Below are positions 1 to 64,000 of a DNA stretch of 64,000 bases, one piece after another (the stretch's first letter is position 1; every line of letters starts with the position of its first letter). The notes beneath the pieces are model-generated. The model saw only the letters and a list, made by a program, of their open reading frames with translations. It ran no database searches and had not been told where the DNA came from. Where the stretch lies: the NCBI RefSeq assembly GCF_001870225.1, contig NZ_CP017675.1, positions 617,036 to 681,035 on the forward strand, in the 5' to 3' direction. The DNA comes from Gloeomargarita lithophora Alchichica-D10 (lineage in GTDB: Bacteria; Cyanobacteriota; Cyanobacteriia; Gloeomargaritales; Gloeomargaritaceae). The position numbers and the translations under genes were made by a program.

Positions 1-57
1 GGTTGCTATAGATTCAGCCATTCGCTCTATATGTCAACCTTTACCTGCTTAGCTATA
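1..57. repeat. Right end of MITE-like element, family B
   Basis: The bases before position 58 end in TTAGCTATAG and contain TGTCAACCTTTACC. Read in reverse, this matches the left end of the complete element at 58263-58370, which starts CTATAGCTAA and continues with GTAAAGGTTGACAT. The left part of this copy lies outside the window. No coding potential is seen here. Confidence 0.5.
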
Positions 58-86
58 GTGATTTATTTACAACCCGTTATCCATTG

Positions 87-713
87 TTAGCTATTACCCA
101 AACCCGCTTGCAAAATTTCTCGCACCGTTAATACTAAGCCTGGAAATGTGGGGGATACCAGCCTATCCCCATCTCGAAAAGCGGTGACCTGATACTCACC
201 ATCGCTCAATTCATGGACAAAAATCGTCGGTTGCTTAGGATTACCAATGAAACGACGACCTCCCAATCCCAAATAGTCAACCAACCAGTATTCAGCAATG
301 CCAATTTCCTCGTAATCCTTTACCTTGGTCAAATAATCAATCCGCCAATTACTGCTAACCACTTCCACAACCAATGGAATTGACTCCCCCAGGGTAACCG
401 TAGCCATTTTTGCCCATAGCGGCTCATGTACCAGATTGAGACGATTCAATACCAAAACATCTGGCAAATATGCGGATTCAGCTTCAGGAACCTTCACAAA
501 GGCTTGATTGGGTACGAAGTAAGGTAAGTTTAGGCGCCTGTATTCCAGGATAATTTCATTCGTCAAAAAACCTTTGATGGCCTCATGTTCTCCAGGGGGC
601 TGTGGCATCTCAATCGGTACTCCATCGTGTAATTCGTAGCAACTTCCTTCGGGTTTCCATTGGGCAAACTCGGCAAAGGTCAATAATTTCGGTTGGACTG
701 CGATTTGTTGCAT
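87..713 (-). CDS. Uma2 family putative endonuclease
   Basis: A 208-residue Uma2 (DUF820) protein, a cyanobacterial PD-(D/E)XK-fold family whose biological role is unsettled. The N-terminal part has the usual ELHDGVPIEM strand pair. The core carries PDVLVLN, then PLVVEVVS and, about 15 residues later, TKVKDYEEIGIAEYWLVDY, so the acidic residues and the lysine expected for the fold are present. The ATG at 713 gives the usual family length. It stands alone, and a MITE-like element begins 60 bases beyond its start, as with the other stand-alone Uma2 genes here. Family call is firm; nuclease activity is inferred. Confidence 0.9.
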   Translation of the reverse strand: MQQIAVQPKLLTFAEFAQWKPEGSCYELHDGVPIEMPQPPGEHEAIKGFLTNEIILEYRRLNLPYFVPNQAFVKVPEAESAYLPDVLVLNRLNLVHEPLWAKMATVTLGESIPLVVEVVSSNWRIDYLTKVKDYEEIGIAEYWLVDYLGLGGRRFIGNPKQPTIFVHELSDGEYQVTAFRDGDRLVSPTFPGLVLTVREILQAGLGNS

Positions 714-773
714 GGCTGGTTGTGTGACCTAGGGACACCTGGATTTACTGGCAATTATAGAGAATTATCTCGC

Positions 774-981
774 CATAGAAATCTCACCCGATTTGTGAAC
801 AGATATTCAGAAGAACCAAGTGCGGGGGATGCCCCCCTGCGACCGCTGTTCTCATAGCGTTAGCGTGGCGTAGCCATACCCAATTAGGATTGCTATAGAA
901 ATCTCACCCGATTTGTGAACAGAGTTTCTGGAGAACCAAGTCCGGGGGTAAACCCCTGCGACCTATGTTTAGAAGTACCCT
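774..981. repeat. Two tandem MITE-like elements, family A
   Basis: Two copies of the same unit lie head to tail. Each begins with ATAGAAATCTCACCCGATTT, continues GTGAACAG, then GAGAACCAAG or GAAGAACCAAG, and has a G/C hairpin before CTGCGACC. The first ends in GGATTGCTATA near 897. The second ends near TAGAAGTACCC at about 980. The outer sequence GGACACCT at 733 may mark the left limit of a composite element. Other copies are at 5472, 14764, 17086, 32144, 35006, 45508 and 50686. Confidence 0.75.
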
Positions 982-1762
982 ACAATAGCTTTTTTAATCG
1001 GGCGATCTGAGTAGAACTAAACCCCGCCCGGACTAGCTCATCCATCCCGGTGGCTTGACCATACCAGGGGTCGAGGCCAATGGCTCGGTTAAAGACGGTT
1101 TGCGCCTGGGTTCTCTGGTTTTGGGCGAGATAACTGACCGCTTGGGCGAGCAAAGGATGGGGGTTGCGGGGTTCCCATTTTTGGGCTTGGGTCTGGGCGG
1201 CGATGGCTTCACGGTAGCGTCCCTGCCGGTCTAAACTTAATCCCAAATTGTAGTAGGCGGTGCCGTTTTGGGGGGCAAGTTGAATCACTCTGCGGGTGCT
1301 GGCTTCGGCTTTTTGGGGTTGGTTGAGAAACAAATACACCACCCCCAGGGCGTTGTGGGCTTCGATGTTTTTGGGGTCGAGGGTCAGGGCGTGGTTGAGC
1401 CACTGCGCTCCCAGGGGGGAATTGCCACTGCGATGTTCCGCCCAGCCCCGCATGACCCAGCCCGGAGGGTGTTTGGGTGCCAAGGTGGTTGCCCGTGCCT
1501 GCACCTGCGCCGCATCCGCCCACCGCCCCAACCGTCCCAAGGCCACCCCCATGCCCCGCCAGGCTCCCGCCATCTGGGGGTTTATTTTCAGGGCTTCTTG
1601 AAATTCCTGGAGGGCTTTGGTGTTTTCGTTGCGGCTGAGGGATTGGCTGGCCTGTTGAAATTTGATCTGTGCCTCCGGGTTACCCGGTTGCGCCAGCATG
1701 GGTTGCCCCCCCAGAACCAACCCCACCAATAACCATCCCCAAAACCTGGGTCGCATCACCAT
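980..1762 (-). CDS. Secreted or periplasmic TPR-repeat protein
   Basis: About 260 residues with an N-terminal hydrophobic segment (WGWLLVGLVLGG) ending in a likely signal-peptidase site near MLAQP. Six or so tetratricopeptide repeats follow, recognisable by phrases such as AWRGMGVALGRLGRWADA, NALGVVYLFLNQPQKA and YYNLGLSLDRQGRYREA. TPR domains are protein-interaction scaffolds, so no specific partner can be named. The start is placed at the ATG at 1762 (MVMRPRFW) because a signal peptide then starts almost at once; a longer form to 1798 is possible. It is transcribed away from pheT across a short shared promoter region. Confidence 0.8.
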   Translation of the reverse strand: MVMRPRFWGWLLVGLVLGGQPMLAQPGNPEAQIKFQQASQSLSRNENTKALQEFQEALKINPQMAGAWRGMGVALGRLGRWADAAQVQARATTLAPKHPPGWVMRGWAEHRSGNSPLGAQWLNHALTLDPKNIEAHNALGVVYLFLNQPQKAEASTRRVIQLAPQNGTAYYNLGLSLDRQGRYREAIAAQTQAQKWEPRNPHPLLAQAVSYLAQNQRTQAQTVFNRAIGLDPWYGQATGMDELVRAGFSSTQIARLKKLL

Positions 1763-1893
1763 AACAACGAAATTACAATATGTCTCTAATATAAGCACAT
1801 TGTCGGGGCACGATGAGAACCCCTACCCGGCTTGATTAAAATTCCCTAGGCCGGTGGACTTTATAATGGGCAGTGGCAAATGGTAAGGCAATC

Positions 1894-4275
1894 ATGCGTG
1901 TTTCCCTGAATTGGTTGCGGGAATTGGTGGCACTACCGCCGCAGGTGACGGTGGCGCAGTTGGCGGAGCGATTAACGGTCGCTGGGTTTGAGGTGGAGGA
2001 CATCGAAGACCGCCGCACCTGGGCTGCTGGGGTGGTGGTGGGACGGGTGCTGGCACGGCAAGCCCATCCCCAGGCGGATAAATTGAGCGTCTGTCGGGTG
2101 GACGTGGGACAGCCGGAACCTTTGACGATTGTCTGTGGGGCGGCCAATGTGCGGGCGGAGGCTCTTGTCCCGGTCGCTCTGGTGGGAACCTATTTACCTG
2201 GTATTGACTTAAAAATTGTCCCAGCCAACAAACGGGGGGTAGATTCCTGGGGGATGATTTGCTCTTTGGCCGAGTTGGGTTTGGCCAAAAATTCCGAGGG
2301 AATTCATATTTTTGATGAGCCAGAATTGTCTCCGGGTCAAGATGTGCGGCCTCTACTGGGGTTAGATGATGTGATTTTGGAAGTGGCCTCCACCGCCAAT
2401 CGTGCTGATGCCTTGAGTATGGTGGGCATGGCACGGGAAGTCGCGGCCTTATTTGGGGTGGCGGTGCAATTCCCTGCGGTGCCGGGAGTGACCTTGCCCC
2501 CGGCCAAACTCAAAATAGATATTCCCGACCCCATCGCCTGTCCCCGGTACTGGGGGACGCAATTTGCCGATATTACCATCGCCCCTTCGCCCCTGTGGTT
2601 GCGGCAACGCTTGGAACGCGCCGGTACCCGTGTGGTGAATAATGTTGTAGATATTACTAATTATGTACTGCTGGAATGGGGGCAACCGCTCCATGCTTTT
2701 GATGGGAATCAACTGCAAAAATTAGCCGGAAATGCGCTACTCACGTTGGGGGTACGGTTGGCGCACCCCGGCGAATCCCTAAAAACCCTGGATGAGCAAA
2801 CCCGGAACTTGACCCCGCAAACCCTGGTGATCACGGCCAATGACCAACCCGTTGCTTTGGCGGGGGTGATGGGTGGAGCCGCCACGGAAGTCACGGAAAG
2901 TACGCACAATATACTGCTAGAAGCGGCAATTTTTGACCCGGCGATGGTGCGCCGCTCGGCCCGCTCACTGGGGTTACGCACGGAGGCTTCGGCACGCTAC
3001 GAACGGGGGGTAAACCCGGCGGATTTGGCCTTGGCCTGGGGACGGACGGTGCAATTGCTCCAGGAATGGGCGGGGGCAAAATTGGTGGGCATGGGGCAAT
3101 GGGATCAACGGGATATGACCCCACGCTTGCTCAAATTACGCCGCCAACGGGTGCAAGCAGTTTTGGGTAATGTTACTACAGGCGCATTAACAGATACTGA
3201 TATTGTCAAAACATTAACCGCTTTGGGATTTACCTTAGAGCCAACGGATCAGGGTTGGCAGGTGACGGTTCCCCCCTATCGCCTGCGGGACATCGAGCGG
3301 GAGATTGACCTGATTGAGGAGGTTGCTCGGTTGGTTGGTTATGATAATTTTGTCAATACATTACCCGGTGCAGGGCAGGTGGGTGGCTATCCCCCAACCG
3401 AACAGGTGCACCTGCGCCTGCGGGAATTGTGCCGGGGCTATGGGTTGCATGAGTTGATGCACTACTCCCTGGTGAAGGCGGGAGATATTCATTTGAGTAA
3501 CCCCCTGTTGGCGGAATATGGGGCTTTGCGAACCGATTTGTTTGATGGTTTAGTCCAGGCTTTGACTTACAACGTACAGCAAAAAAATGGGGTGCTGTGG
3601 GGATTTGAGGTGGGGCGGGTGTTCGTTAAAAACCCTGAGCAGGAGCGGGAATTTACCCAATTGGGAGCCATTTGGGGCGGTAGTCAGGAGCATTGGTTAC
3701 GCAAAGAACCGGTCACCTGGTACGAGGCCAAGGGTTTGGTGGCGGGATTACTCCAGGGGTTTAATCTCAGTCCCGTATGGACAAGTTACAGTCAAGACCC
3801 CCGTTTTCATCCAGGTCGCACCGCGCAGTTATCTGTAGATGGCAAATTGCTCGGTCAATTTGGTCAACTCCATCCCCACCTGTGTCAGAGTCAAGATATT
3901 CCTGAACAAGTGTATGTATTATTGCTGGACATTGAGTACTTGACTCAAGCGGTAACAGCGGCGACTCTCGTGCGATTTCAGCCCTATGCCACCTATCCTG
4001 CTTCCGACCGGGACTTGGCTTTGTTTGCCGGGGTCACCTTAACGGTTGCTGATTTAATGCGGGTGATGCGTCAGGCCGGGGGGGATTTATTACAGCAGGT
4101 GTTTTTATTTGATGAATATCGGGGCGAGGGGGTGCCGGAGGGACAGCGCAGTTTGGCGTTTCGGTTGATTTACCGGGCTGAGAATCGCACCTTGACCGAC
4201 CCGGAGGTGGAGGCGGTACAGGCGCAAGTACGTCAGGCTTTAGTCAGTACATACTCTGTGACTTTGCGTAGTTAA
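1894..4275 (+). CDS. pheT: Phenylalanyl-tRNA synthetase beta subunit
   Basis: Beta chain of the cytosolic alpha2-beta2 enzyme that charges tRNA-Phe. At 793 residues it has the expected bacterial length. Visible parts are the N-terminal OB-fold tRNA-binding domain (VVVGRVLARQAHPQADKL), the B3/B4 editing region (NVVDITNYVLLEWGQPLHAFD), B5, the catalytic-like core with RDIEREIDLIEEVARLVGYD, and a C-terminal anticodon-binding ferredoxin-like domain (FQPYATYPASDRDLAL). The ATG at 1894 (MRVSLNWLRELV) is chosen over the in-frame GTG at 1873 because family members begin with this phrase. The pheS partner is not in the window, as is usual in cyanobacteria. Confidence 0.97.
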   Translation: MRVSLNWLRELVALPPQVTVAQLAERLTVAGFEVEDIEDRRTWAAGVVVGRVLARQAHPQADKLSVCRVDVGQPEPLTIVCGAANVRAEALVPVALVGTYLPGIDLKIVPANKRGVDSWGMICSLAELGLAKNSEGIHIFDEPELSPGQDVRPLLGLDDVILEVASTANRADALSMVGMAREVAALFGVAVQFPAVPGVTLPPAKLKIDIPDPIACPRYWGTQFADITIAPSPLWLRQRLERAGTRVVNNVVDITNYVLLEWGQPLHAFDGNQLQKLAGNALLTLGVRLAHPGESLKTLDEQTRNLTPQTLVITANDQPVALAGVMGGAATEVTESTHNILLEAAIFDPAMVRRSARSLGLRTEASARYERGVNPADLALAWGRTVQLLQEWAGAKLVGMGQWDQRDMTPRLLKLRRQRVQAVLGNVTTGALTDTDIVKTLTALGFTLEPTDQGWQVTVPPYRLRDIEREIDLIEEVARLVGYDNFVNTLPGAGQVGGYPPTEQVHLRLRELCRGYGLHELMHYSLVKAGDIHLSNPLLAEYGALRTDLFDGLVQALTYNVQQKNGVLWGFEVGRVFVKNPEQEREFTQLGAIWGGSQEHWLRKEPVTWYEAKGLVAGLLQGFNLSPVWTSYSQDPRFHPGRTAQLSVDGKLLGQFGQLHPHLCQSQDIPEQVYVLLLDIEYLTQAVTAATLVRFQPYATYPASDRDLALFAGVTLTVADLMRVMRQAGGDLLQQVFLFDEYRGEGVPEGQRSLAFRLIYRAENRTLTDPEVEAVQAQVRQALVSTYSVTLRS

Positions 4276-4289
4276 TTTATGCTTATCTT

Positions 4290-5426
4290 GTGCGAATAGT
4301 AATTATTACGGGAATTTTCCCGCCGGATGTGGGGGGACCAGCGACCTATGTGCCGGTGGTGGCTCAAGGGTTGCAGAATTTAGGACATCAAGTTACCGTT
4401 ATTACCAGTAGTGAACCCCAACATTTAACCTGGGATGATGCGGGGTACAAATTTCCGGTAGTGCGGCTGAACCGGCGGCTGTCCTGGGCATTGCGGACTT
4501 TTTATTATCAAAAACAACTCGCCCAATATGTGGGTCAATGTGATGTGGTTTATGGTCATGGTTTGTGGTGGGAAGTGGCGCAGGTGTGTCAAAAATTTAA
4601 CCGACCTTGGGTAGCGAAAATTGTGGGGGATAGCACCTGGGAACGGGCGGTGCGCCGGGGGTGGACAAAAGCCAATTTAGATGAGTTCCAATGCCCTAGT
4701 TTTGATATACGAATTAAACTATTTCGTTATTGGCACAATCAAGCGATAAACCAAGCAAAACACGTCATTGTTCCCAGCAATTATCTGGCTGAAATTATTA
4801 AAAAATGGGGAGTAAACTCAAATCAAATTAAAGTTATCTACAATGCGATTACATTGCCGGGAAATATCTCAAAACTTCACAACCCATTAAATACACCCTA
4901 TCGAGTGATGACGGCGGGGAGATTAGTGCCCTGGAAGCAAATAGATGAAATCATTACGGCGATCACTCCTTTGACTGATGTGGGTTTACTGATTGTTGGG
5001 AATGGTTCTGAACGGCAAAAGCTAGAACAACAAGTGCAGGATTTATGCTTGGAAAATCGGGTCTATTTTACCGGGCAAAAAACCCAATTAGAACTATTAG
5101 CCTTGATGCAAACTTGTGATGTTTTTATTCTCAATTCTACCTATGAAGGATTGCCCCATATTGTTTTAGAAGCGATGAGCATCGGGATTCCGGTGGTGGC
5201 AACTGCGGTGGGGGGCACGCCGGAAATTATTAAAGATGGTATCACGGGGCGGTTGATTCCTCCCCATGCCCCGGATATTTTACAGTTGGTGATTGGGGAA
5301 CTTTTACAACAGCCGGAATTAGGCCAGCACTATACTCGCAATGCCCAGGAATTATTAACTCATTTTAGGACTCAAACAATGATTGACCAATGTGCTGAAG
5401 TTTTACATCAAGTGGTCGGAAAATAA
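4290..5426 (+). CDS. Glycosyltransferase family 4 protein
   Basis: A 378-residue GT-B fold glycosyltransferase that would transfer a sugar from a nucleotide-sugar donor to a glycan or lipid acceptor. The N-terminal Rossmann half starts with RIVIITGIFPPDVGGPATY. The C-terminal half holds the donor-binding motif, TYEGLPHIVLEAMSIGIPVV followed by ATAVGGTPEII, with the EX7E glutamates typical of GT4. The start is a GTG at 4290, only 14 bases after pheT, so co-transcription with pheT is likely. The acceptor cannot be inferred. Confidence 0.92.
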   Translation: MRIVIITGIFPPDVGGPATYVPVVAQGLQNLGHQVTVITSSEPQHLTWDDAGYKFPVVRLNRRLSWALRTFYYQKQLAQYVGQCDVVYGHGLWWEVAQVCQKFNRPWVAKIVGDSTWERAVRRGWTKANLDEFQCPSFDIRIKLFRYWHNQAINQAKHVIVPSNYLAEIIKKWGVNSNQIKVIYNAITLPGNISKLHNPLNTPYRVMTAGRLVPWKQIDEIITAITPLTDVGLLIVGNGSERQKLEQQVQDLCLENRVYFTGQKTQLELLALMQTCDVFILNSTYEGLPHIVLEAMSIGIPVVATAVGGTPEIIKDGITGRLIPPHAPDILQLVIGELLQQPELGQHYTRNAQELLTHFRTQTMIDQCAEVLHQVVGK

Positions 5427-5471
5427 TGGATGTTTTTGATTTCTCACGCTTTTTCCCAAGCATTCAATACA

Positions 5472-5568
5472 TAACAATCCCAATTGAATTTCAAACAGCG
5501 GTCGCCGGGGTATAGCTCCCGTCCTTGGTTCTCCTGAATATCTGTTCGCCAATTGGGTAGGATTGATA
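5472..5568. repeat. MITE-like element, family A
   Basis: This copy starts TAACAATCCC and ends AGGATTGATA, with a GCGGTCGCCGGGG core and TTGGTTCTCCTGAATATC, the reverse of the core seen at 774. It fills the gap between the two convergent genes. No flanking TA duplication is obvious here. Confidence 0.75.
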
Positions 5569-5578
5569 TTGAAGTGCC

Positions 5579-6889
5579 CTATGGTTTACGGTCAAACCAA
5601 AATTTAGGTTGTTGTTGTAAGGGTGGATTGAATACTAAACATACCTGGTATTGATGCCCCTGGGGTTGAATTTTAATATGATGCAAAAATTCCCGCAAAT
5701 AAACCCGCTGTTCTACTGGGGATAAATCCAACCAAAACGCGGGTAGGGATGCGGTGCGGGCAATTTCCTGTAAATTCACCGGCGGTAGTTGCGCCAATTG
5801 GTTTTGAATTTGATTCAGTTCTGTTTGTAACGTTACTGCCCGCATTTGTGTTGTCAATTCATCCAAAATTCCCTGGTGTTTTAATTCATCTAACTGGGAG
5901 AGAATTTGCTGTTTTTGGTGAATCTGACTCTGTAACCCCTGTTTGATTGCCCCAAATGGTAAAGGTTGCTCAAACAACTGGGTTAATTGAGGACACAAAT
6001 GCTGTAACACCGCCAGCCAAAACGGTTCGTAGGGGACACCGGCACAGGTCGGACGCAGGGGACACGCACCAGGAACCAGATAACGATAGGTATTTTGTTT
6101 ATATTTTAGATAAACAGAATTAACCCGCCATGTCTGCTGACACTGGGCACAACGGACAAGTCCGGCGAGGGCATGGGGAGCACTGGCGCTACGGCGACTG
6201 ACTTTGCGGTTGCGTTGGCGAATCCGGTCAATTTGTGCCGCCTCCTCCGGGGATAGCAAGGCCGGATGGGTATGGCGTTGGAGGGGTTGATGCTTGGTCT
6301 GGGTGTGTCCGCGATAGACCGGCGCACTGAGCCAACGGATGCCCGTTGTCGGTGTAATGTATTTGTGATAATTTTCCTTCAGCAAAGTCACCGCCGCTTG
6401 CACCGAACCATAAAGCAGAAAATGCTCAAAAAATGCCCGCACCACCGGTTCAGTCTTTGGGTCAGGCAGGTACCCCGTTTCTCCCCATTGGTAGCCATAG
6501 GGCACCCGACCGGGTGGGGGGCGATGCTTCCCTTGTGCGATAATATGACCGAGGGTTATGTAACGTTTTTGTAAGTATTTTTTAATGTGATTTACCTGCT
6601 CCCAGTCCAACGTATTTCCCTGCGCCACCACCAGGGTAATCCCCGCCTGTTGGAGGGCGTGGTGGGATTGGTAAATGGCTGAGAGGGAGTCCCCCAAACG
6701 ATCCCAGGCGGGAACTAAGACACGGGTGCCCGGTCTGTTTTTGTACTGCTGAATTAAGCAGTGTAATTGGGGTCGCAAGGGGGTGGTGTCCAGCCAAAGC
6801 GGTTCCGCACTTTCCCAATCCATCTGCCGGAGTCGCTCTCGGTCTAGGAGGGGGTGGCCGTAGTCATATCGTAAACTGGGGGCATCCAT
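5579..6889 (-). CDS. Serine-recombinase-like protein lacking the catalytic N-terminus
   Basis: A 436-residue protein of the large serine recombinase group (XisF-like in cyanobacteria). It has a resolvase-like half domain (VLVPAWDRLGDSLSAIY), a Recombinase domain (GRVPYGYQWGETGYLPDP), a zinc ribbon (LVRCAQCQQTW, then CPLRPTC) and a C-terminal coiled coil (LQSQIHQKQQILSQLDELK). The usual start, a Tyr-x-Arg-x-Ser motif carrying the nucleophile, is absent. The second catalytic arginine region reads DRLGDS rather than DRLxR. I infer a DNA-binding but probably non-recombining protein. It is divergent from tRNA-Lys, 41 bases away. Confidence 0.75.
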   Translation of the reverse strand: MDAPSLRYDYGHPLLDRERLRQMDWESAEPLWLDTTPLRPQLHCLIQQYKNRPGTRVLVPAWDRLGDSLSAIYQSHHALQQAGITLVVAQGNTLDWEQVNHIKKYLQKRYITLGHIIAQGKHRPPPGRVPYGYQWGETGYLPDPKTEPVVRAFFEHFLLYGSVQAAVTLLKENYHKYITPTTGIRWLSAPVYRGHTQTKHQPLQRHTHPALLSPEEAAQIDRIRQRNRKVSRRSASAPHALAGLVRCAQCQQTWRVNSVYLKYKQNTYRYLVPGACPLRPTCAGVPYEPFWLAVLQHLCPQLTQLFEQPLPFGAIKQGLQSQIHQKQQILSQLDELKHQGILDELTTQMRAVTLQTELNQIQNQLAQLPPVNLQEIARTASLPAFWLDLSPVEQRVYLREFLHHIKIQPQGHQYQVCLVFNPPLQQQPKFWFDRKP

Positions 6890-6930
6890 ACCACCGGGTC
6901 ACCTGTGCTAATATAAATGCTTGGGATTAT

Positions 6931-7002
6931 GGGTTGGTAGCTCAGCGGTAGAGCATTCGGCTTTTAACCGATTGGCCCTGGGTTCGATCCCCAGCCGACC
7001 CA
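6931..7002 (+). tRNA. tRNA-Lys (anticodon UUU)
   Basis: A 72-base cloverleaf. The acceptor GGGTTGG pairs with CCGACCC, the D stem is GCTC/GAGC, the anticodon loop CTTTTAA gives UUU, and the T arm is CTGGG-TTCGATC-CCCAG. The outermost anticodon-stem pair is T-T. CCA is not encoded. Confidence 0.95.
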
Positions 7003-7107
7003 CTCGCTATCTAGTTTAATGTTAGTTTAATGGACGTGCCTCCAGTCGCCATTATGACCGAACGTGGTTCTGGTTAATATAGAGGCATAACATTTGGGGG
7101 CGGGGCA

Positions 7108-8292
7108 ATGGCACAGGATTATAGCTATGTGAAATGTCCTCAATGTGGTTACGACCGCAACTCGATGAATGCAGCGAAGTGTGAGATTTGCGGTTACAAG
7201 CTGAAAAAGGGGTTGCCCTTGGTGCCGATACTGGCGACTGTCGCTGGAATTGCGGTGTTCGGTGGGGGTGGTTATTGGCTAATCACTCAGATTACCCGCC
7301 AGGATTCTCCCTCCGCCGTTGCCCCGCCCTCCCCTAGTCCAACTGCGCCGCCCGTGGCTCCCACCAGCCCAGCCGCTACTACCCAGACCCCCGTAACTCC
7401 CGTTGCCCCAGCCAGTACTACGCCGGGGATCACCGTTGTTTCCACCCTGGCGCAGGTGCCCAACGTCCCCAGTGGCAATTTTAATTATGGGGGTTCGACC
7501 ACCTTTGCCCCCCTGCGTTCCCAGCGGATTAACGATGCCATTAACCAAGCCCATCCCAATTTTCGCCTGCGTTATGTGGAGCCACCGGGGGGGAAACCCG
7601 GCTCTGGGGCGGGGATTGAGATGTTGCTCAATGGTCAACTGGCGATTACCCAGTCCTCCCGGCCGCTCAAAGATAATGAATTTCAGCGGGCACAAACCCG
7701 GGGGTTCCGCCTGGAGCAAGTCCCCATCGCCAATGATGCCCTCGCCATCTATGTCCATCCGGGGGTGCAATTGCCCGGTTTGACCGTGGCGCAGGTGCGG
7801 GATATTTTCACGGGGAAGGTTACCAACTGGCAACAGGTGGGGGGGCCAAATTTACCGATTGTCCCTTTTAGCCGCAATCTGCAAGCGGGGGGCACGGTGG
7901 ACTTTTTCAAAGAGGATGTCCTACAGGGGCAAAACCTGGGTGCCAATGTGCGGGAAACCCGTGATACCACCGATTCCCTTCGCAAGGTGGGGGCGACCCC
8001 TGGGGGCGTGGGTTATGCCAATGTCCCCCTGGTGGTGCGGCAGGAGATGGTGCGTATTGTTCCCGTCGCCAGGGAGGCAGGTTCACCCTATGTGGCTCCC
8101 GATATTGCCGGTCGGGAGGTGAATGCCACCGTCATTACCGATGGGAGTTATCCCATTACCCGCCGGTTGTTTATTATCATCAAACGGGATGGCAGTTCAG
8201 ACGAACAGGCCAGCGTTGCCTATGCCAATTTGTTTCTCAGCGATGAGGGGCAAAAATTGATTAAAGAAGCGGGCTTTGCGGCTTTGCGCTGA
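7108..8292 (+). CDS. PstS-like substrate-binding protein with N-terminal zinc ribbon
   Basis: A 394-residue membrane-anchored protein. Residues 10-28 carry two CxxC knuckles (CPQCGY and CEICGY), followed by one membrane segment (LPLVPILATVAGIAVFGGGG). A Pro/Thr/Ala-rich linker leads to a phosphate-type periplasmic binding domain (FNYGGSTTFAPLRSQ, LAITQSSRPLKDNE, AIYVHPGV, ITNW-like VTNWQQVGG). The ribbon would be cytoplasmic and the binding domain periplasmic. No permease genes are adjacent, so transport is not shown; anion sensing is equally possible. The ATG at 7108 follows a GGGGCGGGG stretch that may act as ribosome binding site. Confidence 0.82.
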   Translation: MAQDYSYVKCPQCGYDRNSMNAAKCEICGYKLKKGLPLVPILATVAGIAVFGGGGYWLITQITRQDSPSAVAPPSPSPTAPPVAPTSPAATTQTPVTPVAPASTTPGITVVSTLAQVPNVPSGNFNYGGSTTFAPLRSQRINDAINQAHPNFRLRYVEPPGGKPGSGAGIEMLLNGQLAITQSSRPLKDNEFQRAQTRGFRLEQVPIANDALAIYVHPGVQLPGLTVAQVRDIFTGKVTNWQQVGGPNLPIVPFSRNLQAGGTVDFFKEDVLQGQNLGANVRETRDTTDSLRKVGATPGGVGYANVPLVVRQEMVRIVPVAREAGSPYVAPDIAGREVNATVITDGSYPITRRLFIIIKRDGSSDEQASVAYANLFLSDEGQKLIKEAGFAALR

Positions 8293-8295
8293 GGG

Positions 8296-8760
8296 TTATC
8301 GGGGGTTAATTTGATTTACTTTGGCCTCAATGCCATCAATCACCTCCGCATAATACCCGCGCCATTTTTGTAAGGATTCTTCCGAGATATGGTCAATCAA
8401 AGCACTAATATCTCCCACCAGGTATTGCACCTGGTCTAAGCGCGCCGCCACCGTGTCCGGGTTAGTTTTTGGGGATTGGGCCAGATAAACCATCATTTTG
8501 ATGCTTTGCAGTCTATTTTGCACCAAATCCTTGAGCATCTCCCGCACTTGACCAATGGCTATTTGGCGCACCCGATGTTGGCGATGGCGCACACTCCAAA
8601 AAATCAACCCATGCAGAATCCCCACTAATGTTGCCGCAATGGTAGTCACTTGCCAGATATGGGCTTCCCAAAACTGCGCCACCCACCCGGTAATGATAAT
8701 CACCAGTACCCCTAGCCCCGTCAAGACCAATTCCAGGTATGGCAAAATTATCTTGAACAT
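8296..8760 (-). CDS. Small membrane protein of unknown function
   Basis: A 154-residue protein read from the ATG at 8760 (MFKIILPYLELVLTG), which places a membrane segment at once. An upstream in-frame start at 8952 would add 64 residues without membrane or domain character. Two hydrophobic segments (LVLTGLGVLVIIITGWVA and VTTIAATLVGILHGLIFW) are followed by a basic helix and a soluble helical C-terminus ending IDGIEAKVNQINPR. I do not recognise the family. It converges with the PstS-like gene, their stops 3 bases apart. Confidence 0.6.
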   Translation of the reverse strand: MFKIILPYLELVLTGLGVLVIIITGWVAQFWEAHIWQVTTIAATLVGILHGLIFWSVRHRQHRVRQIAIGQVREMLKDLVQNRLQSIKMMVYLAQSPKTNPDTVAARLDQVQYLVGDISALIDHISEESLQKWRGYYAEVIDGIEAKVNQINPR

Positions 8761-9065
8761 CCCTGCTGTACCCCCTGAATGCAGAAAAGACCAACTATTT
8801 CTCCCTTCCCAAAAGGGCGATGCCCCCATACCAACGATTATAGGTTTTGGGTTGAGAAAGTTGTCACACAACCTGGGGGGTAAGCATTGACCTGATCGAA
8901 CCGAAAAGCCCCAACCATCGGCTGATTTAGGCCAATTTTTGTCTGGGATCACGCATTTTTAGAACACCTCTAACCATAGGTCGCACCGCCCCCGTATCTG
9001 GTTTTCGGTAATACCAGTATTCTAGCGAGGTGACTTGCTATTGATGTGAATAATAGCGATGCCCT

Positions 9066-9443
9066 TTAGAAAATCAATATCTTGTTGCTGGGGTCAATGA
9101 ACAAACTGCGGGTGTCCTGGCCGATACTGCGGGTTTCGGTCAAGACCAAACTCAGGGTATTGCGGGGGGCATTCAAACTGGCGGCGGCACGGATCAGGAA
9201 ATTCCCAGTGGGGGTGTAGAGGACGCTTTCGTTGGGTTTGAGTTGGAGCGTAATGGCGGCGCGGTTGGCTAAGGTGCGGGTGCCAATGCGACCGGGAACC
9301 TCGATGCTGACGGGCTGACCCGTATTATTCGTCAGGTTGACAGTAATGCCTTTTTGCACCGACACATTGAAGCTACGGGGTTGGGCAAGAGCCACGCTAC
9401 TGGTCAGCACCACCGGCACCAGGGGCAGTAGATAACGAAACAT
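9066..9443 (-). CDS. Secreted protein of unknown function
   Basis: A 125-residue protein with a clear signal peptide (MFRYLLPLVPVVLTSSVALAQ, with likely cleavage after ALA). The mature part of about 100 residues is predicted beta-rich (VQKGITVNLTNNTGQPVSIE, ITLQLKPNESVLYTP). It resembles small immunoglobulin-like periplasmic proteins, but no family is recognised. It lies downstream of hisIE on the same strand, 35 bases after its stop, and may share the transcript. Confidence 0.65.
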   Translation of the reverse strand: MFRYLLPLVPVVLTSSVALAQPRSFNVSVQKGITVNLTNNTGQPVSIEVPGRIGTRTLANRAAITLQLKPNESVLYTPTGNFLIRAAASLNAPRNTLSLVLTETRSIGQDTRSLFIDPSNKILIF

Positions 9444-9478
9444 GGGTTTGTCCTCAGCAGAATTACTTGATTACTGTA

Positions 9479-10120
9479 TCACCGACGGCGACGGTGCAAT
9501 TCCTGTAAAACCGCCCGCCAGGTCACATCCTGCGCCGCCAGTGCCACCAGGGTATGGTAAAGCAAATCGGCGCATTCCCCGGCGATGGCGACTGGTTCCC
9601 GGTCTTTGCAGGCCATGATCACTTCGGCGGTTTCTTCCCCGATTTTTTTCAGAATCCGATTGTCCCCCCCGGCCAACAAATGACTGGTGTAGGAACCCTC
9701 CTGGGGCTGATCCCGCCGCTGACAAATCACCTCATACAACTGGGCAACCATATCCCCAGGCGGTAGGTGCGCCGGGGCATTCGGTTGGTCAATCAAATGG
9801 AAACAACTGCGTTCCCCCTTGTGGCAAGCAATATCCCCCACCTGCTGCACCCCAATTAACAGGGCATCGTGGTCGCAGTCGTAGCGCAACCATTGCACCC
9901 ATTGCACATGACCGGAGGTGTCGCCTTTGGGCCAAAGTTCTTGGCGGGAACGACTATAAAACCAGGTGCGCCCCGTTTCCAGGGTTTTTTGCAACGAATC
10001 CCGGTTCATCCAGGCAAACATCAGCACCACCCCGTCCAAGTGATCCTGGATAATCGCTGGCACCAACCCCTGTTCATCAAACTTAATAACATCCAAGGAT
10101 AGGCGGAACTCCTGGGGCAT
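9479..10120 (-). CDS. hisIE: Bifunctional phosphoribosyl-AMP cyclohydrolase / phosphoribosyl-ATP pyrophosphatase
   Basis: A 213-residue fusion catalysing steps two and three of histidine synthesis. The N-terminal HisI domain (about 1-115) has [25 protein letters not shown], the metal-binding DCDHDALL and HKGERSCF. The C-terminal HisE domain has [20 protein letters not shown] and [11 protein letters not shown]. The ATG at 10120 (MPQEFRLSL) is preferred to the start 45 bases upstream because the longer form would add a non-conserved tail overlapping the divergent gene at 10159. Both activities are inferred from complete domains. Confidence 0.95.
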
Positions 10121-10158
10121 GGTAACAATAAAATGATGATGTTTACTCTCCCTATTGT

Positions 10159-10365
10159 ATGGCACCTTATACCAACAGCGCCGACCAATTTGCCGAAGAA
10201 ATGGCGGAGATCATGCTCGAAAGTCTGCGGGATTATCTCCTCGACCCGGATGTGAGCGAACGGTACGCCATGGACGAAAACGAGGCCGGGGCATTTATTG
10301 ACCAGATGGGGCAGGAATTGACCGACCAACTGCGTCAACTTTACTTGGAAATGCAAGAAGAATAA
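10159..10365 (+). CDS. Short acidic protein of unknown function
   Basis: A 68-residue, strongly acidic, helical protein ([37 protein letters not shown]). It starts at the ATG at 10159, 38 bases from the divergent hisIE start, and its stop is 5 bases before the NUDIX start, so it is probably co-transcribed with that gene. I do not recognise the family. The reading frame is supported by its amino-acid pattern and spacing rather than by a known domain. Confidence 0.65.
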
Positions 10366-10370
10366 CCACC

Positions 10371-10802
10371 ATGACCACCCCCCGCAACCCCGCCCCCACC
10401 GTGGATATTCTCATCGAATTGCTAGACCGTCCCCACCGCCCCCTGGTGCTGGTGGAACGCCACTACGAACCCTTGGGTTGGGCAATTCCGGGGGGATTTG
10501 TGGACTACGGGGAAACCCTAGCGCAGGCAGCCCGGCGGGAAGCCCAGGAAGAAACGGGTTTGGCGGTGCATTTGGTCAGCCAATTCCACACCTATTCCGA
10601 CCCCCGACGTGACCTACGCCAGCACACCATTGCCACCGTATTTATCGCCACCGCCACCGGTGCGCCCCAGGCCGGGGATGATGCCAAAAATGTGGGAATT
10701 TTTTTGCCCTGGGAAGTCTCTCACCCCTTGTGTTTTGACCATAGCCAAATCCTGCACGATTATTTGCAATTTCGTTACTACGGCCTCCGTCCCCAACCTT
10801 GA
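10371..10802 (+). CDS. NUDIX hydrolase
   Basis: A 143-residue enzyme of the NUDIX superfamily, which splits nucleoside diphosphates linked to other groups. The Nudix box is complete ([24 protein letters not shown], fitting GX5EX7REUXEEXGU). The N-terminal part resembles ADP-ribose/ADP-sugar pyrophosphatases ([21 protein letters not shown]). Substrate cannot be assigned further. The stop codon TGA at 10800-10802 lies inside the first unit of a 14-bp minisatellite, so the C-terminal PQP is already repeat-encoded. Confidence 0.9.
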
Positions 10803-10992
10803 ACCCCCAACCTTGAACCCCCAACCTTGAACCCCCAGCCTTGAACCCCCAACCTTGAACCCCCAGCCTTGAACCCCCAGCCTTGAACCCCCAGCCTTGA
10901 ACCCCCAGCCTTGAACCCCCAACCTTGAACCCCCAGCCTTGAACCCCCAGCCTTGAACCCCCAGCCATGAACCCCCAGCCATGAACCCCCAA
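10797..10992. repeat. 14-bp minisatellite, 14 units, between NUDIX gene and ridA
   Basis: Fourteen perfect-length units of CCTTGAACCCCCAA or CCTTGAACCCCCAG. The first unit contains the TGA stop of the NUDIX gene. The last two units read CCATGAACCCCCAR, the change T to A creating ATG codons, and the final one is the ridA start. A 14-bp period means each unit shifts frame, which gives long glycine-rich artefact frames on the other strand. Confidence 0.97.
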
Positions 10993-11373
10993 CCCATCCA
11001 AACCCCTTTTGCCCCCCTACCCATTGGTCCCTATCGGCAAGCAATTCAAGCCCAGGGAACCTTAGTATTTCTATCGGGGCAAATTCCCTTGGATGCCCAA
11101 GGGCAGGTGGTCAGTGATAACGTTACCCTGCAAACCCGGCAGGTGATGGAAAATTTAGGAGCAGTGTTAAAAGCGGCGGGTTGCGATTGGCAACAGGTGG
11201 TAAAAACCACGGTTTATTTAATAGATTTAGCAGACTTTGCCGCCGTAAATCAAGTGTATGGGGAGTATTTCCCAGCGGATTATGCCCCGGCGCGCGCCTG
11301 TGTGCAAGTGACCCGATTGCCCAAGGATGTGCGGGTGGAAATTGATGCCATTGCCGTACTTGCCCCCGGTTGA
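10981..11373 (+). CDS. ridA: RidA family reactive intermediate deaminase
   Basis: A 130-residue YjgF/RidA protein that hydrolyses reactive enamine/imine intermediates such as 2-aminoacrylate and protects PLP enzymes. Typical parts are [20 protein letters not shown], then [20 protein letters not shown], and the C-terminal [20 protein letters not shown], which includes the conserved arginine and the Glu. The ATG at 10981 is created by the last repeat unit; another ATG one unit upstream (10967) is out of frame with it by 14 bases. No usual ribosome binding site lies in the C-rich repeat. Confidence 0.93.
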
Positions 11374-11431
11374 GTATTGGGACAAGGCTTGCGATACACT
11401 GACAGTACTGAAATCACGCTGGCCTGGGTTT

Positions 11432-14152
11432 ATGACCGAATTACCCTCCCAATACCCGCCCCACGCCACGGAAGCCCGCTGGCAAGCCTACTGGGAAGAG
11501 CATCAGGTTTTTGTGGCCGACCCCAATACCCCCGGCGAACCCTACTGCATCGTGATTCCACCGCCCAATGTCACGGGCAGTCTGCACATGGGTCACGCCT
11601 TTGAACACACCCTGATTGATGTGCTGGTGCGCTATCACCGGATGCTGGGGCGTAATACCCTGTGGTTACCCGGCACGGATCACGCCAGCATTGCCGTAAG
11701 TACATTGTTAGAAAAAGAACTGCAAGCCGAGGGCAAAACTCGCCAGGATTTAGAACGCAGTGCGTACCTGGAACGGGCTTGGCAGTGGAAACAGCAATCC
11801 GGCGGCACAATTGGGGGACAAATTCGCCGTTTGGGTTTGTCCGTGGATTGGTCGCGGGAACGGTTTACGTTAGATGCGGGGCTGTCCCAGGCGGTCATTC
11901 ATGCGTTTGTGGAATTATATCAAGCAGGGTTGATTTACCGGGGCAAGTATTTGGTGAATTGGTGTCCGGCCACCCAGTCGGCGGTGTCGGATTTAGAGGT
12001 GGAAACCCAGGAAGTTGACGGCTATCTCTGGCATTTTCGTTATCCTTTGGCGGAGGGCAATGGCTGGGTGGAAGTCGCCACCACCCGCCCGGAGACGATG
12101 TTGGGGGATACGGCGGTGGCAGTCAACCCTAAGGATTCCCGCTATCAGGATTTGATTGGCAAAAAAGTGATTTTACCCCTCGTGCAACGGGAAATTCCGA
12201 TTATTAGCGATGAATGGGTTGACCCGGAATTTGGCACCGGTTGCGTGAAAGTTACCCCCGCCCACGACCCCAACGATTTTGCAATGGGTAAACGGCACAA
12301 TTTACCGCTGATTAATCTCTTAAATCCCGATGGTTCCTTGAATGAAAACGCCGGGGAATTTTGCGGTCAAGACCGGTTTTTAGCGCGCAAAAATGTGGTC
12401 AAAGCGTTAGAAGCTCAAGGTTATTTAGTGCGGATAGAACCCTATCGCCATCCGGTGCCCTACAGTGACCGGGGGAAAGTCCCGGTTGAACCGTTATTAT
12501 CCACCCAATGGTTTGTGAAAATCGCTCCCCTATCAGAGCAAACTCTCGCCGATTTCGACACCCACAATTCGCCGCAATTTATCCCCGAACGCTGGGGTAA
12601 AGTCTATCGAGATTGGTTAGTAAAATTAAACGACTGGTGTATTTCTCGACAGTTGTGGTGGGGTCATCGCATCCCCGCCTGGTATGTGGTGAGTGAGACT
12701 GGTAATACAATTACAGATACCACGCCATTTGTCGTTGCAGAAAATGAAACACAAGCGCAAAAACTCGCCCAAGCGCAATTTGGGCAAGATGTAACCTTAG
12801 CACAAGACCCGGATGTATTGGATACCTGGTTTTCCTCCGGTTTGTGGCCGTTTTCTACCTTGGGTTGGCCGGAAGAAACGGTTGATTTTCAGCGTTATTA
12901 TCCCACAACGACCCTGGTGACCGGCTTTGATATTATCTTTTTCTGGGTCGCCCGGATGACCTTATTGGGGCGATATTTCACCGGAAAAATGCCCTTTGAT
13001 TCGGTGTATATTCACGGGTTGGTGCGGGATGAAAACAATAAAAAAATGTCCAAATCCGCCGGGAATGGCATTGACCCCTTGGTTTTGATTGATAAATACG
13101 GGGTAGATGCCCTGCGGTTTGCTTTAGTCAAAGAAGTGGTGGGAGCCGGTCAAGATATTCGCCTGGATTATAACCGCAAAACCGATGAATCCGCCACGGT
13201 GGAAACCGCCCGTAATTTTGCCAATAAAATTTGGAATGCCGCCCGCTTTGTGTTGCTGAATTTAGCAGGCAAAACTCCCCCAGAATTACCCCCGATTGAC
13301 TTGGCTTTAGCGGCATTGAGCGACCGTTGGATTTTATCTTGCCACCACCGTACCATTGCCCAGGTGAATCAGGAATTGCAAGCGTTTAACTTAGGCGAAG
13401 CGGCCAAACTTTTATACGAATATATTTGGGGGGATTTTTGCGATTGGTATATCGAACTGGCAAAATCCCGCCTCCAAGACCCCACCCATGCCGCCCGCCC
13501 GATTGCCCAGGGCATTTTGGCGCAGATTTTGGCGGATTTAACCCAATTGCTCCATCCCTTTATGCCCCACCTGACGGAAACCCTGTGGCACAGCCTGGTG
13601 CGACCGGCACCGGGGGCAAGTCTCGCCCGCCAACCCTATCCCCAGGCGGACGTTGGTTATATTGACCTGGATTTAGAAGCGGATTTTGGGTTGGTGATTC
13701 AGATCATTCGCACCATCCGCAATTTACGGGCGATTGCGGAGATCAAACCCGGTCTGACCGTAGCTGTAACCCTGCAAACGCCCTCGGCACGGGAGCAAGC
13801 CCTGATCGAGGCCAGCCAACGGTACATTTGTGATTTAGCCAAGGTGCAGACCTTGACCTGGGGCAAAGGGCGAGACTTCACAGCGCAACGGCAAACCCTG
13901 GTGGGGATCACGGGCACGGTGCAGGTGTTGTTGCCTTTGGCGGGGCTGGTGGATGTGGCGACCCTGCGGGCGAAAATTGAACGGGATATGCAAAAAATTC
14001 AAGCCCAGGCGGTGGGGTTATCGGCACGCTTGAATAATGCCAATTTCCTGGCCAAAGCCCCCCCGGAGGTCGTACAAACCAATCAAGCTCAATTGGACGA
14101 ACTCACCCAACAGATGGAACTATTGCAGGCGCGGCTGGAACAATTGCAATAA
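11432..14152 (+). CDS. valS: Valyl-tRNA synthetase
   Basis: A 906-residue class I synthetase charging tRNA-Val. It has the HIGH-type motif ([12 protein letters not shown], residues about 46-57), the CP1 editing domain ([34 protein letters not shown]), the KMSKS motif ([14 protein letters not shown], about residue 538), the anticodon-binding domain and the C-terminal coiled coil ([15 protein letters not shown]). The start is taken at the ATG at 11432 ([17 protein letters not shown]) because upstream codons overlap ridA and lack conservation. It begins 58 bases after ridA. Confidence 0.97.
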
Positions 14153-14209
14153 TTTTGTCCGGCTGGGGGTGGGATTGGGACGAGTCCAGGGGTTTGCAGA
14201 TATTATTCT

Positions 14210-14752
14210 TTGCTATATTATGAAACGGCACTGATCGGGAACTCTGCCTTGCCTTCCACGTTTGACCCGCCGAAAATTGACGAGTTTTTGGCAGAACTTG
14301 CCGCCATCCAACAAACTGGCTCCAAACGCATTGCCCTGCTGGGTTCCCGGCACGTTCCCATTACCCATCAATATCTGATTGAATTATTAGCCTATGCCCT
14401 GGTATTGGCGGGCAATCGGGTGTTGACCTCCGGGGCGACCGGGGTGAATGCCGCCGTGATTCGGGGGGCGATGCGGGCTGACCCGAATTTATTGACGGTG
14501 ATTTTGCCGCAAAGTTTAGCGAAACAACCACCGGAATCCCAAGAGCAATTGAAACAGGTGATGCACCTGGTCGAAAAACCGGAATATGATGATTTGTCCC
14601 TCGCTGAAGCCAGCACCCTTTGTAATAATGAGATTGTCGCTCGGTGTCAGCAGTTGGTGTGTTTTGCCTTTCACGATAGCCAAACGTTGATGGTGACCTG
14701 TCGGGAAGCGGAAGAACAACGCAAAATCGTGACTTTGTTTTATTTTGATTGA
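14210..14752 (+). CDS. DprA-like Rossmann protein
   Basis: A 180-residue protein related to the Rossmann core of DNA-processing/recombination-mediator proteins and often annotated so in cyanobacteria. Visible features are KRIALLGSRHVPITH, VLTSGATGVNAAVIRGAM and NEIVARCQQLVCFAFHDSQ. It lacks the N-terminal SAM and C-terminal winged-helix domains of full DprA, so a role in DNA uptake is unproven. A TTG at 14210 is the assumed start; another TTG at about 14249 (PSTFDPPKI) is equally possible. Confidence 0.7.
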   Translation: MLYYETALIGNSALPSTFDPPKIDEFLAELAAIQQTGSKRIALLGSRHVPITHQYLIELLAYALVLAGNRVLTSGATGVNAAVIRGAMRADPNLLTVILPQSLAKQPPESQEQLKQVMHLVEKPEYDDLSLAEASTLCNNEIVARCQQLVCFAFHDSQTLMVTCREAEEQRKIVTLFYFD

Positions 14753-14763
14753 GGACACCTCTA

Positions 14764-14947
14764 TAGCAATCCCACTCGATTAACGAACAGATATTCAGAA
14801 GAACCAAGTACGGGGGGTGCCCCCCTGCGACCGCTATTTTTAATTCAATTAGGATTGAGATATAGCAATCCCATCTGATTTGTAAACAGATATTCAGGAG
14901 AACTAAGTCCGGGGTGGCGCCCCTGCGACCTATTTTTAGCGGTGCCC
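14764..14947. repeat. Two tandem MITE-like elements, family A
   Basis: The first copy starts TAGCAATCCCACTCG and ends near AGGATTGAGA (about 14862). The second follows at once with TAGCAATCCCATCTG and ends TTTTTAGCGGTGCCC. The outer left flank GGACACCTCTA (14753-14763) is the approximate inverse of the outer right end, suggesting a composite unit. Confidence 0.8.
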
Positions 14948-14979
14948 TTCTGAATCTTGAGGTAACCGCCTGACGCTGA

Positions 14980-15531
14980 TTAGCTATACAACAAATTCCG
15001 GGTAGCCACCAGAAAAATTTCAATGCTCTGTAGGTCGTCGTGGGTTTGTTGAATTTGATGCACCAAGGTCTGGATGGTGTCCCCGTCATTAGCCAACATC
15101 GCCTGACTGAGGGCATCAATTTCAGCCTTAATCAGCGGGTGCGGATCGCTCGCACTCTCCACTACCGACTCACTAAAAGCCGGAGTTTGAAACAGATGAC
15201 CAATTTCCGCCCACAAGCCTTGGGGAGAAATCAAAGGAGGTAACGTCAATTCCCTGGAAGCCGGTACCGGCAACTCCGTCCTACTCGGTGGGGGAACCTC
15301 CGGCCAATCAAACAAAGCCACTTCGCTCGTAGGCAGGGGGGGGGGCGGCGACTCGTCCAGGTCAAAGTTAAGAACGCCGGTTTCAGCAGGGAGTGGCTCT
15401 GCCGGAGATGGCTCTGCAAAGAAAGCATCCAAGTCGCCCCCCATCTCCAGCGGCGGCTCCGCCGGGGTCAACCAGCTTTCTAAATCGGTGATGTCCAGGC
15501 CGAAATCATTTGGGGATGGGAGTTCCGCCAT
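14980..15531 (-). CDS. Acidic proline-rich protein of unknown function
   Basis: A 183-residue protein. Residues 1-110 are acidic and proline-rich with low complexity (PLEMGGDLDAFFAEPSPAEP, ESPPPPLPTS), probably disordered. Residues 120-183 form an amphipathic helical domain (IKAEIDALSQAMLANDGDTI, THDDLQSIEIFLVATRNLL). I do not recognise a family. It is divergent from fbp and separated from it by 155 bases, which should hold both promoters. Confidence 0.65.
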   Translation of the reverse strand: MAELPSPNDFGLDITDLESWLTPAEPPLEMGGDLDAFFAEPSPAEPLPAETGVLNFDLDESPPPPLPTSEVALFDWPEVPPPSRTELPVPASRELTLPPLISPQGLWAEIGHLFQTPAFSESVVESASDPHPLIKAEIDALSQAMLANDGDTIQTLVHQIQQTHDDLQSIEIFLVATRNLLYS

Positions 15532-15686
15532 GCTAGGTGAGGAGAAGGGAGAGCGAAAAAACTATCTTTAGGATAGCGAATCCACCCTACGCCTGGGAAC
15601 CATCTGTATCTCATCTTTAGATTTCACGAATGCAGTACGCGCTCCCCCTAAAATCAGAGCATAAAACCCCACTTTAGAGGTAACTA

Positions 15687-16712
15687 ATGTTGACCCAATC
15701 ATCTTTGCCTGAACTGCAACGGGATTGTCTTACCCCCTCGCGGCATGTGTTGGAGCAATGTCAGAGTTTTGGTGCCCAGGCGCAGGATTTAAGTGCCCTG
15801 ATGAGTCGTATTGGGCTGGCGGGAAAACTAATTGCCCGCCGTTTGAGTCGGGCGGGTTTGATGGAAAACGTCCTCGGTTTTGCCGGAAATACCAATGTCC
15901 AGGGGGAAGCGGTCAAAAAAATGGACGTATTTGCCAACCAGGTATTTATCTCGGTGTTTGAAAAAAGTGGCTTGGTGTGTCGTCTGGCTTCAGAGGAAAT
16001 GGCAGAACCCTATTACATCCCGGAAAATTGTCCCATTGGTCGTTATACCTTGCTGTATGACCCGATTGATGGCTCCAGCAATATTGATGTGAATTTGAAT
16101 GTGGGTTCAATTTTTTCCGTGCGGGTACAACAGGGGGAAGACCAGGAACAAACGGGTGCGGATTTACTCCAGAATGGCCGTCAACAAATCCTGGCGGGTT
16201 ATATTCTCTATGGCCCGGCCACGGTACTGGTTTATTCCTTGGGCAAGGGCGTACATCTTTTCACCTTAGACCCCAGTTTAGGGGAATTTATTCTTGCCCA
16301 GGAGTATGTGCAAATTCCTGAACATGGGCCAGTTTATAGCACCAATGAGGGCAATTTTTGGCAGTGGGAAGACTCGATTCGGGACTATGTGCGTTATGTC
16401 CATCGCCACGAAGGTTATACGGCTCGTTATAGCGGGGCATTGGTGGGGGATTTTCACCGAATTTTGCTTGAAGGGGGGGTATTTCTCTACCCCGGCACCC
16501 GCAAAAAACCCGAAGGAAAATTACGTTTGTTGTATGAAACTGCGCCCCTGGCTTTCATTGCTGAACAGGCGAATGGACGGGCTTCCACGGGTACGGAACC
16601 TATATTAGACTTGGTACCAACCTCATTACATCAACGGAGTCCAATTATTGTGGGCAGTCGTGAAGATGTGGCATTAGTGGAATCCTTTATCCAAAACCCC
16701 CGGGAATTATGA
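15687..16712 (+). CDS. fbp: Class I fructose-1,6-bisphosphatase
   Basis: A 341-residue FBPase that removes the 1-phosphate of fructose-1,6-bisphosphate in gluconeogenesis and possibly the Calvin cycle. The signature is clear: [33 protein letters not shown] (metal ligands, about residues 122-141), GFH-type [12 protein letters not shown] and [20 protein letters not shown]. The loop at about 150-165 contains no cysteine, unlike the thioredoxin-regulated chloroplast form. The ATG has a GAGG ribosome binding site 7 bases upstream. The stop overlaps the next start (ATGA). Confidence 0.95.
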
Positions 16713-17080
16713 CCCCAGTGGAACTATCGGTGCAACCGGAAGTGTGCGGTACTTCCCACCATCCTACCCCAACCGAGGTTGCTATTTTAGACACGCCCAC
16801 GGCGCAACGGATGGCGCATTGGTTGGGTTTTTTGGCCGACCCAAATCGCTTGCGAATTTTATCTATCCTAGCGGCCAAACCCCATTGTGTCGGAGATTTA
16901 GTGAATTTACTCCAGATGAGTCAGTCGGCGGTTTCCCATCAGTTACGGGCACTGCGGGTGATGGGGTTGGTGCAGGGACACCGTTGCGGACGACATATCA
17001 TTTATGAACTCCATGATGACCATGTATTAACCATTTATGAAACCGTCTTGGCGCATTTGCAGGAATTAGATGGATTGTAG
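16709..17080 (+). CDS. ArsR/SmtB family metal-sensing repressor
   Basis: A 123-residue winged-helix repressor. The core matches SmtB/Zia[16 protein letters not shown], the alpha-3 site HCVGDL with one cysteine, the recognition helix [17 protein letters not shown] and the dimer helix [17 protein letters not shown]. In that helix the Asp, His, His and Glu of the alpha-5 zinc site are all in place. The N-terminal part has CGTSHH, which could supply further ligands. It starts inside the fbp stop codon (ATGA), implying translational coupling. No zinc exporter or metallothionein is adjacent, which is odd for this family. Confidence 0.88.
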
Positions 17081-17085
17081 GTAGG

Positions 17086-17164
17086 TATCATATCCGTTAC
17101 GATTTGCAAATCCGTGGTGGGACGGACGGGGGAGGTATCCCTGCGACCTATTTTTAGAAGTGTC
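17086..17164. repeat. Partial MITE-like element, family A
   Basis: Only the right half is well kept: GGACGGGGGAGGTATCCCTG, then CGACCTATTTTTAGAAGTGTCC. The left part (ATATCCGTTACGATTTGC) has drifted from the consensus. It lies 14 bases beyond the stop of the Uma2 gene that ends the locus A operon. Confidence 0.55.
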
Positions 17165-17177
17165 CTGAAGTGAATTT

Positions 17178-17843
17178 CTATGCCTTAATTTTTCCCATCC
17201 ACCACTGCCCTAGTTGGGCATGATCCATTTCCAGACTTTTTTGCAATGCCTCAAAAACCACTGCCATTGCTAAACCCTCTAATACTAAAGATTCCCCAAT
17301 TCTACGGCTACCCAAATTTTCATCAATGGCAAAGGCAAAAATTTCTAGTTGTTGTGCATCAATCACCCAATACTCCCGCACCTGCATTTCTTCGTATAGC
17401 AGTCGCTTCATTCCCAGATCATCAGCCAAAGAGGAATCGGCAATTTCTATCACCAAGTCGGGGGGAGCATATTGGTCTAAATTGGCGATCTCCCTGCCGA
17501 TGGGTGCTGAAGTTACCGAATCCCCAAGGTAAAAAGAACTATCGGGTTGACACTCACGCAATCCCTGTTTGCGGTAACTAGCATTGGTCAATCCACGAAA
17601 TGGAACCCCACGCACAATGCAATATAGTTCCACCAGCAGGGAAATAATCAAATTGATAACAGCATGATTGGCACCTACACCCATGATGAATTGATACGCT
17701 CCCCTCAAGTAATAGGCTTTAGCTTTTTGATATTCTGGTTTTTGACACAGCGAAGTAAATGCCTCCCAAGAGCCGATTTGCCAAACCTTCGGACTAGAAC
17801 ATTCCGTTGTTTGTTGAGTTATATTTTGAGGAGAGATAGTCAT
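17178..17843 (-). CDS. Uma2 family putative endonuclease (last gene of locus A operon)
   Basis: A 221-residue Uma2 protein, twelfth and last gene of the Cmr operon. The core reads APPDLVIEIADSSLADDLGM followed by KRLLYEEMQVREYWVID, with Asp, Glu and Lys of the PD-(D/E)XK pattern kept. The N-terminal part has GAYQFIMGVGANHAVINLII. It resembles the subgroup at 22073 and 22741 more than the one at 17840. Its start overlaps the stop of the gene at 17840 by four bases (ATGA). Confidence 0.88.
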   Translation of the reverse strand: MTISPQNITQQTTECSSPKVWQIGSWEAFTSLCQKPEYQKAKAYYLRGAYQFIMGVGANHAVINLIISLLVELYCIVRGVPFRGLTNASYRKQGLRECQPDSSFYLGDSVTSAPIGREIANLDQYAPPDLVIEIADSSLADDLGMKRLLYEEMQVREYWVIDAQQLEIFAFAIDENLGSRRIGESLVLEGLAMAVVFEALQKSLEMDHAQLGQWWMGKIKA

Positions 17844-18490
17844 AATCCTGTTCCTAAATATTTTACCTTTTGTTGTAATTCTTTTACTGCGGCCACTTCA
17901 TCCTCCCGCACAGTTATGAGAAATTCATAGAGCCATGTTTTAGGAACCTTGGGAAAAGTAGGGCTATATTCTTGCTCTTGATATTGACCATCAATTAACT
18001 GATAGATTTGCCATACTTTGCCATCATAACGCCAAAGCTCAGACACACCAAACGCTTCATAAAGTTTTAGCTTGTTAATATCTGTGTGCGTAATATCTAC
18101 CTCCACAACCAAATCTGGCGGTGGATCACTAGATAAATTGACATCTCGGCCTTTAACCAAAGGTTGATTCTGAATGTAGTAGGCATTATCAGGTTCCGCA
18201 CCACGTCCTAAGTCTTCACGACTTAAGGTAGTTGATCCCATTGTTTTGATATTTAACTCCAGTTCAATAACCAGAATTCGTATAAATGTCTCAAACATTG
18301 CACTGATAAATTCATGTATTTCTAAGGGCATGATCATCTCCAATATATTGCCATCGAAATTGATCTTCACTGGGCGATCACCCAACAGCCTACTCAGTTC
18401 TTGATAGGTTTGCCACGTTACGTTATGCAATGTCAAACGCTTCTCAGCAATCGGTGGTTGAATGGGTTCTACGATCAATGTTTGAGTCAT
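17840..18490 (-). CDS. Uma2 family putative endonuclease in Cmr operon
   Basis: A 216-residue Uma2 protein. The ATG at 18490 (MTQTLIVEPIQPP) is preferred; an upstream frame to 18574 would overlap the preceding gene. The core is DPPPDLVVEVDITHTDINKL, then KLYEAFGVSELWRYDGK. It is a close paralogue of the gene at 20932: both share RGAEPDNAYY near the middle and a C-terminal FL..VREDE or EAREDE phrase. Start lies 19 bases after the PD-(D/E)XK-like gene. Confidence 0.88.
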   Translation of the reverse strand: MTQTLIVEPIQPPIAEKRLTLHNVTWQTYQELSRLLGDRPVKINFDGNILEMIMPLEIHEFISAMFETFIRILVIELELNIKTMGSTTLSREDLGRGAEPDNAYYIQNQPLVKGRDVNLSSDPPPDLVVEVDITHTDINKLKLYEAFGVSELWRYDGKVWQIYQLIDGQYQEQEYSPTFPKVPKTWLYEFLITVREDEVAAVKELQQKVKYLGTGL

Positions 18491-18509
18491 TTTAATGCCT
18501 GCTTTTAGG

Positions 18510-19055
18510 TTAATTGTGATATTTGTCCCCGGCCAAGACTCCCAATAGAATAGACACCAACTCCACAATGCCATTGGGAACCCGATATAAATTCAGGTCT
18601 TGATAGATGGCATTGCCTTTTAGCTTAGCAAATTGCCAAATTGTCCCCGTTGTCAATACACCATAGCAATCTCCTAGTTCGCTCATCTCGACAGCAAGCT
18701 GAGTAAATCCCCTTGTTAGATCATTCAGATAATCCACGCTTCCCTGACCTCGTTTTCCAGAGATAGGATATTCGATGAGTAGCTTTAGATTTAAGAGTTC
18801 AACAATGGCAAAAAGGATCGGTGAAATAAGTGTCTCCCGCCGGGCTTGTTCGGTGGTCAAAGGGGTTAATTGGATACGTTTTTCGAGAGAAGAACGCAGT
18901 TCAGCAATGCGAGGTAAAATCGTATTTTGGGTGGGGAATGTCAGCGTATTGATGTGCAAGGTATAACCCAATTCTGCCAAGATTTTCTCCGGTGGCTGGG
19001 GAAGCTCACAAAATTGACTAAACAAATAGGTCTTGTCTTTCTCTAAAATTGCCAT
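18510..19055 (-). CDS. Unrecognised protein, possibly PD-(D/E)XK-like, in Cmr operon
   Basis: A 181-residue soluble protein. After an N-terminal helical part (ARRETLISPILFAIVELL) comes LKLLIEYPISGKRGQGSVDY, whose arrangement resembles the acidic core of restriction-endonuclease-like proteins. The C-terminal part has a strand-rich region (CYGVLTTGTIWQFAKLKGN). It starts 2 bases after the cmr6/cmr1 gene, so it belongs to the operon. I considered Cas6 but see neither ferredoxin-like repeats nor a glycine-rich loop. Function is unknown; the fold assignment is tentative. Confidence 0.5.
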   Translation of the reverse strand: MAILEKDKTYLFSQFCELPQPPEKILAELGYTLHINTLTFPTQNTILPRIAELRSSLEKRIQLTPLTTEQARRETLISPILFAIVELLNLKLLIEYPISGKRGQGSVDYLNDLTRGFTQLAVEMSELGDCYGVLTTGTIWQFAKLKGNAIYQDLNLYRVPNGIVELVSILLGVLAGDKYHN

Positions 19056-19057
19056 AT

Positions 19058-20935
19058 CTATCTTCCTGGCGACAATGGAAACACCTGAATTGCTCCCTGG
19101 CTTCTGAGTTCATCAACAAATCTCTTGCGCGGGTCTTGCGTTGCTCCGAATACCGTGACTACTTGATAATTTTTATCTTCTACATTGGCAATCCAAATAG
19201 GGGAGGGCTTCGCTGTTGAGCCGCACAAGAAACGATCGTAGCTTCCGTTAGTCTTAAACATGCGATCATGCAAAACGGCTAAGGCATGGCTTTTGTTGCC
19301 TTGAGAATCTCCCTGAAAGATCAAAATTCGGCAGTGTTGATCAGCAACTTCTACCCAGGGATTGTCGTTTGGTGGAGAAACTTCTAGTAAGTTGCAGTTG
19401 TTAATGGAAATAGTCGTCAGTGTAGCCAAGTTTTGATAAAAAGATGTAAGTCTTTGTTGAAAGAATCGCACAAATTCTTGGGGATAATCCGGGACTTGCC
19501 AAAAATCTTCATCGTTGAAAGGCATGAGATCGCAACCACGAATTCTTGGATTCCCCTGTCGCTCATAGTAAGGACGACGCGCACCTTGTCCAACGCCTCC
19601 CAAACGAAACATAAGCCAACACAGGTCTTTACAGAAAGTCTTGAAAGAATTTTCTTGAAATTCCGGCAGAGAGTTTGTAGTGAATAAACGTAATATCCCA
19701 CTTTGTTTTTTGCGATTGTTTGTTGGGGAATCGATTTCCTTAACACGAACACATAACCATCCCCAAGTTGGCTCTGGCTCAATTCCTCCAAAAATCTGTA
19801 CCTCAAGCGTCCTGACTTGGTGAGAAGGCAAAACACCACGCGCAAAGATGCGAAACCAATAGCGCATCATATTTTTGAATGCGACTGGACGGACTTCGGC
19901 AATAGACTTATTGTCATACCTATTTTTATCTGCTCTCCAAGTAACTGTTTGCCGCCCGTGAATCAACTGTCCTTCCAATTCAAAATTCAGCCGTAAAAAT
20001 TCATGAGGATTATTTTGTTGTTGACCAGATAACAATCGCCCATAACCTGAATTAGTTTGCGAACCAATCCCTTGACCTAGACCTTTGATTAGCCATTTTT
20101 TAACCATTGCTAATATCTCATCCGTACAATTAGTTCCTTTGCGAATGCCAATTAAAAATTTTACTTGCTTCAGGGAAAAAAATACATTGGGATTAGGGCT
20201 ATATTTCAAGTTATCATCATCCCAACTCCAGATACTATTAGCAATATCTACTGCCAGACCACCAGAGTTTGATTCATTTGTGACTATAGGATAAGCATCA
20301 AAAAAGATAACCTTTCCGGTTTTATGTTTATCTTCAGCGTCTAAATCACCTAAATACTTAGCCATTTCCTTTTTAGCTTGGGAGCGGGACATCCCTTGTT
20401 CCATAAATTCACGAATTCCCTGTGCTCGTGCGACTCCCCGCAGCGTACTCGATGGAATATAGGGCATTCCCAACGCATCAAAAGCCGGTAATAACATACT
20501 CTCTGGACCTTTAGTTCCCCCAACTCGAATCCGCCACGGGCAAGTCACTATAAATGTATTACTATTTCCCGCAATCAAACAAGTACGGACATTCATTTGG
20601 TTTAGTCTTTCAGTATAGTTTGCCTGAGTTTCAGCTTTACTCACCAATTGAACTTGTGTTCCTTCTTTATGTTGAATAGAAGGTGCCCTCATCCAGCGTA
20701 AGTATTCAACGAAGCTGGCCGTTTTATGGGGCTGGGGATTGGGGTCAGATGGGTGTCCTAACCACGGTGACGGTTCAGGGTTATTAGGAGCAGGATTATT
20801 ACCACCACCTCCCTGACCACCGCCACGATTATTACCTTGATTACCGCCACTACGATTAGCTGGCTGTTGGGGACGATTATTATTTGTGGGTGGTTGATTT
20901 GGTCGCTGCGGACGTTGTAAATAGGGATTGGTCAT
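19058..20935 (-). CDS. Fused Cmr6-Cmr1-like RAMP protein, locus A
   Basis: A 625-residue type III RAMP protein. Residues 1-55 are low complexity rich in Asn, Gln and Gly. The first RAMP unit is Cmr6-like: MPYIPSSTLRGVARAQGIRE, GKVIFFDAYPIV and the glycine-rich loop GLGQGIGSQTNSGYGRL. The second unit is Cmr1-like: EVRPVAFKNMMRYWFRIFA, then LEVQIFGGIEPEPTWGWLCV. Both subunits would cap the crRNP next to Cmr4 and Cmr5. A similar fusion is found at 39219. The model resembles TIGR03986-type RAMPs. Start overlaps the stop of the upstream Uma2 gene (ATGA). Confidence 0.85.
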   Translation of the reverse strand: MTNPYLQRPQRPNQPPTNNNRPQQPANRSGGNQGNNRGGGQGGGGNNPAPNNPEPSPWLGHPSDPNPQPHKTASFVEYLRWMRAPSIQHKEGTQVQLVSKAETQANYTERLNQMNVRTCLIAGNSNTFIVTCPWRIRVGGTKGPESMLLPAFDALGMPYIPSSTLRGVARAQGIREFMEQGMSRSQAKKEMAKYLGDLDAEDKHKTGKVIFFDAYPIVTNESNSGGLAVDIANSIWSWDDDNLKYSPNPNVFFSLKQVKFLIGIRKGTNCTDEILAMVKKWLIKGLGQGIGSQTNSGYGRLLSGQQQNNPHEFLRLNFELEGQLIHGRQTVTWRADKNRYDNKSIAEVRPVAFKNMMRYWFRIFARGVLPSHQVRTLEVQIFGGIEPEPTWGWLCVRVKEIDSPTNNRKKQSGILRLFTTNSLPEFQENSFKTFCKDLCWLMFRLGGVGQGARRPYYERQGNPRIRGCDLMPFNDEDFWQVPDYPQEFVRFFQQRLTSFYQNLATLTTISINNCNLLEVSPPNDNPWVEVADQHCRILIFQGDSQGNKSHALAVLHDRMFKTNGSYDRFLCGSTAKPSPIWIANVEDKNYQVVTVFGATQDPRKRFVDELRSQGAIQVFPLSPGR

Positions 20936-21582
20936 TTCATTACCTCTTGGATTATGGTTCTTAAATTCACTTCAGCTTGAATTTCGTCTTCTCTCGCCTC
21001 GTCTAAAAAACGATAGATAATATCCTTTGTTAATTTTGGAAATGAGGGACTAATTTCAACTTCTTCATAAGCATTTTTTTGCAGGGTATAGAATTTTATT
21101 TTTTCTCCATCAAACTGCCAAAACTCAGGAATGTTCATTGAGCTATAAAGTGCTAATTTATTGATTTTACTTGGAGAAATATCCACTTCTACCACTAAAT
21201 CTGGAGGCGGATCAGTCATGAAATTAACCCTACGCCCCTTTACTTTGGGTTGATTCGCCAAGTAATAGGCATTATCCGGCTCTGCGCCCCGGTCTAAATT
21301 GGGGTAGTCGAGACGAGATGATCCCATAGTTTTGAGTTTTTGACCCATTTCTGAAACAAGACAGACAATTAAACGTTCAATCATCCGCACAAAAAACTCG
21401 TGGGTTTCAAAGGGCATAGAAATCTCCAATGTACCTCGGTCATAGACCAATCGAGTTGCACGAGTTTCACCAATTGCCTCGTGAATCTTGAGATAGCCAT
21501 CCCAAGGAATATCCTGTAACAAAACCCGCTGTTCTAAAATCAAGTCACTAATTTTATGAACTGAAGATATAACCATAATCAA
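20932..21582 (-). CDS. Uma2 family putative endonuclease in Cmr operon
   Basis: A 216-residue Uma2 protein between cmr5 and cmr6/cmr1. The core is DPPPDLVVEVDISPSKINKL, then ALYSSMNIPEFWQFDGEK, with PD, E and K kept. It is a paralogue of the gene at 17840. Both ends overlap neighbours by four bases (ATGA), so it is translated in step with the Cmr genes. This arrangement argues against a recent casual insertion. Confidence 0.9.
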   Translation of the reverse strand: MIMVISSVHKISDLILEQRVLLQDIPWDGYLKIHEAIGETRATRLVYDRGTLEISMPFETHEFFVRMIERLIVCLVSEMGQKLKTMGSSRLDYPNLDRGAEPDNAYYLANQPKVKGRRVNFMTDPPPDLVVEVDISPSKINKLALYSSMNIPEFWQFDGEKIKFYTLQKNAYEEVEISPSFPKLTKDIIYRFLDEAREDEIQAEVNLRTIIQEVMK

Positions 21583-22073
21583 TCCTCTCCCCTCACATCA
21601 TGGTAAATGGCACTCACCCAAAAGCTAAATTCACGGGCAATTTCTAAGCCAAGACCAGTCAGGCCAAGGTACTCATCAGCATTCAAGGTTTTCAAAGCAT
21701 CCAAACTTAAATCTTCCTTTCCTGAAATCTCTTTCAAACACTCAAAAAACTTCTTCACGGGGTCTTCTCGACCATCTTTAAGAATGGTTTCTTCTGCTTT
21801 CAAACGCATCAAACCCCAGGTGGAAAGATAGGTGTAAAGCTCCTGAGCCATGCTTTTTTGTTTTTTGAGCTTGGCTTGATCAGTTGTGTCAGTTTTGAGG
21901 GTATTCAACTTTTCATAAACAGGCGTTCCTAGAGTGCGTGGATCGAATGTCATAGCTTCATTTTTTGGTTGAGGTGGGTGAGCAATAGGGGCAACAGGCA
22001 CCGAAGAAACTACAGAGGTTGATGGTGGATTTGGTTTAGGAAATTGAGAATTGGGTCTATTCTTCTTAGACAT
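21579..22073 (-). CDS. cmr5: Cmr5-like small subunit, locus A
   Basis: A 164-residue, mostly helical protein, the small inner-filament subunit of the Cmr complex. Residues 1-50 are Pro/Ser/Val-rich and probably disordered. The rest is helical (AQELYTYLSTWGLMRLKAEE, GLGLEIAREFSFWVSAIYHD), as in Cmr5/Csm2. The ATG at 22073 (MSKKNRPN) overlaps the previous stop as TAATG, so the longer frame to 22115 is not needed. Assignment rests on operon position between cmr4 and cmr6 and on helical character more than on sequence. Confidence 0.7.
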   Translation of the reverse strand: MSKKNRPNSQFPKPNPPSTSVVSSVPVAPIAHPPQPKNEAMTFDPRTLGTPVYEKLNTLKTDTTDQAKLKKQKSMAQELYTYLSTWGLMRLKAEETILKDGREDPVKKFFECLKEISGKEDLSLDALKTLNADEYLGLTGLGLEIAREFSFWVSAIYHDVRGED

Positions 22074-22744
22074 TAGGATTCCTCCGAAGATAGGGATAAC
22101 TGCTGGTTGAACCACAAAGCCGCTGAAATATTCGAGCCGCTTTTCATCTGTTCTATCGCTTGAGATAAAAGAGCCTCAGTAAAACCTGTTACTATCTGAG
22201 AACTTTCAGTCCTTAAGTATCTCTGATCTTGCAAAATAAAGATAAATACTTGAGTACCCTGGGCATCAATCACCCAATACTCAGGGATACCTAGTGCGGC
22301 ATAAAGGTACTTCTTTTGATCCAAATCGGAATCTAAAGTAGTATCAGCAACTTCGATCACTAGATTGGGTGAACGCTGTTGGTCAAGATTGATTTTTCTT
22401 GATTCTCCTTTTCGATATTGGGGTAAATCTTCTCCTAAGTACAAGGCAATATCAGGAGCGGCGGCTTGTTGGCTCTCTTTTTCCATCAGACAACTTCCCA
22501 AAATTTTAGATTTAATTTCAGGGTGAGCCATTAGCCACATCACTAAAATCGCCGATAGAAGTTCACGCACTTCTGAATGTAAAATTCCTTCCCAGCCCAT
22601 ATTTTCTACCAAAAGTTGATGGTTGTGAAAAAACAATTGCATCCGGTCAATAGAGGGGTCATCTCGGAGTTTTTCGTAGTCCTGCCAAGTAGCGGGATGC
22701 CATTGGGATTGAATCATATTAGGTTTATCTACAGAGATCATCAT
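22073..22744 (-). CDS. Uma2 family protein with altered PD motif, in Cmr operon
   Basis: A 223-residue Uma2 protein, tandem paralogue of the gene at 22741: both begin around QWHPATWQDYEKLRD or QWYPATWQDYEKLRD and share LLVENMGWEGI. Here the core reads RSPNLVIEVADTT, so the usual PD has become PN; E and the following K (DLDQKKYLYAALG) remain. This may reduce or remove catalysis. It starts at the ATG at 22744, overlapping the upstream stop (ATGA), and its own stop overlaps the cmr5 start. Confidence 0.87.
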   Translation of the reverse strand: MMISVDKPNMIQSQWHPATWQDYEKLRDDPSIDRMQLFFHNHQLLVENMGWEGILHSEVRELLSAILVMWLMAHPEIKSKILGSCLMEKESQQAAAPDIALYLGEDLPQYRKGESRKINLDQQRSPNLVIEVADTTLDSDLDQKKYLYAALGIPEYWVIDAQGTQVFIFILQDQRYLRTESSQIVTGFTEALLSQAIEQMKSGSNISAALWFNQQLSLSSEES

Positions 22745-23412
22745 TGGCGTTCCCCCTGTTGCAATTGTTGTGAAAACCAAGCGGCGGCTTCCACATTGGA
22801 AATAGATACTTTTTCAAGGGTTTGATTTAGTAAATTTATCGGAAGCCCTGCTAAAATTTGGGAAGTTTCTATTTGTAAATAAATTCCTGTTTCCGAACGA
22901 TAAAAAGCAAAAACTCGTTTGCCCTTAATATCAATTACCCAATACTCTGGAATTCCTAATTTGGCATATATATCAGCTTTTTCTCGCATATCTATAGCCA
23001 GAGTTGTATCAGAAACCTCTCCGACTAAATCTGGAACTCGACATTGATTCAAATCAATGTAACGTCGTTCACCTTCCTGATAGATAGGTGCATCCTCACC
23101 CACATAAACAATTAGGTCAGGAGCGGCGGCTTGTTTATCTTTCTTTTCTAGTAAACACCCACCCATAAGCGTTGCGGTTTGTTCTGAAAATTGACTGAAC
23201 CATAGATAAAAAATCATGCTAAAAAGTTCTCGCACCTTAGCATGGTTGATGCCTTCCCAGCCCATATTTTCTACCAGGAGTTGATGATCATGAAAAAATA
23301 ACTGCGCTCGCTCAAAAGATTCAACATCACGGAGTTTTTCGTAGTCCTGCCAAGTAGCGGGATACCACTGGGAATATTGGGCAGTTTGCTGCTTATCCAA
23401 AGAAACCGTCAT
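22741..23412 (-). CDS. Uma2 family putative endonuclease in Cmr operon
   Basis: A 223-residue Uma2 protein, first of a tandem pair. The core is VPDLVGEVSDTTLAIDM, then REKADIYAKLGIPEYWVID, with PD, E and K present. The ATG at 23412 overlaps the cmr4 stop (ATGA), and its stop overlaps the next Uma2 start. The pair looks like a local gene duplication that has since diverged strongly. Confidence 0.9.
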   Translation of the reverse strand: MTVSLDKQQTAQYSQWYPATWQDYEKLRDVESFERAQLFFHDHQLLVENMGWEGINHAKVRELFSMIFYLWFSQFSEQTATLMGGCLLEKKDKQAAAPDLIVYVGEDAPIYQEGERRYIDLNQCRVPDLVGEVSDTTLAIDMREKADIYAKLGIPEYWVIDIKGKRVFAFYRSETGIYLQIETSQILAGLPINLLNQTLEKVSISNVEAAAWFSQQLQQGERQ

Positions 23413-24251
23413 GATTGTCCCTCCTGCGTCACACTTTCAATCATCAATTGCACAAAACCACGCCCTAGACTCTCTTGACCGCCAATTTGAAGTACTTCGG
23501 AACGCTGCAAAAGTTGTTCAAACCCCTGGCGTGCTTCGGTACTCGTTCCATTAGCTTGAGCAGTAATTCCCCAAGGGAAATACATCAAAGCATCGGGGGG
23601 AATGGCTTCTTCATAGCGAAACCCACCATCAACTGTCTTGTGTTCATCTAATTTTACTTTCACTTGTCGCCAAAGGCTCATTTGCACGATGGTGGCACAA
23701 TGTTTGTCTGCCAGCACCAATACGTGATTAATTCCTCCCGATTCATTCAGTCCAGGAACGGCTTTTTCCCCTTGTTCCCAATCGTTCCATATACTCAAAT
23801 TTTCTCTCTTCAAAATGGCATCTTTAAGATACACGTTGCCAGTGCCCGCAATATTGGTAGAATTTTCGGCTGGAATCGTCAGTTTTGAACCGGACAATCG
23901 CACCCAGCGCCGCAACAACATCGGACTGGTCACCCACACCACCCCATGACTCAGCGAGGGCACAGGAATCCACAGAATTGAACCATCGCCAATCCAGACG
24001 GCACCTTGTTCTAATTGTTCTCCGTCAGCAATTTCATTGCCAAATAAATAGAATCTTTTCGATTTCTCTTTACCATTGATTTCAATCTTTTCGTTACCAG
24101 GAACACTTGATCGCAAACGACCTCTAATGGTGCTGGATGGAATGTAGGGCAAATTGGTGTGGGACTCGCGGGCAATACCCAGCAAATTTCCTTCTTGAGT
24201 GGTTCCTCCAGTGTGTAAAGGGGAGAGTAAAATCAAGTGAACAACATACAT
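23409..24251 (-). CDS. cmr4: Cmr4-like RAMP backbone subunit, locus A
   Basis: A 280-residue RAMP (Cas7 group). The start MYVVHLILLSPLHTGG, the YIPSSTIRGRLRS stretch and the C-terminal loop GGQESLGRGF are typical of Cmr4, which lines the crRNA and normally cuts target RNA every six bases. In usual Cmr4 the loop before RERHTxxPYIPGSS carries the catalytic Asp (GxxDxPxxRE). Here that stretch is EGNLLGIARES with no Asp. The ATG at 24251 starts 2 bases after cmr3; a longer frame to 24314 would overlap it. Confidence 0.88.
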   Translation of the reverse strand: MYVVHLILLSPLHTGGTTQEGNLLGIARESHTNLPYIPSSTIRGRLRSSVPGNEKIEINGKEKSKRFYLFGNEIADGEQLEQGAVWIGDGSILWIPVPSLSHGVVWVTSPMLLRRWVRLSGSKLTIPAENSTNIAGTGNVYLKDAILKRENLSIWNDWEQGEKAVPGLNESGGINHVLVLADKHCATIVQMSLWRQVKVKLDEHKTVDGGFRYEEAIPPDALMYFPWGITAQANGTSTEARQGFEQLLQRSEVLQIGGQESLGRGFVQLMIESVTQEGQS

Positions 24252-24253
24252 TA

Positions 24254-25928
<1,675 letters not shown>

Positions 25929-25930
25929 GG

Positions 25931-28900
25931 TTATTGCTCCTTAAGTTTAATATGACGATTGCGTAAGTTAAAAGCGGCTAGTTTGAGCCAGTTTTGAATT
26001 TGCATATCTCGATCCTTATTTGGGGTATATTTCCAAAGATGTTGGAGAAAATTGACTAAATTGCTCTGAAAGTTTTGTTTACTCTCTCCATCTTTTTTGA
26101 ATACATCCCGCCGGTCACAGAATAATTGTACCCAAACAGGAATAGCTTCAGAAATTGGCGCAGGATGCTGTTCCCAAAGTTGGGCGGCCTGTTCCAAAAC
26201 AGCAGGTTCTAAATCAGGAAGACCTAACAAACTCTTCCAGTGCTGAAAAGTATCAAATTTACTGGTAGCTTTGAGGATATTGCCATTTGCATAAAGAACT
26301 TGCACCTGTACAGCATCTTTTTTGTTTGCATGATCGTATTCATGTTGCTTTGCTTCTTTCTCCGCTTTCCACAGGTTTTCTAAGGCAATCGCCAACGGTA
26401 CAGACTGATGGGCAATGACAATGCCGAAGCTAATTGTAGCGTCAGAACCCATGGTAAATAAGGGACGTTGGCTCAATCCTTTGGGTAAATCTTCTCCCTC
26501 CCATTGCCAATAATTTCCCTGATGATTAAATTCCTTACCAGGATCATCTTGACCTCTAAAACATTGACGAATATCCCATAACCACTGATCCCATTCCCAT
26601 AGGTTTGTATATGCCAGCACATCATCGCCACCACCATAGATTAACCGCCCTGCATAGCGTTGTTCCGTTAAATAGGGCACTAATTGATTGGAAAAATCGA
26701 GCAATGCCCGACTCAACGCATTATGAGTAGATGGCCCCATGCGTTTTTTGAGTTCTTGGTCTTTAACAAATTCACTAAATGAATCCTTAACTTCTTCAAG
26801 TTCTTGAGGCTTAAACACATAACCAATTTGCTGCTTGTGACCATCAGCAAGATTTTTCAGTGGTGTGGGCAAATAGTCATAATATCCTTTCATTTTTGTA
26901 CCCTTGAGCCATTCACTCATGCTGTCGCCATCCCCTGCGGCTAACACATACCAATTAGCAGGATTCGCACCAGAATAATACTCACTGAGAATCTGATTAA
27001 TATCCTGTTGATCTTCTTTCTTTGTTTCCTCATCTACGTCCGCATCTTCAACTAACCAACCCGCATTAAGCAATCTAGGATGATAACGTTGAACCTGAAC
27101 ATCAGCCCAAGGGATTCCCCATTTGCCTCGCATTTGATGGATTACATTATTGACCCAAGGGTATTTTTCTTTGATTTTTTGACAAACTGCTTCAAAGTTT
27201 CGCTTGTGTTTTTGATCCTGGCTATGAACCTTGAGATAACCTGCTACGCCAGCCGTTAAATCAGGATATGAAGCCTCAATTTTATCCTGATCAAGCCCAG
27301 GAAATAAACTAGGCAAAATCTTATGTAAACCTCGTTTTACTGTTTCCGTCGCATTAAGTTGTTCTCTGCCATCAAATAACCCCGAATTTCTTTGCCAGAT
27401 TCCTTGACTTTCCCCTTCTGTAATCCATTGATTACTCTGTGAGGGATGCACCACTGAGCCAATGCCAGAAATGGTACTACGGGAGCCAAAAGCCACGGGT
27501 AATTCCCAGTCACGGGCATTTTTACAAGCGGCTTGTACTCGCCGGGTTTCATCCACCACCGCCGCCCACCAGGAACCGATATTAACTCCAGGTTTATACT
27601 GACGATGATTGCCATTTTTATCTAAAAAACTTTCCCGCAAAAATGCTAATTCTTTCTCTAAAAATAGTCGCTGTTTATCAGTCAGGTGATAGGTTTTATT
27701 CTGTTGTTTTACCCAAGGGTCATTATCTATAACATCTTTAGAGTGTAAAATGCCAGTATCCTTAAGTTTTTGATTCGGACTACCCAATGGAACTGCGGCC
27801 CAATAATGTTGCCATTGATGGTCTAACCAGCCCTGCCAGGTTAAATCCGCTTCGGATAATTGAGGCATCCAATGTCTTTCGGTTTTGAGAAAATCAAATA
27901 CTGAATCCGCTAATGTTTGCCATTCTTCTTGTAAAGTCTGCTGAGCCATTTGCATAGCGGCTTGTACCTTATCTTCGGGTAACAGTACCATGATCACGTT
28001 AGGAAATCCTGCTGTTAGCAATTTTTGTGCTGATGGTTTGTTGATCCATGCTGCAAAATCTGAATATTTCTCTAGCAACCAATAATCAATCAAAGGCTGA
28101 GCATATAAACTGGGATAAAGCAAACAATCTGCCCCGTATTTAACCGCCAATTTCCAACAAATTTTGGCTGATAGATAATGCAATACCCAAGACCCTGCCC
28201 AAAAATCTCGCATTTTGCGGCTGGCTTTGATTAACTCTTGAATCGGACTAAAGGTAAAACTCGCCAAATAGGGACGGGTTTTCTGAGGGCTACCATATCC
28301 TGCTAAGCACCCTGCTAGAGCAGAAGTGATACTGGCATGACTCCAAATTGAACCATCCGGCAAACGAGTCTCCGCAGGCATAAGCATCAGACTATCATCG
28401 TTAAATTTTCGACAAATCGCATCGGGAAAACACCGCCAAAACCACCAAAATACCTTTTGGGGATCGGTTTCATTTTTGATCTCAGCGGGAATAACTGATT
28501 CTTCCCGTTGCCGTAAATGCTCAGCCCGATTACTCGCTAGGTGTAAGTCTCGATGCTCATCCGGTTGCAGTTGCCAGAAAATCTTCTCTGCGGATAATAA
28601 ATGAGCAATCTCTAAGCCAGTCCCTAATGTTAAACCCCGGTCAATGGTTTGATAATCAATTGCCGTACTTAAATGACCAATGGCTGAGCGGTCACTGGCA
28701 GAAGCAATTAAATCCGCATCACCAATATATTTCTGATAATCAGAGGCATGACTAGATTTGGGAGAAACCCAATTTTGCATTACATTTAATTGCGGCCAAA
28801 CACCCTCCCCACTTCGCCCTGACCCATCATGTAACGCTTTTAGCGCCGGGTCATGCAATAACCCCCAGATTTTCGCTTGCCAGTAGTGGTGTTGAGACAT
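25931..28900 (-). CDS. cmr2: Cas10 (Cmr2) with HD and GGDD domains, locus A
   Basis: The 989-residue large subunit of a type III-B complex. The N-terminus has the permuted HD nuclease motif (KIWGLLHDPALKALHD, His16-Asp17) for ssDNA cutting. Two palm domains follow: the first with AGDGDSM (about residue 656), the second with RLIYGGGDDVLA (about 756). The intact GGDD predicts synthesis of cyclic oligoadenylate on target RNA binding. The region ASFTFSPIQELIKASRKMRD aligns with the first residues of the shorter Cas10 at 35518. First effector gene after the array. Confidence 0.95.
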   Translation of the reverse strand: MSQHHYWQAKIWGLLHDPALKALHDGSGRSGEGVWPQLNVMQNWVSPKSSHASDYQKYIGDADLIASASDRSAIGHLSTAIDYQTIDRGLTLGTGLEIAHLLSAEKIFWQLQPDEHRDLHLASNRAEHLRQREESVIPAEIKNETDPQKVFWWFWRCFPDAICRKFNDDSLMLMPAETRLPDGSIWSHASITSALAGCLAGYGSPQKTRPYLASFTFSPIQELIKASRKMRDFWAGSWVLHYLSAKICWKLAVKYGADCLLYPSLYAQPLIDYWLLEKYSDFAAWINKPSAQKLLTAGFPNVIMVLLPEDKVQAAMQMAQQTLQEEWQTLADSVFDFLKTERHWMPQLSEADLTWQGWLDHQWQHYWAAVPLGSPNQKLKDTGILHSKDVIDNDPWVKQQNKTYHLTDKQRLFLEKELAFLRESFLDKNGNHRQYKPGVNIGSWWAAVVDETRRVQAACKNARDWELPVAFGSRSTISGIGSVVHPSQSNQWITEGESQGIWQRNSGLFDGREQLNATETVKRGLHKILPSLFPGLDQDKIEASYPDLTAGVAGYLKVHSQDQKHKRNFEAVCQKIKEKYPWVNNVIHQMRGKWGIPWADVQVQRYHPRLLNAGWLVEDADVDEETKKEDQQDINQILSEYYSGANPANWYVLAAGDGDSMSEWLKGTKMKGYYDYLPTPLKNLADGHKQQIGYVFKPQELEEVKDSFSEFVKDQELKKRMGPSTHNALSRALLDFSNQLVPYLTEQRYAGRLIYGGGDDVLAYTNLWEWDQWLWDIRQCFRGQDDPGKEFNHQGNYWQWEGEDLPKGLSQRPLFTMGSDATISFGIVIAHQSVPLAIALENLWKAEKEAKQHEYDHANKKDAVQVQVLYANGNILKATSKFDTFQHWKSLLGLPDLEPAVLEQAAQLWEQHPAPISEAIPVWVQLFCDRRDVFKKDGESKQNFQSNLVNFLQHLWKYTPNKDRDMQIQNWLKLAAFNLRNRHIKLKEQ

Positions 28901-28933
28901 GGTTGCTCCTGTTCAAGGTCTGATAATTGCAGT

Positions 28934-29312
28934 TTAACGTTGATTGGAATTATTCTCTTCCAAGTCAGAGGATTGAGTTAAGGTGGGGAAAATAGATTCT
29001 AGGGATGATAGTAACCTATTGAGAGCAAAATCCTCTAAATTTTTGCCACTGAAAGGAGATTTCCGCATTTGTACATGGGCAACATCATTGCGATACTCAG
29101 TTAGTTGTCCCCAAAAAACAGCTAAAGCCCTAGCATCCCTTATATGTACAGCGATGGGTTGGTTGAAATTTAGATTATCGTCTTTACTTTTTTCAGTGGC
29201 TTTCGTCATTTCGTTAAGTTGTTGTTCAATAGCTTGACGATAGATTCGCTCTCGATAATTACGGATACCTTCTTTGATACATAGGACAGATCCCGGCGGT
29301 TGGCGGTAAACA
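28934..29312 (-). pseudogene. Truncated CARF-HEPN (Csx2-like) gene, HEPN part only
   Basis: The roughly 125 residues match the C-terminal quarter of the full-length Csx2-like protein at 43410: VLCIKEGIRNYRERIYRQAI against ALCLLDGREDYLKREHREAI. The HEPN RNase motif is intact (YRNDVAHVQM, R-X4-H). The CARF sensor domain is missing. Homology stops at the edge of the CRISPR array, and the only in-frame initiator before it is a TTG inside the terminal repeat (the TTGGAAAC end). I read it as a gene cut by the array or by deletion. If translated, it would be an uncontrolled HEPN domain. Confidence 0.75.
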
Positions 29313-30736
29313 GTTTCCAACTAATCCAATTAACGCATTGGAAGCGAGACTTCGAGTTGACTAGCGAAAGCGAAGACATCTTACGTTTCCAACTAATCCA
29401 ATTAACGCATTGGAAGCGAGAAGACGCCCGCCAGCGGATCACTGATGTTCGGTTCAGTTTCCAACTAATCCAATTAACGCATTGGAAGCGAGGACAATCC
29501 ATATAAACGGGTATGACCTACCCGGTTTGTTTCCAACTAATCCAATTAACGCATTGGAAGCGAGCAGCGATCACCGGAAAGTGATCGCAACAAAGGGTTG
29601 GGTGTTTCCAACTAATCCAATTAACGCATTGGAAGCGAGTTGAAAAGGCGTGGGCGAAGCTACTGTATGGCCTTAAGTTTCCAACTAATCCAATTAACGC
29701 ATTGGAAGCGAGCGTTACAACCAAGGAAGCCCTGGTGACCCCAGGGATGTTTCCAACTAATCCAATTAACGCATTGGAAGCGAGACTTCGAGTTGACTAG
29801 CGAAAGCGAAGACATCTTACGTTTCCAACTAATCCAATTAACGCATTGGAAGCGAGAAGACGCCCGCCAGCGGATCACTGATGTTCGGTTCAGTTTCCAA
29901 CTAATCCAATTAACGCATTGGAAGCGAGATTCTTGAGTTTGACCGGCTTGGAATGCTCTGTGATTGTTTCCAACTAATCCAATTAACGCATTGGAAGCGA
30001 GAAGGGTGCCCGAGGGTACCCTTTGGGGGGACGTAGTGTTTCCAACTAATCCAATTAACGCATTGGAAGCGAGATTTCAACAAAATTCAATTCAAGATTG
30101 ATGGACATGTTTCCAACTAATCCAATTAACGCATTGGAAGCGAGAGGACACAGAGAAATCGTCACGCCCTGCAATCAAATCTTGTTTCCAACTAATCCAA
30201 TTAACGCATTGGAAGCGAGTTGCCTTTCAAGGTGACGATTGCGTGATCTTGATCGAGTTTCCAACTAATCCAATTAACGCATTGGAAGCGAGGCCGCATC
30301 CGCTCCGTCCGGGTTTACTTCCGCACCTGGTTTCCAACTAATCCAATTAACGCATTGGAAGCGAGCGCACGCGCAAGCGTGGGGGTATCGAGCTGACGTA
30401 TGTTTCCAACTAATCCAATTAACGCATTGGAAGCGAGCGGGTAATCGTTTTCACCAACGAGGCCGGTCTGCGCGCCCAGTTTCCAACTAATCCAATTAAC
30501 GCATTGGAAGCGAGTGGTAGCCTCGTCTCTTTAGAGCGGGAATTGTCAATTCGTTTCCAACTAATCCAATTAACGCATTGGAAGCGAGAGAGGTGGACTT
30601 GCAGGAGCTGCGGGAGCAATCCCGCGTTTCCAACTAATCCAATTAACGCATTGGAAGCGAGACGACTACTGACTGGCAAGGCTGTCAGCCAGACAGCCCG
30701 GTTTCCAACTAATCCAATTAACGCATTGGAAGCGAG
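29313..30736 (-). CRISPR. CRISPR array 1: 20 repeats, 19 spacers
   Basis: Repeats are 36 bases and appear identical. On the plus strand they start GTTTCCAACT and end GGAAGCGAG, so in the sense of the cas genes they end in TTGGAAAC, like array 2. Spacers are about 35-41 bases. Minus-strand transcription is inferred from that end and the downstream cas10. Spacers at 29349-29384 and 29421-29456 recur exactly at 29785-29820 and 29857-29892. The distal end cuts a Csx2-like gene. Confidence 0.98.
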
Positions 30737-30937
30737 TGCCTTATTTGGGACTGGCTCCTAGATTAGCATTCTGGCTCCATTTCCGCCAACCCTCAGAGCG
30801 TGTTAGTACATTTAGGTCAAAACTGCTATTCCCAATCCCGCAAACATCGTGTAGGAGCCACTCCGCCGACCTCCACCATAAAATCGGCCTTTCCCGTTTT
30901 TGCTGACCCCGGCGGTGCAGATAATGAACCATTTGCC
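30737..30937 (-). promoter_or_regulatory. Putative leader of array 1
   Basis: About 200 bases with no gene between the array and the J-domain gene, on the side expected for a leader if the array is read on the minus strand. Sequence similarity to the leader of array 2 is not evident by eye. The promoter cannot be placed. Confidence 0.45.
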
Positions 30938-32059
30938 CTAAAATCCTCCCCCACCCCCAAATAAAATCCCTAGCAACACGACTGCCCCCGCCGCCCGGAG
31001 AAAACTGGCAAATTCCTCATTCTGTTGTTCTTGTTGGGCTTCTTCCGCTTTTTGTTGCAGAGCTTTCATCAATAATAATCGCTCACAAGCAGATAGACCA
31101 GATACATATTCGCAGGTTAAACGGGTCGGGCTTAAATCCTTAAACATTTTGATTTTATCCTTCCTATGTCCAATTAATTCTTTGATTTGTTTACTCAGTT
31201 TTTCCCGCACCTCTCTAACTGCATTGACATAATCAGTAGGATACATATCAGCAAAGAATTTATAAGCTCTGAAATTTGCCCCAAGGTCTTCTGTTTGTTG
31301 CCAATAACGATGAATACTCTGTGAAAAAATAGCTTCTGTCTTCTCTTGCTTACGGCGTGTTTCATCCGTTAATTCATCATCTGTAAAAATACCCATAATA
31401 ATAATCCCAAAATAAGCAATGACTAAAAATGGCAAGAAAATATTGAAATACAACCAAACGACTAGGCCACCCAAGGGAAATAGAAATACATTGATAGCAA
31501 ACGCTACAATAAAAGCAACCACACCGGCGAATAAACCAAAACATATCACTACCAATCCTATGCCAATAAAACCTTCAAGAATAAGAGAAAATATTCTGGC
31601 AAGTTTCATGCCTAAATCATCAGGAAAGAGGTTCAAAGATGAATTAGAACTTTCCTGTATATGATACCTTTCTCGAATCTGGGACAATTCGTTCGTAAAA
31701 TTTTGCCAAAGAGCCTCTTCCTCTTGAACAAATATCTGAAATCCTTCATCCAAAATAGCTGTTGACAATAATTCATCTAATGTGGGACTAGCCGCTTTAT
31801 TCTTCGTCGCCATATCCCGCCCATCTTGAGTTTTTTTAGCACTTATTTTCTGGTCATAATTTGTCCGTAATTCTGTATCTTTAAGCGTTTCATAGGCTTG
31901 ATTGACCAGCTTTAACTGTTCTTCCGCTAATTTCCGCAAATTCTCATTCAAATTCCCCAATTTATCCGGGTGCAAATCTTTACATAAAGCAATGTATGCT
32001 AACCGGATTTCTTCTGTAGTCGCTGTAGGAGCCACCTTGAGAATCTCGTAATAATTCAT
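30938..32059 (-). CDS. J-domain membrane protein
   Basis: A 373-residue protein. Residues 1-70 form a J domain (YYEILKVAPTATTEEIRLAY, with the HPD tripeptide in DLHPDKLGN) that would stimulate Hsp70 ATPase. A central pair or more of membrane segments (LEGFIGIGLVVICFGLFAGV, LVVWLYFNIFLPFLVIAYFG) follows. The C-terminus has a helical region, another short hydrophobic stretch (AGAVVLLGILFGGGGGF) and no zinc fingers, so this is a class III J protein. It is the first gene upstream of array 1 and shares its strand, but I see no known CRISPR role. Confidence 0.85.
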   Translation of the reverse strand: MNYYEILKVAPTATTEEIRLAYIALCKDLHPDKLGNLNENLRKLAEEQLKLVNQAYETLKDTELRTNYDQKISAKKTQDGRDMATKNKAASPTLDELLSTAILDEGFQIFVQEEEALWQNFTNELSQIRERYHIQESSNSSLNLFPDDLGMKLARIFSLILEGFIGIGLVVICFGLFAGVVAFIVAFAINVFLFPLGGLVVWLYFNIFLPFLVIAYFGIIIMGIFTDDELTDETRRKQEKTEAIFSQSIHRYWQQTEDLGANFRAYKFFADMYPTDYVNAVREVREKLSKQIKELIGHRKDKIKMFKDLSPTRLTCEYVSGLSACERLLLMKALQQKAEEAQQEQQNEEFASFLRAAGAVVLLGILFGGGGGF

Positions 32060-32143
32060 AGATACCTATACCCCAGTAGTACTAAACGCACCCATAAGCA
32101 AATCATAAAACCTTATTGGAAGAACTTATTTCCAAGTCTCTAT

Positions 32144-32240
32144 AGTAATCCCGCACCACTACCGAACAGATACTCAGAAGAACCAGAAACGGGGGGGTGC
32201 CTCTGTGACCGCTGTTCAAAATTGAATTAGGATTTTTATA
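32144..32240. repeat. MITE-like element, family A
   Basis: Starts TAGTAATCCCGCACC, includes CGAACAGATACTCAGAAGAA and a G-rich core, and ends AATTAGGATTTTTATA. It lies 33 bases before the broken Uma2 gene. Confidence 0.75.
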
Positions 32241-32273
32241 TTCTGTTACAATATAATAAAATAACTACCCAAT

Positions 32274-32822
32274 ATGCGTGTGACAAGTACAATTCAGTGG
32301 ATTAGTGCCGACCTTGAACTCCTACCCGAAAATAGTAACCGTTATGAGATTATTGACGGGGAACTCTTTGTGAATCAGGCACCCCACTGGTTCCATCAAA
32401 GGGTATGTGGCAACTTATACCTAGCTTTAACTGTATGGGGTATCGGTTATGCGGCTATTGGTGCGGGTATTGTTTGGGGAGAAAGTGATGATGTGATTCC
32501 CGATGTGGTTTGGTTGCGTTCTGAAAACTATGAACAACTGCTCGATGAATCCGGCCACTTGCGAGGTTCTCCTGATTTAATTATTGAAGTTTTATCTCCA
32601 GGGACTACGAATGAACGTCGGGATAAAGAAGTTAAACTTAAACTCTATTCTACCCGTGGAGTAAAAGAGTATTGGATTATTGATTGACATCATCGTCAAA
32701 TCAGCGTTTATCGTCACGAATCTAGTCAATTAAAATTGGTGGAAACTTTCTTGGAAAATGACCTGATTACTTCACCCATTTTACCTAATTTTATCTGCCC
32801 TGTTAAACAAATTTTTGGATAG
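32274..32822 (+). pseudogene. Uma2 gene broken by one in-frame TGA
   Basis: The frame encodes a normal Uma2 N-terminus and core (NRYEIIDGELFVNQAPHW, PDLIIEVLSPGTTNERRDKE, GVKEYWIID), then meets TGA at 32685-32687. The same frame continues without further stops for 45 codons (HHRQISVYRHESSQLKLVET and on) to TAG at 32820-32822. Relatives usually carry a tryptophan or similar residue just after the EYWIID motif, so TGG to TGA is the likely change. The total would be 182 residues, the normal length. A truncated but folded product is possible because the catalytic core precedes the stop. Confidence 0.85.
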
Positions 32823-32847
32823 ATTTAGCAAGTTTATTTTCAAAATT

Positions 32848-33129
32848 TCAAGCCACAGTTGAACCCGGCGGCTCCGCTAATGGCCGACCACCCCAAATGA
32901 TAATTTGCCCCAGCGCATAGGGAGGAATCGGATAAAATCGCACACTGTCCTCTGCCATTTTGATACGTTTTTGTAATCGCTTTTGTAGTTCGGCTAATTT
33001 CCCTTCCGATAACCGGCATTCAAAGACGCTATACTGCACCCTTTGACCATAACCTTCCAATAGTTCTGCCACCTTACGCCGCCGCCGATTTGATGGTATA
33101 TCATAGCTCACGACAATCAGCCGTTCCAT
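32848..33129 (-). CDS. cas2: Cas2, locus A
   Basis: A 93-residue ferredoxin-fold Cas2, the partner of Cas1 in spacer acquisition. It has ERLIVVSYDIPSNRRRRKVA at the start, GQRVQYSVFECRLSEGKL, and SVRFYPIPPYALGQIIIWGG at the end. The ATG at 33129 starts 2 bases after the cas1 stop; an in-frame TTG lies two codons upstream. Its sequence is clearly different from, but parallel to, the Cas2 at 53074. Confidence 0.95.
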   Translation of the reverse strand: MERLIVVSYDIPSNRRRRKVAELLEGYGQRVQYSVFECRLSEGKLAELQKRLQKRIKMAEDSVRFYPIPPYALGQIIIWGGRPLAEPPGSTVA

Positions 33130-33131
33130 GC

Positions 33132-34109
33132 TCAATCAATTTGATAGGGCGTATAAACATAATCCATATCCAAAACTGCCCGCCGATACTGTTTCACCTG
33201 TTGTACCAATAATTCCCACCGCAGACCCTGACCCGCTTTGGTTTCCATCCGCCGAATCCAGGCTTGTAAGAAAATACGCTTCCCGCCGTCATTCAAGAAA
33301 CAACCCCCATTGCGATATTCAAAATCCCGTTCTGCCCGCACTTCCTTAGTATTAATCAAACTTAAAACTAAACTATCAACCAAAGAAGCCCGAAACTCCT
33401 CAATCAAATCCGAAACCAAGCCCAAATGCCCATGATGATCCGTGTGCAAAGTCCCCACCCTGGGGTCAAGCCCCTGCAACTCCACCAACAGCAATACATG
33501 ATTCCACAACACCTGATACCCAAAACTCAGCAGGGCATTCACCGGATTCGCCGGGGGTCGCCGGGAACGTCCCACAAACACAAACCCCTCCCCCCGCAAA
33601 CATTCCCCCAAAGCTGGGAAATAAATGGCCGCCGCCGCCCCCTCCATCCCCCGTACTTGGTCTAGGGTCTGGCATCGCCCCACCCGTTCCGCCAACCATT
33701 GCAGGGAATCAATCACCCTTTCCGCCCCAATTATCCCATAACGCCGGTAATGACGTAATAACACTGTACGACTATTGCGGATTTTGGCACGCACCATCAC
33801 TGCCGCCATTTGTACTTGCCAGGCCAGGGCGGTTTGCCTTTGGGCCACATAGCACACCCCAGACCCCCAGCCCACCGGCAACGTTCGCCCGTAACACCAA
33901 CCACTGCGGGACAGATAGGCCAAGGGAATGTTATGACGCAAACACGCCCTTACCGCCTGGGTAGTCATTTGCACCATGCCCAAGAGCATGACCGCCTCCA
34001 GTAGCGGCAATTGCCCGACACATCGCCTTTGCTCTCCCCGACGTAAATGCAGTTGTTCAGCGGACACCACTAAGACCGCTCCCTGTTCGACCACATACAA
34101 AGTTCGCAT
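33132..34109 (-). CDS. cas1: Cas1, locus A
   Basis: A 325-residue integrase of the adaptation module. The three metal-site regions are present: Glu in GMEGAAAAIYFP, His in GTLHTDHHGH, and the acidic DLIEEFRASLVD. NPVNALLSFGYQVLWNHVL is the usual central helix. Its ATG follows the stop of the small membrane protein with no gap (TAAATG), so the two are coupled. Paralogue at 52083. Confidence 0.96.
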   Translation of the reverse strand: MRTLYVVEQGAVLVVSAEQLHLRRGEQRRCVGQLPLLEAVMLLGMVQMTTQAVRACLRHNIPLAYLSRSGWCYGRTLPVGWGSGVCYVAQRQTALAWQVQMAAVMVRAKIRNSRTVLLRHYRRYGIIGAERVIDSLQWLAERVGRCQTLDQVRGMEGAAAAIYFPALGECLRGEGFVFVGRSRRPPANPVNALLSFGYQVLWNHVLLLVELQGLDPRVGTLHTDHHGHLGLVSDLIEEFRASLVDSLVLSLINTKEVRAERDFEYRNGGCFLNDGGKRIFLQAWIRRMETKAGQGLRWELLVQQVKQYRRAVLDMDYVYTPYQID

Positions 34110-34415
34110 TTATAACCAGGGGTCACGCTGGCGCAGGGATTCCGAAACCCGCTCAATGTCGGAGGTCATGGGCTGTTGTCCCGGCGATATTATTGAAGAA
34201 TTCGGCATCAACCAGAAACATACCCCATCCATCACCGTTGCCGTCAGCCACGTTGCCCCGGTGACCATCAGCGTATTGGTCAGCACCGCCGCCAACCCCA
34301 AGGGGGCAATCAGCAAAACAATCAGGGTAATGGTGCCGTTGACTACCGCCAATACTAAATTTCGCACCTGCAACTGCCGCACATGCAGAACCAACCACGT
34401 CCCCTTGCGAGCCAT
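34110..34415 (-). CDS. Small membrane protein coupled to Cas1, locus A
   Basis: A 101-residue protein starting at the ATG at 34415 (MARKGTWLV), which has GAGG 10 bases upstream. One or two membrane segments centre on VVNGTITLIVLLIAPLGLAA, and a second hydrophobic stretch precedes a hydrophilic tail. The same segment occurs in the protein at 51820, also directly before a cas1: about 26 of 35 residues are identical from VRNL to the TNT region. I recognise no family. The repeated position suggests a role in adaptation or in placing the adaptation complex at the membrane. Confidence 0.75.
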   Translation of the reverse strand: MARKGTWLVLHVRQLQVRNLVLAVVNGTITLIVLLIAPLGLAAVLTNTLMVTGATWLTATVMDGVCFWLMPNSSIISPGQQPMTSDIERVSESLRQRDPWL

Positions 34416-34570
34416 ATTCCCTAACCTCAAGACAATTGACCCAGTATGACCCGCCCTGGAATAGCTCCCTTCTAAGGGTTTCATTAGATGACCCAGCGCA
34501 CCGGACGTAGATAACCTTTGCACCTTAACCAACCAACCGAGGGCATTCCGCTACAACGATTGGTTAGCCC

Positions 34571-34840
34571 TTAACAACCGCCATATCTCTCAATACGTTC
34601 AAGCTCTTCACGAATCACTCTGCGTAAAGTTTCCGCTAAAGGCTCACGGTTTTGCTGAATATATTGGCGTAAAGCTTCATTGATCAAGGTTTGATAATTG
34701 CCTCCCCCAGCAATATGAACCTGTTCCCGAAACCATGCGAGAACCTCATCATCCAAGCGAATTGTAATGCGACTTTTTCCGAGTGGCGTTGGGTCAATTG
34801 CCCCTCGTTTACCCCGACTAAAATCATATTCTGCTTCCAT
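34571..34840 (-). CDS. brnA: BrnA-like antitoxin
   Basis: An 89-residue ribbon-helix-helix protein of the BrnA family, which binds BrnT toxin and represses their shared operon. The central KSRITIRLDDEVLAWFREQ with GGGNYQTLINEALRQYI is diagnostic. The C-terminus is a charged helix. Its start lies 2 bases after the remains of brnT. As the toxin is broken, the antitoxin is an orphan. Confidence 0.85.
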   Translation of the reverse strand: MEAEYDFSRGKRGAIDPTPLGKSRITIRLDDEVLAWFREQVHIAGGGNYQTLINEALRQYIQQNREPLAETLRRVIREELERIERYGGC

Positions 34841-34842
34841 GA

Positions 34843-35235
34843 TTATCCCTCTTCATACTGTTGCCGTTCTTGACGAGTTGCTTGGCGAGCAGAGATAACC
34901 CGGATGTCATCGCTCCGCATGGTGTAGGCAACCACCAAAACCCTACCAAACCCATCAACACCAATCGTGATAAATCGTTCTTCATCGAACCGTTCGTCTG
35001 GAATATAACAATCCTAATTCAATTTAGAACAGCGGTCGCAGGGGGGCACCCCCCGTAACTGGTTCTCCAGAGTTTCTGTTCGTCAAATGGCTACGCCACG
35101 CAGGCTATCGGGTGGGATTGCTATAGTAATGGCCAGATCGTCGGAGAAAACGGATACCGCATCGGCAAAGTCAATACCATGCTTGCGAAAGTTGGCTGTT
35201 GCTTTGTCTCTATTTTATTGGTAAATTATCTCAAT
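34843..35235 (-). pseudogene. brnT: BrnT toxin gene disrupted by a MITE-like element
   Basis: Two pieces of one BrnT (RelE-like RNase) frame are separated by 118 inserted bases plus a TA duplication. The upstream piece encodes RDKATANFRKHGIDFADAVS and VFSDDLAIT. The downstream piece encodes PDERFDEERFITIGVDGFGR and VISARQATRQERQQYEEG. Removing the element and one TA gives ITIPD in frame, a perfect repair. The 5' end also has TAA where the family has Trp (YQ-stop-NRDKA), and no ATG precedes it, so the gene carries at least two lesions. Confidence 0.85.
35006..35123. mobile_element. MITE-like element, family A, inserted in brnT
   Basis: 118 bases bounded by TAACAATCC and GGATTGCTA, which are near-perfect inverted repeats, and flanked by TA on both sides (35004-35005 and 35124-35125). 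TA duplication is the habit of IS630/Tc1/mariner elements. No transposase is encoded, so movement would need one in trans. Confidence 0.88.
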
Positions 35236-35517
35236 TATAGTATGCACACCTGTACACACTACCAAGAACAAGCTCTATCTCCTTTATTTGTTCAGCAATT
35301 GTTCACACAGCCAACCCTAGACCGTTTTGCAAGCAATTTGACTCTGTTTCCAGTGGGTCAATTTCAGGCATAGCCTTAACCGAGAACTTGATGGCTCATT
35401 AGCAGTTCAGCCCCCAAATCTAAAGCCACTCTGGAATTTCTACCCCGTTCCCCAGTGCCGGAATTATGTTCTTCCAACAGGCATCTATAATCAGAGCATT
35501 CTTAACCCATCCTGTCC

Positions 35518-36993
35518 ATGACCTTCACCGTGATGACCTTTGCCCCCGTCCAGGGCTTCATCGAGCGTTCCCGCAAATTGCGTGACTTGTACGGTAGTTC
35601 CTTCATCTTGTCCCACCTCGCCCGTGCCCTCTGCGAAGCCGGACAGTCAGAACTTGGGGGTGCAGACACTTTAGTTTCACCCGCTTTGATCAACGTTACC
35701 CAGGGGACTCCCAACCAGATCATTCTTGCCGGAAATTTCCCTGAAATTCAAGGGCGGCGGGCACTTTTGAAAGCCTGGAAAGAAATTGTGGATCAATGTC
35801 GCACCTGGATTGAAGCGCAAATCCCCGCCGAATATACCTGGAAGCGGCACTGGGAACTATGGGGCAACCACGCCTGGGAATTTTTCTGGGGGCAGGGAGA
35901 AACCATCACGGCGGCACGGGAAGAGATCAACCGAGCGAAGCGCAGTCGGGATTGGGTGGGCATCAACTGGCAGGGAGAAAGTTCCACGCTATCCGGTGCC
36001 GATGCGATTGCTTGGCCGGGGCTGGGACGCAAACGGGATAGCCGAGACATCCGCCTGGGTGAGGATGATCGGGAAATTAGAGAATTTTATAAAAAATTAC
36101 AATCCTTAACTGTGCTGGGCGAGGCTTTTGTGGATGCCACCGAGCAACTCAGTATTCCAGAGCTAATTAAACGTCTCGTCACCTATCATGTGGTCGCCAA
36201 ACGGATCGGCATTCAAGGGGAAGTCCCGGATAGTTTTCGGGATATTAAACTCCGGGAGCAAAGAACGTTTTGGTTCGCTGGGGATGGGGACAAAATCGGT
36301 GAGTATTTTCGGCAACTCAAGGAAAACGGCCAGGATGAAAGCACAGCACTCCGCCAGTTCAGTCAAGCCATGCTGGAATGGGGAGAAAATACCTTAAAAC
36401 CAGCCGTAGATGGCAAACTTGGCCGGATTGTTTATGCGGGTGGGGATGATTTTCTGGGGGTTTTATACCCAGCAGATACCCATGCCTTTTCCCCCCAAGC
36501 GTCCCTGGCGTGGTTTTATGAACGGTTCCCCCAGATTTGGCGGCAACATGGGCAAGATATTAAAGTGAGCGTGGGAGCAGTTCTAGCGGGCAAACAAGTG
36601 CCCCAACGGGATATTTTGCAACAGGCGCGGGAAGCGGAAAAATCTGCTAAAAAACAAGGCCGTGACCGCATTGCCCTGCGGGTTTTATTCAACGGGGGCA
36701 ATCACATCGAATGGGTATGTCCCTGGGATTTTTTACCACCCATATTTGCCAACTATCATGACCGGGATAATGGCAAGAACTGGACGCATATTTATAATGA
36801 CGTGGCGGTTTTAGCATCCCGGCGAGGGTTGGCGAGTCCTGCTGTGGCTTTCGCCCTATTTGAAGTTTATTTTGGTGCCGAAAACCGCCAAACATTAGAG
36901 CAAAATCCCAGTCATTACATTGGCACCGCCAGCGTCTCCGATTGGGTCAATAACTTAGCACAGGTGGGATTTCAACTATGTTCCAATACCTAA
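35518..36993 (+). CDS. cmr2: Cas10 (Cmr2) without HD domain, locus B
   Basis: A 491-residue Cas10 lacking the HD nuclease domain. The first residues (MTFTVMTFAPVQGFIERSRK) align with an internal point of the 989-residue Cas10 at 25931. Both palm motifs are present: FAGDGDKIGEYF (about residue 254) and RIVYAGGDDFLGVLYP (about 307), so cyclic oligoadenylate synthesis is expected. ssDNA cutting is not. The 280 bases before it (35236-35517) hold no recognisable gene and probably its promoter. Confidence 0.93.
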   Translation: MTFTVMTFAPVQGFIERSRKLRDLYGSSFILSHLARALCEAGQSELGGADTLVSPALINVTQGTPNQIILAGNFPEIQGRRALLKAWKEIVDQCRTWIEAQIPAEYTWKRHWELWGNHAWEFFWGQGETITAAREEINRAKRSRDWVGINWQGESSTLSGADAIAWPGLGRKRDSRDIRLGEDDREIREFYKKLQSLTVLGEAFVDATEQLSIPELIKRLVTYHVVAKRIGIQGEVPDSFRDIKLREQRTFWFAGDGDKIGEYFRQLKENGQDESTALRQFSQAMLEWGENTLKPAVDGKLGRIVYAGGDDFLGVLYPADTHAFSPQASLAWFYERFPQIWRQHGQDIKVSVGAVLAGKQVPQRDILQQAREAEKSAKKQGRDRIALRVLFNGGNHIEWVCPWDFLPPIFANYHDRDNGKNWTHIYNDVAVLASRRGLASPAVAFALFEVYFGAENRQTLEQNPSHYIGTASVSDWVNNLAQVGFQLCSNT

Positions 36994-37958
36994 TCACCCT
37001 AGAGCCTTTGGGCTTTTTGTATGGGAGTGCGGGACGTTTTCTGTCCCCGGATAATTTGGTAGGCCGTGCCGGGGTTACCTTTCCCCCCAGTGCCGCCACT
37101 GTATCGGGTTTATTTGCCGCCCATTACGGTGTCGAAGCCATGACAGCGGATAAAAACTGGATGTTTGCCGGGCCGTTTTGGAGCCTGATGGAAAACCCCC
37201 AGGATTTCTACGTTCCTACACCTATGAATTGTTTGGTTAAAGCCGGTAAAATTGAGCATATTTTGCATTGCAATAACAAAACCTGGGAACCAGCAATCAG
37301 CGGTAAATTTGACCAACGAGGTTGGCTCCCAATTAGCTGGTGGTTGGAGATAAATTCAGGGCAAAAAGTTGAGCCTGACCCCTGGGAATTTGCCCCGCAT
37401 TTACACCCCCGTTTGGAATTAGACCAACGCCGGGTACAAGCCAACGAAACCCAAGGGAGTTTGTTCCTGGAAAATGCGGTGATGCTCAAACCCGGAGTTT
37501 GTTTGGCCTACCTCAGCAGTCATCCCTTACCTGCGGGTTGGTATCGCTTTGGGGGCGAAGGGCACCTCGTAGATGGGCAATGCCATGACCTGCACGCAAG
37601 CACCCTGGAACTTTTGCAAAAACCGGCGGGTAAAAACTTTGCCACCATTACCCCTGGCCTATGGGGTTCCAACCGGCTGTCCACCCGTTGGCCGATGCAG
37701 GAGGGAGACCAACCCATTTGGCCTGACCCCGTTGTGCTGACCGAACGTCCCCAACCCTACCGCTATCGCCTGGGGGGAACCGGCACCGGTCGCCGCTTAT
37801 CGAGAGGCCGTTATGCCGTACCCGCCGGTACGGTTTATGTACTGCAAAAATCCCTTGACCCCTGGCACACTTGGCCTGAGACGTGGTTTCCCAAGGAGGG
37901 TTATTCCCTCAAACGCTGGGGTTGTGGCCTGTCGTTACCTTTACCAAACTTAAACTAG
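36978..37958 (+). CDS. cmr3: Cmr3-like RAMP subunit, locus B
   Basis: A 326-residue Cas5-group RAMP. It has LEPLGFLYGSAGRFLSPDNL and FPPSAATVSGLFAAHYG at the N-terminus, glycine-rich RFGGEGHLVDG in the middle, and YAVPAGTVYVLQ near the end. It overlaps the end of cas10 by 16 bases. The homologue in locus A is longer by about 50 residues. Confidence 0.88.
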   Translation: MFQYLITLEPLGFLYGSAGRFLSPDNLVGRAGVTFPPSAATVSGLFAAHYGVEAMTADKNWMFAGPFWSLMENPQDFYVPTPMNCLVKAGKIEHILHCNNKTWEPAISGKFDQRGWLPISWWLEINSGQKVEPDPWEFAPHLHPRLELDQRRVQANETQGSLFLENAVMLKPGVCLAYLSSHPLPAGWYRFGGEGHLVDGQCHDLHASTLELLQKPAGKNFATITPGLWGSNRLSTRWPMQEGDQPIWPDPVVLTERPQPYRYRLGGTGTGRRLSRGRYAVPAGTVYVLQKSLDPWHTWPETWFPKEGYSLKRWGCGLSLPLPNLN

Positions 37959-37966
37959 GAGCATTT

Positions 37967-38791
37967 ATGTATCACAAAGCCTACGGCATCATTGAAACCC
38001 TCGCACCCCTCCATGTGGGAGCCAGCGCCGGGGAAGAAATGGGCAATTTGAATTTGATCTTTCGGGATCAATTCACCCAAACTGGCATCATTCCCGGTAG
38101 CTCAATTCGGGGACGATTTCGAGCTGATATGCGCTCCGGTGCAAATAAAGGTGATGTGAATCAATGGTATGGACACGAAGCCGTAGCAGGGCAATCCGAT
38201 GGCGGTACCACCGAAGCTTTAGTGAAATTTGAGTATGCTTCATTGGTGTGGTTCCCGGTATTTTGTCCAGGGCAACCCGTGGTCTGGGTTTCTTGTCCTC
38301 GGTTGCTGAAACGCTATCAGATGATTATCGGTGGCGATGCTAAGATTCCCCAACCCTATACGGCGGACAATAGCCTGCAAGCCAAGCAATTTAGCGAACA
38401 AAAAACAACCCGTAAAATTCTATTTTTCAACCTGGGTTTTATGGAAATCGAACACACGCAAGATATGCAATCCTGGATTCCCCAAGGGAGTAGCCTCCAA
38501 AAAAATAGCCTCGTGGTTGTTGGTGACAATGATATTGCCATGCTTCATGACATGGGATTGTATCGGCAAAGCCGGGTCAAACTGCAAGATGATATGAAGA
38601 AAGTCGCCGGGGGAGCATTTTTTAATGTAGAAGCAATTCCTGAGGGCAGTGTTTTCATTTTCCCGGTTGGTCTTAAAGAAATAGGGTGGAATCCTTTTGT
38701 CACTGAAGCTGAACAAGAAATGTACTTTGGTGGGTTAGAATCCGTTGGTTTTGGTCGGTGTCGGGTTACTTTAGCAGGAGCATATCAGTAA
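37967..38791 (+). CDS. cmr4: Cmr4-like RAMP backbone subunit, locus B
   Basis: A 274-residue Cas7-group RAMP. It starts MYHKAYGIIETLAPLHVGAS, has GIIPGSSIRGRFRADM, and ends with GGLESVGFGRCRV. The loop that carries the catalytic Asp in standard Cmr4 reads MGNLNLIFRDQ here, without Asp at the expected place, as in locus A. The ATG at 37967 has AGGAG 5 bases upstream; a longer frame to 37883 overlaps cmr3. The stop overlaps the cmr5 start (TAATG). Confidence 0.88.
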   Translation: MYHKAYGIIETLAPLHVGASAGEEMGNLNLIFRDQFTQTGIIPGSSIRGRFRADMRSGANKGDVNQWYGHEAVAGQSDGGTTEALVKFEYASLVWFPVFCPGQPVVWVSCPRLLKRYQMIIGGDAKIPQPYTADNSLQAKQFSEQKTTRKILFFNLGFMEIEHTQDMQSWIPQGSSLQKNSLVVVGDNDIAMLHDMGLYRQSRVKLQDDMKKVAGGAFFNVEAIPEGSVFIFPVGLKEIGWNPFVTEAEQEMYFGGLESVGFGRCRVTLAGAYQ

Positions 38792-39183
38792 TGGCTTGGC
38801 ATACTTACGGTTTGGATCAAGAAGCCCAAAAACTGGTTTTAGCGGCAAAACGTCGGGATCAGGAATCGCTCAATCAAGGTTACAAAATGCGGATGGCTGT
38901 GGCCTATGGGTTGGAACGTTTTTGGGGTGAACATTTGCGTTTACAGGAGCGGGAAGCCCAAAAATCTCGCTACTGGAAAGAGACATGGGACACCCTGGTT
39001 CGCATTGCTGGACAAGCCCATATCACCATACCAAATGATGCCGTTAGACCTGATAACGTCCAACAAATCCAAGCCATGTCAGAAAGGCTGTGGGGATTAA
39101 ATTTGGCAGACCAACGGGTTGCCCTAGCCGTACTCACGCAACTGTGTGATTGCATGGTCTGGTGGACACAACGGTACAAGTAA
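38791..39183 (+). CDS. cmr5: Cmr5 small subunit, locus B
   Basis: A 130-residue helical protein matching Cmr5: LDQEAQKLVLAAKRRDQESL, then YKMRMAVAYGLERFWGEHL and DQRVALAVLTQLCDCMVWW. The ATG at 38791 overlaps the cmr4 stop. It lacks the Pro-rich N-terminal extension seen in locus A. Confidence 0.85.
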   Translation: MAWHTYGLDQEAQKLVLAAKRRDQESLNQGYKMRMAVAYGLERFWGEHLRLQEREAQKSRYWKETWDTLVRIAGQAHITIPNDAVRPDNVQQIQAMSERLWGLNLADQRVALAVLTQLCDCMVWWTQRYK

Positions 39184-39218
39184 TTATCACTTTTTTACCC
39201 TTCACTTTGGAGCCAATC

Positions 39219-40877
39219 ATGCCCCCTATTCCCGATGTGATTAATAAAGTCCCCATGATGTACCGGGCGCAGGTTACTGGACGGTGCCAATTACAGCGTT
39301 TGGTGCCTAAAGCGGAGGAACAACACGCCCAAAGGTGGACAAAAGAATGGACGGAACGCAGCTACCCCCACCCACCCCAATTCAGCCAAAATGTCCAAAC
39401 TCGCAGTTACAGTATTAGTTGGCGATTTGTGACCAATGCGGGTCAGGATGATGGGATTATCCGCCCGGTGATGGGGGCAAGGGGATGGCCTTTCTATCCG
39501 GGCAGTAGTATGAAAGGCTTATTTCGGAGTGCCTGTAATCCCCAGCAAAAAGCCCGTTACTGTGGTCAAGAATTACCCGGCGGGGATATGGCTCCCGGAA
39601 TTTTACGCTTCCACGGGGGTTATCCAACGAATAAAAAATGGGTGGAAAAACTCCTGGATTTAGTCCACCCCCAACAGGATTATCAAGTCAAAAGAGGGAA
39701 TGCCAATCATTCAGCATTTATGATGATTTCCCTATACCAACCAGAGTTAAATTTTGGTATCTCCAGTAGTGAGGATTTATCCCCTCAAGAGTGGACGGAG
39801 ATTTGGCAGATTTGGGAAAAAGCGATGGCGAAAGGATTGGGTAGCCGGGTTTGTGCCGGATATGGACATCCCAGTAGTATCAGTGGCGATGAACTTTATC
39901 CCCCGCATCGTATTCATGGACGGGGTATGGCTTCCAAGACCCTCAGTGGAGCCGAATTTCGTCCTAATATATTTCGAGCCGCCATCCGGGGTCATGCCCT
40001 ACGAATTTTTGGTGGTTTAGTCCCTGCCCCTATCGCCGAACGGGAAGTAGATAAGCTATTCGGGGGGCTGGGAAGTAGAGAACCGATTGTAGGTTTGGTG
40101 GGCATGAAATTTGTCGCAGATGACTTAAACATTGACAGACACGGTCGTGGTCGTTTTGAAGTCCGCACCTATGATGTCACCGGACAACTGAGTTGGTTAT
40201 TGACTCGCCCCTTACCTGATGTGCAACGGGAAGCCTTGAAAAACTTGATACTCAGGTTAAATCAATTTGCCATGATTTTGGGGGGATTTGGTAAGTCCTG
40301 GCGACGCATTGACCACCCCTTTTTCTTTGAGGAATACTACAATCACCCCAATAAATCCTACATTGGTTGTCATTGGGAATGGATAGATAAATTCAAACGG
40401 GATGTTCAAATTGCCGCACCGAAACATCTGGAACAATTTATGAATAATCGGCTATTACCATCTGTAAAAGAGTGGCTAAAACTCCAAGGGGTTAATCTGA
40501 ACAGCCAATACGCCCAGGAGTGGCGGGAAACCTGGCACACAGCAAAAGTCCAAGTGTGGGGACGCATCGCTCAAAACCAAGAAGATTCTATCGCAGTCAA
40601 ATGGTTTCATCAGCCCTACTACAGCGACAATAAACAAGGCATTAGAAATAGTATTAAAGGGACTTCCATAACAGGGAGATTAGGCACGATTGGCCGCATC
40701 TGGCATCGGATGTATCCCCAATTCAAGTTTTCTCAAGGTGACACACCAACAAAAACAAGGGGATATGTTGAATTGATCACGATCTTTCCAGACCAATCTC
40801 CTGAGTGCAGACAGTTTTTAACCTTCTTACAACAAGAGCAACAGGACTTCCAACGAGTTTGGCCGCTGAACAATTAA
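39219..40877 (+). CDS. Fused Cmr6-Cmr1-like RAMP protein, locus B
   Basis: A 552-residue RAMP fusion from the ATG at 39219 (MPPIPDVINKV), with GGAG 10 bases upstream. The Cmr6-like part has RGWPFYPGSSMKGLFRSACN, GILRFHGGYP and GLGSRVCAGYGHPS. The Cmr1-like part has EFRPNIFRAAIRGHALRIFG and a KLFGGLGSREPIVGLVGM loop. A helical tail and a final GTSITGRLGTIGRIWHRM follow. The same order of units as at 19058, without the Asn/Gln/Gly-rich head. Confidence 0.85.
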   Translation: MPPIPDVINKVPMMYRAQVTGRCQLQRLVPKAEEQHAQRWTKEWTERSYPHPPQFSQNVQTRSYSISWRFVTNAGQDDGIIRPVMGARGWPFYPGSSMKGLFRSACNPQQKARYCGQELPGGDMAPGILRFHGGYPTNKKWVEKLLDLVHPQQDYQVKRGNANHSAFMMISLYQPELNFGISSSEDLSPQEWTEIWQIWEKAMAKGLGSRVCAGYGHPSSISGDELYPPHRIHGRGMASKTLSGAEFRPNIFRAAIRGHALRIFGGLVPAPIAEREVDKLFGGLGSREPIVGLVGMKFVADDLNIDRHGRGRFEVRTYDVTGQLSWLLTRPLPDVQREALKNLILRLNQFAMILGGFGKSWRRIDHPFFFEEYYNHPNKSYIGCHWEWIDKFKRDVQIAAPKHLEQFMNNRLLPSVKEWLKLQGVNLNSQYAQEWRETWHTAKVQVWGRIAQNQEDSIAVKWFHQPYYSDNKQGIRNSIKGTSITGRLGTIGRIWHRMYPQFKFSQGDTPTKTRGYVELITIFPDQSPECRQFLTFLQQEQQDFQRVWPLNN

Positions 40878-40966
40878 TCCCGCTGTAAACAATGGGTTGT
40901 AGGGCAGGATATTACCCCACAACCCTAGAAAGTTTACCCTCCGAACTGCTCAGTGACCCAAGCTTG

Positions 40967-43294
40967 TCAACGCTCCACCTCATCTTTGTCCTCGTCCTCC
41001 TCTTGATATTTGACCGTTTCCAACTGCTGAGCGAACCAAGCTTGCCAACGCTCGACTACATCAACAGGTTCAGGGTCTATTAAGGGTGGCATTGTGCTGA
41101 GATTGCGTAACCATTGTTCAGCCTTTTGTGCCAGGGATTGCCACAGAATATCCGAGTCGGCAAAGCGGTCTTTTAGAAAACGAAGAACGAAAAGCGTTAC
41201 AATAATTTTTTCTGCTTCCTCAAGGGCAGTATTCAACAGGGCAGCAATTTGTTTGAGCTGAATTGGACCCCCATGCAGCATATTCACAAACCAACTATCT
41301 AGTATCCAAAAACCTTCATACCGCTGATGGATAGCCAGTTCATGCAAAAATTTAAAATCGATCTCTTTTAATGAGTTGAATGAGCACTCATCCATTTCCC
41401 CAATAGAGTAGGAAAAGTCAATGTCTGCCATTGTATCTACATCATACTGGCTATGGCTGACCGATTGGCTTAGGGTATTACCTGTACCACCCCATCGCTT
41501 GGTTAGCGCAATGGGTACCCTACGGAGCTTGATTTCTGTGGTTTTATCTCCATCTGGCCGTTGTTCAATCGCCACAAAACTTGTCTCGGAAGACATCAAC
41601 TGATACCGACAGCCCAGATTCACAATCGCCTCCTGCCGCTGCCGGGATGCTTCCTGCCGGTCCCTTTGTTGCGATCCCCTCCCCTGGATGCGTGGTTCTT
41701 CCCAATCCCGGATGGTACTGCGGGCGAAAAGCAAAGGGACAACAGCAGTCTCATCCACTCGCTCCGGGTCAACGGTTACTTCCCAGGTGTAGGGTTGCCC
41801 AGCGACCACCGCCTCCAATCGAACCGTCGTGGCAAAAAGGTTACTGAAACGGGCATAGGCTGTCCAACGCTGATTGTGAAATAGCGGCGGCCAAACCGCT
41901 GGAGTTACCACATCGGCAGTCAATCCCCCCCAATCTACACGCACCTGCTCCGCATGGGGCACCCCTATCCGGTGAAACTGCTGCATCACCTTGAGTTCAG
42001 TGCGCTCCTCCGGAAAGATAAATTCCGCCGCCCCATCCGTCGCCCGTGCCATCCCCCGCATCAAGTATTCATCCGCCCCCCGACCAATTCCAAAGGCAAA
42101 GATGCGGACACGTCCCCGATACGTTTGCGCTAAGTGAATTACTTCTTGTTCATTACCCACTTCTCCATCGGTCAGCAGGATGACACTCGCCGGTAAATTG
42201 CCTATTTGGGATAGGGCATTTTCTAATACTGGATAAATTTCCGTACCACCAATGTCAGCCTCTAGTTCTTGGACGTGTTGTGTCGCAGTTGTCAGGGTTT
42301 CCTCTGTATAGGGCTGACTGCGTTCAAACAGTTTTTCATAGGTCGAACCAAAGCCATAGATATTGAATTGATCCCCCGGTTGCAGGGATTTCAGGCACAG
42401 TAATAATCCTGTTCTGGCTTGTTGAATACTCTCTCCTTGCATTGAACCAGAACGGTCAATGATGAAAATAAATTCCTGGGGTTGACGTTGCTTGATTTCT
42501 AACTGCGGCCAAAAATTCAGCATCGCCACAAATCCATCGGAACCCATATCTTTCCCCAAAAGAATGTGTGGTTCATGGGATTTTTGCAGGGTGTAGGTCA
42601 ACACAAAATCCTGGTCAAGTTGGATATTTTCGCCAACCAATTCCACAGTGGCCTGACCATCTTTCAGTGTCAACCGAATCGGATGGGACGGAGATTCTAG
42701 CCCTATGATAGGAGTACTGGTCACCAAATCCACCCGGATAGCCAAGCCATAGGGTAAGTTCTCCAGCACCGTCGGCGGATTGAGGTGCAAAAGTTCTGTA
42801 GCAGGTGCAGTCTCCAACTGAGCAACGGGCATATAGCGGGGGGAAATCGTTGTTGGAATCACAAACCGTCCCCCATGGACTTGAGTATCCAATTCCTGCA
42901 CATAGGTCATTCGCACCACAACCGCCTGCTGGGGCAACAAATTTCCCACTGAAATGGTGAAGATATTAGGCCGATCCTGGTCCACTAAATAAGCTCCATG
43001 ACCTTCTTTGATGGCCTCATCGTATTGGGCGAAGGCCGTTTCTTTCTCTTCCACCCGTCCGGCAATTATCCGTTCACCAAGGTATACCTGAAACCCGCAA
43101 ATGGCCGCTCCTTCAGGTAAAGGGAATGAATAAACTGCCTCAATCGGCTGGTCTTCTACATTTTGAAAATGCTGAGAAACGGTTACCCAGGAACCAATCT
43201 CACGAATTACAACGTTGAAATCCACCCCCCGCAAAGGAATCGGTGTTCCTGTGGGGGAGAGCAAACCAGAGGGTGTTGTGGTAGTGGAGAACAT
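40967..43294 (-). CDS. VIT and VWA domain protein
   Basis: A 775-residue protein of the inter-alpha-trypsin-inhibitor-like type. The VIT domain (about 1-135) has YSFPLPEGAAICGFQVYLGE and VRMTYVQELD. The VWA domain follows with an intact metal site (FIIDRSGSMQGESIQQA, then ILLTDGEVGNEQEVIHLA). The C-terminal part is helical and rich in aromatic residues. No signal peptide is seen, so it is probably cytoplasmic. Such proteins bind partners in a metal-dependent way; the partner is unknown. It separates the locus B effector genes from the CARF genes. Confidence 0.88.
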   Translation of the reverse strand: MFSTTTTPSGLLSPTGTPIPLRGVDFNVVIREIGSWVTVSQHFQNVEDQPIEAVYSFPLPEGAAICGFQVYLGERIIAGRVEEKETAFAQYDEAIKEGHGAYLVDQDRPNIFTISVGNLLPQQAVVVRMTYVQELDTQVHGGRFVIPTTISPRYMPVAQLETAPATELLHLNPPTVLENLPYGLAIRVDLVTSTPIIGLESPSHPIRLTLKDGQATVELVGENIQLDQDFVLTYTLQKSHEPHILLGKDMGSDGFVAMLNFWPQLEIKQRQPQEFIFIIDRSGSMQGESIQQARTGLLLCLKSLQPGDQFNIYGFGSTYEKLFERSQPYTEETLTTATQHVQELEADIGGTEIYPVLENALSQIGNLPASVILLTDGEVGNEQEVIHLAQTYRGRVRIFAFGIGRGADEYLMRGMARATDGAAEFIFPEERTELKVMQQFHRIGVPHAEQVRVDWGGLTADVVTPAVWPPLFHNQRWTAYARFSNLFATTVRLEAVVAGQPYTWEVTVDPERVDETAVVPLLFARSTIRDWEEPRIQGRGSQQRDRQEASRQRQEAIVNLGCRYQLMSSETSFVAIEQRPDGDKTTEIKLRRVPIALTKRWGGTGNTLSQSVSHSQYDVDTMADIDFSYSIGEMDECSFNSLKEIDFKFLHELAIHQRYEGFWILDSWFVNMLHGGPIQLKQIAALLNTALEEAEKIIVTLFVLRFLKDRFADSDILWQSLAQKAEQWLRNLSTMPPLIDPEPVDVVERWQAWFAQQLETVKYQEEDEDKDEVER

Positions 43295-43409
43295 AGAACA
43301 ATCACTCCTTGATAAATGTGTATGTGATCAGGATAAACCCAACTAGAATGGTACTCTTCTAATTGTGATTTACCCCAAGTTTGTGAGTCACTCTTGAAAT
43401 TAGTTTAGT

Positions 43410-44663
43410 CTAGTCATCCTCTTCTAAACTTAGTGGTCTGGTCAAAGAAGGGAAAAGGGATTGCAGGGTTGGTAGCAGTTCTTTGAGGGCAAATTTCTCT
43501 AAAGTCTGACTATTGAGAGGGGATTCATTCATTTGCACATGGGCTATATCATTACGATAGTCACCTAAGCGTCCCCAAAAATCTGCAAGAGTTTTAACAT
43601 TTTCAACATGAGCCGCAACAGGGTGATTCAGTGCAGGATTGTTCCTTGGGAACCTGATGGAGTTGAGTTGATTTTCAATAGCTTCACGATGCTCCCGTTT
43701 GAGGTAATCCTCCCGTCCATCCAATAGACACAGGGCGGAAACAACCCACTCACGCGCCATCAGCAGTGCATGAACTGTAAATTGTTTATCCACGTACCAC
43801 CGCAAAAGCAGAAATTGTTTGTATATTTGCTCGGTTTTATTTGTACTATCATCAGACAGAGCTAATGGCATATAACTCTGACGCACCTGCTCTAACATCA
43901 AGCCAAAAGGTTTAGCAAAGATACCCACTTCTTGGGATAGCTCATCAGTAGATTCATGAATCAGTTTAGGTAAATCTTCCTGGGTTAAACTAATGGGTCG
44001 AATGAGTTCAATCGAGCGGGAAACATCTTCAATGGCTCGCCCAAAATTTTGCAAATTAACAGGTCTAGGATCATGTTTTCCTGGTCTTTGTGAGCGATAA
44101 AAATCTCTATTTACTGTCCGTAATAAATTTCCCAATTCTACCGCCGAACCCGTAGAGATAAATTTATCCGTGGCGGTCAGCCAGTCCAGCAAGCGCAGGG
44201 CTGGGGTCAGGTCAACAATCGGGCTTTGGGATGCTTCACTGCGATAGAGACCATAGTACAAACCTTGAATTTCCACATTTTTGGCTTTGCGTAATAGTGC
44301 CGCACCCAGAAGCACCAACACGGGAATCGAACGGAACGCATGGGTAATGTCGAAAATGATCTCGTCTTGGGGAGCGATGCTATCAACTAATGTTTCAAAA
44401 ATGCTCCAAATCGCCTCTTCTGTTTCACCTGAAGGGATGCTGTGGTCTTGCACCTGAACGGTTGGTGGTAAACAAGATTTCAGGGATTCCCAATGTTTTT
44501 GTCGGGCTTCGGCAGTGACTAGAATGATTACCTTTTCAATGGCAAAAATTTGACAAAATGCTTGGGCAACATAACAGGTCTTCGCCGCTTTCTGGTCAGC
44601 CAAGTGGTAAATTGTTTCGCTGTAGTTACCCGTGCCGATGGTGGTCAAAAGGGTTTTGGTCAT
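43410..44663 (-). CDS. csx2: CARF-HEPN ribonuclease, Csx2/TIGR02221-like
   Basis: A 417-residue type III accessory RNase. The N-terminal CARF domain has LLTTIGTGNYSETIYHL and FDITHAFRSIPVLVLLGAAL, the ligand-binding loops. The C-terminal HEPN domain carries RNDIAHVQM (R-X4-H, about residue 367). Cyclic oligoadenylate made by Cas10 would switch on RNA cutting. A fragment of a second copy lies at 28934. Downstream of the CARF-RelE, WYL and Uma2 genes on the same strand. Confidence 0.9.
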   Translation of the reverse strand: MTKTLLTTIGTGNYSETIYHLADQKAAKTCYVAQAFCQIFAIEKVIILVTAEARQKHWESLKSCLPPTVQVQDHSIPSGETEEAIWSIFETLVDSIAPQDEIIFDITHAFRSIPVLVLLGAALLRKAKNVEIQGLYYGLYRSEASQSPIVDLTPALRLLDWLTATDKFISTGSAVELGNLLRTVNRDFYRSQRPGKHDPRPVNLQNFGRAIEDVSRSIELIRPISLTQEDLPKLIHESTDELSQEVGIFAKPFGLMLEQVRQSYMPLALSDDSTNKTEQIYKQFLLLRWYVDKQFTVHALLMAREWVVSALCLLDGREDYLKREHREAIENQLNSIRFPRNNPALNHPVAAHVENVKTLADFWGRLGDYRNDIAHVQMNESPLNSQTLEKFALKELLPTLQSLFPSLTRPLSLEEDD

Positions 44664-44681
44664 CGTGAACCTGGCTTCCCT

Positions 44682-45467
44682 TTAGGATTCGGGGAGGTTG
44701 ATGCCGTGTTCCTGCAACAAGTGCAGGTAATGGTCAGCCCGTTGCCGCTCAGTTTCAGCCCGTTGCCGCTCAGTTTCAGCCCGTTGCCGTTCAGTTTCAG
44801 TGCGTTGCCGTTCAGTTTCAGTGCGTTGCCGCTCTTGTTCCGCCTGTTCTTCCCCGGTCAATAAAAGATTCCCCGCCTCGTCACACCAACGCAACCACTC
44901 GACTGTGACCCCTTCATAAGCACCATTCCATAAAGTTAGCCCCAGTCCCACCTTCGGCATCCAGGTGGCTTCATAGGGTCGCAACTCCGTCCCCACCCGC
45001 TCAAAAATGGCTAAGGACAACCCCTGCAACTCGGTTAATTGATGCAAGGGATCATAGACAATGTAGTAACTAACTCCGGCATGGGCGTAGTCTCTCAACT
45101 TGCGGCCTAGCTCACGGCCTTTACGGTTGGAAACGATTTCAATCACCACATCCGGCGGTTTGCCCATTTCCCACACAAAATAAGTGCGGTCTTCTTTGCG
45201 CTCAAAGTTTTCCGGGCTAGAAACTTCCAAACTCACCATCACATCTGGCACTAGGGGCGGTGCCTTGAGAGTATAAAAAAGACCCACATTGGCCGTAGCT
45301 AAAAAAGGCATCCCTGGCTGGAAAGAGGCATACAAGGCCGAAGTCAAGAGCCGTTGCAACTTTTCGGAGTAAAGACTATCCACAGGTTCATCATCCTCAA
45401 TCACCACATCACTGATGTCGGGGCGCATGGGCATGACCGCAAGAGTCTCAGCAGGGGTCAACACCAT
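44682..45467 (-). CDS. Uma2 family protein with coiled-coil tail
   Basis: A Uma2 protein of about 261 residues. The core is LVPDVMVSLEVS, then PPDVVIEIVSNRKGRELGRK followed by LRDYAHAGVSYYIVYDP. The tail is a charged coiled coil made of seven-residue units (ERQRTET, ERQRAET) encoded by 21-bp repeats, ending HYLHLLQEHGINLPES. The ATG at 45467 (MVLTPAETLAVMP) is preferred; one at 45485 is possible. It starts 40 bases from a MITE-like element. Confidence 0.9.
   Translation of the reverse strand: MVLTPAETLAVMPMRPDISDVVIEDDEPVDSLYSEKLQRLLTSALYASFQPGMPFLATANVGLFYTLKAPPLVPDVMVSLEVSSPENFERKEDRTYFVWEMGKPPDVVIEIVSNRKGRELGRKLRDYAHAGVSYYIVYDPLHQLTELQGLSLAIFERVGTELRPYEATWMPKVGLGLTLWNGAYEGVTVEWLRWCDEAGNLLLTGEEQAEQERQRTETERQRTETERQRAETERQRAETERQRADHYLHLLQEHGINLPES
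44736..44840. repeat. 21-bp in-frame tandem repeat in Uma2 gene
   Basis: About five units of AGCCCGTTGCCGCTCAGTTT plus one base, with minor changes, encode the heptads of the coiled coil. Unit number could change without frameshift. Confidence 0.9.
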
Positions 45468-45507
45468 AGGGATACCTAATAGCAATTATTCTATGATACT
45501 CTGAAAA

Positions 45508-45641
45508 AACATTAGGACACCTCTATTTATTTGAACCAGCAGAAAGTTATCTCGCTGGAATGCAGATATTACCGAGAATCATACACCGCAGGTGCTTCTG
45601 GGGCGGGGGGTGCCCCCCTGCGACCTATTTTTAGAGGTGTC
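45508..45641. repeat. MITE-like element, family A, with outer inverted repeats
   Basis: Left end GGACACCTCTATTT at 45515, right end TTTTTAGAGGTGTC. These are inverted repeats of about 11-13 bases. The core GGCGGGGGGTGCCCCCCTGC followed by GACC matches the family. The left interior differs from other copies. Confidence 0.7.
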
Positions 45642-45651
45642 TTGTTGCTTG

Positions 45652-47001
45652 CTAACGTCCATACAGGTCAAGTTCCTGGAGAGCCTCCTGGCGCATTTGC
45701 TCTCGTAATTGTAATGGCGCAATTACCTCCCCATTGGGTCGCCAATCCCGCAAACGCATAATCAAATTCGTATCCCCTAGCCGCACCTGAGCCTGATAAT
45801 AGGCATCTTCAGGGGAACGCTGTTGCAAAATCCGTTGAATTTGCTGTCGTTCTGGATGATTACGAATTAGATTGGAGATTTGGTGGTAATCAACTCGTTG
45901 AAAAGTAGAATGTCGTTCAGTGCCATCAATATAACGATAGGCAAAATCCGGCTCAAATCGCAATATCATCAGGGCTGATTCCAGATAAAAATCCGTTCCC
46001 CAGGCCGTATCCCAGGCGATTTGTACCTGCTCCGATGTGGGGAGTTTGGTTTGTTTTTTTAAGTTTAATAAATCCAGGGGAATTTTTGGGTCTGACCAGG
46101 ATAAGGTCTTGAATTTTTTAGAAATAATCCGGTCAAGACGAAAGTTATACCAACCTAAGGGCTGATCAGGGGTTTTACCGTAGGCACTCAAGTATTTAGC
46201 GCGGCGGGCATAGAATAAACACACCGGATAGGTAATCATCATTTGCTCCCCATTTTGACGGGTATCATAAATAAATGCTATAGGACAAATCTCCGGTTGT
46301 GACCACAGTTCATTGAGTTGGTTTTGCAGATCATCCACTTGATCTTGCGTATCTGCGGGGAAGATAAAGTCTAAATGAATAAAAACCCGTTGCTCTTGGT
46401 TAATATTTTGCTGTAAATCTGCGAGTACTACCGATAAGCGGGGGTCAATAAAACTAATATCATTTAACACATCAAGACTCTGAATCGTAGATAATGCTTC
46501 TGGGGTTGAGCAGTTGGCTAGTTGGGGTACATTCTCCAGGGAATAACGCATGAACTTGGCCGGTTGAGTTGATTTGAGCCAGCTACTCTCTACTAAATGG
46601 GGTAAAGTTTTGCGGAGTGTCCGGTGGGAGTGTCCAAAGGGTTTTTCTGTCAAATATTGTTCCCAAAGTGCTTCAGGTATTGCGAGGGAGTGTCGCAGTT
46701 CATCTGTAATTGGTTCCAACCAGTAACTTAAGGGCAAATGACAGATACATTCTGCATTGGGGCAAATGATACTTTGTCCGTGGCTGGGGTCTTGGTGGGG
46801 ATGGTCGGGTGATAATAATCGGTCACGAATATCCGTATAGGCGAAAACTTCAGGCAAATCACTCCAATCCTGCTCAAAATCACCATAAAGTTTGTGCAAA
46901 AGTACCCATAAACGTATAGATAAACCCAATCGTTCGGCCAATCTCTGCCCGGATAACCATTGTAAAATTGAGACGCTTAAGGGTAGATTCAATTCCATCA
47001 A
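45652..47001 (-). CDS. WYL-domain CRISPR-associated protein, TIGR03985-like
   Basis: A 449-residue protein of the kind listed as TIGR03985, found beside cyanobacterial type III loci. The N-terminal half holds a helix-turn-helix-like part (FGHSHRTLRKTLPHLVESSW) and a cysteine-containing segment (CPNAECICHLP). The C-terminal part has the WYL-like QPLGWYNFRLDRI region and YQAQVRLGDTNLIMRLRDW. WYL proteins usually are ligand-sensing transcription regulators, so control of this gene block is likely. It overlaps the CARF-RelE gene by four bases (ATGA). Confidence 0.75.
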   Translation of the reverse strand: MMELNLPLSVSILQWLSGQRLAERLGLSIRLWVLLHKLYGDFEQDWSDLPEVFAYTDIRDRLLSPDHPHQDPSHGQSIICPNAECICHLPLSYWLEPITDELRHSLAIPEALWEQYLTEKPFGHSHRTLRKTLPHLVESSWLKSTQPAKFMRYSLENVPQLANCSTPEALSTIQSLDVLNDISFIDPRLSVVLADLQQNINQEQRVFIHLDFIFPADTQDQVDDLQNQLNELWSQPEICPIAFIYDTRQNGEQMMITYPVCLFYARRAKYLSAYGKTPDQPLGWYNFRLDRIISKKFKTLSWSDPKIPLDLLNLKKQTKLPTSEQVQIAWDTAWGTDFYLESALMILRFEPDFAYRYIDGTERHSTFQRVDYHQISNLIRNHPERQQIQRILQQRSPEDAYYQAQVRLGDTNLIMRLRDWRPNGEVIAPLQLREQMRQEALQELDLYGR

Positions 47002-48113
47002 TGTAGCCCCTTATCTAGCTTATCAATTACAAATATATCATCTTCAAAATGACCAAATATGCGTTTAGCGTCTTGGTCACTCCACGCATCACATTCGTGG
47101 GTTGAGGGTGGGTAAGGATTATGTTTTAGTTTTTTGAAGTCCAAAGAATTGGGATTGTGCGTCTGATTGGTATCTAGGCAATGACTGAGTTGGTCGAGGC
47201 GTTGATTAACTATGAGTTTGCGGTCTGCCGGTAGAGCAGCGAAAGTTCTTTTGAAGACTTCTGAGTAGCGAATTTTTTCACTTAAGGGTGGGAGTAATTT
47301 TTCAGAATAATAATCATCTTTGCAACGGTTCCAAACCAATCTACCCCACTCGGAAAGCTCGACTTCATCCCCAACTTGATAAAGTAATGTTTCAGGTATT
47401 TCCTGACATTGATTCACCGGCAAAGTGTGTTTCTTTTCCATTTGTCCTAACAGTCGAAAAACCATGAGATTTTGCCCAATAATTCCTTCTGGATCGAGTT
47501 TAACGGGTAGGCGGGGAATCCGAATCAGTTCACTAGAGTTTTGAAAAATATACACACATTCATCGGCATAAAACATTCCCATCGCCTGTAAAAAGCCATT
47601 CACACTTTTGAATCCACCCGTCAGGTTAAACACAATTTTATAATTGCTTTTTCGATACCCCGGCAAGGTATTTTCCGCCCACTCTACCAACTCATTCATC
47701 GCTATACGAAAATTTTCTGCATTACTCACATTTAAGTATTGAGAGCTGCTCGCAATTTGGACATGACAACCCTGTTTCTCTAACCAGGATTGAATTATAT
47801 TTGCGGTTTGTTGCCCTTGATAGGTGGCGGTGGCTAATAAAATATGAACGTCACTTTTGGGGGGAATTTGCCCGTTGTAATAACCTAAAATGCCATTCAA
47901 TTCTGCACTCCAGTTGCGTACACTTGTTATATCCGTTTGCAGGATTTCTGACCGTCGTTGGGCGATATATGGCTCTAAAATGGCCTTTTGTTCCGGGGCT
48001 AAGTCCTTTTCTTGAGCATCTGCTGTGGTGTTTAATAATTTCCGAATCTCCGCATCTACCTGATTGGTTAGGGTACTGGTGCCACAGGGCGAAACTATCA
48101 AAATGTGGGACAT
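46998..48113 (-). CDS. cami1: CARF-RelE mRNA interferase, Cami1-like
   Basis: A 371-residue fusion. The N-terminal CARF domain (about 1-200, of the TIGR02619/APE2256 type) starts HILIVSPCGTSTLTNQV and has FNLTGGFKSVNGFLQAMGMF. The C-terminal part is RelE-like (LDFKKLKHNPYPPSTHECDA, then RIFGHFEDDIFVIDKLDKGL). This matches Cami1, a cyclic-oligoadenylate-activated, ribosome-dependent mRNA interferase. Activity here is inferred. It is divergent from the Csx3 ring nuclease gene, with 110 bases between starts that probably hold both promoters. Confidence 0.85.
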   Translation of the reverse strand: MSHILIVSPCGTSTLTNQVDAEIRKLLNTTADAQEKDLAPEQKAILEPYIAQRRSEILQTDITSVRNWSAELNGILGYYNGQIPPKSDVHILLATATYQGQQTANIIQSWLEKQGCHVQIASSSQYLNVSNAENFRIAMNELVEWAENTLPGYRKSNYKIVFNLTGGFKSVNGFLQAMGMFYADECVYIFQNSSELIRIPRLPVKLDPEGIIGQNLMVFRLLGQMEKKHTLPVNQCQEIPETLLYQVGDEVELSEWGRLVWNRCKDDYYSEKLLPPLSEKIRYSEVFKRTFAALPADRKLIVNQRLDQLSHCLDTNQTHNPNSLDFKKLKHNPYPPSTHECDAWSDQDAKRIFGHFEDDIFVIDKLDKGLH

Positions 48114-48223
48114 GGATGCGTTACCTCTTGAATTCTGTCATCATAGCGAGTATATCAGGGCCTAGAACCCTACTCTTCCAGAAAATTTTATGATTCATTG
48201 GGTATTGCATCTAACACAAAATC

Positions 48224-49150
48224 ATGTCTTCTCCTACGGTTTATTTCCACTGGCGGCTGGACGTGACCCAGACCGGTTTGGGTTGTCAGGTGGTGGAAAT
48301 TGAATTATTGCGCCCTGACCGGTTGATGTTCCCGGAGAATTTGACCCATCTGCACCTGCCGCCCCAGCTAGACCCGCGCCGGGGGGTGATTCTCACGGGT
48401 CGCGCCCCGATTTGGCTCTACGGTTGGTTGGTGCATGCTTGCCATCACACTCGCTGGGTGGCCTGCTATGACCCCCGTTTGGGGGCTATCGTGGTCAATA
48501 CCCATCACCCGGAAGTGACCCTTGGGCAAGTATTGTTATTACAATCTCAGGGGGAACAATCTCCCCTGGCCGCTACCGTGATGGTGGTTGGTCCTCCCCG
48601 CAGTGGTAAAAGTCTCCTCAGCCATGCCCTGTTTCAGGGGCTATTGCCCGCCTATCCCGGCGTGTATCTACAACGGGCGCACTGGGACGGGGAGGGAAAT
48701 TGGTTCCTAGAAATCCCCAACGCCCCGCAGGGACAAGCCCTCAAGCAACAGTATCGGGGGGGCGAGACTGCGGAATTTTTCCCGTTTCAGGCGCAGGCGA
48801 TTCTCAATCTGCGGCGGCAAAAACAACTGGTTATCGTCGATGTGGGGGGTAAGGTTGACCCGGCCAAACAGCCCCTTTTGGAAGCCTGTACCCATTATCT
48901 AGTGGTCAGTTGCGAACTAAAAGTCATCCCCAGTTGGCATGAATTTTGTGCCGAACGGGGTAATTTACAATTGCTAGGCATTGTCCATACTCATGTGGGG
49001 CAGGGAGAACAGCTGCGCCAACAAACACCTTGCCTGGAAATCGAACTGGGTATTCCGCCCAACGCTCCCCTGACCCCGCCGCCAATTTTACTGGAAATGA
49101 TGCAAAATCTCGCCCGCCCAGCCGTTTTGGAAGGGGGTGATTCCATCTAA
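48224..49150 (+). CDS. csx3: Csx3 ring nuclease fused to P-loop ATPase
   Basis: A 308-residue fusion. The Csx3 domain (about 1-115) has LPPQLDPRRGVILTGRAPIW, WLVHACHH and CYDPRLGAIVVNTHHPE. Csx3 (Crn3) degrades cyclic tetra-adenylate. The C-terminal domain has Walker A (VVGPPRSGKSLLSHAL), Walker B (QLVIVDVGGKVD) and looks like a kinase/ATPase. Fusions of this kind are known in cyanobacteria, but the role of the ATPase is not settled. The first gene of a plus-strand set with the NYN and HD genes. Confidence 0.88.
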   Translation: MSSPTVYFHWRLDVTQTGLGCQVVEIELLRPDRLMFPENLTHLHLPPQLDPRRGVILTGRAPIWLYGWLVHACHHTRWVACYDPRLGAIVVNTHHPEVTLGQVLLLQSQGEQSPLAATVMVVGPPRSGKSLLSHALFQGLLPAYPGVYLQRAHWDGEGNWFLEIPNAPQGQALKQQYRGGETAEFFPFQAQAILNLRRQKQLVIVDVGGKVDPAKQPLLEACTHYLVVSCELKVIPSWHEFCAERGNLQLLGIVHTHVGQGEQLRQQTPCLEIELGIPPNAPLTPPPILLEMMQNLARPAVLEGGDSI

Positions 49151-49190
49151 AGATATAACAGAATTATTGATAGTTCCCGAGGAGGGGCAA

Positions 49191-50105
49191 ATGAATGTCA
49201 CAGCGAAGGTGGGGTGGTATGGTGGTGCGCTACTGCTAACTTTGTGGACGCGGCAAGTGGTGTTTGGGGTGTTGCCTGCGGCGGTCTTTTGGCAGCGGCG
49301 ACAATGGCAACAGATTAACCGGATTATTGACCAAAAGTTTGGACAAACCCTTGATTTTACTCACCAAATTCACCTATTCCAAACCCAACTGGATCGCTTA
49401 AGTGCGAATGGTCATGCTTCTGTTTCAATTCGTCAACAAACTACCCCAATTATTCAGCAAATTGGTCTGATGCAACAACGGTTGCGTCAAATTGAATTGG
49501 GCACAACTCCCCAGGTTGCTCAATTAACCGACCAACTCATTCAGCTACAAACCCAGATGGACAGCCTGGCGCAGGGGGTGATTCCCCGCCAGGGGGTGGG
49601 GGTATTTATTGACGGAGCCAATCTCCATGCCAGTGCCCGCCAGCGGGGGGTGCAATTGGATTATGCCCGCCTCCTAACCCAGGTACTGCCCAAGGATACC
49701 CCGGCTACTGCGGTACATTTCTACAGCGGTCACGACCCGGATAATCTTCCCCAGCGGCGTTTGCACCGGGATTTAGCGCAAATGGGTATGAAAATGCACC
49801 TCAAATCGGTAACTCAATTTGCTGATGGTGCCAAAAAAGCGAATTTGGATGGGGAAATGATCGTGGATTTGATGATAAATACTTTTGCCCATGTGATTCT
49901 CCTCAGTGGCGATGGGGATTTTTTGCCCGCCTTGCAACAACTGGATCAGCAGGGGGTGCAGGTCACGGTGGCGGCTTTTGGGCGGGATACCCATCAACCC
50001 CTGAAGCAAAATTTCCCCTTTCGTGACCTGGCAAAATGTTGCACTTCCACGGGTCAAGTCATTGCCTTACCCGCTAAACAAACCCGTAAATACGCCCACG
50101 GATGA
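49191..50105 (+). CDS. Membrane-anchored NYN (PIN-like) nuclease
   Basis: A 304-residue protein from the ATG at 49191, with GAGGAGGGG just upstream. One membrane segment (WYGGALLLTLWTRQVVFGVL) is followed by a helical, probably coiled-coil region (IQQIGLMQQRLRQIELG), then a NYN domain. The domain has the acidic residues in VGVFIDGANLHASARQR, DGEMIVDLMINTF and LLSGDGDFLPALQQLDQQGV. NYN proteins are RNases. The start lies 40 bases after csx3. Confidence 0.85.
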   Translation: MNVTAKVGWYGGALLLTLWTRQVVFGVLPAAVFWQRRQWQQINRIIDQKFGQTLDFTHQIHLFQTQLDRLSANGHASVSIRQQTTPIIQQIGLMQQRLRQIELGTTPQVAQLTDQLIQLQTQMDSLAQGVIPRQGVGVFIDGANLHASARQRGVQLDYARLLTQVLPKDTPATAVHFYSGHDPDNLPQRRLHRDLAQMGMKMHLKSVTQFADGAKKANLDGEMIVDLMINTFAHVILLSGDGDFLPALQQLDQQGVQVTVAAFGRDTHQPLKQNFPFRDLAKCCTSTGQVIALPAKQTRKYAHG

Positions 50106-50115
50106 GGTGATAATT

Positions 50116-50688
50116 ATGCTCAGTTTTTGTTTTGCCCAAGCCTTGATTTACGCCCACGAATTGCATCAGAAACAGGTGCGTAAAGGTACTTCTATTCCCT
50201 ACATTAGTCACCTGCTGGCTGTCAGTGCCATTGCTTTAGAACATGGTGCCAATCAAGACCAAGCCATTGCCGCTTTACTCCATGACAGTTTGGAGGATGC
50301 TCCCCAATACAGTGGCCGCTCCCGGCAAATGATTGAATCAGAAATTGCCGAACAATTTGGTGCGGAGGTACGGCGGATTGTCATCGGTTGCACGGATACT
50401 TTTGGAGATGGTCAAAAAGTAGATTGGTGGCAAAGAAAAATCATTTATCTTCAGCATTTAGAACAGGCAGATGAGGCGGTTTTACTGGTATCCAATGCGG
50501 ATAAATTTCACAATGTCCAATGTATCTGGCGGGATTATCAAAATCTTGGGGAAAATCTGTGGGCACGATTCACCGGGGGTAAAATTGGCACCCTATGGTA
50601 TTACCAAAACTTGGCGGAATTATTCCATCGCCGCCGCCCGTCCCGTCTCGCTACGGATTTGCAAATCGTAACGGATATGATGACATAA
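50116..50688 (+). CDS. HD-domain phosphohydrolase, RSH hydrolase-like
   Basis: A 190-residue HD protein similar to the (p)ppGpp hydrolase half of RelA/SpoT. Metal ligands are visible in YISHLLAVSAIALEHG, AALLHDSLEDAPQYSG and LLVSNADKFHNVQCIWRDY. The ATG at 50116 has GAGGTG before it. The start is 10 bases after the NYN stop, so the three genes from csx3 form one unit. The stop TAA is the first three bases of a MITE-like element. Confidence 0.85.
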   Translation: MLSFCFAQALIYAHELHQKQVRKGTSIPYISHLLAVSAIALEHGANQDQAIAALLHDSLEDAPQYSGRSRQMIESEIAEQFGAEVRRIVIGCTDTFGDGQKVDWWQRKIIYLQHLEQADEAVLLVSNADKFHNVQCIWRDYQNLGENLWARFTGGKIGTLWYYQNLAELFHRRRPSRLATDLQIVTDMMT

Positions 50689-50798
50689 GCCATCCCACAT
50701 GATAGCCTGCGTGCCGTAGGCATACAAACGTTCAGAAGAACCAAGGACGGGGGCGGTGCCCCTGCGAACGCTTATGCTTAATTCAAATAGGATTGTTA
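50686..50798. repeat. MITE-like element, family A, between HD and Uma2 genes
   Basis: Starts TAAGCCATCCC, has TTCAGAAGAACCAAGGACGG and ends AATAGGATTGTTA. Its first TAA is the stop codon of the HD gene. The following TA(TG) supplies the A of the Uma2 start codon at 50800. Confidence 0.8.
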
Positions 50799-50799
50799 T

Positions 50800-51381
50800 A
50801 TGATTGCCCAAAACTCTTTCCTGCCCGTTGCAGCGTATCTCCAGATGGAAATGGCCAGTCCGGTCAAACATGAATATATCAATGGCGAAATTTATGGGAT
50901 GGCGGGAGCGAACGATGCTCATGTCACCATTACCTTAAATCTGGCGGCTCTCCTGCGCAGTCATATCCGGGGGAGTGGCTGTCGGGTGTACATCACGGAT
51001 ATGCAAGTGCGCCTCGAAATCCCTAATTGTTTTTACTACCCGGATATTATGGTTACCTGCGACAGTCGTGACCAGGAAAACGCCACTTATAAATGCTTTC
51101 CCAAGCTGATTGTGGAGGTACTTTCCGCTTCAACCGAGGCATTTGACCGGGGGGACAAATTTGCGGATTATCAAACCTTACCTAACCTAGAAGAATATGT
51201 GCTGATCAACACCCGACACCCGCGGGTGGAATGCTTTCGCCGGGGTGGGAATGGTTTGTGGATATTGCAATCCTACCCCCCGGAATCGAGATGTTTTACA
51301 CTCCATAGCGTGAATTTTGAGGCGACATTGGCACAATTGTATGAAGATGTGGAATTGGCAATAAACCCATCGCAGTCATAG
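50800..51381 (+). CDS. Uma2 family putative endonuclease
   Basis: A 193-residue Uma2 protein. Features are SPVKHEYINGEIYGMAGAND, FYYPDIMVTCD, KLIVEVLSASTEAFDRGDKF and NLEEYVLINTRHPRVECFRR. This is the subgroup with DRGDKF in place of the usual lysine region, where K follows one residue later. Its ATG adjoins the MITE-like element end. Confidence 0.92.
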   Translation: MIAQNSFLPVAAYLQMEMASPVKHEYINGEIYGMAGANDAHVTITLNLAALLRSHIRGSGCRVYITDMQVRLEIPNCFYYPDIMVTCDSRDQENATYKCFPKLIVEVLSASTEAFDRGDKFADYQTLPNLEEYVLINTRHPRVECFRRGGNGLWILQSYPPESRCFTLHSVNFEATLAQLYEDVELAINPSQS

Positions 51382-51487
51382 CGCAACCCTACAGTCCGTT
51401 CCCCATCGGTTATCGCTGTAATTTACTTGGAAGTGTCTCCTTCTAACGCCGTTTAGGATACAGAGATTGGGTTCAGGGGAAATTTTA

Positions 51488-51817
51488 ATGGACAGAAGAG
51501 AAGAAATAATTGCCGAGGAAGATCGAAGTAGGCGAGAGCGGGAATTGCGGCGAGTTTATCGTTTGTCCCAGCGCGCGTATTGGGTAACGGTGTTGTTGGG
51601 CATTTTGTTTCCGATTGGGGCGTATATTTACACGCGCAGATGGCGGGCAATGTTGATTTTTCTGGCTTTGGCCGGATTCATGGGTCTGATATTTACCCCG
51701 GAAAATGAATCGGCAGAATGGGAGCCATCGGCGGTATTTATGGTGTTAGGGGCGGTGGGAGCCACGGTGGATAATGGGCGGGCGATTCGTTGGGCACGAA
51801 CAAAAATGGGAGGTTGA
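51488..51817 (+). CDS. Small membrane protein upstream of cas1, locus B
   Basis: A 109-residue protein. A charged N-terminal helix (DRREEIIAEEDRSRRERELR) is followed by two or three membrane segments (AYWVTVLLGILFPIGAYIYT, AMLIFLALAGFMGLIF, AVFMVLGAVGATVDNG). The ATG at 51488 is chosen over one 21 bases upstream. The stop is 2 bases before the next gene. No family recognised, and there is no counterpart in locus A. Confidence 0.65.
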   Translation: MDRREEIIAEEDRSRRERELRRVYRLSQRAYWVTVLLGILFPIGAYIYTRRWRAMLIFLALAGFMGLIFTPENESAEWEPSAVFMVLGAVGATVDNGRAIRWARTKMGG

Positions 51818-51819
51818 AT

Positions 51820-52083
51820 ATGCGACGCAATCGGTGGCTGTTCCGGCGGGTGAGAAATTTGTTGGCCGCCCTGGTCAACGGTGGGGTGACCTTAACGGTG
51901 TTGCTCATCGCACCTTTGGGTTTGGCGGCGGTGATTACTAATACCATTCTCGTCATGGTATGCACATTTTTTGGCGAAGAAGTCACGGACTTTTTTGTGG
52001 GAATGCTACGCCAAAGTATCACGGGAGAACTGCTCCCCGATGAACGTGAAACCCGCATTACCCGCACCCGTGACCGGGAATAA
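51820..52083 (+). CDS. Small membrane protein coupled to Cas1, locus B
   Basis: An 87-residue protein starting at the ATG at 51820 with GGGAGG 6 bases upstream. The membrane segment ALVNGGVTLTVLLIAPLGLA is nearly the same as in the locus A protein at 34110, with TNT following in both. The C-terminal third is charged and differs between the two. The stop overlaps the cas1 start (TAATG). The repeated linkage makes it a candidate adaptation-associated membrane protein; function is unknown. Confidence 0.75.
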   Translation: MRRNRWLFRRVRNLLAALVNGGVTLTVLLIAPLGLAAVITNTILVMVCTFFGEEVTDFFVGMLRQSITGELLPDERETRITRTRDRE

Positions 52084-53072
52084 TGCGTACCCTATATCTC
52101 TCGCAACAGGGATGCTGGGTAACCCTCAAACAAGAGTTTTTACGGGTATTATCGGGCAGACAAGAGCTATACACCGTACCCCTACCCACCCTGCAACAGG
52201 TGTTAATTTTTGGGTATGCCCAGATGACGACCCAGGCGATTCGGGCTTGTCTCGTCCGGGAAATCCCGATTGCTTATTTATCCCAGACGGGCTACTGCTA
52301 CGGGCGGGTGATGCCTTTAGCGCGGGGGTATCGGGGGTTAGCCCAACGGCAACAGGCGATGGCGGAGCAATGGCGGCTGCAGACAGCCCAGCAAATTGTG
52401 CGGGCGAAACTGCTCAACAGTCGGGTATTGTTGATGCGGCAGTTGCGGGAAACGCCCACGGCATCCGGGGCAATGGTGGTCAATAGTCTGAGTCATTTGG
52501 CGGCACGGGCATTACAAACTGACCGTTTAGAGCCGTTGTTGGGCATTGAGGGGATAGGAGCGGCGTTGTATTTCCCAGAATTGGGGAATTGCCTACGGCA
52601 GGAGGGCTTTATTTTGCTCACCCGCACCCGGCGACCGCCAACCAATCCCGTTAATGCCCTGCTCAGTTTTGGCTACAGCGTCTTGTGGAACCATTTGTTT
52701 ACTTTGATTGAATTACAGGATTTGCATCCTTATGAAGGTTGTTTGCACCGGGGAAATCGCCAACATGCGGCCTTAGTTTCGGATTTGTTAGAGGAATTTC
52801 GGGCACCCATTATTGATTCATTGATGTTGAGTTTAATCAATCGGAGAATTTTAGATGCCGATCAGGATTTTATGTATGAAAAGGGGGGATGTTTTTTGAA
52901 TGAAACCGGTCGCAAAAAATTCTTGAAAAGTTTTTTAGAACGCATGTCCATAAAAATCAAAACCCAGACCGGAACCCAACCTTTTTGGGATGTCCTCACC
53001 CAACAGGTGCGCCAATACAAACAGTGTATTTTTAATCCAGAACAGGTATATCAACCCTATCAAATTCGTTAA
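52083..53072 (+). CDS. cas1: Cas1, locus B
   Basis: A 329-residue Cas1 with Glu in GIEGIGAALYFPELG, His in GCLHRGNRQH, and DLLEEFRAPIIDSL. NPVNALLSFGYSVLWNHLF is the central helix. It is a paralogue of the Cas1 at 33132. Both have the same gene order: membrane protein, cas1, cas2. Confidence 0.97.
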   Translation: MRTLYLSQQGCWVTLKQEFLRVLSGRQELYTVPLPTLQQVLIFGYAQMTTQAIRACLVREIPIAYLSQTGYCYGRVMPLARGYRGLAQRQQAMAEQWRLQTAQQIVRAKLLNSRVLLMRQLRETPTASGAMVVNSLSHLAARALQTDRLEPLLGIEGIGAALYFPELGNCLRQEGFILLTRTRRPPTNPVNALLSFGYSVLWNHLFTLIELQDLHPYEGCLHRGNRQHAALVSDLLEEFRAPIIDSLMLSLINRRILDADQDFMYEKGGCFLNETGRKKFLKSFLERMSIKIKTQTGTQPFWDVLTQQVRQYKQCIFNPEQVYQPYQIR

Positions 53073-53073
53073 A

Positions 53074-53352
53074 ATGTTATTGTATATTGTCTGCTATGAC
53101 ACCCCTTCAGATAAACGACGTAAAAAAATGGCAGACATCCTGGAAGGTTATGGGAAGAGGGTGCAGTATAGCGTTTTTGAATGTGTATTGCCCCTGGAAC
53201 AATATCAAGAATTAAAAAAGCGTTTACGCAAGCGATATAAAGAAGGGGAAGATTGCATTCGCTTTTATCCCATTTCCCAACATACCCTGACGCAAGTAGA
53301 TTTGTGGGGTGGACCGTCCCTAGCCCAAGAACCGGGTTCGGTGATCATCTGA
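53074..53352 (+). CDS. cas2: Cas2, locus B
   Basis: A 92-residue Cas2: MLLYIVCYDTPSDKRRKKMA at the start, GKRVQYSVFECVLPLEQY, and CIRFYPISQHTLTQVDLWGG at the end. The ATG at 53074 starts one base after the cas1 stop. Array 2 starts 200 bases downstream. Confidence 0.96.
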   Translation: MLLYIVCYDTPSDKRRKKMADILEGYGKRVQYSVFECVLPLEQYQELKKRLRKRYKEGEDCIRFYPISQHTLTQVDLWGGPSLAQEPGSVII

Positions 53353-53552
53353 TGGACATCCCCGCCAAGTTTGCGAGCATCGCCCAAAAACCGCCAAACC
53401 CCCATTCTTTCGTTGAGACGCTCGACATGGCTCCCAGAAGGGGTTTGAGGCACTTTTCGGAGTCCGCAAATAGTACAAAGTATAAACATTCTTTGAGTCG
53501 CTCGCAAATGCCCCTTGCAATTCCCTGCCCATGCGGGTTTTAATAGGGGTAG
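53353..53552 (+). promoter_or_regulatory. Putative leader of array 2
   Basis: 200 bases without a gene between cas2 and the first repeat. It includes an AT-rich stretch (AATAGTACAAAGTATAAAC) that could serve as a promoter for the array. It ends GGTTTTAATAGGGGTAG before the first repeat. Confidence 0.55.
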
Positions 53553-56007
53553 CTCCCCACTCGCTGGGGAACCCAATAAATTGGAAACTACAGTGTGCGT
53601 CAAAGGAACTGAAATTGCCGTGCTACTCCCCACTCGCTGGGGAACCCAATAAATTGGAAACTTTTTCGTCAACAAAATCTAAAAATTCTTGGTCATCAAA
53701 ATCTCCCCACTCGCTGGGGAACCCAATAAATTGGAAACGGGAAGGTGTGAGGAAAGGTGTATTGACGCTTGAGACTTCTCCCCACTCGCTGGGGAACCCA
53801 ATAAATTGGAAACCTTTTTGGGAGATAACTTCGTCCCAGTCGTACCTGTCTCCCCACTCGCTGGGGAACCCAATAAATTGGAAACAATCGACCGCTGGCT
53901 CCCGCCATGCTGGTAGGTGTAATCTCCCCACTCGCTGGGGAACCCAATAAATTGGAAACCGCATAGTTGAACGCTTTCTACTAATCTGAGAGGCCTCCCC
54001 ACTCGCTGGGGAACCCAATAAATTGGAAACAGGCGTAAGGTAGGCGGATTGAGACCGACTAGGTAAGTCTCCCCACTCGCTGGGGAACCCAATAAATTGG
54101 AAACCTAAGGCGAGTGAAATTGTTAAGCATGCGTACCTCTTCTCCCCACTCGCTGGGGAACCCAATAAATTGGAAACGTCTAGCATTCAATTGAACGCCG
54201 GGGCTATCAAGGCCTCCCCACTCGCTGGGGAACCCAATAAATTGGAAACAGGATATGTTGGGGTGATTTTCCGCAACGCCGCAGGTGTACACTCCCCACT
54301 CGCTGGGGAACCCAATAAATTGGAAACAGTAAATCCAAAAATAATTTCAAAACTTGATCCGGCTCCCCACTCGCTGGGGAACCCAATAAATTGGAAACGT
54401 TCCATCGTGCCCCCTGGTGGCTAAATGTTTTCTTAGCTCCCCACTCGCTGGGGAACCCAATAAATTGGAAACAATGTCCATTAGTTCCCCTCCAGTGCCG
54501 CTTTGTTCCCCCTCCCCACTCGCTGGGGAACCCAATAAATTGGAAACAGATTTTCAAACGCCGTTTGACAAAGGTAGTCATATGCCCTCCCCACTCGCTG
54601 GGGAACCCAATAAATTGGAAACTTCCCTCCTCCTGGAACACCCCCCAGCGCTCTCGCAGCCTCCCCACTCGCTGGGGAACCCAATAAATTGGAAACATAT
54701 CTGTTGTTATGGAAAAAGGCTGACCCGCAAGGCTCCCCACTCGCTGGGGAACCCAATAAATTGGAAACATTACCCGGGGTTCTTGAGTGTTGAAAGTCAT
54801 AAAAACTCTCCCCACTCGCTGGGGAACCCAATAAATTGGAAACTTGTGTATTTCCCCCGGGTTCTTAAGTTTTCGGCATCTCCCCACTCGCTGGGGAACC
54901 CAATAAATTGGAAACTTGGCGTCCTGCCCGTTAATCTCGTACGCGCAAAAGCTCCCCACTCGCTGGGGAACCCAATAAATTGGAAACCCGATCATCTTCA
55001 GTGATTGCCCTTGGTCGGTATCGTAGGCTCCCCACTCGCTGGGGAACCCAATAAATTGGAAACCCAAACCAGCATTTTCTAACGATAAATTGACACTACT
55101 CTCCCCACTCGCTGGGGAACCCAATAAATTGGAAACCGGAGCAGTAATTCTACTGGACAGGGTTATTTTGCGGTCTCCCCACTCGCTGGGGAACCCAATA
55201 AATTGGAAACATCATAGCTATACAGCCAATCACAATGTCGGGGATTCTCCCCACTCGCTGGGGAACCCAATAAATTGGAAACTCCCGTCTGACCGAACCC
55301 AGCGGTATTCTGGGATTTCTCCCCACTCGCTGGGGAACCCAATAAATTGGAAACATCTCAGCCGATTTCATGAAGTTGGAAAAATTGAATTTAGCTCCCC
55401 ACTCGCTGGGGAACCCAATAAATTGGAAACTACCGCAAGTTGTAAACTGCGTCTGCTATTTCCATCCTCCCCACTCGCTGGGGAACCCAATAAATTGGAA
55501 ACATAGGAGAACGGGCTTTTATCCAATCCAGCATGGCTGCTCCCCACTCGCTGGGGAACCCAATAAATTGGAAACTCAGAGGGTCGGAACGCGAACGTCG
55601 CCTCGTATTTCCTCCCCACTCGCTGGGGAACCCAATAAATTGGAAACACGATGTCCCTATTGGAAAAAAGCAACTCCACCCAGCTCCCCACTCGCTGGGG
55701 AACCCAATAAATTGGAAACTAAGGGTGCCCCGACCAGCGTCGAATTTAAGTTGACTCCCCACTCGCTGGGGAACCCAATAAATTGGAAACCTTCTTCTGC
55801 CTTCGCTAATTCAGCAGACTTCATGAAACTCCCCACTCGCTGGGGAACCCAATAAATTGGAAACTACCGCAAGTTGTAAACTGCGTCTGCTATTTCCATC
55901 CTCCCCACTCGCTGGGGAACCCAATAAATTGGAAACTACCAAGGTAAATGGAATCCATATTCCAGGAACTGCTCCCCACTCGCTGGGGAACCCAATAAAT
56001 TGGAAAC
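53553..56007 (+). CRISPR. CRISPR array 2: 34 repeats, 33 spacers
   Basis: Repeats are 36 bases, seemingly all identical, starting CTCCCCACTCG and ending AATTGGAAAC. They form a 6-bp stem (TCCCCA/TGGGGA with loop CTCGC) and a small CCAAT/ATTGG hairpin. Spacers are about 35-42 bases. The spacer at 55431-55466 recurs exactly at 55865-55900. The repeat layout resembles that of the Synechocystis III-Bv array as I remember it. The distal repeat abuts a truncated gene. Confidence 0.98.
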
Positions 56008-56542
56008 TCAACTCAATGAGGAGCTTTTCGTTCTTTACCAATGGAGGAATGGAAGTAACTCCTATCAGTTTCGGCTTTTCTTTGGCCTAGACTTTATAGA
56101 TATTAGCTACGCTGTGAAGGTTGCTCTCTGGTTTGAATCCGGCGGTTGGTGTGATGTTAAAGAGGTAGCACTAGAAAGAGATCAAGGAGAGTATCTGTTT
56201 GAATATAAGTATGTAAAATACAAATATCTGCCAAAATTTCTATTTCCTATTGCCCGCCTTGATGCTGATCTTATAATGGTAGAATGCGATATAGAGAAGC
56301 TTGCAAGTGGTAGTGTCTATTATAAGGGCAAAGACTCATCGCCAGAGTTCATGTTTAATAGTTTGACAGCAATGATGGCAACTTTAGTTGATTACTTTGA
56401 GTCTGGTAATACCATTGCTCTAGATGAGCATTATCATCCTGATTGGGATTGGAATTTATTGGACGAAATCCGGCAGCGACATGATCCTCATATCCGTGAA
56501 GGATGGGAAGGGGATACCTGGAACTCAGTTACTAATAGGTAG
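56008..56542 (+). pseudogene. 5'-truncated SMI1/KNR4-like (SUKH) gene at array edge
   Basis: 178 codons run from the last repeat to TAG. The protein resembles the SMI1/KNR4 family (LFVLYQWRNGSNSYQFRLFF, then a variable middle and NSLTAMMATLVDYFESGN), but the usual N-terminal 20-40 residues are missing. The only early in-frame initiator is a TTG inside the terminal repeat (TTGGAAAC). Members often serve as immunity proteins against nuclease toxins. Whether it is translated from the repeat-borne TTG is unknown. Confidence 0.6.
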
Positions 56543-56581
56543 ATTGTCGATGGTGTGAACCAGATTACTATCCTGGCCTGC

Positions 56582-57493
56582 CTATGCTAAGTTATTCAGC
56601 CATTGAGTCAAATCCTCAGCAGTCGTGAAATCTAGTAACGCTTCACCCAAGGTTTCTAGTTGGTCTATTGACATTCCCTGGATTTGGGAGACTTGGGTCG
56701 AGGTAGGCTGGCCTATTTTGCGTTGAAGTTGGCGGAGAATGAGGCCGACCTCTCCTTCTTGCCTACCTTCTTGCCTGCCTTCTTGTTTGCCTTCTTGTTT
56801 GCCTTCGAGTTTAGTTTTTTGTTCCCATTCCAAATACGCTTGTAATAAGGGCATCATCGCCTCCCGCTCTTCGGTAGTTCCACTAATTTCAACCTGGATT
56901 TTCCATCCTATTAGCAATCGTAGCGCGTCCTGCCGTTTCCGTGAGCCTTCAGGTAGTTGTATCACTTCTTCAACAGCCCGCTTCTGGACTTTACCTCGGC
57001 CTAATAGCCTCAGCCATAGGGTTTCTGGTTCTAGGGGCAAATGATGCAAAACCACCATGCCGGTTTGAAGTCCCTCAGCCAAGCTGTAAACGCCAGCAGG
57101 CCATTCCCTTGCTGGCTGTGCCCCAAATTGATTGAGAACTCGCTTTGATAGCGTCGGGGTCAGAACCCACAACCGGGCTGGCCTGGTGTCAGAGTTATCC
57201 TGTTTCGTCTGTCGTTCCAGTTCGGCTTGCACCAGTAAATTTTTGAGAATACAGCTCCGAATTTCTGCTGGGGAGGGAGGATTGCGAAAGGGTTCAAACA
57301 AACAAGGGGTCAGGGCTAATTGACCCAAAAGCCCCAAACTAGGGTCGGGTTCATACCCAGGATTGGGAGAGAAATAGACATCGATCCACCGGGATTCTCC
57401 CGAAACTTCTCGGTTAAGGTTAACTTGGCCGGCCTGGGTTAAGAGTACTTCAAAGAGGCTTTTACTGAATTCGTCGAAGGGGGTTCGAGACAT
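56582..57493 (-). CDS. Rpn-like/DUF4351-type protein
   Basis: A 303-residue cyanobacterial protein. The N-terminus has SRWIDVYFSPNPGYEPDPSL, a strand arrangement like PD-(D/E)XK Rpn proteins. After a helical part comes a short tandem repeat (EGKQEGKQEGRQEGRQEG) and a DUF4351-like C-terminus (LILRQLQRKIGQPTSTQVSQ, LETLGEALLDFTTAEDLTQW). Such genes are numerous in cyanobacteria; function is uncertain. It lies convergent with the SMI1-like fragment. Confidence 0.75.
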   Translation of the reverse strand: MSRTPFDEFSKSLFEVLLTQAGQVNLNREVSGESRWIDVYFSPNPGYEPDPSLGLLGQLALTPCLFEPFRNPPSPAEIRSCILKNLLVQAELERQTKQDNSDTRPARLWVLTPTLSKRVLNQFGAQPAREWPAGVYSLAEGLQTGMVVLHHLPLEPETLWLRLLGRGKVQKRAVEEVIQLPEGSRKRQDALRLLIGWKIQVEISGTTEEREAMMPLLQAYLEWEQKTKLEGKQEGKQEGRQEGRQEGEVGLILRQLQRKIGQPTSTQVSQIQGMSIDQLETLGEALLDFTTAEDLTQWLNNLA

Positions 57494-57845
57494 TGGCTCA
57501 TCGTAAAAAAGTTTGAGTATAATATCAATTTTCGGCGTTGCCTATGGGCGGTATGAAATCCAGGTTTACGATTGATTCCATCTGTTACAGGGGCAGGGTT
57601 TTCCCCATTATGCCTTGTGATAACCATACCCAGATTCAGCAACGCCCAATTCTCTAAATGTTGTCTTCACCTACAACCCAATGCGGGACAGTGCCCTGCG
57701 ACCCTTTTGTTGAATGGGTTGCCTGATGGTGATGGATTGGTATAAGAGTGGTTTCAGCATGACGAGCCTTGAGTACAGATGGGATGGTGGCAAGGTTGAG
57801 TGTTTGCCGGTCGAGGGTGGCGGTGAGGTTTGAACTGCCCGCTGG
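57494..57845. other. Intergenic region without recognisable gene
   Basis: About 350 bases. A short stretch, GCGGGACAGTGCCCTGCGAC near 57683, resembles the core of the family A elements, but no ends are seen. Short frames here lack codon or domain support. Confidence 0.5.
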
Positions 57846-58160
57846 TTAAGTATCGGGTGCTTCCGGCTGATGGTTGGTCGGGAGGAGATGATTCCAGGCG
57901 GCATAAAATCCCTGGGAACCCTCATAGGGCAGTCTTTGGGCACATAGCCAAAGCACATTGCAAACCGGCAAAGTTAGTTCGATACGACTGAGTTGAGCGA
58001 CAACATCCAAAAAACATTCAGGGGTTGCTTGCTCCAGAACCTGCTCGAAGCTATAGTGGGACTTTGAGAGAAACTGGCTCCTAAACGGCCTCAGACCTAG
58101 ACACAGCAATTGTTTTACCTCGATCAGCATATTTTCTTGATGCGACTGGGTTCCAGCCAT
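57846..58160 (-). CDS. Small protein of unknown function
   Basis: A possible 104-residue protein, or 94 residues from the second ATG (MLIEVKQLLCLGLRPFRSQF). Composition is balanced and the middle (CFLDVVAQLSRIELTLPVCN) is plausible globular sequence. No family recognised, and there is no supporting neighbour. It could be a remnant of a larger gene. Confidence 0.35.
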   Translation of the reverse strand: MAGTQSHQENMLIEVKQLLCLGLRPFRSQFLSKSHYSFEQVLEQATPECFLDVVAQLSRIELTLPVCNVLWLCAQRLPYEGSQGFYAAWNHLLPTNHQPEAPDT

Positions 58161-58262
58161 TATTACCTTGCCGATGTGTTTTGCCTGTCTTGCTTGAGCT
58201 TGAGCCTGTTTTAGGGCTTAAAACTTATAAAGTTCCATTAGTCGGTAGTTTGGGCGCAATGG

Positions 58263-58370
58263 CTATAGCTAAACACGTAAAGGTTGACATAATAACATGG
58301 GTCGCAGGGCACCGCCCCGCATTGGTTTTCCGAAATCTTGAGACGACAACCTTACTCTACTTAGCTATAG
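58263..58370. repeat. MITE-like element, family B
   Basis: 108 bases with perfect 10-base inverted ends (CTATAGCTAA and TTAGCTATAG). Similarity extends inward over about 28 bases (GTAAAGGTTG against GTAAGGTTG on the other strand). The interior contains GGGTCGCAGGGCACCGCCCC. The end matches the element cut by the left edge of the window. Confidence 0.75.
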
Positions 58371-58377
58371 ATGGTGT

Positions 58378-58677
58378 TTGGCGGCGATAGATGATGTTGT
58401 CAACCGGGGTTCTTTGGCTGATTGGGTAGAGCTTTTGGATGCACTAAAATCCCAGCCAGTTGTCTTTGATAAACTGAAGCGTGTTATCCAGAACTATCCT
58501 GACCCCAGTGCCCAATCGTATCGTTTCTTTCAACAGGTAATTGACGGTGACCCACCCCGGCAACCAGGATTATCATGGGATAGAAAAACTACATCACCCT
58601 ACGGGCAGGGTTTGGTTCTCATAGTCCCGCAGGAGGGCATAAAATTCTTCCCCTTCAATGGTCTCTTGCTCCAATAA
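58378..58677 (+). CDS. Short protein of unknown function, possibly a gene remnant
   Basis: A 99-codon frame. The first 60 residues ([37 protein letters not shown]) look like a real helical domain common in small cyanobacterial proteins. The last 28 codons run antisense to the end of ftsH and are probably read-through after loss of the original stop. The MITE-like element ends 8 bases upstream and may have removed the original 5' end. Confidence 0.4.
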
Positions 58678-60441
58678 ACGTTCCACCAACTGATCCATCA
58701 GGGGGCGGTGGGTACGCAGGAGGCGGCGGGCTTCCTGGTAGGCTTTTTGGGTCATGGTGCGGACGAGGTGATCGACTTTATTGGCTAATTCATCGGAATA
58801 ATTAGGGCGTTGCCACCACTCGGTCGCCTCCTCCAAACTCACCAACCCCAACTCGGACATCCCGTAGCGGGTGACCATTTCCCGCGCCAGTTCCGTGATC
58901 ACCTGCAAATCATTGCTCGCCCCAATGGTCACTTCGCTCTCCCCAAACACCTCCACTTCGGCAGCCCGTCCCCCCAGGGTGGCAATAATTTGGTGATACA
59001 TCCAACTGCGGGTATAAAGCCCGCTGTCCACCCGCTCCTCGTTAAATACCTGCTGGCTAAAGCCGCCAATACCCCCGGAGCGGGGAATAATCGTCACCTT
59101 ATTTAAGGGGTCAGTGTCGGGTAGGAGGGCGATTAACAAGGCGTGACCAATTTCGTGATAGGCAATCAAACGTTTTTTCTTGCTATCCATCAAAGGATTC
59201 AAGGTCAACCCAATCGTCACCCGGTCAATGGCATCTTCAACTTCGAGGGGGGTCATGGCTTCCTTGCGGCGCCGGGCGGTGAGGATGGCCGCCTCGTTGA
59301 GTAAATTCGCCAGTGCCGCCCCGGAAAACCCCGGCGTACGGCGGGCGACAGTTTCCAGAGAGACTTCCGGGGCTAACTTTTTGTCCCGGGCGTGAACCCG
59401 CAAAATGCCTAAGCGTCCCTGAAAGGTCGGTAAATCCACCATCACCTGTCGGTCAAAGCGGCCAGGGCGCAGTAATGCCCCATCCAACACATCCGGGCGG
59501 TTGGTGGCGGCAATCACGATCACCCCCGTATTGCCTTCAAACCCATCCATTTCCGTCAAAAGTTGATTCAGGGTTTGCTCCCGTTCATCGTTACCACCGC
59601 CAATGCCCGCCCCCCGCTGGCGACCCACCGCATCAATCTCATCAATAAAAATAATGCAGGGTGCCTGTTCCTTCGCCTTGCGGAACAAATCCCGCACCCG
59701 GGAAGCCCCCACCCCCACAAACAATTCCACAAACTCCGACCCGGACATACTCAAAAACGGCACCCCCGCTTCCCCGGCGATGGCCTTGGCGAGCAGGGTT
59801 TTCCCTGTTCCTGGCGGCCCTACCAGCAGCACCCCGCGGGGAATCCGTGCCCCAATCGCCGTAAACCGATCCGGGTACTTGAGAAAAGTAACCACTTCCT
59901 GCAATTCTTCTTTAGCTTCTTCAATGCCCGCCACATCGTCAAATTTGACCCCCGTGTTGGCCGCCACCTGAAACCGCGCCCGGGACTGGCCGAAACTGAG
60001 GGCTTGCCCCGGCCCCCCCGGCGCATTGCTCAACCGCCGCAACAGGGCAATCAGGAGCAATAACAAAACTAAACCCAGCAAAATATTCGCCAACAACCCC
60101 ATCACCGCCTGATTGTTCGGCTGATCCACCACCGTCAATTTCACCTTGGCTTGGCGAATTTGCCGCAGGAGTTCGGGGTTTTGTTCAAATAATTGCACCT
60201 CCAAGGGCGGTTCATTGGGGGGACGGTCTTTCAAACGCACCCGGGCGGTCTGTTGCTGGCGGTTGATGGCAATTTCCGCCACCTGATTTTGCTGAATTTT
60301 TTGGAGCAGTTCCGTATAACTCAAACCCAAATCCGCCGCCTGCCGTACCTGTGCCAGCCCTGGTGTGCCGGTCGCCAGTGCCAGACTTAGTACCGCCGCC
60401 GACAACCAACGGTGGGGTCGGACGCTGTCTTTTGCCGCCAT
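58594..60441 (-). CDS. ftsH: ATP-dependent zinc metalloprotease FtsH
   Basis: A 615-residue membrane AAA+ protease that extracts and degrades membrane proteins, in cyanobacteria including damaged photosystem II subunits. An N-terminal hydrophobic segment ([18 protein letters not shown]), a lumenal part and a second membrane segment ([20 protein letters not shown]) come first. Walker A is [16 protein letters not shown], the second region of homology is [19 protein letters not shown], and the zinc site is HEIGHALL. Full length. The paralogue class (FtsH1-4) cannot be fixed. Confidence 0.95.
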
Positions 60442-60472
60442 AGTGCCTCGAATGCCAGACCTTTATCCTATC

Positions 60473-61153
60473 CTAGCTTGCCCGCCGCTCCTCTCTGGCA
60501 CCGGGCATCGTCTGGGTCACCAACAGATGCCGATCCGCCCCCCAAGCCACCCAGCCCCAGGTTTGAAACCGCCCCAACAACCGAGTACAGGTCACCCGGC
60601 TGGTGCCAATCGCATTCGCCAAACTCTGATGGGTCAACCGCACCGCCAAACGCACCCCCGTGGGTACGGGTTCCCCCACCTCCTGCGCCAACAGCAAAAG
60701 CAAATGCCGCAATCGGTCTTCCACCCGGCGTTGCCCCGCCGTAATCGCCAACAGCGCCTCGGTTTGCCGCAACCGCCGCATCAACTGGAATAACAACACC
60801 TGCGCCAACGCCCCGGAGCGTTCTAGCTCTGCCAAACTTAGCCACAAACAATACACATCCGTCAACGCCCGCGCCTGGTAGGACACCAACCCCGTCAAAG
60901 GCATTCCCAGGGGCATCCCCGGCCCCGCCAACCCCACCAACACCTCATCCCCATTGCTCTGGGCGGTACTCAACTGCACCACCCCCTGACCCACCTGCCA
61001 CAGCCCGTCTCCCTCTAGGGGCAAAAGCTCATGCCGGGGGAAAAACCGTCCCTGGCGCAACTTACCCGTGAGTTCCAAATGGGAACCGACCAACTCCCGC
61101 CAACTCATTTCTAGGGCAAAAACGCCGGACTCTTGCCGCATGGTCACGGTCAT
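60473..61153 (-). CDS. CRP/FNR family transcription regulator, NtcA-like
   Basis: A 226-residue regulator. The N-terminal cyclic-nucleotide-type beta barrel has WQVGQGVVQLSTAQSNGDEV and the C-terminal winged helix reads LTHQSLANAIGTSRVTCTRL, then LGRFQTWGW. The end resembles NtcA and other cyanobacterial members. The usual cAMP-binding residues are not evident. It lies 31 bases upstream of ftsH on the same strand, so joint expression is possible. Confidence 0.88.
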   Translation of the reverse strand: MTVTMRQESGVFALEMSWRELVGSHLELTGKLRQGRFFPRHELLPLEGDGLWQVGQGVVQLSTAQSNGDEVLVGLAGPGMPLGMPLTGLVSYQARALTDVYCLWLSLAELERSGALAQVLLFQLMRRLRQTEALLAITAGQRRVEDRLRHLLLLLAQEVGEPVPTGVRLAVRLTHQSLANAIGTSRVTCTRLLGRFQTWGWVAWGADRHLLVTQTMPGAREERRAS

Positions 61154-61224
61154 GGCGCACCCCCTATTTGGGCTAGTTAGCTTTCACCTTACCCCCCCAA
61201 GATCAACAATATGTAATCAACAGG

Positions 61225-62529
61225 TTAGGGTTTGGTTAAGAAATTCCTGGGGTTCACCAAAACCCAGCGCACTTGTCCTTGGGCAGCACCGGGGAGGGGT
61301 AATTTATTTATCGGGGTATCCTGGGGCGCAAACAGGGTGAGGGCGGTCGCTTGTCCGGGGGTAATGGGGGTGGGTTTTAGACCGAGGCATGATAATGCTT
61401 TTGTACTTAGGGCTTGCCACAGTTCCCCCGGTGTGAGTTGTCCCGGGGTCACCAACCCCGCCCAGAGGTAGCTGAATGCGCCTGCCAAACCCGCCAGACG
61501 GGGGGGAGCCAAGGCAAAGGGCACGGTTTTTTCTTCGTAGGTATGGGCGTGGTGGTCAATGGCAATGGCATCAATCACCCCGGTTTTTACCCCCTGAATC
61601 AGGGCGAAACGGTCTTCGGGATTGCCCAGGGGGGGGTCAAAGCGCAGGTAGGGGTTGTAATCCCCCAGGTGCGTGCTATCCCAGAGGAGATGCGCCCAGG
61701 TGGTACTGGCGGTGATGGGTAAACCCGCCGCTTTCGCCTGGGTGAGTAGCATGACCGAGCGACGGGTGGAAATCCGCATCAAATGTACGGGCGTACCAAT
61801 GGCGTTCACCAATTCTAAAATGCCCGTCAGCGCGGTGGTTTCAGCGGCGGGGGGTATCTCCGGCAAACCCAGGGTCAGGCTGGCTGTGCCGGGGCGGGCG
61901 ACTCCCATTGGGCTGAAACTGGGGTCACAGGGGCAAAGGGCAACGGGTTTCCCCAGGGGTCGGGCGTAGGTGAGCAGTTGTTGCAATAAACCTAAATCGG
62001 CCAGGGGTTGTCCATCGCTAAACCCCGCTACCCCCGCTTGGGCGAGTTCGGCAAGTTCGGCCATCTGTTCCCCCCCCAATCCCTGGGTCAATGCCCCCCA
62101 CAGGTGCAATTGGATGGGAATTGCGGCCTGTTGCTGGTGCCACCATGCCAGCCCCGCCCGGTGATCCAAAACCGGTTGGGTTCCTGGCAATAGGGTTAAA
62201 CGGGTAAAGCCCCCCTGCACCGCCTGGTTGGTTAATTGGGCGAGGGTTTCGCGCCCTTCGTGGCCTGGTTCACTACTTTGGCTATACAAATCCACCAGCC
62301 CTGGTCCCAAAATACATTCCTGGGCGGGATATTCTGGCACTCCATCCTGGGTAGGTAAATCTGTGTCAATCGCCGCAATCACCCCGTCTTCCAGCCAAAC
62401 ATCAGTAATTTCATCCCGTTGCCCCACCGGGTCAAGCAGACGTACCTGGCGCAAAATTAAATTATGACCGGGGTTTAGGACTCCAGCCGGTAGCCCAAAT
62501 CCTGGAGTAGGCGGGGGGTTTGTCGCCAT
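61225..62529 (-). CDS. Dihydroorotase homologue without metal-binding HxH
   Basis: A 434-residue amidohydrolase-fold protein like PyrC. The first metal motif, normally DLHVHLREPG, is DLYSQSSEPGHEGRET, so the two histidines are missing. The later region keeps IDAIAIDHHAHTYEEKTVPF and ALAPPRLAGLAGAF. This suggests a structural, non-catalytic paralogue, like the inactive dihydroorotases that support ATCase in some bacteria. The start overlaps era by 55 bases. An active dihydroorotase should be encoded elsewhere. Confidence 0.85.
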   Translation of the reverse strand: MATNPPPTPGFGLPAGVLNPGHNLILRQVRLLDPVGQRDEITDVWLEDGVIAAIDTDLPTQDGVPEYPAQECILGPGLVDLYSQSSEPGHEGRETLAQLTNQAVQGGFTRLTLLPGTQPVLDHRAGLAWWHQQQAAIPIQLHLWGALTQGLGGEQMAELAELAQAGVAGFSDGQPLADLGLLQQLLTYARPLGKPVALCPCDPSFSPMGVARPGTASLTLGLPEIPPAAETTALTGILELVNAIGTPVHLMRISTRRSVMLLTQAKAAGLPITASTTWAHLLWDSTHLGDYNPYLRFDPPLGNPEDRFALIQGVKTGVIDAIAIDHHAHTYEEKTVPFALAPPRLAGLAGAFSYLWAGLVTPGQLTPGELWQALSTKALSCLGLKPTPITPGQATALTLFAPQDTPINKLPLPGAAQGQVRWVLVNPRNFLTKP

Positions 62530-63374
62530 TTCGGTTCGACTTTCACAAACAGTTGTAAGTACACCGGGCCGCTGATTAATTTTTGCATTTCCTGGCGGGC
62601 TTGACTGCCAATGGTTTTCAGCATTTGCCCCTGATTGCCAATGATAATCGCTTTTTGGGACGGACGTTCCACCACAATTGCGGCAAAAATCCGGGTAATT
62701 TTCGGGGTTTCCTCCACCCGCTCCACCACCACCGCCACCGCATGGGGGACTTCTTCGCGGGTCAGGTGGAAAATTTGCTCCCGGATCAATTCCGCCATGA
62801 TGAACCGCTCCGGCTGATCCGTGACCATCTCCGGGGGGTAATAACAGGGGCCGGGGGGCAGGGCTTGTAATAACTGCGCTTGCAATTCGGGAATGCCCTG
62901 GCCGGTGACGGCGGAAAAGGGGAGCAAAGGGGCGGCGGGCAATAAGGCTTGATAACTGGCGGTGATCCGCTCCCCCTGCTCATCGGCGACCAAATCCTGT
63001 TTATTCAAGCCCAATAATACCGGCGTTTTTTGAGTAGCTAACCCCTGGGCAATAAACCCATCCCCCGTCCCCGCCGGTTGCGAGCCATCTACCAGCAATA
63101 ACACCACATCCACGGAGCGCACCAGGGTTTGGGCATTTTTGACCAGAATTTCCCCCAGGCGATGGTGGGGTTTGTGAATGCCGGGGGTATCCACCAAAAT
63201 CATTTGCCCTTCGGGGAGGGTGACAATGCCCCGGAGCCGCTGGCGGGTGGTTTGGGCGGTGGGGGAAGTGATGGCAATTTTCTGCCCCACCAAATAATTT
63301 AATAGGGTAGATTTGCCCACGTTGGGTCGCCCCAGGAGAGCCACAAATCCCGAACGAAATGGGGTGGCATTCAC
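62475..63374 (-). CDS. era: GTPase Era
   Basis: A 299-residue GTPase that binds 16S rRNA and aids 30S maturation. G1 is GRPNVGKS (residues 15-22), G2 and Era signature follow (SPTAQTTRQRLRGI), G3 is DTPGIHKPHH, G4 is NKQD. The C-terminal KH domain has the GNQGQMLKTIGSQARQEMQ stretch. The start is GTG at 63374, overlapping the cphA stop (GTGA). Confidence 0.96.
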   Translation of the reverse strand: MNATPFRSGFVALLGRPNVGKSTLLNYLVGQKIAITSPTAQTTRQRLRGIVTLPEGQMILVDTPGIHKPHHRLGEILVKNAQTLVRSVDVVLLLVDGSQPAGTGDGFIAQGLATQKTPVLLGLNKQDLVADEQGERITASYQALLPAAPLLPFSAVTGQGIPELQAQLLQALPPGPCYYPPEMVTDQPERFIMAELIREQIFHLTREEVPHAVAVVVERVEETPKITRIFAAIVVERPSQKAIIIGNQGQMLKTIGSQARQEMQKLISGPVYLQLFVKVEPKWRQTPRLLQDLGYRLES

Positions 63375-64000
63375 TGGGGCGGTGTCCCTAAAACCAAAGC
63401 CAGGGTGCGCTGGACACTTTCGGGGAAAACCACGACCAAATCCCCGGTTTTGGCTTGTTTCAGGGCGGTTTCGATGGCCTCGGTTTCATCCAAAATTACC
63501 TGGAGAACCCGTGTCGCAACGGTTTCGGTCACGCCCATTTGCAACCAGTTGGCGGCTTCCCCCCGCGGGCGACCCCTGGTGTCGTCGTCTTCTTTGATAA
63601 TCAAGCGGTCGAATAACCCGGCGGCGATGCGACCCATTTCCCGCAAATCCTCATCCCGGCGGTCGCCCGGTGCCCCAATTACCCCGATGCGTTCCCCCTT
63701 TTGCCAACCGGCGACAAATTCCCCCACCGCCCGATAGCCGTGGGGATTGTGGGCGTAGTCAATCAGCACATGAAAATCCTGCACCGCCAGCAAATTCATC
63801 CGCCCCGGCGTTTGCGCCACCCCTGCGGCAAAGGTGCGTAACCCCGCCGCCAATTGGTCTAAATTCACCCCCACCCGGTAGGCGGCCAGGACAGCGGCCA
63901 GGGCATTGGCCGTCATAAACCGCACCGTCCCCCCCAGGGTCAAGGGCACCTCCTGCACCGGCAGTACTGGGATGGTTTTTTCTCCCTCTAACAACGTAAT
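63371..64000 (-). CDS. cphA: Cyanophycin synthetase, C-terminal part (runs off the window)
   Basis: The last 210 residues of a CphA-type enzyme, which builds the Asp-Arg polymer cyanophycin. The Mur-ligase-like C-terminal domain is visible: TANALAAVLAAYRVGVNLDQ, GRMNLLAVQDFHVLIDYAHN, GDRRDEDLREMGRIAA and IIKEDDDTRGRPRGEAAN. The frame is open to base 64000, so the ATP-grasp and central parts lie beyond the edge. Its stop overlaps era. Confidence 0.9.
   Translation of the reverse strand: MTLLEGEKTIPVLPVQEVPLTLGGTVRFMTANALAAVLAAYRVGVNLDQLAAGLRTFAAGVAQTPGRMNLLAVQDFHVLIDYAHNPHGYRAVGEFVAGWQKGERIGVIGAPGDRRDEDLREMGRIAAGLFDRLIIKEDDDTRGRPRGEAANWLQMGVTETVATRVLQVILDETEAIETALKQAKTGDLVVVFPESVQRTLALVLGTPPQ

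What the first reader, a model, noticed from the sequence alone, without database searches (positions are those of the whole stretch)
34110..34415. Conserved small membrane protein directly before cas1 in both loci
This protein and the one at 51820 share about 26 of 35 residues over the membrane segment (LIAPLGLAAV then TNT), while their tails differ. Each stop touches the following cas1 start (TAAATG and TAATG). Two diverged cas1 genes keeping the same partner implies selection for linkage. A membrane-tied adaptation complex would be unusual.
Basis: partly seen in the sequence, partly recalled or inferred. Interest (0 to 1): 0.78.

Follow-up and report, generated by a model that had tools for sequence, protein, structure and literature searches.

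The report
Csx18, membrane partner of CRISPR Cas1
The two small membrane proteins next to this cyanobacterium's spacer-capturing genes are real, belong to a family already named Csx18 whose role is unknown, and across cyanobacteria are found almost only beside two types of the spacer-integrating gene cas1, which suggests (without proof) that they help place or control spacer capture at the membrane.

Summary
A 101-aa protein (34110-34415, minus) and an 87-aa protein (51820-52083, plus) share 26 of 35 core residues and abut or overlap cas1 starts. Both are Csx18 (NCBIfam NF040558; PADLOC 'adaptation associated'), so the family is already named; I found no paper on its function in the library searched. 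I tested the linkage. In 386 cyanobacterial genomes, 53 of 57 Csx18 matches lie beside cas1: 42 co-directional upstream and 11 head-to-head with a distant Cas1 clade. In a second, partly overlapping collection, 77 of 80 loci do. Conversely, 39 of 42 and 11 of 14 genes in those two Cas1 clades have Csx18, and none of the roughly 200 other Cas1 genes does. The two clades are not sisters. Csx18 is under purifying selection, is modelled as a two-helix hairpin turning at the conserved APLG, and has a disordered tail often ending in a short motif. Cas2 accompanies it in 47 of 49 loci, cas10 in 30. Best reading: a membrane subunit of the type III adaptation module that tethers or regulates Cas1-Cas2. 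The dedicated role is well supported; the tether is inferred. Synechocystis PCC 6803 carries both arrangements and is ready for the test.

The parts
34110..34415 (-). csx18 copy 1, 101 aa; predicted two-helix membrane hairpin with disordered C-terminal tail
   Evidence: NCBIfam NF040558 81.6 bits (cut-off 50), E 2.7e-23; PADLOC Csx18 1.8e-25; AF2 helices 5-36 and 41-69; dN/dS 0.16 against its congener
33132..34109 (-). cas1 copy 1, start codon directly after the csx18 stop
   Evidence: PF01867 E 6.3e-80; catalytic E, H and D of Cas1 invariant across the clade alignment (E156, H222, D234; residue assignment from general knowledge)
32848..33135 (-). cas2 copy 1
   Evidence: TIGR01573 E 1.5e-19
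51820..52083 (+). csx18 copy 2, 87 aa
   Evidence: NF040558 76.9 bits, E 8.3e-22; dN/dS 0.15
52083..53072 (+). cas1 copy 2, overlaps the csx18 stop by 1 nt (TAATG)
   Evidence: PF01867 E 2.4e-79; start 52083
53074..53352 (+). cas2 copy 2
   Evidence: TIGR01573 E 6.4e-18
51488..51817 (+). second small membrane protein directly upstream of csx18 copy 2; family without a name
   Evidence: no significant NCBIfam, Pfam or PADLOC match; homologues beside csx18 in Synechocystis CRISPR2 and several other loci
29313..30736 (.). CRISPR array 1 (about 20 repeats) of locus 1
53554..56010 (.). CRISPR array 2 (34 repeat copies) of locus 2, shortly after cas2
19058..28900 (-). type III-B effector genes of locus 1 (Cmr2/Cas10 25931-28900, Cmr3 24254-25378, Cmr4 23409-24314, Cmr6-like 19058-20935)
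35518..40877 (+). type III-B-like effector genes of locus 2 (short Cas10 35518-36993, Cmr4-like 37883-38791, RAMP 39150-40877)

Best explanation
Both genes encode Csx18, a dedicated membrane-protein component of the adaptation (spacer-capture) module of cyanobacterial type III CRISPR systems. Supported by computation: it is a conserved, purifying-selected protein that travels with cas1-cas2 of two specific Cas1 clades rather than with the effector. Predicted: a two-helix membrane hairpin, turning at the near-invariant IAPLGL motif, with a positively charged N-terminus and a flexible C-terminal tail. Inferred: N-terminus and tail lie in the cytoplasm, and the tail, often ending in a short [DN][IL]x[RKQ]-type motif, docks Cas1-Cas2. 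This would hold the integrase at the cytoplasmic or thylakoid membrane, where incoming phage or plasmid DNA is caught, or gate its activity there. Translational coupling (overlapping or abutting genes in about 40% of co-directional pairs) would match the amounts of anchor and integrase.
For: Family identity. Linkage of 53/57 and 77/80 to cas1. Reverse linkage of 39/42 clade-A and 11/14 clade-B Cas1 (against 23). Two of the clade-A exceptions carry a deletion remnant (L169) or a diverged look-alike (L171) of csx18 at the same place. The two Cas1 clades are separated in the tree by RT-Cas1, Cas4-Cas1 and other Cas1 lineages, and use two gene orders. cas2 accompanies in 47/49 loci, cas10 in 30/49. 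dN/dS 0.04-0.33 in 12 pairs. AF2 hairpin with low-confidence tail. N-terminal net charge +2.5 on average and tail motif in 35% of dereplicated sequences against 2% (max 10%) in shuffles.
Against: No interaction, localisation or acquisition data. The hairpin model has only moderate confidence (mean pLDDT 71, pTM 0.37). The tail motif was chosen after looking, is absent from most sequences in its strict form, and sequence relatedness inflates its significance. Some Cas1 genes stand with a truncated csx18 (L040), a deletion remnant (L169) or none (L170, L172-L175), so Csx18 is not strictly required for cas1 retention. A few csx18 stand without cas1 (L054 beside csx3, L129 beside an array, L145 beside a J-domain gene).
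Confidence: 0.45

Rival explanations
1. Csx18 regulates adaptation rather than anchoring a working complex: it senses membrane perturbation (infection, depolarisation) and releases or inhibits Cas1-Cas2, keeping costly self-spacer capture off in healthy cells.
For: Same linkage to cas1-cas2. Conserved polar residues (N26, T30, N47, T48, D63 of copy 1) lie in or at the ends of the predicted helices. Cas1 can persist without Csx18, as expected for a modulator.
Against: No sensor domain and no direct evidence; cannot be separated from tethering by sequence.
Confidence: 0.25
2. Csx18 is a membrane pore or abortive-infection effector that merely shares an operon with cas1, like Csx28, Csx23 or Cam1.
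For: Small helical membrane proteins of type III and VI CRISPR loci are often effectors (PMC10808066, PMC11014256, PMC12669027). Helix hairpins can oligomerise.
Against: It follows cas1-cas2, not cas10 (47/49 against 30/49 loci). No ligand-sensing domain. Restricted to two Cas1 clades. Loci with csx18 and cas10 but no cas1 are rare and mostly cut by contig ends.
Confidence: 0.15
3. Csx18 acts on biogenesis: it stabilises or co-translationally places nascent Cas1, or works in array maintenance, with no role in choosing prespacers.
For: Overlapping or abutting genes in 17 of 42 co-directional cases.
Against: Eleven copies are divergently transcribed from cas1, so translational coupling cannot be the general function.
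Confidence: 0.1
4. The linkage is hitch-hiking only: csx18 is a passenger inherited with cas1-cas2 cassettes.
For: Cassettes move as units; several intact cas1 genes lack csx18.
Against: Association in two non-sister Cas1 clades with different gene order, purifying selection, and absence from about 200 other Cas1 genes.
Confidence: 0.05

Closest known systems
Csx18 (NCBIfam NF040558; PADLOC PDLC01382 and PDLC01041, 'adaptation associated')
   Same: Sequence (over the curated cut-off), size, membrane core, position beside cas1, host phylum
   Different: Nothing that takes it out of the family; the two copies fall in the co-directional group, while the other group is divergently placed
Synechocystis sp. 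PCC 6803 pSYSA CRISPR3 (SGL_RS01055-cas1-cas2) and CRISPR2 (SGL_RS00955, divergent from cas1)
   Same: CRISPR3: same gene order and a 4-nt overlap with cas1, III-B effector nearby. CRISPR2: csx18 plus the same second membrane-protein family as window locus 2
   Different: CRISPR2 csx18 belongs to the divergent group beside a distant Cas1 and a csx19-containing type III effector cassette
Membrane effectors of CRISPR systems (Csx28, Csx23, Cam1, CorA)
   Same: Small or membrane-embedded CRISPR accessory proteins
   Different: Those go with effectors and (Csx23, Cam1, CorA) sense nucleotide signals; Csx18 goes with cas1-cas2 and has no sensor domain
RT-Cas1 and Cas4-Cas1 adaptation modules
   Same: Cas1 linked to a dedicated accessory function
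   Different: There the accessory is a cytosolic enzyme, often fused; in the sample no csx18 lies beside those Cas1 types

Membership tests
Csx18 | Score over the curated NF040558 cut-off (50 bits) | tested here: met
   81.6 and 76.9 bits; whole-genome search finds exactly these two in this genome
Csx18 | Adjacent to the adaptation genes cas1-cas2 | tested here: met
   gap 0 and -1 nt to cas1, cas2 next
Csx18 | Conserved IAPLGL membrane core | tested here: met
   L, I, A, P, G, L, V, T columns invariant in 22 sequences from both groups and in 70 mainly co-directional sequences
CRISPR membrane effectors (Csx28/Csx23/Cam1-like) | Ligand-binding (CARF or other) domain or activation by an effector nuclease | tested here: not met
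   101/87 aa with hairpin plus disordered tail only; no other domain match; effector partnership itself untested
CRISPR membrane effectors (Csx28/Csx23/Cam1-like) | Genetic linkage to the effector rather than to cas1 | tested here: not met
   cas1/cas2 more constant than cas10
Membrane-anchored adaptation complex | Physical contact with Cas1-Cas2 at a membrane | not testable with these tools
   needs pull-down and fractionation

The most novel reading that the evidence does not exclude
Type III CRISPR adaptation in many cyanobacteria is carried out by a membrane-bound Cas1-Cas2 complex, anchored by Csx18 (recruited by two independent Cas1 lineages) and sometimes joined by a second, unnamed membrane protein. 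Spacers would then be captured at the point of DNA entry.
Probability: 0.35. Interest if true: 0.8.

Novelty: new member of a known kind. Interest (0 to 1): 0.42.

Why it matters
Csx18 is a named but, as far as I could find, unstudied family. The data here turn 'adaptation associated' into a quantified rule: two Cas1 clades, two gene orders, cas2 kept, effector variable. They point to Synechocystis PCC 6803 (both versions on one plasmid) and Picosynechococcus PCC 7002 as ready test beds. If Csx18 does tether Cas1-Cas2, spacer capture would be spatially organised at the membrane, which would change how prespacer choice is understood.

Tried and rejected
Viral contigs hold no Csx18 relative. No PDB relative by profile. 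A fold search was not run because a single helix hairpin gives meaningless hits. Literature: no paper in the library uses the name Csx18 for this protein (the one hit is unrelated), and Synechocystis papers naming the neighbouring tags do not treat it (old tags guessed from memory). I considered a leader-peptide or translational-coupling device only; rejected because 11 copies are divergent and the protein is under purifying selection. I considered mirror-tree co-evolution of Csx18 and Cas1; not run because co-inheritance alone would give a correlation. The second membrane protein (51488-51817) was tested as an obligate partner and rejected: its homologues accompany only a minority of csx18 loci, and more distant ones (L189-L191) lie away from any cas gene found.

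Full report
OBSERVATION. The described gene is exactly where stated. On the minus strand, 34415-34110 encodes 101 aa and its TAA is followed directly by the cas1 ATG at 34109. On the plus strand, 51820-52083 encodes 87 aa and its TAA overlaps the ATG of the second cas1 by one base. The two proteins share 26 of 35 residues over the hydrophobic core. The local score is 139, against 34.9 +/- 6.9 when the membrane segments are shuffled with their composition kept. Both neighbours are Cas1, each followed by Cas2 and associated with its own repeat array. Locus 1 has a type III-B effector set; locus 2 has a short Cas10 with III-B-like RAMPs.

IDENTITY. Both score well over the curated cut-off of NCBIfam NF040558 'CRISPR-associated protein Csx18' (81.6 and 76.9 bits against 50) and match the two PADLOC Csx18 models, one labelled 'adaptation associated'. 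Pfam has no model. Public plasmids already carry the annotation, including Synechocystis PCC 6803 pSYSA and Picosynechococcus PCC 7002 pAQ6. So the family is known. No functional study was found in the open-licence library; that library lacks most subscription papers.

LINKAGE, FORWARD. The window lies in a complete 3.05-Mb cyanobacterial genome. Close relatives among the hits are Gloeomargaritales, so a Gloeomargarita-like host is likely (inference). In 386 cyanobacterial genomes there are 57 Csx18 matches in 47 genomes. I fetched all of them. 42 are co-directional, directly upstream of cas1 (two loci have tandem csx18 copies), with 17 of the 42 gaps at zero or less. 11 are head-to-head with cas1, ten at 88-218 nt and one at 700. 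Four are unlinked: two from one genome near contig ends without a start codon, one truncated, and one orphan beside csx3. In a second collection of bacterial and archaeal genomes (which shares some species), the best 80 relatives are all cyanobacterial and 77 lie upstream of cas1. The scan used the peptide pattern [IVL]L[LI]IAPLGL[AFM], so the phylum restriction holds only for sequences with that motif. No viral contig encodes a relative.

LINKAGE, REVERSE. Profiles of the two partner Cas1 groups, run over the same genomes, give 42 clade-A Cas1 genes (over 480 bits), 39 with csx18 directly upstream, and 14 clade-B genes, 11 with the divergent csx18 (against 23). Of the three clade-A exceptions, one carries a csx18 remnant with the core deleted (L169), one a diverged look-alike ending ..SLIAPVPLAILMNLAG.. 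(L171), and one nothing (L170). At least 257 Cas1 genes occur in these genomes. Since every csx18 is accounted for, none of the roughly 200 other Cas1 genes has one. This genome's own third, basal Cas1 (L172) also lacks it. In a maximum-likelihood Cas1 tree the two clades are not sisters: RT-Cas1-type, Cas4-Cas1-type and other Cas1 lineages lie between them (long branches are flagged by the program, so the deep order is unsure, but the two partner clades are separated by long, fully supported branches). Csx18 therefore joined or stayed with two Cas1 lineages in two gene arrangements.

MODULE. Within the fetched flanks cas2 is found in 47 of 49 linked loci and cas10 in 30 of 49 (single-sequence searches, so effector counts are minima; flanks differ in length). 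Csx18 thus belongs with adaptation rather than interference.

PROTEIN. Twelve close pairs give dN/dS of 0.04-0.33, so the product matters. The core columns L, I, A, P, G, L, V, T are invariant. The AlphaFold2 model of copy 1 with 70 aligned sequences shows helices 5-36 and 41-69 with the APLG at the turn and a low-confidence tail (mean pLDDT 71, pTM 0.37). The hydrophobic stretch reaches transmembrane values over both helices. The N-terminus averages a net +2.5 charge, so N-in/C-in is likely (inference). The tail varies, but 35% of 72 dereplicated co-directional-type sequences hold [DN][IL][DEQRHY][RKQ] within the last 16 residues, against 2% (at most 10%) in shuffled tails. The pattern was found by eye first, so treat it as a lead.

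MECHANISM. A hairpin anchor, a flexible linker and a short terminal motif are the anatomy of a tether. Together with the cas1-cas2 linkage this makes a membrane tether or gate for the integrase the most economical reading. Shown by computation: identity, linkage, selection, Cas1-clade specificity. Predicted: hairpin and topology. Inferred: docking of Cas1-Cas2, place of action, effect on spacer capture. Against strict need: intact cas1 beside truncated or absent csx18 (L040, L169, L170) shows that Cas1 genes can persist without it.

SECOND MEMBRANE PROTEIN. Directly upstream of copy 2 lies another small membrane protein (51488-51817) without a named family. A homologue (SGL_RS00960) overlaps the divergent csx18 of Synechocystis CRISPR2, and others lie near csx18 or its remnant in L052, L060, L078, L075, L097 and L169. 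More distant homologues lie away from detected CRISPR genes, so it is a recurrent, not an obligate, companion.

VERDICT. A real and strongly selected association, already captured by a family name, with its function open. New here, as far as I know, are the two-way linkage numbers, the two non-sister Cas1 clades with two gene orders, the tail motif and the companion protein. Membrane-tied adaptation stays a testable hypothesis.

Noticed in passing
window 51488-51817 (+); L087:9317-9652 (SGL_RS00960): Unnamed small membrane protein family (motifs Y-YTRRW and DN-AI--AR) beside csx18 in window locus 2, Synechocystis CRISPR2 and about six further loci; distant homologues elsewhere away from CRISPR.
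   Followed up: partly
window 30938-32059 (-); L145:5985-7115: A J-domain (DnaJ-like) protein sits between cas2 and array 1 of locus 1; in L145 the same kind of gene follows csx18 directly where cas1-cas2 are missing.
   Followed up: partly
window 29313-29492 and 29749-29928; 55395-55502 and 55829-55936: Identical blocks of repeat-spacer units occur twice within each array (180 nt and 108 nt, 100% identical), so spacers were probably duplicated by recombination within the arrays.
   Followed up: no
window 34571-35060 (-): A ribbon-helix-helix/antitoxin-like ORF (34571-34840) next to what looks like a BrnT-type toxin remnant upstream of csx18 copy 1.
   Followed up: no
window 48224-50688 (+): Csx3 fused to a second domain, and an HD-domain protein resembling the RelA/SpoT hydrolase part, upstream of csx18 in locus 2.
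   Followed up: no
L047:5995-6600, L049:5995-6607: Tandem csx18 pair before cas1; the downstream copy has lost the IAPLGL core (MPRLGTAAV).
   Followed up: no
L054:5914-6198 and L173: A genome whose divergent-type cas1 lacks csx18 beside it carries a diverged divergent-type csx18 elsewhere, next to csx3.
   Followed up: partly
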